This document shows, one piece after another, positions 1 through 64,000 of a stretch of 64,000 bases of DNA. Position 1 is the stretch's first letter, and each line of letters begins with the position of its first letter. The stretch is taken from contig NC_049989.1 in assembly GCF_000003815.2 (NCBI RefSeq), forward strand, positions 6,637,717-6,701,716, in the 5' to 3' direction. This stretch comes from Branchiostoma floridae (lineage: Eukaryota; Chordata; Leptocardii; Amphioxiformes; Branchiostomatidae). The notes below the pieces were generated by a model. That model did no database searches. It was given only the letters and a program-made list of their open reading frames with translations, and was not told the DNA's origin. The position numbers were made by a program, and so were the translations under genes.

Positions 1-2275
1 GGAAGCGCTTGCACGGAAAAGAAGAACTGAATTCCTGCGTCCTTATGCTACATTTCTGAACACATCAAAACTCGGACGACTGACCCGACAGAACACAAGG
101 AATGTAGAAGGTCAGTAGAGCTCTTGTAATACAATATTGACATTTGCATAATATAAAAGCAGTTAAGCCAGTCTTCACTGAGCGTTCATAACTCCATGAT
201 CAAACATGACAATTAGAAGTGGCAGAATCCACCCACTCCTTACCCGTAACGTTACGACCTTTCCCCTCCAGTAGGGACTGAGACGTTGTGCGTGCTAACG
301 CTGTATTGTCTAATATAGATTATAGTTTCTGCCTCTCCCTACTTCGGTTTGTCATTGGAACAGTCCACAGTGTGTGTCCATGTTAACGTTGTGCAATGAC
401 CCGTGACCTTTATATGTCATTTCAATTGAAGGGTGAAGACCGTCGTCAGTGCAGTCTAGTGAATGGCATTTCATTTGCGTCAATGATTTATGAGGTAACC
501 CGACAGTTTACAGGTAACGTTAAGCCTTACAGCTATTCAAGAATTGTCCCTGCTTGTTTTTGTTATCATGTTAATGTTATATTGTTATGATGCAAGTCAG
601 ATATTATGTTGAATCAGTTGTAGGTCAGAACAAAATGCTGTAACGCTAGTTCACCTTTATCTGTTGGGTAACCTATATCCGTTGTTTTTCAAAACAGGGT
701 ATTTAGGCACATGAAGCCAACCGGTGGTAGTTTAAAACTGCAATGTACTGAAACTATTGCAATTTGAAACCAACGTCTGCCAACGTGATACCCTAAAAAA
801 ACTGGTTTTAAAAGCAATGGATATAGGTTACCCAATGGATAATGGTGACCTAGCAATAGATCAGTGATTGCCACAGGTATGCTTTGTAATGTTTCCATGA
901 CCCTGTGTACAAACATTATGTTTAACATCCTTGTACGTGTACCACAACTTGTCAGCAGGTTACTAGAATGTTGCTGTGCCCTTGCCACATCAATGATTCA
1001 GCATTTTCTGTTAAGGCAATATGAGGTAAAAAAAATATCAGGTAAACAAAGTATACAAAATGCTACATGGCCATTAACAGCAAAATTAAGATCTTATGAC
1101 ATGAATATGATCGATTATTTAGCTTATCTGGTATTTTTTGGTGCTGACTGGTTTGTTGTGGATACTGTAGTGTATGTCATTATATGGCACTAATTGCATG
1201 GTAGATTGCCCTGTCGTTCAGGTGTTGTAAATCACTCTTAAATCAACAGACAGGGTGGTACCACTTTTCTTATCTTGTTGACTTTTATGTGAAGGGTATT
1301 TGGGCAGTCTTAACAAAATGCAATTTTGTAACAGCTTTAAGGAACCAAGCTTTGAGTTTGAATATTTAGCAGAATAAGTCCTAAATTCAACTTGACTGAA
1401 CCATTATAGATTTGCATAGATTTGTTGACAAAAGGCAGATGTACTCTGTAGCTTAGAATATTATACTAAGTCAGCATTGTTAAAAATGCTATTAAGGTTT
1501 AAAAGCTTGAAGCTGAAATACAGCACTTACATCTTACAGATTGATGAGATGTAAGTGCCAATTGTCAAGGTTACATGTCCATTGAATCCCTTTCTTTACC
1601 CCATGCCAAACAATGCTGGAATGGAAGGCAGCTTTCACTACCCTTAAAATTAAATAGAGTCGGTAAGAAGAAGGAGAAAGAAATGTCAAAGGTCACATTT
1701 CTCAGATGCCGTAACCAAGATATGTCCCATGTTGACACCCACTTACACATTGTATTGTGCAACATCAGTGCGTAAAAAGGTTCAGATTTGTCAGATTAGT
1801 TAGCCAATGGCAAAGTCCAACCTCCTGAAGGTGAAGGTTTTAAGTTAATTATTGTAAATGAACTTCCTTATTATACAGTGGAATATTACACACAAAGAAG
1901 CATAAGATATTTCATGCCTTGATAGATGAGAATTAACAGATATGTCATGAAAAAGATATTCTGACGTAAATCTCACTGATCTGGATTTATGATTTGTTAT
2001 GAGAATACATGTACTGTATTTTCAACTGTAATGGTTTTCAAATCACGACAGAAGGTGAGAGGCATTCCTTTGTCTCCATGGTTTTTACATGTACCTGTGC
2101 AGTCACATGCAGAGATCACATTCCCCACATGTATCCAAGCAACATTGTCGGGCTTTGTTTCAGACACAGTCGAACAGGTGGTTTGATTTGTGCTGACATT
2201 ACCATTCTCTTTGCAGCAACTGTATTCCTGCCAGACCCACATTTTCAAGTTGTGCATGCAGGATAGGCAGGCAAG
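1..2275. other. Region upstream of AIFM3, no gene recognised
   Basis: No open frame here resembles a known protein. The only structure I see is the hairpin MITE at about 641-869. The 5' UTR or promoter of the downstream AIFM3-type gene presumably lies here, but no TATA box or CpG-rich core could be assigned with confidence. Confidence 0.5.
641..869. mobile_element. Hairpin MITE, family C (TAACGCTAGTTCACC ends), copy 1
   Basis: The left end TAACGCTAGTTCACCTTTAT is mirrored by a degenerate right end (ATGGTGACCTAGCAAT). Inner arms such as GGTAACCTATATCC and GGATATAGGTTACC also pair. The same outer and inner arms recur at 24268-24469, 30883-31085 and 55983-56212, so this is a dispersed family of about 200-235 bp. 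There is no coding capacity, so it is a non-autonomous element. Confidence 0.7.
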
Positions 2276-5200
2276 ATGGGATCCTTGGTGTCTAGGAAGA
2301 AGGGATCTGGTAAGCCACCATTAGACACATAAGTTATAAGAAGGTCCTAACTATAGAATATATAGGGGATGCTGCATGAGCACTGGCTGTAGAATATACA
2401 GTTTACTTGACAGCAAGATACAGCTATTCCAGGGGTTTGAAATGGACATGACACATTAGCATTTTAGTTACAGTGACAGTCTTATTCTCCATTCTGACAA
2501 AGCCCAAGAGAACTTTCATATCAAGATCTGTTTTAGAAAAGTAGGATTCAATTGCCTCAGCCATGAATTTTGTAAATGCTCCAGGTCTTTTTCATAAATG
2601 TCATAATGACAGTTTGGATAAACATAAAATGTTAGACTCTCAGCATTATGAGTTTAGCAAAGCTTATAAAATTCCTCATATAAATTGCCATTCTTTCCCA
2701 GAAAAATGTAAAAATGAGTTTGAGTTATGTTGCTGTGTATGTCTTTTTCCAAAGAGACTAAGTTTTACAGTGAGGGTAACATGATCTTTTGTTTCCTTAA
2801 GTTGAGCATCCACCTGTATATCTGGTGTACACTGGAATTCTAATGATGCTTGCATAGTGACTTGTAGACTCTGTCTGTAGTTTCAGTGTCGCTTGTCAAT
2901 GGCAGACTTCTCAGTTGCTTTTCAAACTTTACAAATTCATTATACGCATTAAATTTGGCCCAATTAGTGAAGAAATACAGGAAGTTTTGTTGTAAAATAT
3001 CTGTAGTTACACAGGTATTCATTCAAAGTACCAATGTCAGTCAGGCATGTAACCATAATTATATCACTCGTGTCACCAGACAGCATTACTGTTGCCAATG
3101 ACAACCAGATCAACAACCTTTTTGACATAGCTCACTACCAATAAGGAGCTCATTCTTTTCTGAATGTAATACTACTACAAGTACTATACCTTGCAGAAGA
3201 AATATGGTTTATTAATATGATGATTGTGCCCTGTGCATTGTATGCAAGTACATGTAGGTATAAAGAAAAAGACAGTTAGAAATAGAGCTCAACAACCCCA
3301 AGTAACATTGTCTCTTTACAATGTTAAAGAAGATAAGACAACATGTATATAAAAATATGTGTACATGTATTTGTACCCCTATAGTGTCCGTACCCCTGTA
3401 GTTTCCCAACACCTGTAGTGTCCATACCTCTACTAGTAAAGTGTCTGTACCCCTAAAGTCTCTGTACCCACTGTAGTGTCCATAACCACTGTAATTTCTT
3501 TGCCTCAGTATAGATAAGTATCTGTACCCTTTGTAGGGTGCCAAGCTCTGTACTGTCCGTACCTTCTGTAGTGTCCCTATGCCTGTGGTGTTCATATCCC
3601 CTATAGTGTCAGTACCACTATTTTAGATTTCTTACAAAAAGAAAATCCACCATAATGTTTACATATAGGGCAAGTTATTGTAGTCACAGACACGCACACA
3701 CATGAGCACTGCCAAAACATATTCAATTTGTGTTTCCATAGCTACCATCACGGTACCGGAAAGCAATATAACTTCAAAGGGTGAGATACAGTCAGCATGG
3801 TCACTTTGCACGCCATTAATTTCACAGCCACTGTTAACAACAATGAACTGGCACTTCTTTTTTGTTTTGTTTCATGAAATCAGCAATATCAATGATAACC
3901 CTATCAGAATAATTGCTACTTCCAATTGTGAAGAATAAAAAAAAAGGAAGAGAAACAAATCATAAAGAAATGAAAAATATATAAAAATTTATTTCAACAA
4001 AGTCATTAATATCTAAAACACAAATGCTCCACTTTTTGACATTGCCTTTTTTATGAAGTATACTAATCAGGACTCAAAATCATTTGAAAATTTAAGTCTT
4101 TCAGAGTAACCACTTATTGTCTCTACAAGGTCATTGTCAAGCTTATTTTGTCACCTTCAATTAATCAGGCTGGCAAATGTTGCGCATTTTCAGCTTCTCC
4201 AAGCAGCAAGCCGCAGGATGATCAAGGAGGAAATTGTATGTTCTTAATGGCTGGCCTCAAAATCAGCAAATATCCTACAGACAAAACTTATGTTTCAGTT
4301 CAAGGTTTCTGTGTGTTTGGACATTGTCAAGGCTGTTCCATTGTAGGCTTTTGTAACACTAAGGACTGAACAATGTATTATCAGAAGATTGGTAGAGTAA
4401 ACTGGAACGGCCTTGCAGTCCATTGATTTATTGAGACAGAAGTTTTGCATGTAGGAAATTTGCTGTGTTTCGAGACCATCCCTTAAGTCTGTGGAGTGAC
4501 TCACCAACTGAAATCTGTCTGATTCTAACAATGATTGTGAGAAAAACTAATCCAATGACAATCAACTCACAGGATATGCATGTGCCAACAGCTGATCAGC
4601 ACGTCTTGTTGTAACATGTCAATTAATTTGAGCGTAGACCTTAACTGCTAAACTGCTAAACATTGCCTTAACAATTAACCCTCAACCCTGGCTACCTCTT
4701 CTAGTAGTAGTACCGAATATATATGGTTAACTCTATCAAGAAAGCTGTTTGACTGTATCATGGCTAGAACAAGAACATACCAAACTGGTCAGGTAGGAGG
4801 GGTGGCCAGGGTGAAGCTGGTTAAGTCCATCTAACCACTGTCGATAGTCCTCACAATGTTATTGAGTAATAAATTCAGGAAAAAGTGTCATTAAGATTGA
4901 TTTAAAAACTGTCACATTTCCTCACTGTAGGACATTCAAGTAGTTTTTAAGACTACCAACAAAAATCTTTAATATGCTATCGCTTGTTCAAATTTCAGCT
5001 GATATCTCAGGTAAGGGAGGTGCCAACTCTGAAGGGGCAGCCAAGCCCCTCCCTCCCCCAGATGTGGGCAAGCCCATTGAGGTGAAGGTGTGCAAGGCTT
5101 CTGACATGCAGGATGGAGAGTAAGTCATCATGTGTCATTCTACCTGCCCGTTCTCATGTTTGATTCCTTCTGTCTTAAATCCTTCCTTCATTTTTCGATT

Positions 5201-8200
5201 TCTTTCTTTCTTGATGTAGTAAATTTTTCGAGTTTAAAGTCAGTTGCATTCATGTAAATTCAAGAAATTCAAGCACAATTTCACAACTTGACATACTACT
5301 TACAGAATGATACTGTCACCTCTGACGGATTTCTTCAGTACTGGTAATGGTTCAGTGCTTCTCTGTTTTCCAGGATGCGAGAGGTCGATATTGGGGGAGG
5401 AAAAGCATTACTCATCAAGGAGGATGGAGAATTCAGTGCACTTGGCCACAAATGTACTCACTATGGGGCACCCTTAGTCAAAGGTAGGTAAATAGGGGTG
5501 GGTACCAGTATAGAAAATTCAGGTACAGCTGTACGTGTATGGTTCAGGTCCAGAGGATCAGGTGCCAGTACAGACCTGAACCTGACCCTAATTGTTTGTC
5601 AAAACTTAAGCTTGTGATACTCAAAACAATGTTCCAATTTACCAAGGAATCTATCTGGCGGAGTATCTGACTTGAAATACTGTCTTCATGTAAAACTGTA
5701 CGCTTGACTGTAGAAACTTGGTGACTATAAACTCTACTCTTCTTCACTCTTGTTATTTTCATAAACCTTTAAGCTCCAAAATGTGTAATGTGTCAATGTA
5801 ATCTGTTCATTTTCTACTTGGTCCAAAATCTGGTACACTGATTTTTTTCAGGTCCATTTTTTTTACCAATCCAACACAAAAAGCCAGTTTTGTTCCAGTA
5901 CATTGTGCCATATTGAAATACATTGTCTCCCCCCTGCCTATAGGTGTGCTGTGTAATGGCAGAGTGAGGTGTCCATGGCATGGAGCATGTTTTAATTCCA
6001 AGACTGGAGATATTGAAGACTTCCCTGGGTTGGACAGCCTACCCAAGTTTGAGGTTGACATCTGCATAGCTTTCTACTTTGCACTGCAACTTCAGGTTGA
6101 CCTGACAGTATTGCATTGTTATGAACAGTATTGCACTGGAATACATAACAGTAAAAAAATGGAGAAACAGCAAGGCCATGTCAACCACATTTCTCTGACA
6201 AAAACTATCAAAGTTGATATGTTCCATAGATATAGCTTTAGTCTGCATTTTATTATAAATATACAACATGTAAAGTTTTGTTGCACAGATTTAGATAGCT
6301 GAGCGCTCTTTTTTTAGTATTAACGGCGGCCATAGACACATTATCACCCCAAACAAATATTTATATGTTTAGAGGCAATCTCGTTATGAGGTGTTGAAAT
6401 CCAAGATTTTCCAATTTTGTTTTATTGATGTATAATTTTCTTATATAATTTTTTCCCAGGTCACAGTGGAAAATGACAATGTGGTTGTAAAGACAAATAA
6501 AAAGGTAAAAATCACATCAGAAGTTTATCTGTCCCTATTGTTACAGATATATCTTGAACACCTTTGTATACTATTTTGGTTGATGATGATTCATAATGGT
6601 AGAGAAATATTTGTCTCCCCGACCCCCCAGGAGGCATTGAAAAACGCCAGTAGGCGATGTGTACTTTCCTGGTTAATTAAATAAACTGAAATAAACTGTC
6701 AAGTAGTGAACGGAATTGAAAAAAAATCAGCCACTAGCAATGCCTGTGTAATGTAATGTGAATAACTGTATCCTTTAGACCTTTAGTGTTGCCTTTATCT
6801 TCTGTCTAAACTACTTGTACATGTGCATGTAGTCAGAGTCTGTGTGTGTGTTTGTGCTCTTTCTTATCTTAACCAGTTCACCATCCATTTTTATAACATT
6901 ATGTCCTTTCACACATGCTTCCCTCCCTCCATTCATTCTGAAGTATGTTAAATGTGTAAGTATGTACTGTACATGTAAGTAACACTCCTCAGTGAATGTC
7001 ATATTTACTGTCACTGACATTCTCATTTTTCTATAACCTCATTGTTTACAATGTAATTTATAATCCAGTTACTTGTTGATAAGGATTGGCAGTGTTGTGC
7101 TGTGATGCAGAAACAAGTGAATGCACTCAATACATGTACATAAGAAGACCATTTCATGCTATTTACTGGCTAGTTGATGTATGACTTTTTGCATCTCCAG
7201 AAGAAGGCATGTTGGAACGTTGATTTGATCAGTCACAAATAAAGACTTTTGATTTACTCATTTAATTCATCCCAGTAGGTATCTTTACTGATGCAATTTC
7301 ATGCATGTAAGTAGTCTTAGTGTTAAACGTTACATTTACTTTGGCTACATGTTAAGGCAACTTTGTCCTTCATTAGGTTCTTGAGAAGCCCAAGAGGATG
7401 AAGGAGATGTCCTGTCATTCACCAGACAATGACACCGTGTATCTCATTGTAGGGGGAGGTAGGTGGAGTTCCTTATCAAATACCATTGTAGGGGGAGGTA
7501 GGAGGAGTTCCTTATCAAATACCATTGTAGGGGGAGGTAGGAGGAGTTCCTTATCAAATACCATTGTAGGGGGAGGTAGGAGGAGTTCCTTATCAAATAC
7601 CATTGTAGGGGGAGGTAGGAGGAGTTCCTTATCAAATACCATTGTAGGGGGAGGTAGGAGGAGTTCCTTATCAAATACCATTGTAGGGGGAGGTAGGAGG
7701 AGTTCCTTATCAAATACCATTGTAGGGGGAGGTAGGAGGAGTTCCTTATCAAATACCATTGTAGGGGGAGGTAGGAGGAGTTCCTTATCAAATATCATGC
7801 ATATTGAGGTAGGAGGAGTTCCTTATCAAATATCATGCATATTGTTCTGGAATCTGATTCTTATCAACTCCAATCATGTTTTCACAACACATAATTGAGA
7901 TGGTACTGGCGTTTGCTGTTACAAAATGAATCTTCATTTTGTTTGTCATCCTCCTAACGCCCGGTACCCAACGGCATTAGCCTGTGGTCCCTCTGCGTAG
8001 GAGAATGTATGTTTGTGTTAATTGGTCTAATCTTTAGCACTTGTACATGTAGTCTTTATTCTGTAAGTCAATCATCTGATGCTCACCTTTGATTTAGGTG
8101 GTGCTGCAATAACCTGTGCAGAAACCCTCAGACAAGAAGGTTTCAAGGGGAAGGTTGTCATGGCAACAAAGGAGCCACACCTACCCTATGACAGACCCAA

Positions 8201-11200
8201 GCTGAGCAAGGTAAAAGTAGCACTTTATGAACATTGTTTGTTTATTGTGATTTCTATACTGTTGATCTTGGATTTGTGTATGTTTGTCTTTCATGTCTCA
8301 CAGTTTCTGTAATCTGTCTTACCCTTTCAGGCACTAGATTCTACAGGAGAGGCCCTGGCACTCAGGGACAAGAACTTCTTCTCAGTGTATGATATTGAAG
8401 TCCTTACAGAGAAAGAGGTAACTTGACACAAGTGCTTGAATGTATTGGTACACATTAAACTGTTTGTTTTTCCTTCATAGTTTTAATAACCAGTAATTCA
8501 TTAATTTCATTTAGTTTAATAACCAGATATTATAAATCATATATTCATGAATGATGATCATTAGAACAGCATTACTCTGGAGACAAAATCAGCATTGCAT
8601 TCTACCCAGTAACTCAGGTACTGATCAATAAGGCATAAGGTCTTGTATCTGACTAGGTTACGTACAATGTATATCTTACCTTTAACAGTCAGAATTGATC
8701 CGTCTGACAACAGCATAGCAGTATGTTACAAGGAATGTATTTCGCTGTTCTAGGCCACCTCTGTCGACTGCCCCTCTAAGGTGGTGACATTTGCAGATGG
8801 ACAGACTATAGCTTATGACAAACTCCTCATCGCAACAGGTGGCAAGTGAGTTCTTGGTCCTTTTCCATACTCCTAAAACTTCATTTTGTGTCCAATCCTG
8901 CTTTGATCACGGTCTGATGATTCTCAAAACTTAGAAACCATTATTCAGATTTTCTACACCTGAATGTTGATCGTCAGTGTAGTGATGCGTCATGTAAGGC
9001 AAGGACAGACATGATAGAAAAATGTGATGTTAACATTGTGGCATTTAATGATCATATCTTACTGGAAAATGCTATCCTTAACATTATGGAAATCATATGA
9101 AAGTCATGAATATGTGCATGTTTTCTAAACTGGATAGCATGTATCTGCATACTTGAAGCACAATAAGTTTCCAACAACAATAACCCCTCCCCCCTTCTCC
9201 ACTAGACCACGGCCCTGCACCTCCCCTGGCAGTGACCTAGAGAATGTTTGCCTGCTCCGCAGCCCTGCAGATGGGAACTACATAGCACAGCAGGGCAAGG
9301 GCAAGAACGTGGTCATTGTGGGAACGAGCTTCATTGGTACAGTCTTTTCTACAGCATATATAAGGAAAATATATTCTTGCAAAATTAATTATACTTTATT
9401 TTTAAGTTCATGTCTGAAGGCTAAGTACATGTTAGAAACATATGTAGATGTACATGGAGCTGGTGCATGTGGTAAATTAACAGCGATTAACATTGTTGTA
9501 AACAGTACAAAACATTGATGTAGTTTAGAAATTTACATAATGTGTAAGACAGCGATATAGTTTAAAAGTTTACAATTTTGTATCTCCCTGTCCATATCAG
9601 GTATGGAGGTAGCAGCCTACTTTGCAGGGAAGGCATCTTCTGTGTCTGTTGTGGGGGTCAGCAGTACCCCATTTGGCAGGGTCCTGGGGGAGCAAGTGGG
9701 CAGTATGCTCAGGAAGGTAAACCCTAACATAACCCACACTTCTGATCATGAGGCCTACTGTTTAACCTCCTATAACCAATGAAAATTTTGGGCCATAACT
9801 TTAGCAGAGATTTTTTTTTCCATCATTTTGCACTACTTTAAAATCTGTGCCACCATTTGACAATCTAACATCATTTTCTTGTTGTGCTGTTTTGCAGATG
9901 CATGAAGAGAAGGGAGTGAAGTTCTACATGAACAATGGGGTGGTGGAATTCAAAGGGGAAAATGGAAAAGTAAGTAAAGAATCACACTTCTGAAACAGAC
10001 GGTACATTTCTAGTTTTTTTGCAGGCATTCGATAGTATTAGTAAAGTATGACCAAGATAGTATTAATTAAGTATGATCAAAGTTATCTGTAGTATAGACC
10101 CTATAGATATTGTCTGAGAAGTATTAAAAAAAAGACATGTACATTTTGTCATTTGTTTCTCCTAGCTGAAAGAAGTGGTACTGCAGTCAGGAGAGACCCT
10201 GCCAGCAGACTTGTGCATTGTTGGTATCGGGGTCACACCCAACACTGAGTTCCTTAGTGACAGTGGCATTGAGATGACCAGAGGTGCCTTGGATGTCGAC
10301 AAGGTACTCACTTATGAAATATAAAACTCTCATTCCCAGTATACATACGAATACTTTCAAAGGATGACATTTATTATGACCAAGAAAGTTATAACCTCCT
10401 TCTTATTTGCCTGGTATCCAGCCGTATTATAGCTCCTGAGTCTCTTCTGTCCTCTTCGCAAATACTTGTAATACGGCTGGATACCAGGCTACCTTCTTAT
10501 AACATGATCCATAGGTCAGTATCCCTACATTTGGACTAGCAGCTATAGATCTCAAACCTGGCTGTTGTCCCTTACTTGACTTGCAAGCTCTTAGAAAGGG
10601 TAGTAGTCCTACATATCTCACTGAACTGCTCATTTCCCTTGTTAAAGATAACAAAAGCTTAATTTTCTGCGCATCCAATTTGTATGTATGACACAAAGTT
10701 TCAGTGTCTGTCTTTCTTGTCTTATGACCCATTGGAATTTTATTTTAATTTGTAGTTTATTACCGATTGATTTATTGAATGTAGATACCTTTCTGTATCC
10801 ATCTGTTGCTTAGACGATGCAGACCAGTCAGGACCATGTATTTGCTGCTGGTGACATCGCACACTTCCCACTACCCATGGCGGATGGGGAGAAGGTTTCC
10901 ATTGGACACTGGCAGCTGGCTAAGGCACATGGTGAGGGCTACAGATTTTTGGTGTCATGATTTTGTGACAAATGCGTTTTAAGTAAAATGCTGACAAATT
11001 TTGTAATTATTGCAAAAGCTTGGTCACTGTGGTTTGAATACTTTACTTTTACTTTCTGATTGTGTTACAATTAGTGGATCAACACCTTGTGACCATTAGA
11101 ATTAGAAAGCATTAGAAAGCATTTTGTATGTGTGCATTGGGAGGGGGTCCATATCTTCATGCAACAGAGTCTTTTAATACTAAGGCTTTAGCTCGGTGCA

Positions 11201-13670
11201 GATTTTTACCCCTCCCCACACCATCCTCCTGAGCTAGTGTTCTATCATGACATATTTTTGTCCCTTTATCCTCAGGTCGGTGTGCAGCTCTGAACATGCT
11301 GGGCCAGGGTGTGGAGTTCAACAGTGTTCCCTTCTTCTGGACCATGCAGTATGGCAAGAGCCTCAGATATGCAGGTACTTATAGTTATACTGATCCTCCC
11401 CATCATGTTTTCTTTCCTCCTGAGTGACTGATGATGATGATGTGTGTCTTTTGAAATGAAACTACATATAACTCAACATTTTGGTGACAAACCATCAAAG
11501 AAATGGGATTTTTACCCGCTCCTTGGGTTGCCTAAAGTTGTTTTTATGCCTTTTCTCAAATGATCAAGAACTTCAGCCATTAGCCTACTGATAGTTTGTA
11601 TTGGGCATGCTATTAATGCTACTAAATGCATACATGTAGATTTTCCATATACAGAAAATCTTGCTTTAGATATATCAAAAGCCTTTGACAAGGTATGGCA
11701 TAGAGGTTTGCTGCATAAACTTGCCAGCTATGGTATCTGCGGCAAGGTTCTAGCAACAATAAAATCTTTCTTGTCCTGCATATCTCTGAAGGTCGTTATA
11801 AATGGCCAAGCGTCAGAATGTCATAGCATCAATGCTGGAGTACCGCAAGGATCAATCCTCGGTCCAACACTATTTTTAATCTACATAAACGATCTGCCTG
11901 ATCATATACTCAGATCATTTGTCGGCATTTATGCTGATGACACCTCAGTATATGGCCACACATCCAGGAGATGTAATGACCACTCCCTTGCAGCTAATCT
12001 CTCTGCTGACCTTGATCATACGGTTCTATGGGGTAAAAAGTGGCTCGTGACCTTCAACCCTTCAAAAACAAACCTTCTTTCGTTTCATCATAAGAGATCT
12101 AACCCAAACCTTCCACCGGTCCAAATGAGTGGGACTTTACTTAAAGAAGCCCCTTGCTTTGAGCGACTCTTGGGCCTAAAATTTACACCTGATCTTAAGT
12201 GGAATTGTTACATTCAATCCGTTGCCAAGGAAGCTGGGAAAATGGTGGGCTCCTTGTACCGTTCCAGGAAATATCTGACCCCCTCCGCCATTCTTTATCT
12301 TTACAAGAGTCAGATAAGGCCCAAAATGGAATACTGCTGTCACATTTGGGCTGGAGCTTCCCAGAGCTCCCTGACCTGCCTCAACAGGGTACAAAAACGG
12401 TTAAAGAACATTGTTGGCAGCGACTTGTTCGCCACTCTACAACCATTGTCTCAAAGGCGTGATGTAGCTAGCCTAGCACTATTCTATCGCTACTTCCATG
12501 GTAAATGCTCGGCAGAACTTCATTCATCTGTGCCTCCAATACGAACCTTCACTGCAAGAACCCGTTTAGCCACTTCCACGGAAGCAAATCATCCTTTTTT
12601 CCTCCACAATCCTCCTTCTAGGAGGAAGTTCCACGCTCAGAGCTTTTTTCCAAGAACAACTTCGCTATGGAATGAGCTTCCACGGACCTGCTTTCCCATG
12701 GGATACAATCTACAACTGTTTAAGTCAAGGGTTAACTCCAAACAGCCTTGTTTTGCGGTGATTAAGTAAATAAAAAAAAAAAAGCAATCTTTATTGATAG
12801 CCCGTGTTTACACAATCTATGACTGGCTTGGGTTTATGACTGCCCACGACGAGCGCAATTTAGTCAGGCTATCTTTATCGACACAATAAAATATATGCAC
12901 TGTGTTGTTCCTGGTGCAGGCTATGGTGCTGGATTTGAGGATGTTGTGATAGAAGGCAGCCTGGATGACATGCAGTTTGTGGCCTACTATGTGAAGTAAG
13001 TTCTCAATATACTAGTAATACAATACATCACGTATGCCAAATAGTAATCATTCAAGCACCTGGATATGATTTGAGCTTGAGTAACTGCTATTTTGAGTAT
13101 TGGCATTGGAAATGAAATGTACTGTGGATTATAAGAAACACATCAAGGTGTGGATAAGAATGGTACATGCTCTTTTTTTATTGTGATAGCTTTTGTCCCT
13201 TCATTTTCTCAGTGCCTTTATGTCAATGATATATGTAAAGAATTACTTGCGGTGTACCGGCCTGAATTTGAGATACTGTGCTATTGCAGGGGAGATGACG
13301 TGTTAGCTGTAGCCAGTATGAACAGGGACCCTGTGGTGGCTCAGGCTGCAGAGATTATGCACTCTGGGAGGACTCTCTCCAGGGCAGATGCAGAGTAAGT
13401 CAACATGTTAAATTCATGCCATCATGTAATCTAAAATGTCATATAGATGTCAAGATTGCATTGATTGTAAAACAGCCATGACTGCAAGAAACCAACCAAC
13501 CAACCAACAAATTACAGGTACACTGTGATGATGTGATCAGGAAATCTTTCAATGTTTTTTTGTTGTTGTTGTTGCGCAAGAATTTGTAATGTCCATTTCT
13601 CGGACCTGTTTTTTACGGCCTCTCTCTATCTTACAGGGCTGGATCAGACTCATGGAAGTCTCAGCTGTGA
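2276..13670 (+). CDS. AIFM3: Apoptosis-inducing factor 3-like Rieske/FAD oxidoreductase (18 exons)
   Basis: Exons: 2276-2309, 4999-5119, 5374-5483, 5944-6053, 6460-6504, 7377-7458, 8098-8210, 8331-8417, 8754-8845, 9206-9336, 9601-9716, 9898-9969, 10166-10303, 10814-10931, 11276-11374, 12920-12995, 13290-13394, 13637-13670. All phases join, giving 560 aa (human AIFM3 is about 605). The N-terminus MGSLVS fits an N-myristoylation signal. A Rieske 2Fe-2S domain follows, with ligands C79, H81, C98 and H101 (CTH...CPWH). Next is a pyridine-nucleotide-disulphide oxidoreductase fold with FAD motif G166-x-G-x-x-A171 and HLPYDRPKLSK. The NAD-site motif reads VGTSFIG, with Ser in place of the middle Gly. 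The FAD-binding AAGD motif and the C-terminal FGKSLRYAGYG-type segment (here YGKSLRYAGYG) are conserved. The family is a membrane-associated flavoprotein linked to mitochondrial apoptosis. Exon 4 uses a weaker GTTGAC donor. Start choice: first in-frame ATG, matching the family MGxxxS start. Confidence 0.93.
3380..3612. repeat. Degenerate minisatellite (about 20-25 bp unit) in AIFM3 intron 1
   Basis: Imperfect repeats of a TAGTGTCCGTACCCCTG-like unit follow one another for about 230 bp, roughly ten copies of uneven length. Its reverse strand gives an incidental open frame rich in YSGYG/YRGTDT that I do not consider a gene. Confidence 0.65.
7446..7796 (+). repeat. 39-bp minisatellite, nine copies, spanning the AIFM3 exon 6 splice donor
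   Basis: Nine head-to-tail copies of a 39-bp unit run from 7446 to 7796 (9 x 39 = 351). A decayed tenth copy extends to about 7845. The unit starts with the last 13 bases of exon 6 (ATTGTAGGGGGAG) and continues with the first intron bases (GTAGG...). Every copy therefore carries a potential 5' splice site. The first copy has GTAGGT; the rest have GTAGGA. The unit is a multiple of three and lacks stops in the coding frame, so the array reads as repeated IVGGGRRSSLSNT. Both strands stay open, which creates long spurious ORFs. Confidence 0.95.
10407..10491. mobile_element. Short hairpin MITE, family B (TAGCCTGG ends), copy 1
   Basis: The element is 85 bp. Arms GCCTGGTATCCAGCCGTATTA (10409-10429) and its complement (10469-10489) form a 21-bp stem. 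It is flanked by a perfect 9-bp direct repeat CCTTCTTAT at 10398-10406 and 10492-10500, taken as the target-site duplication. It sits in AIFM3 intron 13 and has no coding capacity. Confidence 0.8.
11652..12782 (+). mobile_element. 5'-truncated non-LTR retrotransposon (LINE) in AIFM3 intron 15
   Basis: The open frame begins inside reverse transcriptase block A (LDISKAFDKVWH) and stays open to a TAA at 12767-12769. Blocks visible in order are GVPQGSILGPTLFLIYINDL, the catalytic YADDT box, and LLGLKFTPDLKW. The C-terminal end SLWNELPRTCF is typical of jockey/CR1-like elements. An A-rich tail (12769-12782) directly follows the stop. The endonuclease and ORF1 are missing, as expected for a 5'-truncated insertion. 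No clear target-site duplication was found. It lies in the same orientation as AIFM3. The clade assignment is tentative. Confidence 0.88.
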
Positions 13671-13737
13671 AGAGAAGACAAGGATGATTGTATTGACAAT
13701 TGTGCCTTAGTGCTTTAGTGCAGACCAGGTGCTGGCC

Positions 13738-13912
13738 TACTCTCCAAGCAGGGGTTCGGCAATGGTTCTTTTTTGACATGTTTTAGGCGTTTTTATTTGG
13801 GTTTTCTATTTTGCTGTACATGAATAAAACGGTACAACATAGAAAGCCTGATAAAAAATGCCTAAAACACGTAAAAAATAAAGCAACCGTAGCTGGTCCT
13901 GCTTGGAGAGTA
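13738..13912. mobile_element. Hairpin MITE, family A (TACTCTCCAAGCAG ends), copy 1, in AIFM3 3' flank
   Basis: The palindromic element is 175 bp. It begins TACTCTCCAAGCAGGGGTTC and ends with the complement GCTTGGAGAGTA. Flanking 9-mers GTGCTGGCC (13729-13737) and GTGCTGGGT (13913-13921) match at 7 of 9 positions, an aged target-site duplication. It starts 68 bp after the AIFM3 stop and contains AATAAA at 13823-13828, so it may lie in the 3' UTR and supply the poly(A) signal. Confidence 0.85.
13823..13828 (+). promoter_or_regulatory. Candidate AIFM3 polyadenylation signal (AATAAA)
   Basis: This is a canonical AATAAA, 153 bases after the AIFM3 stop codon, inside the family A hairpin MITE. Another AATAAA-like site follows near 13878. 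Which is used cannot be told from sequence. Confidence 0.45.
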
Positions 13913-15672
13913 GTGCTGGGTCCTTGCATGCTCCTCAGCAAAGCAGCATGGCCCACAGCTACTATTTCACCTTTTTGGAAGTGTAATCATTGATAAATTG
14001 ATAACAGATTATGTAAATAATTTGATAGCACTACTACTGGTCAAGGTCAGAAAATATTTTTGATAAAATAGTCTGATTTAGATTCAATATTGACGATACT
14101 TTGTACATTTATGAACGTAACAATTGTAAAATATTGATGAGAGAATGCATGACTCTTGTAGATGTATCTATCTTTTGGAAGATGTCACTACTCACAACAC
14201 TTCTTGAATCACAATGTTTATTGAAACTTAGTTCACTTAAACTTCACTACCATCTATTTTCTACAATTCAATTTCTCGATTCAGCTTCATTGCACTAATC
14301 TATGGATGAATATTTTTTGCAAATAAAAGTTTTAATTATGGTGTATCAATGTGTGTATTTTATGAAATATTGATTTTAAGTGACATTTTCCCCAAGTTGT
14401 TTGCAGTTATCATTTTATTAATCACGACGGAAGATATTTTTCACTAGCTACACTTACACTGAATGCTATTCAATGTATTGTCCAATATCTACCTTACAAT
14501 TACAATACAAAGAAAAAGAGCTATTGTTCCATGGCAGCAATACACATCTGTATTACTGAGTCTGTAAAAATTTAAAAAAAAGATGTAGGCTACCTAGAAA
14601 TTGGGAGAATAAATAATCAAGCATCACTAAGTCTCTGTTGCAATATGTTTTTTTTTACCATAAAGCAGATGCCCTTTCAATCTTTCTTTGTCTGGAAAAT
14701 ACCACTACAAAAGAGCAAGTACATTTTTTTTCCTTCTTGCAAGGCTATTGTCAAGACCATAGCCTGAACAGAATTCTTGTCTTAACACAACCGAGAGTAG
14801 TTTCACCGTTATTCGAGATCAATTGCGCTTTTCCTTCTACAATTTCACTTTCTATTTACCCGTTGCCAGGCGACGGGTGATAAACAAGGTGTAATAACAC
14901 CCGAATAACGTTTGCGTCATCGCATTGTGTTCACCTCAATGCTACCCGAGCCCCCCGCTTTTGGCGCGAAATGGTTTGACCCGGTGGGGGCTCCCCGGAA
15001 GGACCAACCAGCGCCGTCGCCGCCTCAGAATTGGGGATTGTTGCAAATTACAATTGTCAGTCTTAATAAGTCATCATTTCGTTACGGTACCTTGTGCACA
15101 AACAAAAGCTGAACTAGTGTGCTTCTAAAACACTGGAGGATTTGTAAGATGTTTGCTTAAGTTGATGAATACATTATCTATAAACTTCCTGTAAACAGTA
15201 TGCATTTCTATTTCCACTTTTCGTATCCATTTTTTTCATACGTCGTATCACTTCCTCTGGCTAGTTCGCAAGAGCTATCTTGGATTCTTAACTGCTTGCT
15301 TGCTTGCTTGCAAATTAATAATCTATAAATACAACTAACGTTAATATTGTTAGAACCTTTCCAGGTGCCATCGTCATGAACTCGTGATGCAACACAGGAC
15401 ATTGTTTTAAAGCGGCCCACCTTAAGGTACAGTTCTGTACCGTGACGCAAACCTGTTTCCCAGTTGATAGCCTTGAAATGATCGGACTTGTCACGTTCAG
15501 CTTGCGTGTAGAGGGGATGAGCGGTCTTTCAACGTATCGGGCTGATTACAACATCTATTTCTAGTCACAGTGTGGGTGGCTTTTCCTGTACTGAAACTCA
15601 CCGTGAGTGAACTATCAACCAGAACGTTTATCGGTGAGGGGAGATCCGCTAAGAAAGACGAAACGAGGGAAC

Positions 15673-16912
15673 TATAAGGGGGCCCCAAAGCCCTTTTCCG
15701 TAGAGCGTAATCGGTGGTTTTAATTCTACGTACTACGTAGCGGGACCGCTCGAATTCAACGTAGAGCGTAATCGGTGCATTTTGCGTCGAGCGATATTGG
15801 CTCCTTTAATTTAACGTATTACGTAGAAGCTAACCGGATTTTACCGTAAAACGTAATTCATATTTATTTTTCGAAAAGCGTAATAAAAGTTTCATTAAAC
15901 TTATCTTGTCTACCGGCAAATTCTACTCGCGAAAATGCAGGAAATTGCGTTTCAAAGGGTCTAGATTTCAAAATTTCGCCGGACCTTCCTTGCGATGGCT
16001 TACCAATTCGGCATTGGACATGGTGAAAATATGTTGCAGGAGCGTCGCCCCCAACTAGTAGAAATTTCTTTACCGAACTTAGTTAACAAGCAAAATGTGC
16101 CCCTTAATAAATGGAGGGAATGGCATTTCAGAGGGTACGGGTCAAGATTTCAATTTTTCTCCGGGCGCCGGGCGGCCCTTGGGCTTGCGACGGCTTGGGC
16201 CTCTGGTGCTCAAGACTCTCCGGCGCTCGTCGCCCTCAAAAACGTTTCTCTGACAGAAATGTCATTACATTGAGCATATGGTCTGCCAGCAAAATTTATT
16301 CCTCAAAATGCAGGAAATGGTGTTTCAGAGGGTACAAATTTCCAAATTTTCCCGTACCTACCTTGCGACAGTTCGTGCTTTCGGCACTCCAAATCTGAAA
16401 ATGGTGTTTGGGGGCGTTGCCCTCAATAACTTAAAACCATGTGATTTTCTAATTGGAATGCTATTTAACTTAGCTTAGTCTGTGAGCAAAATGTGCCCTT
16501 TTAGATGCATAAAATGGCGTTTCAGAGGGTCAAGATTTCACAATATTCCCGGGGGAGCATGCCCCCGGACGCCCTAGGATTGTCGCGCCTCCACTTTCGG
16601 TGCTACAAGTGCTGAAAATTACGTCACATAAGAGGTCATAAGAAATTTGCTGTCGCCGCCTCTGGCCAGCAAGACGTCTAAGTTAAGTTTGAATCTTGTT
16701 GATGGAATTATCAGTTTTGTTTACGTGTGCACGTGTTCTGCCGTCGGCGGATTTCAGCCAAAAGACGACAAAGATTTGCATAATGCATTATGAAATTTCT
16801 TAATTTAGCGTAGAGCGTAATAAAGTGTCCATAATTTAGCGTATTACGTAGCCGACCCTCCCGAATTTAGCGTACAGCGTTGTCGGTACCCCCCCTTGGG
16901 GGCCCTCCTATA
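15673..16912. mobile_element. Non-autonomous TIR DNA transposon candidate with internal repeats
   Basis: The left end TATAAGGGGGCCCCAAAG and the complement of the right end TATAGGAGGGCCCCCAAG are imperfect inverted repeats. Both ends carry subterminal copies of a GCGTAGAGCGTAATCGG motif and of AACGTATTACGTAG. The interior has four diverged copies, near 15934, 16110, 16308 and 16505, of a block containing GGAAATGGCGTTTCAGAGGG. No transposase frame is present. The flanks read TA-like on both sides, so a TA target site is possible but unproven. Confidence 0.6.
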
Positions 16913-17427
16913 ATAAGGCGATATAACTATCTACAACTAGTTGGCCTAGTTGATAACTACGTTTTAGTTGTATCATTATAAGCTATTGACCTTGGCTAGA
17001 ATTATTTAGAATTGAGAATCGAACTAATAGAGCCACATTTTGTTTGCCTTTGCATTGCATATTGGGGCCTTACCACATAGCTCGTCATGGCGTAACACAC
17101 CAGGCTTGTAAAGAGACCAGCATTATATATGGACAGGGTCGTACTTTTCAGTTCGATACGTGTGGTGGGTTCTTTATCGTGCTCAATGCATAAATAAATA
17201 AGGCATGACAGTCTCCTTAAACACTGGGACACGTGTCGTATCGCTTGTATTAAGAAATAGTCCTTATTTTTTGGTTTTTAAGTTTTCAATCTGTCAACGA
17301 GCTGACTCGGAAAGGAGGGTTATCATGAAGGTCGTGAGGGTGTCACTCAGAATTCACGACTACCTTTGACAAAGATAGAATGATCCCCAAGCTGATCCTA
17401 ACGCCAGTACATCTGCTTGAAGATTGT

Positions 17428-17665
17428 TAATCTCCAAGCAGAGGTTAGGCTCTGGCTGTTTTTTAAACGTTTTTTTAGTCGTTTTTATCGGGCTTTCTAT
17501 TTGTCATNNNNNNNNNNNNNNNNNNNNNNNNNNNNNNNNNNNNNNNNNNNNNNNNNNNNNNNNNNNNNNNNNNNNNNNNNNNNNNNNNNNNNNNNNNNNN
17601 NNNNNNNAAAACGACTAAAAAAACGTTAAAAAAACAGCCGGAGCCTAACCTCAGCTTGGAGAGTA
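17428..17665. mobile_element. Hairpin MITE, family A, copy 2, containing the assembly gap
   Basis: The left arm (TAATCTCCAAGCAGAGG..., 17428-17507) and right arm (17608-17665, ending GCTTGGAGAGTA) are complementary and match the copies at 42325 and 45052. A perfect 9-bp target-site duplication GAAGATTGT lies at 17419-17427 and 17666-17674. The centre is replaced by exactly 100 Ns, probably because the palindrome could not be assembled. Confidence 0.9.
17508..17607. other. Assembly gap (100 N)
   Basis: Exactly 100 Ns, a conventional gap of unknown size, lie at the centre of a palindromic MITE. Comparison with intact copies suggests only about 60 bp of loop and inner arm is truly missing. Confidence 0.98.
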
Positions 17666-18657
17666 GAAGATTGTGACGTGAGGGTGATTCGCAGGCTATT
17701 AATCGATCTCTGTAGCTCACACACGTCACAATTGTCAGAAAAAGTAACGAAAGCAGCGGTGCCCCATAACACATTTAGATAATAGATTTATTGAAATTGC
17801 AGACAAAGAAATACATCATTTTACATGGCAAACCCAAACAGCTTAGCTGATATTGGGTACCAACAGATACATGCATACATACACTTAAACTTCTCATTGA
17901 ATACACATAATCAACTTAACTGGTTGACGCATACTTCAATTGTATTGCTGAGTAACGGTGTGTCCCCTTTCGATGAAGTCTTTTACCTGCAGGGAACATA
18001 ACATTACATGACGTCGCCGTACGTGCAATAACCTTCTGTAACCCCGGCGTCGCCTGGCTCGCAGCGTCTGAGGAATTCTAAGGAGCTTTTTTTATGAATG
18101 GACAAATTGCTCTGTGTTGTAGGTAATGGTCGCTGCACTGGAGACGGACTTCGCAAGTTCAAGTAGCTTCATTGATTCCTATCATTAGAAACTGGTTCAA
18201 AATCTGACATCTTTCCCAGTGTGTGTTTGTCACTAGCACTATAAGATCTCTGTTCAACCTTTTAGAACCCAAATCCTCAGTGACGTCAATTATGACGTGT
18301 CAAAGAAACAATAGCGGCTCAGGGTTGAGTAAGACATCAATGATATAGTCAAAGTGAATGTTGACAACTTGCATGGTCTTCATTTCAGGTCAACGTTAGT
18401 CCGCAGCTTTGCCATGATATTGATACTCAATCATTTACTACGTACCAATATAGAGTTGTTCATTTTTCTATTTACTATCCACTCAATTTCTTTTAGTAAT
18501 CCCTTTTATATAGTATCGTCCTCGTCCTTCCTTGCTTTTTTTTTAATTTCATTTTTCTTCCAGTTTGATGAACAGTCATGTGTTGCATATTCGACAGAAA
18601 TTTTCCGACAAGCATGATATTATGAGACGCTCCCCGACTATGAATAGTCCTGGCTTA

Positions 18658-18806
18658 TGATTGGTCAGAATGCGTAATCGTCACACGTGACGTCGTGGCC
18701 AGAAACGCCGGTAGTTTCGCGGTCATACGACACGTTTCAGCAACTTTGGCACTAAAACTCGGACATTTGTATGGATTTTCTGCGATTTTAGTCTCAACCT
18801 GTCATC
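18658..18806 (+). promoter_or_regulatory. Candidate S6 kinase promoter and 5' UTR
   Basis: An inverted CCAAT box (ATTGG, 18660-18664) precedes an E-box CACGTG (18684-18689). The E-box overlaps a CRE-like TGACGTC (18688-18694). All lie within 150 bp of the S6K start codon in a locally CpG-rich stretch. There is no TATA box. The site names are established motifs; promoter activity is inferred. Confidence 0.5.
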
Positions 18807-28609
<9,803 letters not shown>

Positions 28610-28696
28610 ACCGACGAAAGTATCGCACACCCACTGATGCATGCTGTTGCTCTTGTGGAAAGAGGGAAGATGCCAGAAAACTTGGACAAGTGTGAA

Positions 28697-28702
28697 AATA
28701 AA
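28697..28702 (+). promoter_or_regulatory. Candidate S6 kinase polyadenylation signal (AATAAA)
   Basis: AATAAA lies 88 bases after the S6K stop codon in an A-rich context. A longer 3' UTR remains possible, since no gene occurs for a further 3 kb. Confidence 0.5.
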
Positions 28703-28709
28703 AACACTC

Positions 28710-31400
28710 TTTTTACCTCATTTTACGGTCCCATGGTGCTTTGCAAAATCTTTGTTCACAAACCTCCACCTTGAACAATCGCAAAGCATCATGGGACCGT
28801 AAATATGAAATTTGATCAACAAAGAAAAATCCTTTTCCAGAATCACTCAAGGTTGCAACAAATTTCATGTTAATTTTCCTCGAGTAAAATTCGTTTCTCT
28901 TCTTAAGTCCAGTCATGGCAACAGCATGCATCTCAACCAATTCAAATCTCCTATTATTTATTAACCTTTTCAGGAATCAAAATACTTGAAGGATATTTGT
29001 ACAGTTGCAATCACGCAGCCCTCCTACAGAATGGAAAAGGGGCAAATTGTTATACCTTTAACTTTGATGGATATTACATCAAGCTCCTAGCAACCTATGT
29101 GTGTACTACAGTGTTCAGTGCTCAAAGGTGTCACTTTGAGTGTAATAATATGATCCTCTGCTGCTAAACACTGAAATTTTTTGTCACGACATTGAAATAA
29201 TGCCTTAATATCAGGATGCAAAGACTACCTTCTCGCATAAAAGTTATGTAGTCTTGTAAGATGGAGCTAGGAGTAAACATTTTTTTGTTTCCATTTTATA
29301 TGCAATCTTCAAATGGTGCATCGTAGATGTTTGCAGATATGCCATGTTGGGTAGCCAACAAAAATGTAGACAAGATTAGTAGGAAGCTGCAATTGTGGAT
29401 AGGCTGGTAAATAATCAGTTAATAGAAGATGTTAGGATAATCACAGTGCAAAAGCTAGTTAATCTCTGCAAGTCGTCTAAATTGGAGCCTTTATTGAGCA
29501 TTTTTCTACAGATAAACCTAGGAGTAAAGTTTGATGAGCCAATGTTTTGTACAAAGAAGCTTCCGTGCACAGTGAGGGGGCATTGTTGTAGATAAAAGGA
29601 TGTATGTTCCATGAACCAGTAGAAAGTTGTATTTCATAAATGATTTATTTTTCTTTCCGTTGTGATTTTATTTGATCGTCAAATCTGCCATAGTTGACAT
29701 GATGAACGTTGAAAGGGCTCATAGCAAGAGTTCAGTGTATCAAAGTCATCATATTTTTGTGTTAAACATTGAAAGGTCATTCGTTGACAGTCTACCATGT
29801 TGAAGCTTGAATGAAGATTTATCTTTTAACCATTTATCCTGTAGGTTTTATTTGTGTGTAAGTAAATACTCAGCATGTTCTTTCTTTATTAATGTGAAAT
29901 TAAGCTAAACTTAAACAGTGTACAGCTTACATAGTGTTGTTCAGAGTCAGTTCATGTATTAATAACTACCTTACATGATCTGATTCCCGATAAGCGACAG
30001 TTACGTCATTTGTAACTGCACACATCTCGAGCTTCATTTCGCTTCATAGACATGCAAATTGTAAGTAGGAAAAGGTGTGGGCTCAGCACAAAGTAGAAAC
30101 AGTGAAGTTTTTGGGCTCTCAACTGGCTTGAATTTTAACGAACTCCAAGAATAATGGAAAATGTCAGCCCTTAGGCACTAGACTAATTTTCCTAAACATG
30201 TGAGCAGTTGTGGTATTGGTAATTTTTTTCAGATGAATAGCTACAAATGGTCAAACGACAGCCAAAATGGTCCCACTAAAAGATGCTGCTCTGTTAAACT
30301 TAGATAGCACAAGAAAGAACAGTGTAGCACATTATTTTCAAGAGCAATTAAGACAGGCAGCACAAGTGTGAAACATGTTAAACAAAAGTGAATCTATTTT
30401 GGACAACCTAGTAGTATTTGAATGGTAACAATGTCAATGTTTAAGTTATTGATATGCCACACTGTATAGAGGGATTAGAGTCAGGGTAATTCAACTCAGC
30501 AATCTGCATTTTTCCACATTAAAGAACATGACTTTCTGATGTATAGTTAACTGGCGTGTTGCGGGCTCATTTTTCTGTGTTAGGCATCATGGTTACCGGT
30601 TGTGATGTAGGACTTGCAAAAAGACGTATGTCCCTAGTTCACACATATACAGTGTGTATGGTGAACTTTTAAAACTATTATCCACATACCTTCTAAACAG
30701 ACCTACATTGACTTATACAGTAGTTGGTTGTTTTAACATTACACAGATGATGACATTGTAAGACTCATGACCATCTTTAAAAAAAATTTAAATGTTGGAC
30801 AGTAGGTTCTACTGACCAACTGTTTTAAAAGCTGTATTAACCTGTATGTATGGACCTGGGTTTTACCCTTTCCTTTCCCATGTAATGTCAGTTCACCATT
30901 ATCCGTGGGGCAACCTTTATCTGTTGTTGCTAGAGACAAGGCATTTTGGGACATTAAGTCGGTTTTAAACTAACATGTTGTAAATAGTGAATTTGAAACC
31001 ATCATCCGTTGACCTGATATTCCTGAATACTTGTACCTGAAATTTAAATTTGTTAGCCCACTGCCACGTATAAAGGTGACCGTTACATGTATCATGCATG
31101 GTTCATTCCTAAAGTTTCTAAAATTTTTCTTGATCCGGAGAGAGCTATGGCTTTTTAGCAAAGACAATATGGAGGATTAAGTAGTTGATGCATAGTAACT
31201 AGGGATAGACAATTTTGATCATGTCTCTAGATTAAACTTAGTTATGAAATATGTGGGGTCTGTTACAGCTGTCATTGTATCAGCACTTTGTAGTTTTCTC
31301 TTCCTGTCTAAATTACTGAACTTGTAGTTAGCTGCTGGAGGTAGTTTTAGTTTATTCGTACAGGGCTCATTAGCCTAAAGTCAAACAACAACAAACTGTG
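28710..31400. other. Gene-free region between the convergent S6K and histone genes
   Basis: No coding exon was recognised on either strand. It probably includes S6K 3' UTR sequence. A near-perfect inverted repeat (TTTTACGGTCCCATGGTGCTTTG near 28722 and AAAGCATCATGGGACCGTAAA near 28783) and a family C MITE (30883-31085) are present. Confidence 0.6.
30883..31085. mobile_element. Hairpin MITE, family C, copy 3
   Basis: Left TAATGTCAGTTCACCATTAT and right TATAAAGGTGACCGTTA mirror each other. Inner arms include CTTTATCTGTTGTTG and the ACCATCATCCGTTGACCTGA word shared with the other copies. This is the most degraded copy. Confidence 0.6.
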
Positions 31401-31416
31401 GTAACTTAAAACTTCA

Positions 31417-31422
31417 TTTATT
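31417..31422 (-). promoter_or_regulatory. Candidate polyadenylation signal of the histone H1-like gene
   Basis: AATAAA on the minus strand, 263 bases after the stop codon at 31685. Its presence fits a polyadenylated, replication-independent linker histone. I did not find a histone 3' stem-loop between stop and this site. Confidence 0.45.
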
Positions 31423-31684
31423 TAATATGACAATAATACATAAGTAGACACTCGAGATGCTTCAAATTCACTTACATGAATATACACGAAATTCACCACT
31501 CTTTACATACTATATAACAAGAAAGTAAAGACCAGAAAGGGAAAAGTTCAGTTGAGAAGTTCAAATTCACAAACTCGTTAAAACGGCCACGCGTTTGATA
31601 TATATAAAAGTTACAAAGAATCGATGCATGTGGAAGATGTGACGTCATTTCATAAAGTCTATCGTATGACGTCATGGCTATCGG

Positions 31685-32997
31685 CTAGTCTGAATCTGCC
31701 GCTACCTTCTTGGGTCTTCCTCTGGGCTTGGCCGCCGTTTTCTTGGGAGACTTTTTTGCGTCTTTCGTTGCTTCTTTTTTCGCCGCTGCCTTCGTCTTAG
31801 ATTTTGGTTTGGACGTGCCGTTTTCCTTCGGTTCTTTGGGGGGTTTTGCGGTCTTGGTCTTCTTGGCCGGCGCCTTTTCCTCGGTCTCCGCTGCCGCCTT
31901 GGTCTTCTTGGCCGGCGCCTTTTCCTTGGGAGACTTCTTCGCTTTCGTAGCAGGTTTCTTTGCCTTAGCAACGGCCTTTTTCTTGGGCGGTGGCGGCGGG
32001 TCCGAGTCCCCTTCCTCACTTTCTTCATCCGGGTAATCGTACACGCCGTTTTCTTCTGGAGATGACTCCGAGGACGCGTCGCCATTTTCGAAGTCGACCG
32101 CCTTCTTCGGTTTGGCTTTCTTCGCTGCAGGCTTCTTTTTTGCTGGTTTCTTCTCTGGTTTGGGTGGTTTCCCCACTTTGAATCGTCCTGTAGCTCCGGT
32201 AAGTCCCTCTGATTTCTTGGGACGAACAAGCCTGGAACACAGTAGTAACCGTGAGTAATAATAACATGTCTACGCCTCTGAAAAATGACGTCTACGTGTT
32301 ACAGCACGTCTACATGTTACAGCACGATATTGAGTTGTACCTTAGTAAAACAACTTGAGCTATTATACTAGGGCTAAATGTACCATATATACTCGCAATA
32401 TCAAAGATGAAAAGCTTCAAGTAATCACAGTACAATGATTTCAATAGTTATCAAAGTGTTCCTTACCTGCCGGTTTCCAGCCCCTTTGCTAGAGCCTTCT
32501 TGACCAGAGAGCCGAGCCGGGCCGGGTCCACCGTGGGGTAGCGGGCGGGGATCCACTGCTTGATGGCCTGCACGGACGCGCCCTTGGAGTCGCCGAGTGC
32601 CTGGGAAGTGAAAAACTTATTTTAAGGAGGCATTTTCAGGAAAGACGACATCGTGCAGCCATATCTGATTACTCAGACAACTTTCTGCTTGTAAGTTCGT
32701 ATTAAACGAAATCATAGGCAGCTTTATCGACCGCAAAGACATTCAAATTGTCAGTCTAACTCACAGGTGGTTGTGGCGGTACCCAAAAATGTCAACGATT
32801 TTTGGAAGACGATGTAGTTGAAAATTTCAAGTACGAACCTCGATAGCCTCTACGACCATGTCGAGAGTGGTGGGGTGGTTGGCGGGCGGCCTGGCGGCTT
32901 TTCCTGCGGCTCCAGCAGTGGCCACCGCCGCCTCGGGCCCACTGCTCTCCTCAACAGACTCTGAACCAGACCCCGAGTCAAGCTCCTCGTCAGACAT
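31685..32997 (-). CDS. Linker histone H1-like protein, three exons
   Basis: Exons on the minus strand: 32839-32997, 32467-32600, 31685-32231. They join in phase to give 279 aa. The globular GH1 winged-helix domain covers residues 41-118: it starts HPTTLDMVVEAIE, continues through GASVQAIKQWI and LGSLVKKALAKGLETGRLV, and ends GATGRFKVGK. The tail is rich in Lys, Ala and Pro with KKP, AKK and SPKK-type repeats, as in H1. It would bind linker DNA at the nucleosome dyad. Unusual points are the two introns inside the GH1 domain, the acidic Ser/Glu N-terminus (MSDEELDSGSGSES) and an acidic patch with a PPPPP run in the tail. The gene is single here, not in a core-histone cluster. A replication-independent H1 variant is likely. 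Confidence 0.9.
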
Positions 32998-34670
32998 TAT
33001 GCTGTGGTTGGTGTTCAGATACTGCAAAGTGCACGAAGGTATATATGGTGATTAAAGAACACAATGCGTATAGCATACCTGGTCTACAATAAGAAAAAAT
33101 ACCGCCGAAGTGACTATGACACCACGCGGTTAACAAATCCTTTCTTTCTACTGCATAGAATTGAGGGACCACGAATCCCTATAGAATGAGTACATAGGGT
33201 AACACAAATTCAGGTCAAGGAAAGCGCATTCTCACCTTTTAAACGATATTGAAGAAAGCCCAGAACCAAGGAGAAAGACCGCGACCAAGGACAGCAAAAA
33301 TGAACTTTCAACTGACAAATTTTGAAATTCGCTTCTTATGTACTCCCCAAGCTGGGCCAAAGAACTTCGTTCAGCAACATATCAATACGCCAATGTTCAG
33401 TTTGAAAACTTCGTTTTGAATTTTGTTTGCTTTATCGTGCAAAGAGTGGTTGCGTATCCATTCTCCAACAGATATCTATGCTCTAACGTATCAGCGAGAA
33501 TTATTTGCTGTCAGATCTATGATAAAGCTTGGAACTATTTTCTTCCTGTGCAGATTGTAAACAGGTTCCAATGCCACAGGTGTGCCCACACCTGCCCAAC
33601 GCCCCGGTAAGTGATGTATTGAATTTTTAGTGTTAACGAGTTTTTCTTCAATCATCAGAACAGGCGAACACAACGTTAAGATTATAATCTAGTGACAGTT
33701 ATCCTCTTAAATATTTCTAACTGGCAGCTAAGACACTTCTGACAAGCAGCTCGCTAAATAGTATAAGAACACGGAACTTCAAATGGCGATAGAGTGCCAT
33801 TTATCTTGTTGATAGCATTCACATGTCCTTTCAAATGAGCTTTCCAAAAATTCCGCTAGGTGACACAATGGACATGTGAAAGGAATCCTTCACATCTTTC
33901 AACACAGCATTTGTTCTCGGAATAAGCTGGTGAGATATTGCCCTATTTCGTGACAGATGAATGTTGAAGAACTCAACTGAACTTCAGGTAAGTTGAATTG
34001 TAGGAGCTTGTAATATAAAGCGATTTCCGTTGACAGTACTAGTAATTTTTGTTATGTGCCCCCCCCCCCCGAACATCTACTACAACCATGTAACGATTAT
34101 ACGATTAGACCCTTTATTTGAAAGGACACAACGAGACAGACTTGACTTTTGACATATGACTTAAGCCACCCAGGCGTGTATATATATATTTATTTGTATA
34201 ACTTTAAGTTGACTGTGCTTAGTTCTGGCATATACATGTAGACGTACACGTACAATGTACACTCTAACACAGCAAGTATAGTAGACGTACAGTGGGCAAG
34301 GTTACTTAGAACATCCACACTAGGATTCAGGTGCCATAGCTACCTTTTCTTCACTTCAGTTTCATAAAGCTACCTAACAATACCATACGTGACCTTTCGT
34401 TTTCGTCATATTCATGGTCATTTTGAACAAGACTGTTCACTCGATTTTAGAGAGAGAAACATTGCACGGAACTGCAATCGTTTCCACAAACATGCTTGGC
34501 TTTCATACGATTGATTACAACGTACTTTAAGTGTCTAAGATTTTCTACCTTATATGCAATTCTTTTATATATTAAGAAGATATATGATATGATATTTGAA
34601 ATATGATAGCGCAATATTCTTGCTACATTTTTCATATCCTGGACTCTTACTCAACATAGCTTTGCTTAGC
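32998..34670. other. Intergenic region between polycystin-like and H1-like genes
   Basis: This should hold the H1-like promoter and the 3' UTR of the polycystin-like gene (both minus strand). A C-rich tract occurs near 34062. No exon, RNA gene or mobile element was recognised. Confidence 0.5.
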
Positions 34671-37600
34671 TTAATCATCAGGTTTATTCTCTTTATCATG
34701 CGTACTGTCCTCGAGGAATTCGTTCATCGTCTTCCATTCACTGTAGAGTTCATCAACCTTCATTTCAATGTCTGTCACGATATCGTCCAGCTCTACTGCC
34801 GGCGCCTTCCCCTCAAATATGAGTAGATCTGGAAAAGTGCGAACAAATTATGTTATATAAAATTATATAAAGATTGTTGCATATTGGGTTGGTTGCTTGT
34901 CAAGTGTAACAGGTGTTCGGGTAATTAATGGGCACCAATACATACACTTGAAGTGACATATTCAAGAACGTACTTTGACCCTTGACATCCCGACGACGTC
35001 CCGTGATCCTCCACGCCATCTCCCACATCCCCTGGGCGATCTCCGCTTGCTCACGTGACAGCTTGACTTCCCTCATGGTCGCCAGGGCCTCGTTGATGAC
35101 AGAGATGAGCAGATTCAGCAGAATGAACATCATGGTCACAACGAAAAGAAGGAGGTACATGGGCGCCATGCTGTTGTTGCGCAAAAGAGACACCACAGAA
35201 TTGATGTTACCCAACGACATGACAAAGGAGCTCTCTGTCGCGTCAGCGAAGGACTTGAAGTTGCTGTGCTCCGTCCCAAATGCCAGCCATCCGAACTGGA
35301 CGAAAGCGAGGAACGCGACGAGGAATATGACCAGGAACATGAGGAGGTCCTTGGACATGATGCGCAGGCAGCTGGAGAAGGACGCGATGATGGCGTTGAA
35401 GCGCAGCAGCTTGATCAGCTTGATGACGTTGATGAAGGCAACGACTGCAGTCACCCACGTGAACAGAGCCGAGATGCTGGCCAGTTGGATAAGCGTCTCA
35501 TGGGTGGAGTCTGTGAGGGCATATGAACGTGGTTAAATTGATTCACATGACATAATGTGGTCAAAACAATGACTCCATTTATTATCGGCATCATACTTGA
35601 GACAGAATACATAGACTATAACTATCGTGCGCTACTAAACGTAGGAACTAGTAGGAGTATTAGCGTTAGTGCACCGTTATTACACCTTTATGCCTCATAC
35701 TGCACTGTCAGAGCTTTCAGATGGGGTAAATAGGTATCATATTGTGTGATGCCGTGGTCCGGGTCTTAACACATATCGAGAGCATTCAAGATATTAAATG
35801 GTCGTTTTTGTACTTACCGGACTGCCGATCCTCCGCCTTGAATGACGTGCTCTCCGCAATGATAACCTTAGCCACACCTATGGAGATCGCCATCCATGAA
35901 AACGCCAAGTTGAAGACCTCAACGACGTTCCAGAATTGGAGGAAATATTCACAGCGAAGTCGGATCACAGCCTTTATCTCCCTGAATGTCTGTATCAGTA
36001 CAATAATCACAAAACAAAGCTGCACGGCCGCCACGAGGACACCCTGCGCTCCGACGTAGTCGTGAAGTTGAAAGACAGACATCCATTTCGAAGGGAATAC
36101 GGCTCCAGTTGGGGTGTATTCTATCAAGTACGTTACAACACAAACGAGTTTAACGTTGTTACTCAACAATGCAAACTCCACAAAGAGAGCCCGAGTTTGA
36201 GAGTCAGTCCAGTTGTTATTGAACAGGTGACAGAGGACACCCATTGCCTGTTCCTTAGTGTTTCCAAGCTGGGCGAAGTAACCGCTGCCGTCATACACAT
36301 CCAGTTTTCCTATGTATGGTAGGGAATTTTTGCCATGATCTTTGGAGACGTTCCATGCCGACGGAACAGGGAAACTGGGTGACTCTGTGGAATTACTTGA
36401 AGGATACCAGTCATTCATATGATTTATACCTGCAAAATAAAGGAAGACAAGACCCATCGTCAAATCCAGTAAACCAAGGGACGTATGCGCTTTTGAGCTG
36501 TTTGTCGTTATTGTGGAATCTGTTCATTCGCATCAGATATAAGATTTTATACGCTGCAATACAAGGTAATAAAGCAAGGCAATATGAAGCAGAATCCATA
36601 GTCCCAAGTAAAGACAAAGAGGTTACCATTTGTTGACGTCCGCTGCTGCCTCAAGTGCGGTACCGTTAGTTTAAACAAAGGAACGTCAACGGTCGGTATG
36701 TGTCCGCTGGCAGTGGTGCTCCTGCGCACTCGTGCTCTTTCTGCGAACAATCCCGGAATCACGGTTCCCTCCAACCACCACTGAACGTCTGGCCTTTTAC
36801 CAACCTGTACGTGACATCACAAAATCATATCAGTGAAAGCTCAGCTAGCCCAGGCCGTTGAAGAGATTTTGCTATCTTCTTATTACCATCGCTTGTTGTC
36901 CTGATATGCCCTGCTCCAAGCCCCCTTTCCTTTTATGTGAAAAAAAGCATTCTTCAGCAGAAATACTCGCTCCATTACCTTTATATTCCCATGTTTTTGT
37001 TTGCCTCGACTTAAGATAAATCATTAGTAATGCAAATTTACTTACTTTGAATAACTTGTTGTCGAATGTCGTGCTGACCGACTTGTGGAAGTGGTAGCCT
37101 GCGCTGGAGAACCCCACGTTTGCCACGCACAGGATGAAGACGACGTACACTAAGTAAGACATGATCTCCGCCAGGGTCTTGCTGACTTTCATCCGCCGCT
37201 GTCTGGACTCCCAGGCTCGCTTCAGGATGGACAGGTCGACTTTCGGGAGGCCCCTTCTACACTGCTCTCGTGCAGCAAGTGACCGCTCGGCTGTCATATG
37301 GACACCAAATTTGAGTAAAAACTGTCATATAGTGTTTTTTCTCCAAGCAGAGGTTCGGCTCCGGCTGTGTTTCACATGTTTTAGGCGTTTCTATCGGGGT
37401 TTTATATTTTGTGCCGTATACTTTATGTCCTGGTTTGGCCGCGAGACATAAAGAACACGGCACAAAATAGAAAGCTTTATAGAAAACAACCAGAGCCGAA
37501 CCTCTGCTTGGAGAGTAGTATTTGGTACGTTATTGTGAACCTACAAACTGACAACAGTAATGCAATCTGTACCTATAACACATTTGCTATTTGGCTAAGA

Positions 37601-38704
37601 AAGTAAAGACTGAGAGTCATTGATGGGTGTTGCCAAACACTATCATCATTGATATTAAAATACGACTATCTACTGATAGAACATGCATCAATAGTGTTGA
37701 AGATACCATCCTGTTCTTCAGATACTGGAGGAACCGTCTTGCTACTGTCCGTCGTCTCGACTACGGCAACCAGCTTTTTGCACAGCATGGACAACGCGGC
37801 AGCTAAGAGAATCACCTTGAAGACAATAAGGGCAGTTTTAAGAAATGTCTGTAAACGCCATTTGTCATTCTGTGGTAGAAATGAGTTTGTATTTATGTGG
37901 TACGTACCTTTAAGGGCTCTATGATCAACGTTGACATAAAAAAGGACATAAAGAAGCTCTTGAGCCAGTTGTTGGCCTTCTCCGAGCCCCACTGTAGGCT
38001 GTACAGGATCGTGAAGAACGCCGAGACGAAGCACGACAGGAACACCAGCACCCAGCCTACGTACACCATCCAGTACGGGAGCATCTTCTCACCTCCACCT
38101 CGTGACTTGCTCGATTTCTCCTCTGCATAACGCGTTGAAGGAAGTACAAGTCACCATGAATGCACAACCCGTAAGTTGGTCCATTATATTTGCCTTGTTG
38201 TTGTTAGCGTTGTTTTAGGAAACTAAGGGCTCTCAACACAAGGAAACTCTGGCACATTCTACGCGACCTTTACACGTGCACGCACTGACCCTGACCTCTC
38301 CCTGTAGATACCATGACTGTAGACACTGTATGCGCTACCATAGAACACTTAGACGTAAAACAGTTGCACATAGCAGTTGCATACAGTTATAACCTTTGTT
38401 GGGAACAACATTTGGGCGCAATGTATAGATCAATGCGTTTATGTATGTATGAAGTTACCTAAATCCTCAGCAAACACGTGCTGTTTGTCAGGTTTGTTCC
38501 TGGTCTTCCTGAAGATCTGCACGATGACGACATTAACAGGCAGGACCGTCAGACTGCTCATGACGCTGACGTACATCTGGTGGAGGGTGAAGCTGATTGG
38601 TCCGATGGTCAGGGCAGAGGGAGACTCCACCTTGTCCTCTGTCTGGTACCACATGGCGTTCGCGATCATGGTGCAGAAAAGGATGGACAGACAGCAGGCC
38701 AGAC
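34671..38704 (-). other. Polycystin transmembrane region, TOP domain, pore and C-tail
   Basis: Exons 26-33 encode the remaining transmembrane helices. Exon 27 has the family word [20 protein letters not shown] followed by LK. Exons 30-31 encode the extracellular polycystin (TOP) domain: [42 protein letters not shown]. Exon 32 holds S4-like [10 protein letters not shown], the S5 helix, the pore helix ([11 protein letters not shown]) and S6 ([17 protein letters not shown]). Exon 33 is a 52-residue acidic, probably helical C-tail. The PKD2 filter LGD reads LGN here. Confidence 0.9.
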
Positions 38705-41700
38705 CTGAACATGTTCAAACACATGGTATTAGTCTTGTAAGAGGACTGGTAATGGTCTCAGTGTCATTACCAGTGAGGGCTCAGTGTCATTACCACAGAC
38801 GGCTTTTGAAATTTTGTAATTGTGCTCTAAATCCTTATTCTCCCATATTTTATCATGTTCACACATACGATTGATCCTTACAAATATTTCGCACTGTCTA
38901 TTCGGATCTGTCTCCCACAGGTTCGAAAATGATGTAGATGGGTTTCATACATCGGCATTCATTTGCTTTACTGAATTCAAGCTGAATAGTTAATTCATAG
39001 CATTTGCCCCGTTCCGCCAAAAAGGAACAGTTGCAGAAGTAACCATTCACTTGAACACTATTTAGCCTTGATTTAGACACCTAAGTTAAAGTAAACATAC
39101 GTTGTACTCTAGTAAAGTTCCTTGAAATCCCCTTCGATACTGTCGACATCCAGATGTGACCGTCGGTAAAGTTCTTCTTGGTTTGAGAAAGGAAAAGGTG
39201 ACCGAAGGACATGAGTTCGCTTTCTGATGCGTTCGGGATGGTTCTGTAGATGAGACCGTCAGACCTGTCCGCAGCCAGCCAATCATCACACAGGAAGGTG
39301 TAACTGCGGTGGACAATTTAAGTGTGAAAGGTCATTCAGCACCAATAGGACAGTTTACACAGACAAACAGTTGTTATACAGGTAGGTATGACTGTAGTGA
39401 AGAATAGAAGGAAAGGTCGTTCAGCACCAAGGACGGGTCACATAACCCAACAGTCGTCATACAGGAAGGTATGGCCGTTGTGGAGAAATTGTAAAGGCCG
39501 TTCAGCACCAAGGACAAGTTACATAGCCCAACAGTCATCATACAGGAAGGTATTACTGTTGTGGAGAATTAAAGAAGAAAACGTCGTTCAGCACCAAGGA
39601 CAGGTTACATAGCCCAACAGTTGTTATACAGGTAAGTATGACTGTTATGAAGAATAGAAGAAGGAAAGGTCGTTCAGCGACAAGGACAGGTTACATGGCA
39701 TAACAGTTGTTATACAAGTAGGTATGACTGTTGTGGACAATGGAAGAAGGAATACAGGAAGGCATGACTGTTGTGAAGAATAGAAGGAAAGGTAGTTTAG
39801 TACCAAGGACAGTTTCCATACCACAACAGTCGTCATACAGAAAGGTATGACTGTTGCGGAGAATGGAAGAAGGAAATGTCGTTCAGCACCAAGGACAGGT
39901 TATATAGCCCAACAGTCATCATACAGTAAGGCATTACTGTTTTGGCGAAATTGTTTGTTTATTTTATTTAACCAGGGTTACATGTCACCAGGTTGATGAT
40001 TTTAAGAAGGAAAGGCCGTTCAGCACAAAGGACAGATATAACAGTCGCCGTACAGGAAGGTATGACTGTTGTGGGGAATAGAGGAAGAAAGGTCGTTCAG
40101 CACCAAGGACAGGTTACATAGCACAACAGCCGTCATACAGGAAATGTATGACTATTCTGAAGAATAGAAGAAGGAAAGATCGTTCAGTACCAGGGACAGG
40201 TATTGCTAAATTTTAGTTGTGGTAACAGCACAACAAAAAGTACATTAGTCATTACGTTAGGTCTCTCTGGAGGTCATGAACGACGACCTTCTCCAGGTAC
40301 CAGGAGTCGCGGGTTCCCTTCCCGCTGTTGTCGTGCCAGATGTGGAGGGTCTGGAGGTGCCCCAGGTCATAGGATGTCGTCATCAGAAATGTTCGACACT
40401 CACCTGTGGCGAGGACCTGATAAAAACGGTAAGTGACTAACGGTAAAGTTCAATTCAATGATTTAGAAGAATTCGCAAATGTTCACTTTATCATTGTAAG
40501 GGGTATGCTAATGCTTGATCCTAGTCAATACCACCCCCGTCTGTTTATGTCTCTTAGTGCTATTCTGTGATAATAGTTTGAAGAATGGCTTATCATAACC
40601 ACATACCAGAAAAGCATACCGTGTAGATAATAAAGCACTTTGAACTGATTGAATACTGAGTACACTGGGTAATTCGTAATATAAACTCACGTTCTTCTCA
40701 TTTCCTAGAGCTCGCACGTCGCTGTCATCCAGCGACCCCGTCAGCAGGAATGCGACTTTTGAGTCGGTCCCTGACCCGACGTGATGGCCGGTGTAAACCT
40801 TGAGAAGGTACTGGAGTCTGTCGTACGGTTTGTTGTTTGGCAGGTGAAACACTGCCGCCTGGAACAACACAAGCACACTATCATCCTGTTTCATTCTATT
40901 GTCACGTGAGCATCATTTACCTTGAATGCATGAAAGCATATATCAAGCAATGCTATTACCATGTTATTATTTGACAACCATTATGTAGTTTGCCTAACAG
41001 CCCCCGGCGCCAACACGAAATACATTCTTTTGCTTGGATTGTTGAACTTTGTTCTTTATCCCCAAATCATTGAACTGTGCCTTTCCTACTTTTTGCTGCG
41101 TCATAAAAGAATACGTTATACCTTCATGGCGTCCAACTTATCCGCTCGTCTTGCAAAGAACGCACCGACCAAGAAGAGAGCGAGAAACGCCAGGACGGTG
41201 GCGAACACACCGGGGTTTTGTCCGAGGTCTGCGCTGAAAACGGTTGAGAAGTCGATGGTGTTTGGGAGCGTGAAGAAACTGGCGGCAAAGTCAGTCCTGT
41301 CCTCAATCAGATGGTTACAGAGACAAACGGTCTTCGTGGTTGTAGACTTGGGGCTGACCTATCGTAAAGAAATCCAGAAATTATAATTACATCATACAGG
41401 GCGGTAGCCTGGGTACCATCCGGAAAGTAGTTCGCTTCGGCGTTTATTAACACTATATACAATTGCTTCTAGTCCTGACATTCATTATACACTATAATTA
41501 CAGTCGCTTCTCCGCTATCTGTAGCAGAAGCGATCATAGGAGCGAACTACCACAGTAACACGAATGCTCAACAGGTATATCGCAGTATGTATCAATCTAA
41601 GAGTACTCGTATTATCTTTACAGAAGTATCTTTATAGAATAGGATAGTCAAAAGAACTCACATGGCATCCTTCCTCCCTCCAGTTATGCGCTCTCTCGTT

Positions 41701-44700
41701 CCAGAAGTTACAGCTCAGCCCTCTCACACTCAGGTTGTGGCCAGGTCCTCCCTGTTCACTGCTCCGGTCACGGTATACTCCAAGGTAGAGGACGGACGAT
41801 TCGTTGAAGGTCGGGAGAAGGAAAGAGAAGTCTGAACTAGAGCCAACAACAGACGTTGTCATGTTGTACACATCCCGCGTTGGAAAGTCGTCGTAGCGAA
41901 GATACAGCGTAAGGCTTGTACCTGGTACGGTGGGTGTTACTGTGATGGCTAGTGCCTGGGGTTGGGAGCTGTTCGTTCCGTTAATGACATGATACATCAT
42001 GTCCCCAAACTGACGTATGTCGTCCAGAGAGACAGGTGCTGCAGACAGGGCAGTTATTCCCTGTGACAGGCCGAGCTCAATGTCGTCTGGAAGTGACGTA
42101 AAGCTTAGCAAATGGTTTCCCGGCATCCTCTTGACCATGACGTCAAGAACGGCCGTTTGTACGACGTTGTTATCCGTAAAACTCCAGCAGAATGGGTTGT
42201 CTTTGTAGAATGTGGTCTGGAAAAAAGGCAAATTGTGCTTCAGAAATATTTAGTAACTTCTCTTATGCCTATATGCAATAAAAATTGTGAAAGAAGCACA
42301 TATCCAAAAATAATAAGAAAACATTACTCTCCAAGCAGAGGTTAGGCTCCGGCTGTTTTTTTAACGTTTTTTTAGTCCTTTTTATCGGGCTTTCTATTTT
42401 GTCATTTTTCTTGTAGTTAGGTTTTGACACAGCAAGATAAAATAAAAAATAGAAAGCCCGATAAAAACGACGAAAAATTTTTTTAAAAACAGCCGGAGCC
42501 TAACCTCTGCTTGGAGAGTAAGAAAACATGACTTACTTGGGCAACGGTCCAGTTTCTGACCGTGATGTTGTAGTCAAGCGCCTCCTGTATTGAGGCTAGG
42601 AAATCCGGAGGATCCGTTATCATATCCAACAGCGATACTGGAAACACGACATAGCCTCCATCAACTGTAAAGGGCTGCTCGGTAGAGTTCTTGTCCAGTG
42701 TGAGTGATGCAATTGTGATGCTTGTGCTGGAGATTTCGATCCTGTCTATGTACATTTCGTGCAGAACACTGGACAGAGTGTCCCCGAGGTATTTGGCCGC
42801 TTCATGACAATGTACCGCCATTGTTACGAGCTAGAAAAGAGAAGAAGAAAAAATCAAATACATACTACATGATTTGAAACACAGGTGGATTATTTTCGTG
42901 TAGCTTTGTCCTGATGTACATAAACAATATAAAGGAATTACAACAGTTATAACTGTAAACTGTTAAGAGTGAACTGACTGAGTGAGGATAAACGTCCAAC
43001 ACACAATACCCACCATTGTTCTGTAACGTTATATAGTAAAATTTATATTAAAAGTCCCTAACTTCCGGGGTTCGTGCGCTACGCGCGCGCAAAGTTGCTA
43101 CTTCGGGGGAATACGCTATCCCGGATATATCTGGGTGCGGCACACAGGACATGTATATGTATGCCGGATATATCCGGGTTTGGCAGTTTAAGGGTTAAGA
43201 GAAATACAATCAGTCAGACACAAATGTTTCAATTTTCCAACATGTTGTGATCGTATGTTTATGGTTGAGATAGTAGCGTTACAGTAAAACGAATATTTGC
43301 AAAGACTGACCTGGTCCGGACAATGACTCGGCTGCGCTTCCACCATCAGTAGACCGTCCGCAAAGTCTAGAAGCTCTAAAGCAGAAAGCATGAGTTAAAC
43401 GTTATGACTTTAAAGACTGAAAGTAACGACTCCTTTACAATTTTAATAAGTGCAATAAGCAGAGTAATAAGTAAGGACATACTAGTACCTTCTGCCAGGA
43501 CCAATGAGTGGTTCTTGTCTGTGGAGTTGTCGCTCGGGACCGCTAGGGACAGGACAAGGGACAGACTCTCAAGTGCACCAGCCCAAGCCTCCTAAAATAG
43601 TGGGGAAATTGATAAAGCGTTTGGTCAAGGTCAGTTTTGATCAGGAATTTGAAAAATTGATCTTGACTAAGGTCAATATTTGTTCGTAGCAACCGGCCCT
43701 ATGCTGTAAGATCATGCGCTCTTAGGCCTACAATGAAATCGCATTGTAAGATTTAAAATGTAAGATTTAATATTAAAATATTCCAAAACAGAAGCTGCCC
43801 GTTCACCTTCCCGACATCGCTGGTAGCATCCATGTCGACTCTCCTGAACACTCTGAGAGCGGAGACCACCGCGGGATGCACCTGGTCTGACGTGTAGTTC
43901 TGACCGGTCGACAAACCAACCACGAACCTGATCAGGTCCGAGGTAAAGATCAGCTCCTCGTCAATGATGATCAGAGGGAGAGCGTCAAGATAGTCAACCA
44001 ACAGGGGGAAGTTCTAGTTTGTGTAAATGCAAGAATATAGAATTAGTTTGACAGATTATCTTTCTAAATCATGTGACGTTGCATGTCAATATGTACGTAT
44101 TTCAATAATACTAGGGTCAACAGAACATTTTGTGGAATTGAGAAACGATATGTTCTGGGATGATCACCTACCACAATGTCTGCAGATACAAGTGAAGCAT
44201 GGTGAATAGAAAAAACACCACCATCAATTATAGCAAACATTTACCATTCATTCACTCTTAATTATATGCATTTATATCCATCCTTTGGACAATGCGTTCG
44301 TATAAAACAAACAATACATATAGATATATAGATTCGGACGGGTCAAACCTGGTGTCATCTTGCAGACAAAGGAGTTGTTCATGGTGCACGGCAAGTCTTC
44401 CCATCCTGTATAAGAGGAGTAACGTTATACATGTATGGCAGAATAATGGCTTCTGATGTATTTTCTTAGCTACTGACACGTTACTGTTAACCTGCCCCGC
44501 AAACAAGCATTAAGAATGGCAACACAATAATGTTGTGTCACACCCTTGCCAAAGACAATTTAAACACAGACATTTTCGATCTACTTATGCCATGTCCCAA
44601 CTCCTCGTACGTACTTTGGCCAATGTAGCACTTAATAAACGAGTGAATATATTGACCATAACAGTCTTGTACATTTGTCAATACGCCGTTTACGTCCATA

Positions 44701-47700
44701 TTCCGGCAGTTATGGACTTTAAAATAGACTAGTATTATTGTATTGATCATCTTGGCATTGTTGCATTTTACCATGTCGAGCAATAAAGTTCATCCATTGA
44801 AAGCACATACCATTCCCGCTGACAGCCGCGCAGTTCTCGGCCGTCCCTCCGTCTGGTTGTGCAGGTTGCCATGGATACGGCTCTCCTGACCACGTGCCGT
44901 TCAGCCACACCCACGTCCCTTCCTAACGAGAACAATTATATTCTTACCTTAGCGAACACAGCTATATAAAGAAATACTTTTTAGAATCATATTTCTAAAT
45001 ATTCAGAAAACTAGATTTTATTCCCAGTATCTGCTGGAAGACGTTATATCGTACTCTCCAAGCAGAGGTTAGGCTCCGGCTATTTTTAGACGTTTTTTAT
45101 GCGTTTTTTATCGGGCTTTTTATTATGTACCTTTCTCTTTATGTCTCGTGGACTAAAAAAGAAAACGATACAAAATAGAAAGCATGATAGAAACGCCTAT
45201 GTCGGGGCCTAAAAAACAGCCTGAGTCGAACCTCTGCTTGGACAGAAGTTATATCGCACAAGGGTGTTTATAACGTTACCGTTTGAACAAAATACTGATA
45301 CAGATATATACACCAGATATTCGTACCGTCGCCACATCGTTCAGCCCTATCCACCACGTCACGGCCCCGTCTCCCACGATGTTCGCCACCATGGTGCTCT
45401 CCGCCAGGCTGGAGAAGGAGACCACATTGCCCCCGTGGAACCGGCAGTCCGACTGCGCCACGTCCCACGGGGCCTCGCCGGTGGTGACGGGGAGGTAGAA
45501 CGCACCGAGAGACGACACCGGCCCTGGTCCTGATAGGGTCAAACATGGTTCTTTATGATGATTTAGCCTTTCAGTATAGGGATGAAATGGTACCGGTTAG
45601 CTTAGGTTGTATGTACTGTATACGTGCTATCGTACAATCAAACTATAGCAGTAATGTTACCATAGCGCGTTGATGTTTTATTGGAAAGGACGCAACAAGA
45701 AATGGTTTTGAAAACGGGAAAACAAAATAGCTATAGAATTAGATTCTTATTTTTCCTGTTGAATGAATGGCTATAGCTTTCCTTAGCTTTTAATCTACTT
45801 TCTGTCTACATATATTTTCAGACAGAAAATACATGACATAACCTTCTATGATTAAAGACAGGGTTGTTAAAATTTGACTCACCGTCACATGTTCTGTTGT
45901 CCGCGTTGAGAGTAAACCCTGTCAGACAGTAGCAGTGGAACCCATACGGCGTGATCAGGTAATTTGCGCAAAGCTGGTCACAGTCGGCAAAGTCATCCGT
46001 ACACTCGTTCACATCTAGCAAGAATACAAATCGATGTAGATGTAGTAAAGTATTAGCGCAAAGCATTGGAAACAGGCAATTGTATTCGGTGTAAGTTCAG
46101 CGCAGGGCAAATGTACTTGGACTGATGTCAATGGACTGATTTTGTTGTGCTACTGCTACAGATTGACTGCACGTCATTTCCACTAGCCATGGACGTGTCT
46201 GCGTTTTTCCTGTCGGAGCTATGTACAATCACTGTGTTTGAAGATATCTATCTTGACCGAGGTTTACAGATTCACGGTGCTAAGAAATCAATCTAGCTAC
46301 AAGTATTTGACTGGAGAAACGTGGACGTGCAAAAGCGCTTTAGAGATTAGATGCCATCGTTTCAAGAAGCGGTAGGTGTTCATGACGTACCTATGACCTC
46401 CCGGTAGTCGGCACAGCCCGGACATGCGCAGTGCGCATCCGTCATACCGCACACGTTCGTGTCGGAGCAGCACGGGGTACTGGAGGAGGCGACACACTCC
46501 CCGGGTCCGCCGTCAGGGAGGGTAGCCAAGCCGCAGGTACCAGGCACGTGGCGCCTGGATATGGCTGGCCATGCTGTAGGTAAGATAAAGCGAATAAAGC
46601 GGGCGGCCGACTTACACGATTGTCCTAGTATTGTGGCCTATGACAGTTTTGGTTTTACACACAACATCTGCGACTCCCGCTCAGTGCATCTCAATGCCGT
46701 TAACCCTCGTGGTTGACGGGAATCAGAACAAGCATTTTTTGTCTCTTGTAAATCGGCCCTATTAGAATGAGGACGAAAGATTGCGGTTTTTCGTCACCTA
46801 GAATTGCAATGCGGCTTTGCTATGGCCAACATTTTTAGCCAAGCATACCAGGTCATGATCACCCCTTCTCTTCTCAATAAGTGTGCTAGGTTCTTTTACG
46901 TGCAGAGGTTTGACGTCATATCATAAAGCTCTCTCGTGAACGGGGCCGCCGCCGCCAACCGGAAGGATGACGCTACAAGCGACTAGATCTGGCCAGCAGT
47001 GGCCATCAAAACCTAAACTTCAGAATGAATGAATGATTTTCCTGGATGAAATCGTCGTCATACCAGTACTCATACATCCGATTATCTCACCTGCATCCGT
47101 CGGCCGGACCATCATGAGGGCCTTCTTCAGCGAGATTTCCGAGCCGCGGAAGTATGTCCAGTTGACTCCCAGTCTGTGGCAGATGGCGGAGGAGTAGCCC
47201 GGGTTGGCAGGGTCGGAGCACACTGGGAGATAACTCCCGGTTAGGTACGCACGGCCGCAGCCTAGGGTGTACCACCACCCACCGCCCCACCTGTAGGGGA
47301 TGGTTCTTAGTGTTAGTGAAGGTTACATGTGTCATCATAAATATTCGACCAACTGTAGATGTTGGTCAGCGTTGGTGAAGGAAAAATACTAATACACATT
47401 TCTGGATTTCTGGAAACAAACTATACATAGCCAGTATAGTAACTGTTATGTTTATTAGACGAGTCCATTCCAAGACACCATGAGGGTTTTTAGGCGATAT
47501 TTATAATTAGTCTGAATTATTTTGAATAAAAGAATATCCACAATAATTAAATTATTTTCAAAAAATTGACTAAGAAAATACTCATTTATTTTAATTTCTT
47601 TGAGTATTTTAGAAACATTTTGAAAGTAACTGTACAAAAATATCTTTATTTAGAATAATTGTGAAACCTCTCTGTGATTATTTCACATTTACAAATATTT

Positions 47701-50700
47701 ACAAAAAATGGTAAACCTGGCCAAATGGTAAAATTAGTTTATTGCCCCCATAAAAGTGAGCCCTATTGTTGCATCTGTATATTTTTAGATTTCACTGCTG
47801 GGCACTGGTGGATCCTTTGTGGTGGGCCATTGTTGCATGGCACCCAACCATACTTTGCAAGGATGTGTGAATTGCTATCTTCCCAGCCCACCGAACCATT
47901 TACAAAAAATGGTAGAAAATGGTAAATAATGGTAGAATGCTGTTATCATTATTTAGAAACCATTAGAAGTATCCAATTCCACACCATGAATATTTCCAAA
48001 GTTTTACAGGACCAGGGAAATATTTATAAAGTTAAAACAGTGTTAGAAATATTTCTGAAGTATCAAATGTCCTAGACATATAATTACAAAACTTTAAAAT
48101 CAATTCTAAACAATGGCAACAAACATCCGCATGGTGTCTTGGAATGGACTCTAATACATTTTGGAAATCAGCCTGCAATCGTGTTGACAACTTAATGATT
48201 TAATGTCTTGTTTAATGTCAGTTTTTGTGACACTATCTAGAATAACGTCACCAAGACGACATTTCAATGACTCCATAGACACTTTCCTTTGGGCCTGAAT
48301 GGACTCATCACTCCTTGACACATTTTGGAAATCAGCCTGCAATCGTGTTATGACTACTTCATGCTTTAATGTCTTTCTTTATTGTCAGTTTTGTTCAACG
48401 TTGTGCGTGATCTGCAGTCCGATATGACTTTTAGCACCAGTCCAGCTAGGTATTGTTTGATCCAGTACCTTTCCCCACAATTGTTGGGTGTGGGGTCGTT
48501 GTCCCTGTCCGCGGTACTGAACTGCATGAGGTGTGCGATGTAACGGTAGTTGTTCTCATCGCCTGTCAGTCCGTCACCGGCGTTTCCGCTGTAGCCTGAC
48601 ACATACAGTCTGACACAGACACAGACATTCTGAATAAACTGTTCAATGTACACACGGAAAGAAAAACATATTATCATGTCTAGCTAGAATAAAGTTAGCT
48701 AGGTGACGTAGCGATGGCACCTTAGCTGCCTTCATTTGGGGCCTAAATGGACTCTATTTCTCCTTCACACGTGGAAGAATGTGAACCACATGTGTTGCAG
48801 TAAGGTTGTGAACCCTACCAATCTTTAACACAAAGCTGTTCACGAAAACAACCAGGTTTTACCTGTAGTTATCAGATGCGGGACCAACTTGGAAGAAGCT
48901 CCATTCTGCCCAGACTCTAGTGCCGTCAAAATCCTCCAACTCTAGCCGCATATAGTGGTCTTTCTATAAAAGACGAAATCGATATGGAATTATAGCCATC
49001 GTTGGAAGATGAAAGGAGTACTCTGTTATTGAACAAACTGTTACATTGTTGCGTTTGATAAAGAACTGTTGTACAGAGACAATTCTAACATAAAGATACA
49101 GACACACACACTAACACTAACACACTAACACACTAACACACTAACGTTAACACACTGACAGACTAACACACAGCACTGACCTGAGTTGTAATTTCATGCA
49201 AAGTTGCCAGCCCTAGCCAGTATTCCCCTGCCGGGTCGCCGAAGCCTTGTTCATACTGGTCCCAGAGTTGCCAGGCAAAATCCACAGAACCGTCAAACCG
49301 GTTCATCACTACCGTCCATCCGCCTTGTAAAACATGGACAGGAAAATATGATTAGTTCTGCAACTACCATAATCATGCTACACTGTATGTAGACATGCGT
49401 GTGAGTGTGTGTTTATGTGTGTGCCTGTCTGTCTGTGTCTGTCAGTTTTTGTGTGTGTGCGTGTGCACGCGCGCGCGCGCGTATGTGTGTGTGTCTTTGC
49501 GTGTCTACCTGTATTTGTGTGTCAATGTCCCATGGCTCAATGATAACCCAACTTTAATGCCCCATGACACTTCTGTAAGGGACACAATTCCCGTGGCCCT
49601 ACCTGCAGGAATGTTGGTTTGTACTAGAGTCGGCCCCAGACCAGCAGCCCTGGTGTCCTCTACGAACCATGACGGGCGCGGTCCTTTCTGAGTGATCATC
49701 GCCCAGGAATCCGTCGAAGCTAACAACAGTTAGCATAAGATATTGGTTATGGTTGTGTGTTATCCATGTAACACATACATTTACATATCATGTATAAACA
49801 CATCATTCTTTGAATAAAGATATTTCATCTACAAAACAGAGACAAATGTAACCCTTCAGAATTGGATTCTCTTTTCGAGCCTCTCACATCTAAGATAAAC
49901 TACCTGTCTTACCTGGTGATGCAGTGGAGCCATAGCTAGTGAGGTTGGGCAAGTTACCGACATTGTCATGTGCAGCCAATGCCAGAACTCTCCCCTGGCA
50001 AGAAAAACACATAAACATTGATCGTGTCAGCAATGTGAATTCCTATGTTAACTGTACCTTACAGTAAAAATGTAAGAGAAAGGGGCAAAGACATATGTGT
50101 GTAAAAACATATTTGATGTCATTGCTTGCAATAAAATCCATGTATTTGATTAAGAAAAGACTGATCATGAAAAATGACTCTGGAAAATACTGAGCGTAAC
50201 TAAGTGTATGCATATGTGGAGTGTAGGTCCTCACTTCGTTTACCCCTCCTAGAAAGCTGGTTACAGATTGCCGTTCGCTCTCCAGCGAGGTGTCGAAGCG
50301 CCTGACATCCAGTACGTCTCCAGTGTGCTCATTAATGATGAAAATATGAAGGCCAGATCGCGCAGCACCTACCATATGAACACGAAAAAGATCAACAGAA
50401 GATACAAACACACTGCACTTACTTGAATTATTTATTACACAGTTCCAACAGTCAGGGTACTCAATAGCTCACTCGAGCTCTCAAAGTATATTACATACAT
50501 GACATTACCTGCGAAGTTAGTGGTGTTTTGCCCTACAGTGATGAAGGTGGATGTGGATGCGTCAAAGCCGGGGTCCCCAGATCCACTGGACTCCACGGCG
50601 ACGGAAAACTCTAGAGAAACATATCATGTTATCGTCCCAAATCTTCCAAGATTGCATGCATTGTTGCAAGTTGTAATTCTCGAAGCGGCCCGGGCCTTAC

Positions 50701-51302
50701 GTTACCAAAGACTCAGTTCAACATTGAAAATTACGTAGCAGCTTGGACTAGAAATGAATTGACCATGTAGCAATACCTCGAATTGTCGTACCCAGCACAT
50801 CTCCAAGTAGATCCTATATAGCTGGCAAAGGAGTGTAGCTGGTCTAAGAGTGTGCGTTGGCTATCATTCACTATTATCTTATGCTAAGGTAGTATCTGCT
50901 TGTAGATTGGTACAAAGCGACGCCTACCTCGTACTTCGCAGTAGGCTCGTCCCCGTGTTTGTCCTAGGTAGAATACTCCTCCCTCATGGTAGCCGTTATA
51001 CCAGACGTCCATACAGTCTCGCGCACCTAGACGGTTAACCGTGTAGAACATGGATAGTAACTACCTGTTAATGACTAAGGCCTTAGGCAAGTTAAGAAAA
51101 CAACGAAAACTCTGACCATACTACTCCAGACATGAAGAAAGGTTCAGAACAGTTTTCGGACAAGAGGCCACGAAGCGACGTCGCTCGAGCTCATTGGGGT
51201 AAGTGCAGCTATGCCAACTTGACAAAAGAGAAGGGATTCATCATTACCTTCTAACTCAACAATGAACACTGCAAGCACCAGTGTCCTGATTGGTGAAAAC
51301 AT
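34671..51302 (-). CDS. Polycystin-1-like receptor-channel with ILEI-split fibrinogen domain (33 exons)
   Basis: Exons in transcript order: 51248-51302, 50928-51026, 50509-50610, 50235-50368, 49913-49994, 49603-49719, 49181-49323, 48863-48963, 48469-48609, 47091-47290, 46391-46573, 45883-46014, 45327-45529, 44811-44922, 44349-44405, 44172-44179, 43807-44013, 43489-43591, 43311-43375, 42537-42830, 41662-42216, 41122-41358, 40691-40858, 40256-40416, 39101-39303, 38459-38704, 37908-38122, 37707-37815, 37046-37290, 36627-36804, 35818-36429, 34974-35510, 34671-34828. Total 6162 nt, 2053 aa, with every phase matching. Domain order: signal peptide (1-19), fibrinogen-related part 1, ILEI/FAM3-like (about 52-196), fibrinogen part 2 (196-391), Cys-rich (392-452), EGF (453-496), C-type lectin (497-620), GAIN-like with GPS (about 623-1060), PLAT (about 1111-1230), then the PKD multi-pass region with polycystin domain and pore. 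The family is a PKD1-type large receptor at the plasma membrane or cilium. Ligand and role are unknown. The start ATG is chosen for the hydrophobic leader; the frame is open a little further upstream. Confidence 0.9.
37337..37517. mobile_element. Hairpin MITE, family A, copy 3, in polycystin-like intron 28
   Basis: Arms CTCCAAGCAGAGGTTCGGCTC (from 37341) and its complement ending CTTGGAGAGTA (37517) pair over most of the element. The 9-bp target-site duplication is eroded. It lies between exons 28 and 29. Confidence 0.8.
39101..40858 (-). other. PLAT domain of the polycystin-like protein
   Basis: Exons 23-25 encode a PLAT/LH2 beta-sandwich. They read [59 protein letters not shown] and [10 protein letters not shown]. 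This intracellular domain sits in the first cytoplasmic loop of PKD1 proteins and binds phospholipid and partner proteins in the family. Confidence 0.92.
39304..40215. repeat. Degenerate minisatellite (about 80-90 bp unit) duplicating the exon 25 acceptor region
   Basis: About ten diverged copies lie between exons 24 and 25 of the polycystin-like gene. Each contains a version of TACAGGAAGGTATGACTGTTGTGG followed by AGAAGGAAAGGTCGTTCAGCACC and GGACAGGTTACATAGC words. The first word closely matches the start of exon 25 plus its acceptor (CACAGGAAGGTGTAACTGCGG at 39288-39308). On the minus strand the copies therefore read as repeated acceptor-like CCACAACAG plus TACCTTCCTGTATGATGA. Confidence 0.85.
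41122..44013 (-). other. GAIN-like region, degenerate GPS and first transmembrane helix
   Basis: Exons 17-22 encode about 490 residues of beta-rich, N-glycosylation-site-rich sequence. They end in a GPS motif: C1015-NFW, W1025, C1030, then C1043-L-C1045-NHL. The residue after HL is Ile1049, where autoproteolytic GPS sites have Thr or Ser. The first hydrophobic helix ([19 protein letters not shown]) follows, ended by basic ARRADK. Confidence 0.8.
42325..42520. mobile_element. Hairpin MITE, family A, copy 4 (intact), in polycystin-like intron 20
   Basis: An almost perfect 196-bp palindrome with ends TACTCTCCAAGCAGAGGTTA and complement. The target-site duplication is a perfect 9-mer AGAAAACAT at 42316-42324 and 42521-42529. 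The insertion lies only 16 bp from the exon 20 donor. Confidence 0.93.
44172..44179 (-). other. Predicted 8-nt micro-exon of the polycystin-like gene
   Basis: On the minus strand the sequence reads CTTGTATCTGCAG|ACATTGTG|GTAGGTGATC. It has a strong acceptor, eight exonic bases and a strong donor. Exon 15 ends in phase 1 and exon 17 must start in phase 0; these eight bases are exactly what restores the frame, adding D-I-V. No other acceptor-donor pair in the 335-bp interval was seen to do so. Confidence 0.7.
44349..46573 (-). other. Cys-rich, calcium-binding EGF and C-type lectin modules of the polycystin-like protein
   Basis: Exon 11 (46391-46573) carries a ten-cysteine module with [22 protein letters not shown], a pattern seen in other extracellular invertebrate proteins. 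Exon 12 (45883-46014) is a calcium-binding EGF repeat beginning [12 protein letters not shown]. Exons 13-15 encode a C-type lectin domain: [46 protein letters not shown] and NNSFVCK. The QPD tripeptide favours galactose-type sugars in family terms. All three modules start and end in phase 1, the usual sign of exon shuffling. Confidence 0.85.
45052..45247. mobile_element. Hairpin MITE, family A, copy 5, in polycystin-like intron 13
   Basis: A 196-bp palindromic element, beginning TACTCTCCAAGCAGAGGTTA and ending in a slightly mutated complement (GCTTGGACAGAA). A perfect 9-bp duplication GTTATATCG flanks it at 45043-45051 and 45248-45256. Confidence 0.92.
47461..48151. mobile_element. AT-rich 691-bp element with 22-bp perfect inverted termini, in polycystin-like intron 9
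   Basis: GAGTCCATTCCAAGACACCATG at 47461-47482 is exactly complementary to 48130-48151. The interior is AT-rich with ATGGTAAA and AAATATTT words and no ORF of note. A related but separate 30-bp direct repeat beginning ACATTTTGGAAATCAGCC (48156 and 48320) follows immediately. Confidence 0.7.
49100..49166. repeat. Simple repeat (ACACTA)n
   Basis: Runs of ACACTAAC lie just downstream of exon 7 (minus strand) in the polycystin-like intron 7. Confidence 0.85.
49396..49512. repeat. GT/GC-rich simple repeat
   Basis: Mixed TGTG, CTGTCTGT and CGCGCGCG runs in polycystin-like intron 6. The alternating purine-pyrimidine tract could adopt Z-DNA, which is inference. Confidence 0.85.
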
Positions 51303-54300
51303 GACGGTGAACCCCACTATCGGTGTGCCGGAATCAGTACATGCTGGACACAAAGCGCGCGGTAAGTCTGACTGTTGTCGGTTAGATGGAAACATTTATA
51401 TAGCAAAAGGTTATGCAAAATGAAATAACAGAGTCACAAACGTTTCTTTGCTGTTAAAATCGTTAAAATGACAACTTTCGGCACAAATAATATTGTTTGG
51501 TAAAGTCATGCCAATTTGACTTTTACGGTGGTGGAATCCTGTAAATTATTGAAGAACCCCAACACGAACCCCTACTTTTCTCCTTCACGCATCAGTCGTT
51601 ACGCGACCGAATTCGAAATTTTCATGGCGTGGGACTGCCACTTATCTAATAGCTATACATGGGTCATTTCGGCCATGGGACACAAACTTTTGATTTGACG
51701 CTGTAACTTGTTGAGACTTCTTAAGACTTGGTAAGTATACTTAATCTCTGTGTGGTGACGATTTGTTATGGAGTTTGATAGAATACATGTGTCTTTATGA
51801 CTGATGTTACTTTTACAATATAGATGCTGAATAAAGCTTAGGTCACATTTCAAAACCGTGGCCCGGCCGGGATGTTTAAAGAAACGAAAAATTGAAATGT
51901 ATACCTGGAAATATACCCAGATTATGCCCATGAATCTTATGTTGTGTATTTTGTAATTTTTGATGTCTTCTATATCATTCCCCCCCCCCCCCCCCCCCCC
52001 AAAGCTGCACGGCCGGGTCCCAGTTTGGAAATGTGACCTAAGCCTAAGACGGGTGATTAAGTGATTGAATCAGGAATGGAGCAGGATTTTGACCAACGAT
52101 ATCTTCAAACGTAAACAAGCTCATCATTTTGTGAGTTTCTTCAAAGATATCGCAGACGTATTGCACTGAATTGCTTTAGATGTAGAAAGTCTGCGATTTT
52201 ATGAATAGGTCCAGGGCTATTCCAGGGCGGAGCAAGGGTGTGGCGACAATGCCATGGCTATCATCATAATAATATGTTACCGTTTATATGTATGCAGTAA
52301 TTATAGTAACAATCGCCTAACCATCTTTTTCACGGTTAAACATCTGTTGAAATTAGCTCTTTTCTACTGTTATAACAGTGTTTGAAGAAAACTACGGTAA
52401 TCCAGATGTATTTTGGGTTACAGAATACGTTAATTATTCATGGCTGTTGAGAATGATCCCGTTGTTAAGTCTTTGTCTCTTTAGTAAAACTGCATACATG
52501 TGCACTTCCTGCAGCTGGCAATTATCGGTGTGACAATGGTTGAAATGGCTGATGACTCTACAATTTTTCATAATATTTTGCTTCGTTGCCATGGCGACAA
52601 GTTGTTGGGACTGAGGGAGAATCGCAAAGATTAAGCTGAATGTTTCGACGTCAGTGGATATACGAGACTCTATCGATATCAACATGAGCCATTGAATATT
52701 TTGCCGCTGTGTTTGAATAAGGCCTTACTAGTAACTCTATAAAAACTGCACAGAAAATGTTTCTTGTATTGTTTGAAGAACTAGACGCCAGGAAGACTGA
52801 AAAGGGAATCAACTTTGTAAGTCTATTCTTCTGCGTCACTCTTACATCAATTTTTGTTTTATCCCTTACATTCAGGAATTGTAGATTAAACGTGGTTTGT
52901 TGACTCAAACAGGCAACTTACAAATCTGAGTCAACCTGAAATTCTTAGGCATACAATACAGTGTTTTCAAGAAACCGGTATGCACGATTTGTCTATTATT
53001 TGCTGCTCTGTCCGTCCATTTTGTGATCTGGCGTCCACATGTTTGTCACATGAGCAGATGAACAGTTTAGAAAGGCAGGATAGAGCAAATGAAGTCTATA
53101 TATATATCCTTTTCCTACTCACTTCCTTCATTAGTACTGATGTGTACATGAATGTAGGTGGCGCTCCGCGGTGTTACATGGTCTCCTAAAGCGGCACCTA
53201 ACAATCGAACAATTCATGTCTACTCGTGTTTTAAAAAGGCATAAAGGACATTTTAAACGTATCTAATGGCGTCCTAGCCCATTTAGGAACGTCTTACTGA
53301 CTTGCAACCAGAGTTCTGTGCATTTTTAAGTCGGAAGTGTATACCCTAAGAGAGCCTTATCTGCAGTACCGCTCCCGGTCGTCACCAGAAAATGAAGAAG
53401 GCGACCGTCAAATTGCCAAATTTCCCTCTTTTCGGGAATGGGGAAATCGGGAAAGGCTCGCAAAGGGGTTTGGATTTTTAACACTTCTTTGACTTTCTTT
53501 CGGATATGCAACCACATAAAACTAAAAGTAAGAACATTTAAGAAATATCACAAGCAAAGTAGTTAGATATTAGGTCATAGGTGCCATGTTACCTTTCATT
53601 TTCGTGGTCGAGCGTACATGACGGGCTGCACGTATACCAAATTAAATTCATATTTTGTGAAAGAAGTCAGAGCAATAGAGCAATAACGTTTCTGTATGTT
53701 GGTCAGCAAAATCCTGGTTGTTTAGTCACATAATGTTGTGTCCAGAGGACGTCATATCGATTAAATAAGTCAGAGTGTGTGGCCTTCTGGGTCCTTCTGG
53801 CTGATGAATTTGCAATGATGAAGGTGTAAAAAGACCAGGAGAGCCTTTACCCAAACTGTATGATGCAGAGACCATGTTTGAATGTAACTCATCCTAAAAA
53901 ATGTTCTATTAAATAAAGCAAAATGAAGATAACGATTATAGCGTTTTGTTATGCGACAGATACTGATAGCTGAGTCTATTGAGACAGTGACTGGTTGTTA
54001 TTATCATAATTTATGATTGAAAGTTTGACCTGTAGCTATAATTTTTCAGGTAATGTCACATGTACTTCATTCATGTGTATTATGATGTGCACGCAACGTT
54101 ATTGGTGTAATTTTGTGGAATTGCAATATCAAAATGATGTGCAGATTTCTGTTTTTCAGGATGTGTCATAAACCACAAGTAAAATTTTTGCTACATATAG
54201 CCATGACTCAATTATTTTAGGTGCTGTTCAATTCTTTAAAACAGCCGTGTGTAGACATATATTGTTTTTGGCTGATATGATGAATTCAAGCTGTTCTGTA

Positions 54301-55642
54301 GCATGGAGATTTGCTAATTCCATGGTGTCTGAGAAACGCAATGGGCTCCTATGACCTAGCTATAGGGTTTCTAATTCTAGACATGCTTTATCAGAAGAGC
54401 TAGAACAAATAGTTGAACACAGCGCCTGTCTGTCACTTTTGTCACATTTCGGTTTAAATAACGTTCCAACCATAGCTTTATAATTGGTTCATATGTCCTT
54501 TCCTATCACTTCAATACTGACCAAGGTCTTTACTATCACACACAAACATACACAATACACTGGAAACATGTGAACTTTCAGTTTATTTCACATTATCGGT
54601 ATGATATACAAAATGAACAGACTGACTGCCTATAGGATGTGGGGATCTGGTAACTACAGATATTACAGTGTCCACTATCTAAATCTACATATTCACTTTT
54701 GCAAAACTGGCATGGGTCAGGCCACAACAGGTTCAGGCATTGTTTCTTAATGATAATAAAACTGACTGTTCTTAGTTCTTAGATAGACAGATAAAATACA
54801 GTATACAATGCCATCGATAACCAAATCAGTGTACGTCAGTCAGTTCAGTAGCATACGGAGAATGTGGCAAAAGAGCTGCCAACCATGTTGGTGGACCTCA
54901 CTGTTTCTTAGATTTCCATTGTCTATCCTCTTTTTTTTCTAGACTAAAAACAAAACAAAACAATGAGAAGCATTGTCAGTCTTACAACTTGTTATCATTT
55001 AGGTCAAGTAACTCTAGTTCTGTTTCAGAGAAGTTATCATCTGGAAGGGAAAACAACTTCTTGTCTTTAATTTAAACATAATGTATAATGTCTAACTTCC
55101 AAACATATTTTGTTGTCTTTTCTCTAAAACAATATATTGATTTGATCTAGTCCATCCACAAACAGCTAGGCTGTTACCTGGCCATACATCAACTTTGTTG
55201 ATGATCATCATGGTCCAAGGTGTAAAGGAAGCTAAGTGGCCCAGAAAGATCAGTACGATGATCATGGAAGGATTGATAACAATAGGGAAGACCTTCATCT
55301 CCTGGTGGTTTGATATTATGCCATAACATTTATGTATATGAGCAATTGCAAGCATGTTTTACATTCATGTTTGTTTGTTTGTTTATTCAGATCTCCATTA
55401 GACTTTACAATTTTCTCGTAAACTCTATTCTTCCTGGAGTCCATTCAGAATGTTTAACATTCATGAGACGGGAACAACAGACGATAAACCGGAAAGTGAT
55501 CATGAGTGAGTAATTAATATAAGTGGAATCAGTCAGTGGTCTCATCCCAGAGAGAGCGGTCTGTTTGAGCTTGCTGTGTCAGTTTTCAAACTTGCAGTAC
55601 AAAAATCCTGTCAAAATTTAGATCACTGCAGTAGTTCAGAGT
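51303..55642. other. Gene-free region between polycystin-like and SDR genes
   Basis: It should contain the polycystin-like promoter (minus strand, just above 51302) and, at its far end, the SDR 3' UTR; minus-strand AATAAA occurs at 55382-55387. A 21-base poly-C tract lies near 51980. No coding exon or known repeat was recognised over the rest. Confidence 0.5.
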
Positions 55643-58600
55643 CTACTCCAATCCTGTCACCTCTGCGCTAACTTCCCACAACTTCTTGGCCAGACCATCA
55701 TCCTTTGCATCTTCAGACTCCTCTGCTATGCTGCAGTCTGCAAAATACCTGGTAGGGGGACAAAGATTTCACAGAGGTGACAAGAGGTCTTATACATGTT
55801 TTGTTAGATTCAATAGCAAAATGAGAAAGTAAGTTGATATATGAAGTAAATCTTACAATTTATCTTCAGTTCTCTTGAAAGAGTTGAGTATAAAATTGTC
55901 GTACCGCAATTGTTTCTCTTAGAAAATTTATTTGACTGAAATCTGGTTAAAATGACTAAACATTTTAAGTTCTTCCTACATGTAACGCTAGTTCACCTTT
56001 ATCAGTTGGGTAACCTATATCCGTGCCTTTAAAAAACAGGGTATTTGGGGATATCATGTTGACAAATATTGGTTTGCAATTTCAATATTTTCAGTACATA
56101 AAGTTTAAAATGCAGTTTAAAACTACAACCCGTCGACTTGATGTGCCTAAATACACTGTTTTGAAAAACAACGGATATAGGTTACCCAGCAGATAAAGGT
56201 GAACTAGCGTTACATGTGGACAACTGAAGTGTATGTTTGGAAGGCATAGCTGAGAAAACACTAACCTGCCCGTGACATTGTGTAAAGTTTCCTCCACAGC
56301 ACAGTGGATGGTGGTCTGGGCTCCCTCACGTGCACTCTTCATCAGTACCCTGCAGGGGAACATGTCAGATATAACGTCCTTGGATATACAAACCCCACCA
56401 GGAAATATGCTGGTTTATTTAGATTTTTACTCATCCCAGTCCTTGGAACCAAACTAGCACTGGTATAATCACCAGAGAAACTTGTCAACTACTAGTATTC
56501 ATTTTGCCGGTATCCAAAACATCATTTTAGTAGAGAGGCAATTTGTCATCAAAAACAAGAAAGGTAACTACTGCAGCTTATTGCTTGTTGACATGATTAG
56601 CAGATGTCGCTCCTGACCTGACATCACTTCTGACTTCCAGAACATTATCACAGTGAATCAGACATCTGATGAAGGTCAACGAGATCAACTGAAAATTCAT
56701 GGTGAGGGTTTTCCTTGTCAAATCTTATAAAATTGTTCAATTATGATAAGTAGAACAGTAAATTATTACTGTCAATTTCAGTGAGAGTGTGTGGAGACTA
56801 ACCAGCAGAATCCCTTCATAATTGTTCCCCAGACAAACCCATGGTCTGCCTTGATGCTGTCCCACAGGTCTGTGTAGATAACTCCAGGGTGGAGTGAGTT
56901 CACTGTCACGCCTGTGCAGGTACAAAGGTAAGTCTGTAAGAACTTCAATATGATATTTGAGCTTACATTTTTGTAAGCTCTACCCAACATATTCCCAAGC
57001 AACCTAAGCAACACTCTACAAGCAGGTACAAAGGTAAGTAAAATATCCTCAAGCAACCTAACCAATGCTCTACCCAAGCAGGTACAAAGATAAGTCTGTT
57101 AGCACTTCAATCAATATGATATTTGAGCTTACATCTTTGTATGCTCTACCCAAACATATCTCAGACATTTTTGATCACACGTTTCCTAAAATCCCTTTAA
57201 GTTAGGTATTTTTAAAACAGACCAACATACCCGTGCCTTCCAGTCTTCTGGCCAACTCTTTTGCGAATAGGATGTTGGCCAGCTTGCTCGGCCAGTATGA
57301 TTTCAGGTTCGGGTATCTATCACCGTTTTCATTGGTCGGCGTGAAGTCCAGCTTCCCATATATGTGCATCATGGAAGAGACCACTAGAATACGGGAGGGG
57401 GCAGACTTCTTCAGTAGGTCCAGTAGTAGGTTGGTGAGGAGGAAGTGGCCAAAATGGTTCACTCCAAACTGTAGGTCAAACCCTTCTGCAGTCTTCTCAT
57501 CAGAGTGCCAGCACAGGCCTACAGCGGACAGATACAACAACTCTCATTCAAGTCAACATTTGGGAAAAGAAACCCCTTTTTTCTATCAGGTCAGTAAAAT
57601 GGTCTACAGACAGAAAAGACTCTATATTGGCAAACAAGTACTGAACAACACAAGATGAAAGAATACAATTTGTAGAGAAAAGTTCTAAAATCTATTCACT
57701 TGCTGATTAAGATAAGGATATTTCATCTCAGTAGGTATCTCTGTATGTCTCGCTGTATTCAATTAATATTGTTATACCATATCCTGTGTGTTGATTTATT
57801 GTGTCATCTTTTGGAAAGGACGTAAAAGGGGGGCCCTGTGATGGAGGAGGTGCCTCAACCACGTAACTCAGCCTCATTACCCAAATATTGGGTACCTACT
57901 GGCTGCAAATACACCTGATATTATCATCATTATAGTCACTCCTCCTTACAATGCACATCAGATTCTCCAGATGGATCATTACTTCACTGTATATGTGTAT
58001 TTCCACAACAAAGTTTCCAATGTACCAGATACTAGTACAGGGGTGCTATTTTCTCTGTGGGATTGGACGAGTGTCAACACAGTGTGAGTAAGGGTAAGGT
58101 CTGTGTTGTTTGATATAAATGCTAAACAGTTTAACCACCTGCATTGTTGATCAGGATATCGAGCCTCCCTTCTTCTCGTTTCATCTCCTCCGCAAACTGC
58201 CGTACGGACTGGAGGCTGGCCAGGTCGAGTTTCCTGAACACGACGTTCTGGTTGTCGGTCTGCCGGATGATGTCCTGCCTGGCTTCCTCAGCTCGCTCCC
58301 GGCTGCGGCAGGCCAGGATGATCCGGCCGCCTCTACGGGCGAGATCCAGTGCCGTCTCCCTGCCAATACCTGCATTGGCACCTATATGCATATGTGAGTA
58401 GTTGAAGAATATCAGTATACAAGGTCACTACTAGCTTTCACCGACCCTGCCCCTTCCCCCCTGCTTTCCCTCTGTCCTATTAATTTATTATGCACGAGTC
58501 GTAAAGACCTTCTCTTCTCTTCCTTTGAAAGTGACCGCTATGAACCAGCTGATAATTCTGTCATTTTTTAATGAAAAGGGTGACGTCACCAGCCCAAGTT

Positions 58601-59047
58601 GAAGTGTTCGGTGATGAGTTCGGAGGCCATTGACGGGTTCAACATCCGCGTGAGGTAACAAGATCCAGTCTCTGACTGTAACGTTACGTGGTAGGAAGGA
58701 TCTATCCGTTCTGATATCTGTGTTGTGTGAATTTGAACTTGATCATTGTTAAAAAAAATTGATCACTTGGAAAAGCTAACTCAGCTTATATGAACGTCAA
58801 ACATTTTGATCAAAGTGAAGCAAATTTAGTCCTAGTACAACGCCCCCCTCCCCCTTGGCTCGCCCCGCTTCCATGGCCTACCCGTGATCACCACCGTTTT
58901 GCCGTCCAGTCGAGCGGTACTGCGGCACCACCTGCCCCTCAGCACCAGCAGGTAGTACACGTAGTGCAGGGCGCACAGTCCTGCTGCGGCCACGGACGGA
59001 ATCACGAACCACTTGCTCCAAACTCTGCCCAGCAAGTCGTCTGCCAT
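55643..59047 (-). CDS. Retinol dehydrogenase-like short-chain dehydrogenase (RDH11-14 group), six exons
   Basis: Exons: 58882-59047, 58139-58381, 57231-57518, 56803-56911, 56266-56349, 55643-55748. All phases match, giving 331 aa. The N-terminus has a hydrophobic membrane anchor ([20 protein letters not shown]). The Rossmann cofactor motif T55-GANAGIG-62 spans the exon 1/2 junction. NNAG (134-137), [11 protein letters not shown] (N157), VVSS (catalytic Ser184/185) and the YWPSK active site (Y211, K215) are intact. [11 protein letters not shown] follows, as in the family. The reaction is expected to be NADP(H)-dependent interconversion of retinoids or other lipid aldehydes and alcohols at a membrane. 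Length and anchor resemble RDH13, but RDH11, 12 and 14 cannot be excluded. An upstream in-frame ATG at 59101 could extend the N-terminus by 18 residues. Confidence 0.92.
55983..56212. mobile_element. Hairpin MITE, family C, copy 4 (best preserved), in SDR intron 5
   Basis: TAACGCTAGTTCACCTTTAT and its perfect complement form the ends, and the match extends outward to ACATG/CATGT. Inner arms GGTAACCTATATCCGT and ACGGATATAGGTTACC also pair. It lies 54 bp from the exon 5 donor. Confidence 0.78.
57600..58891. repeat. Segmental duplication, copy 1 (SDR exon 2 and flanks)
   Basis: Nearly identical to about 60655-61891. It runs from SDR intron 2 through exon 2 to the last ten bases of exon 1. It has about 46 bp near 58027-58072 that are absent from copy 2, and scattered substitutions. 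Confidence 0.92.
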
Positions 59048-59104
59048 GTTATTGTAACCTTTGACCTCAATGTCCTGATTACTCACATAGTCCAAGGGCA
59101 TTGA

Positions 59105-60650
59105 TATTTTTGCGGCGTATAAAAAGCGCCACGTAACGGCTCAAAATATCATTACAGTGCAAGCGACCATACTGCTGCAAACATTATACAGATCGCCAGA
59201 GGTCGTCACTGCCACGTGTGGTTGTCGAAGGACGCAACGATTATGATAACGTTAACGTTGTTAACATTAGCCTTCTATTGTGAATAAATAAACACCCACC
59301 TAACCCCACACGATGCTAAAACCTCCCTTCTATCATTCTCTTAAAAAGATTACTACATACTCCCTTTATTGTTCTTCTCGAGGATATAACGTTGAAACTT
59401 TGAAACTTTGAAACTTTATTAGAATAACCATTAGCGGTGGACCCTAGGGTCGTTTGATCAAGAATATGTGATATTTGCAGTGTTAGTGTTGCAACCGACT
59501 TGTACTAACTGCAGTAATATTTTGGAACGTTGTGTGGAGCTTTCAATGCACCGTGTAACGCAAGCTTAAGGAAGCGCCTGCAATAATATCTTTCGCCGTT
59601 GTGGGGCACTTTTGAACTGCATAGAATTGAGAGATGTCTCTATGGCAATGTCATATAGGAAACGACGTTTCAAATACCAGCTGGCTCCTCTTTCTTTGAA
59701 GCATCCAGTCAGACTTGTAGGAAGCAATTGGCCCAAAGGTGTGATGGTGGAGATTTGAGATTGCCAAACTGTATGTCAGTGTGATACCCCAAAGCAAGAG
59801 TGTCAACATAACTTCAATTTTCTTTTGCAGAACTTACAAGAACTTGTATAGCCACTTCCATGATTATTCATAATGTAAATCTATCAATAGAAACATGACA
59901 AATGCTTTTGGTTCTATTATGAAGCTTTTTTTAATTGACTGAATGTGCCTTTTTGCAATGTCTTGACTTTGTGCATACGCATTGGTCCAACATTTACAGA
60001 TGTAATCCTTGGGTTCCTCCTCACTGCCAACTATTCACAGTGGCGTAAAATATACAAAAATAACCCAGCACTTTTGCATCAGGTTTCATCAGTAAATACT
60101 AGCCACTAGTAACCTGTATAGTAGCAACATTCACGCAGTTAATACCTCCGTGGGGTATACTAACAACATTATGTTCGCAGCAATGTACAATTTGACACAT
60201 TCAAATTACTATAATAATTCCACAATATTCTATATCAGCCTTATATGTAACGATGCGTCCTAACATGATACTATTTCAGCTGGTACGGTACACATGTACA
60301 ACACACAGACAATAAACCTGCAAGCAATTTCAACAATGAACACAATAATCTCATAATATATACAGCACAAGGCAGCCTGAAAAACATGTATTTCTTGTTG
60401 TAGCCTTGTGAAGAGTTAACATTACATGTACACAGTGCAAGGGCAAATACTCTACATTGAACTAGTACTAGCTTGTATAGTAACAGTGGAGAAGCTACGG
60501 GGATCTCATTGCATCCAGGATTATTATTCTGCACAGAAGCAGTTTATACAGTGACATAATGATTTGATACACACAGCTCTCAGATAGTTCCCATGGGAAT
60601 TTTCCTGAGTTTTGTAATTTTTCTATACAAGGAAAAAGGGGTGTTTTCCT
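59105..60650. other. Region between SDR exon 1 and its partial duplicate, no gene recognised
   Basis: It holds the presumed SDR promoter. A short triple repeat of TTTGAAAC lies near 59393-59417. Otherwise it is AT-rich sequence without recognisable exons. Confidence 0.5.
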
Positions 60651-60654
60651 TCTT

Positions 60655-61891
60655 TAACAGACAGAAAAGATTCTATATTGGCAAACAAGTACTGAACAAC
60701 ACAAGATGAAAGAATACAATTTGTAGAGAAAAGTTCTAAAATCTATTCACTTGCTGATAATGATATTTCATCTCAGTAGGTATCTCTGTATGTCTCACTG
60801 TATTTAATTAATATTGTTATAGTTATACCATATCCTGTGTGCTGATTTATTGTGTCATCTTTTGAAAAGGACGTAAAAGAGGGGTCCGGTGATGGAGGAG
60901 GTGCCTCAACCACGTAACTCAGCCTCATTACCCAAATATTGGGTACCTACTGGCTGCAAATACACCTGATATTATCATCATTATAGTCACTCCTCCTTAC
61001 AATGCGCATCAGATTCTCCAGACGGATCATTACTTCACTGTATATGTGTATTTCCACAACAAAGTTTCCAATGTACCAGATAGTGTCAACACAGTGTGAG
61101 TAAGGGTAAGGTCTGTGTTGTTTGATATAAATGCTAAACAGTTTAACCACCTGCATTGTTGATCAGGATATCGAGTCTCCCTTCTTCCCGTTTCATCTCC
61201 TCCGCAAACTGCCGTACGGACTCGAGGCTGGCCAAGTCCAGTTTCCTGAACACGACGTTCTGGTTGTCTGTCTGCCGGATGATGTCCTGCCTGGCTTCCT
61301 CTGCTCGCTCTCGGCTCCGGCAGGCCAGGATGATCCGGCCGCCTCTACGGGCGAGATCCAGTGCCGTCTCCCTGCCAATACCTGCATTGGCACCTATATG
61401 CATATGTGAGTAGTTGAAGGATATCAGTATATAAGGTCATTACTAGCTTTCACCGACCCCGTCCCTTCCCCCCCCCCCTTTCCCTCTGTCCTATTATGCA
61501 CGAGTCGTAAAGACCTTCTCTTCTCTTCCTTTGGAAGTGACCGCTATCAACCAGCTGATAATTCTGTCATTTTTTAATGAAAAGGGTGACGTCACCAGCC
61601 CAAGTTGAAGTGTTCGGTGATAAGTTCGGAGGCCATTGACGGGTTCAACAGCCGCGTGAGGTAACAAGTTCTAGCCTCTGACTGTACGTGGTAGGAAGGA
61701 TCTATCCGTTCTGATATCTGTGTTGTGTGAATTTGAACTTGATCATTGTTAAAAAAAATTGATCACTTGGAAAAGCTAACTCAGCTTATATGAACGTCAA
61801 ACATTTTGATCAAAGTGAAGCAAATTTAGTCCTAGTACAACGCCCCCCTCCCCCTTGGCTCGCCCCGCTTCCATGGCCTACCCGTGATCAC
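60655..61891. repeat. Segmental duplication, copy 2
   Basis: Homologous to about 57600-58891 in the same orientation. Homology stops at 61891, corresponding to ten bases inside the 3' end of SDR exon 1. Beyond that the sequence is unrelated. Confidence 0.92.
61151..61393 (-). pseudogene. Duplicated SDR exon 2 (orphan exon)
   Basis: Copy of exon 2 ([17 protein letters not shown]...DILINNAG) with intact frame and both splice sites; the only clear amino-acid change is LASLQS to LASLES. It lies upstream of exon 1 in transcript order. Its own exon 1 copy is cut to ten bases and exons 3-6 are not duplicated here, so it cannot make an SDR alone. A misassembled second haplotype is an alternative. 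Confidence 0.85.
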
Positions 61892-62517
61892 TGTTAGACG
61901 CCCGTTTGAGGCACTTGACATGGTCACGTATAAAAAAGATTAAAAAATTGCGGTGGGCTAAATCAGGCTGTCAAAGGTGTCCTCGTAATCCCCACGAGTT
62001 GTTCTATCTGCCTTGTGAATCTCAAGCGATGGACTTTTACGAGAAAGTATATATTTGATGTCAAAGTTGACCGATTTTCGACGGCTTTTTCCTATGGTTT
62101 CGCCATTGTTTTCAAGCCGAAATACGCACCGTATGGGGGTTTCGGGGTGTCCGCTTAGTGGGCGAGGTTCAACTGTTTCCGGGTCACGCTATACCGTTGC
62201 GGCAGACACTCTGGACCTCACTCGGTAGTGTACACAAGTACTTTTGATGGTGCTGTCAGCGTTTTATCATGTTACGAAGTAATATTGAAATGTCTTTGAA
62301 GTATAAGACAGCACTATGATCTGTAAGGTGTTATTCCAATAGGTTGCGTCGTGGGTAAAGTGAACTGTAGGTAACGTTAACCGACGAAGGTTTTTTGCAT
62401 CTGACTGATAACTGTTGAAGATATTAGATACATTGCTCGCGCCTGACTGAGGGATTAACTAAGATTAGAACAGTATATAGCTAATTAATAGCGAAAAACG
62501 TGTTCAGAAGAGAAACT

Positions 62518-64000
62518 GTGCCAATTTGAATGACACAAAAAATAGCGCCGTAAGAATTGTAACGTTATATAGCTAACTTGTAGCGGAAAACGTGTTCAGA
62601 AGACAAACTGTGTCAATTTGAATGACACATCTAAAGGACCGTGTGCGCTGCATTAAGCGTATATAGGTAACTAATAGCGAAAAACGTGTTCAGAAGAGAA
62701 ACTGTGTCAATTTGAATGACAGACTTACAGAACAGTAAGAACTATAACGTTATGTAGCTACATGTAATAGCGCAAAACGTGTTCAGAAGACAAACTGTGT
62801 CAATTTGAATGACACACTTGCAGATAGCGCACTAAGAAATGTACATAGCTAACTCATAGCGAAGTGTAACGTGTTCAGAAGACAAACTGTGTCAATTTGA
62901 ATGGCACACTTGCAGATAGCGCAATAAGAACTGTATATAGCAAACTAATAGCGGAAAAAGTGTTCAGGAGACAAACTGTGTCAATTTGAATGACACACTT
63001 GCAGATAGCGCAATAAGAAATGTACATAGCAAACTAATAGCGGAAAAAGTGTTCAGAAAACATACTTTGTCAATTTGAATGACACACTTACAGGTAGCGC
63101 AATAAGAAATGTATATAGCAAACTCATAGCGAAGTGTTACGTGTTCAGAAGACAAACTGTGTCAATTTGAATGACACACTTGCAGATAGCGCAATAAGAA
63201 CTGTATATAGCAAACTAATAGCGGAAAAAGCGTTCAGGAGACAAACTGTGTCAATTTGAATTGCACACTTACAGGTAGCGCAATAAGAACTGTATATAGC
63301 AAACTAATAGCGGAAAAAGCGTTCAGGAGACAAACTGTGTCAATTGAATGACACATTTATTGAACAGCGATGTATGTAAGAACTGTATATATCAAACTTA
63401 AAGCAAAAAACGTGTTCAGAAGACTACCTGTGTCAATATGACACATTATAGAACAAAGCTGTAAGAACTGTATATAGCAAACTAATAGCGAAAAACGTGT
63501 TCAGGGGATAAACTGTGTCAATTTGAATGGTACACTTGCAGAATAGCGCCGTAAGAACTGTATATACATGTAGCTAGCTTAAAGCAGAAAGCGTGCTCAA
63601 GAGACAAACTGTGTCAATTTTAATGACACACTTACAGAATCACTCACACTCACTCACAACCCGCTTGCTCCTAAGAGCGTGGCGCCTCGACAGAATAGCG
63701 CCAAAAAATTGTATATAGCTAACTTAAAGCATAAAGTGAGTTCAGAAGACTACCTGTGTCGATTTGAATGACACACCTATAGAATAAGCACTGTTACAAC
63801 ATGTATATATATTTAATAACAGCGCAACGTGTTCAAGAGACAAACTGTGTCAGTTTGAATGACACATTATAGAACAGTGCTGTAAGAACTTTATACAGCA
63901 AACTAATAGCGAAAAACGTGTTCAGGAGACAAGCTGTGTCAATTTGAATGACACACTTACAGAATAGCGCCGTTAAAACAGTATATAACTAACTTAAAGC
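62518..64000. repeat. Satellite array, about 90-bp monomer, at least 16 copies, runs off the window end
   Basis: Monomers share CGTGTTCAGAAGACAAAC, then TGTGTCAATTTGAATGACAC, then AGATAGCGCAATAAGAACTG and TATATAGCAAACTAATAGCG. The TGTGTCA word starts at 62518, 62609, 62703, 62796, 62888, 62977, 63066, 63158, 63247, 63336, 63429, 63514, 63610, 63755, 63846 and 63935. Most periods are 85-96 bp. One 145-bp step contains an insertion near 63650. Each monomer holds an inverted repeat TGTGTCA-N7-TGACACA. Confidence 0.93.

Follow-up and report, generated by a model that had tools for sequence, protein, structure and literature searches.

We describe a predicted polycystin-1-like gene of the lancelet Branchiostoma floridae in which a whole domain lies inside another. 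The gene occupies the minus strand of the window (the whole 64,000-nucleotide stretch analysed here), where one ILEI domain is encoded by exons 3–6, between the start of a fibrinogen (FBG) domain in exon 2 and the remainder of that domain in exons 7–10. Our searches support the placement of the ILEI cassette in the first fibrinogen loop and, as read from the sequence, the nested arrangement itself is confirmed. The predicted product is probably a polycystin-1-like channel subunit carrying an exon-shuffled composite binding head, with ILEI nested in FBG. To our knowledge, exon shuffling usually gives domains strung end to end, and a search of the open-licence PMC literature, by titles and the starts of abstracts, found no description of an insert within a fibrinogen domain.

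Results

Gene model and domain order

The gene model comprises 33 exons, joined through 32 GT-AG introns and closed by one terminal stop, and predicts a protein of 2053 aa (Table 1). Its modules run in the order signal-like start, FBG, Cys-rich module, EGF-like module, C-type lectin, GPS, PLAT and polycystin channel. Although built independently, the model reproduced the coordinates of exons 2–10 (51026..47091, minus strand) and the protein length given in a preliminary description of this locus. Exon 1 looks like a signal peptide by eye; a hydropathy scan gave no flag there at its cut-off. Exon 16 (8 nt, 44179–44172) is uncertain, having been placed by guesswork to reconcile a change of phase; the nesting finding is unaffected by it. 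We take the two cysteines of exon 2 to be the pair that is disulfide-bonded in fibrinogen, while DRDND in exon 9 is presumably the calcium-site motif. Exon 11 gave no Pfam match above cut-off (Chitin_bind_1, E 0.029), exon 12 matched FXa_inhibition, cEGF and EGF_CA, each under its own cut-off, and the region ahead of the GPS, within exons 16–22, gave no Pfam match.

Table 1. Predicted exons of the polycystin-1-like gene, in window coordinates.
Feature	Position	Strand	Content
Exon 1	51248..51302	−	ATG; donor gtaatg; phase 1 at end
Exon 2	50928..51026	−	N-terminal FBG part, GARDCMDVW...AYCEVR
Exon 3	50509..50610	−	ILEI cassette begins; starts phase 1
Exon 4	50235..50368	−	ILEI; phase 1 to 0
Exon 5	49913..49994	−	ILEI; phase 0 to 1
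Exon 6	49603..49719	−	ILEI end, ...TNIPA; ends phase 1
Exon 7	49181..49323	−	FBG continues; starts phase 1
Exon 8	48863..48963	−	FBG
Exon 9	48469..48609	−	FBG, contains DRDND
Exon 10	47091..47290	−	FBG end; ends phase 1
Exon 11	46391..46573	−	Cys-rich module; also in C8 paralog
Exon 12	45883..46014	−	EGF-like; 42% identical in C8 paralog
Exons 13–15	44349..45529	−	C-type lectin domain (Lectin_C, E 8.4e-16)
Exons 16–22	41122..44179	−	Pre-GPS region, GPS, first hydrophobic segment
Exons 23–33	34671..40858	−	PLAT, more hydrophobic segments, polycystin domain and channel, stop codon

An ILEI domain within a fibrinogen domain

The preliminary description had proposed a domain search, and had made its reading depend on an ILEI profile match. 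Both domains were matched when residues 1–391 were searched against Pfam: ILEI (PF15711) scored 46.9 bits against a cut-off of 27 (E 4.1e-12; residues 90–170, profile positions 1–89 of 90) and Fibrinogen_C (PF00147), with the insert present, scored 170.1 bits over residues 196–388, equivalent to profile positions 40–220. Removal of exons 3–6 lengthened the Fibrinogen_C match to profile positions 2–220 of 221 and gave 178.3 bits, which bears out the earlier assignment of exon 2 to the start of the fibrinogen domain and exons 7–10 to the rest. Exon 2 by itself gave no Pfam match. We also built a genome-specific profile, using 11 contiguous FBG sequences found in this genome. Against it, exons 2 and 7 together reached 85.9 bits, compared with 72.2 bits before the contribution of exon 2 was added; none of 1000 shuffles of exon 2 attained 85.9 bits (best shuffle 82.0).

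The insert consists of 145 aa, contains no cysteine and has phase 1 at both borders; a direct junction of exons 2 and 7 (phase 1 to phase 1) preserves the reading frame. An intron at the insert position, without a recognised insert, occurs in three of the 15 other FBG loci that were read: in two of them (L023 and L024) it is a phase-1 intron ahead of the GWTV strand, and in the third (L020) it has a phase-1 acceptor, the phase being read from the acceptor side alone. Symmetric phase-1 borders and a host intron at the same position in relatives are the marks of an exon-shuffled module. They uphold the proposal, already made in the preliminary description, that a cassette was inserted at the first fibrinogen loop, as does a match to the POMGnT1 stem (see below) that runs to residue 144 of the insert.

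A genome search for FBG start exons like that of the paralog described below gave 17 matches at E 1, two of which carry an insert (the window and the paralog) and 12 of which are contiguous; the other three, in open frames of 271–297 aa, fall outside the loci that were read (C15:8303951, C15:9501842, C15:14776752). Comparison of positions 49181–51026 with the other fetched loci revealed no donor trace in introns, its three matches all lying inside exon 7 (fibrinogen loci L019, L020 and L022). With the insert removed, the likeness of the window protein to angiopoietin-1, ficolins and FIBCD1 extends over the nearly full-length Fibrinogen_C match given above, and angiopoietin-1 is the best solved match for its fibrinogen domain. 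Unlike the window, the 11 contiguous fibrinogen loci and the aligned solved chains have no domain between the Y-C strand and GGWTV.

Identity of the insert

Members of the FAM3 family are small secreted proteins in which cysteines are conserved. Exons 3–6 had been described as FAM3/ILEI-like, of which the ILEI part stands; FAM3 as nearest relative does not, as the closest solved ILEI by sequence is the stem domain of POMGnT1 (PDB 5ggj, E 6.1e-8), with FAM3A at E 0.061. The insert and the FAM3/ILEI proteins belong to a common Pfam family (PF15711), but the insert has no cysteine and, rather than standing alone as a secreted protein, is embedded in a large predicted membrane protein. We also considered a FAM3 gene trapped in an intron and rejected it, given that the ILEI exons continue the host reading frame and can do without a separate start or stop.

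In POMGnT1 an ILEI-fold domain forms part of a glycosyltransferase stem, whereas here it is found inside a fibrinogen domain. According to one report, the POMGnT1 stem, FAM3A and FAM3C bind GlcNAc, the contact residues in POMGnT1 being R129, D179 and R207 (PMC9802357). When the insert is aligned to POMGnT1, with residue numbering placed by a constant offset, it has S, D and T at these positions (the S at R129 depending on gap placement), so that the POMGnT1-type set is reduced to D179. Because only one of the three contact residues is kept, glycan binding by the ILEI insert is doubtful.

ILEI is not rare in this genome: PF15711 gave 31 matches at E 0.001, and the window's own ILEI, used as query, gave 50 at E 0.1 (46 outside the window). 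Relatives of exon 6 elsewhere in the genome are 50–66% identical over the matched part, ILEI cassettes at other loci have the same internal intron positions, and at two loci (L029 and L030) an exon A resembles exon 3 by eye. No match to the window FBG parts was detected at E 0.05 beside other ILEI loci, in a flank scan that covered 20 stretches (L029–L048, mostly ~9.5 kb, with L038 at 939 bases) together with L001–L008 (~3.2 kb each) and left out ~12 ILEI loci, such as C7:17126813, C5:9580195, C6:13123488, C10:15640666 and C3:13554591.

Channel part and polycystin class

Pfam matches to GPS (E 2.5e-9), PLAT (E 1.4e-15), Polycystin_dom (E 2.5e-19, covering only profile positions 99–198 of 199) and PKD_channel (E 1.7e-26) follow one another in this order, and the hydropathy scan placed a hydrophobic segment at residues 1082–1100, between GPS and PLAT. 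The polycystin-1-like series of GPS, TM1, PLAT, polycystin domain and channel is thus present, as it is in PKD1, PKD1L1-3 and PKDREJ. The simple hydropathy scan counted 13 hydrophobic peaks in the whole protein, 12 of them at or beyond residue 1082, as against the 11 transmembrane segments of polycystin-1-like proteins. The pore part matched 16 solved sequences, all of them polycystin-2 or PKD2L1, and no solved PKD1 or PKD1L chain (phmmer, E 0.001), so a PKD1-type pore was not recognised; we call the protein polycystin-1-like because GPS and PLAT are present.

No Pfam match to LRR, WSC, PKD repeat or REJ was obtained at E 0.01, and the stretch 591–1130 yielded only the GPS at E 0.1. By these searches the protein lacks the LRR, PKD repeats and REJ domain of a vertebrate PKD1 ortholog; compared with the polycystin-1 family, it has a fibrinogen and ILEI head in place of LRR, WSC, PKD repeats and REJ. 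The GPS cleavage site is HL-T/S; the window reads HLI instead of HLT, for which reason cleavage of the predicted protein is doubtful.

A paralog with a different insert

The closest paralog in the same genome lies on contig C8 (C8:21693612-21715709), where the start of a fibrinogen domain, another insert, the rest of the fibrinogen domain, the Cys-rich module, the EGF-like module, the C-type lectin and the GPS follow on one strand, in the order seen in the window. This insert occupies the same FBG intron, the two FBG exons after it have the borders of those in the window, and shuffles of the exon 2 equivalent again gave none in 1000. The GPS of the paralog reads HLT. Its insert is not ILEI: it is a galactose-binding domain, interrupted in turn by an F5/8C domain. 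As the inserts differ between the two genes, one site has been filled by two unrelated inserts, one of them doubly nested.

Discussion

We suggest that a four-exon 1-1 cassette was copied into the FBG intron via exon shuffling. A complete ILEI domain would then sit in the first FBG hairpin loop, which connects the Y-C and GGWTV strands. Fibrinogen structures provide the geometry of this loop and the placement of the first disulfide: the two ends of the loop come together at a single hairpin, and exon 2 holds both cysteines of the first disulfide, so the host domain would be expected to fold despite the insert. As to ligand and role, we infer that ILEI and FBG would act as a two-site recognition head which, with the C-type lectin, may bind an extracellular glycan or glycoprotein, and that binding or force might be relayed to the channel via the GPS region.

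Since the reading frame is preserved across an exon 2–7 junction, skipping of exons 3–6 would yield a plain fibrinogen head, and the joined product matches Fibrinogen_C over profile positions 2–220. It is conceivable, though in our judgement unlikely, that most transcripts leave the ILEI exons out as an alternative cassette and that the usual product has such a plain head; what speaks against this is indirect, namely the GT-AG splice sites and open frame of exons 3–6.

A non-functional insertion, with the gene or its head decaying and ILEI a passenger, would fit the changes at two of the three GlcNAc-contact residues and at the GPS cleavage residue. We think it very improbable, however, given that every exon is open, the exon 2 FBG cysteines and DRDND are retained, ILEI scores above its Pfam cut-off and the slot in the C8 paralog is likewise filled.

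We give least credence to a gene-model artefact, by which exons of at least two neighbouring genes have been joined, or the ILEI exons are a separate nested gene: exon joining here is predicted from genomic sequence alone, the same order at C8 would also follow from duplication of a whole block of neighbouring genes, and, in one study, odd lancelet domain architectures are said often to be prediction errors (a false PKD_channel fusion among them) and agreement between related genomes to be no proof of an architecture (PMC6071037). Yet all 33 exons join in frame via GT-AG sites, either half of the fibrinogen domain is incomplete without the other, the ILEI exons have phase 1 on both sides with no need of their own start or stop, and the independent C8 locus likewise has an insert at this site. 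These points speak for the nesting rather more than for the channel fusion.

Returning to the exon-shuffled composite head, we lean towards the view that the first fibrinogen loop in both polycystin-1-like genes is a socket, in which one phase-1 intron took unrelated binding modules at least twice; only the tip would be swapped, on an unchanged FBG scaffold and channel, and splicing that omits the cassette in frame could change one head for another. Under the socket reading, the C8 gene would present three-level nesting, its galactose-binding domain having itself received F5/8C.

Nesting of one whole domain in another, at the precise site of an intron where a sister gene holds a different module, would offer a natural experiment on the tolerance of a beta-hairpin loop to insertion and on the origin of nested domains, and would mark a natural insertion site in the fibrinogen scaffold. 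It also bears on how polycystin-1-type sensory channels may change ligand.

Gene structure and domain content

The genome searched comprised 513,431,437 bases in 431 contigs, the window being C11:6637717-6701716. Thirty-three exons of a polycystin-1-like gene were placed by sequence reading. Each of the 32 introns has GT-AG ends, and the exons join in an open frame to give a predicted product of 2053 amino acids, equal in length to the spliced model of the preliminary description. The 8-nt exon 16 was guessed so as to allow the phase change between the lectin and the following region, and the signal peptide of exon 1 is a by-eye reading that a hydropathy scan did not flag at its cut-off. Coordinates of features here and elsewhere in the genome are collected in the table below.

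Coordinates of the gene, its C8 paralog and other features (window positions unless a contig is named)
Feature	Location	Strand	Remarks
Polycystin-1-like gene	51302-34671	minus	predicted 33-exon model
Palindromic elements	42324-42521, 45054-45245, 37340-37514		three related, intronic, MITE-like; ends inverted (CTCTCCAAGCAGAGGTTAGGCTCCGGCTG)
GPS motif	near 41310		HLI
Tandem arrays	39286-40201		86-87 bp unit; intron between exons 24 and 25
Near-identical exons	58131-58424, 61143-61436		~3 kb apart; tandem duplication by eye; first is short-chain dehydrogenase (Pfam)
Lys/Ala-rich reading frames	31688-33051	minus	like a linker histone H1 gene by eye; no Pfam match for a short piece
C8 paralog	C8:21693612-21715709		
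Unread stretch of C8 paralog	C8:21694851-21701199		precedes GPS region
Repeated exons of C8 paralog (L050)	C8:21705200-21709700		exon 9 in two tandem copies, exon 10 end in three further copies; possibly exon duplication or mutually exclusive exons
ILEI cluster	C5:452162-622248		seven matches in 170 kb; internal stop codon in two

A Pfam scan of residues 1-391 matched both domains expected from the preliminary description: ILEI at residues 90-170 (46.9 bits, cut-off 27) and Fibrinogen_C at 196-388, the latter beginning only at profile position 40. When exons 3-6 (145 aa, with no cysteine) were removed, the fibrinogen score increased (170.1 to 178.3 bits) and the match extended over profile positions 2-220. 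Exon 2 by itself had no Pfam match; on a control profile of 11 contiguous fibrinogen sequences from the same genome, running from the first cysteine through exon 7, it added 13.7 bits (72.2 to 85.9), a score equalled by none of 1000 shuffled versions (highest 82.0 bits). Exon 2 is therefore the missing start of the same fibrinogen domain, and the earlier claim of an ILEI module lying within that domain holds. That module had also been called FAM3-like; its ILEI assignment stands, while its nearness to FAM3 does not, since among solved structures the POMGnT1 stem domain matches it best (E 6.1e-8, match ending at insert residue 144) and the match to FAM3A is much weaker (E 0.061).

Downstream of the fibrinogen domain lies a Cys-rich module; Pfam matches beyond it are, in order, an EGF-like module (under the cut-off), Lectin_C, GPS, PLAT, Polycystin_dom (over half its profile) and PKD_channel. 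At E 0.01 the scan gave nothing for LRR, PKD repeat or REJ, and in the unbroken stretch 591-1130 GPS was the sole match at E 0.1, again without these three. Searched alone, the pore part found 16 solved sequences, each of them either polycystin-2 or PKD2L1. The plan is polycystin-1-like because GPS, a hydrophobic segment and PLAT precede the channel; the gene is not PKD1 itself.

Insertion site and probable donor family

The cassette is bordered by phase 1 on either side. Among 15 other fibrinogen loci fetched for comparison (L014-L028), the site is contiguous in 11; three (L020, L023 and L024) carry the fibrinogen start a short way upstream, within the same brief stretch, and an intron that ends directly ahead of the GWTV strand; the last (L017) belongs to the C8 paralog. 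The intron is phase 1 at both ends in L023 and L024, with the acceptor alone read in L020, and reading by eye recognised no module within these three introns. The window cassette thus occupies a position at which fibrinogen genes in this genome can be split by an intron.

A search of the genome gave 50 ILEI matches, 46 of them outside the window. Other loci hold tandem ILEI cassettes with identical internal intron positions (phases by eye), including three copies spaced ~2.2-2.3 kb apart at L029. The window's fibrinogen parts found no match at E 0.05 in 28 stretches around ILEI matches (L001-L008, L029-L048).

A paralog with a different insert

The closest relative of the region up to and including GPS lies on C8 (49% over query residues 219-407, 61% over 406-483), with a fibrinogen exon 17 kb upstream on the same strand. 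From the start to the point where the fibrinogen domain resumes, every junction is phase 1.

Order of modules at the start of the C8 paralog
Module	Content	Sequence
1	signal-like start	
2	fibrinogen start	GARDCLDVW...YCYNELEG
3	galactose-binding domain, first part	DVNIALGKP...SPTCG
4	F5/8C domain	GAWLTGK...ELQLYG
5	galactose-binding domain, last part	IACGGIRGRYVGVHLPGS...LCEVEVF
6	fibrinogen domain resumes; next two exons bordered as in window	AGWTVIQRR

The rest of the fibrinogen domain, Cys-rich, EGF-like and C-type lectin modules follow and then, past an unread stretch, the GPS region. Without the inserts the fibrinogen match began at profile position 2 and scored 127.0 bits, versus 108.7 with them; in the shuffle control for the fibrinogen start (103.8 vs 73.0 bits), none of 1000 shuffles reached the score. 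The galactose-binding halves, once joined, covered profile positions 1-90 of 91 at 71.7 bits. The first half alone covered 1-59 at 58.8 bits, and joined to shuffled second halves it gave 57.7-58.7 bits, ending at positions 59-67 (seven joins scored of nine made). The middle exon alone is an F5/8C domain (E 1.2e-9). From this reading and the Pfam matches, two genes of one plan hold unrelated inserts in one identical fibrinogen-domain intron and, as predicted from genomic sequence, the C8 insert is itself interrupted, giving three-level nesting.

Discussion

ILEI, fibrinogen and polycystin-1-like proteins are already known kinds; in searches of open-licence PMC papers we found no description of the nested arrangement, of its repeat with another insert or of three-level nesting. 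According to PMC6071037, false domain combinations are a known problem in lancelet gene models, and their recurrence in related genomes does not prove them right. The like order on C8 could also reflect duplication of a block of adjacent genes; the paralog therefore supports the nesting, in which two domain halves depend on one another, more strongly than it does the fusion to a channel.

Two features make function of the window copy less certain. GlcNAc contacts of POMGnT1 given in PMC9802357 are R129, D179 and R207; the aligned window residues are S, D and T, changed at two of three positions, under a numbering set by a constant offset that fits all three residue types and with a first column that varies with gap placement. 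By eye, the ILEI relatives at L029 and L030 apparently keep all three. The GPS motif, moreover, reads HLI where the paralog (L051) has HLT, so that the usual cleavage residue is present in the paralog only.

The gene structure shown here is a prediction from sequence, and exon shuffling is strongly supported as the origin of the insert: the cassette would have been copied into a phase-1 intron. Judging from fibrinogen structures, the host domain would tolerate it because the loop connects two adjacent strands of a single hairpin and because both cysteines of the first disulfide lie inside exon 2. The product would be a two-domain head, with a C-type lectin nearby, on a polycystin-1-like channel subunit. 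For ligand, sensing and channel function, we infer that this head likely recognises extracellular glycans or glycoproteins, and that binding or force may be relayed from it to the channel.
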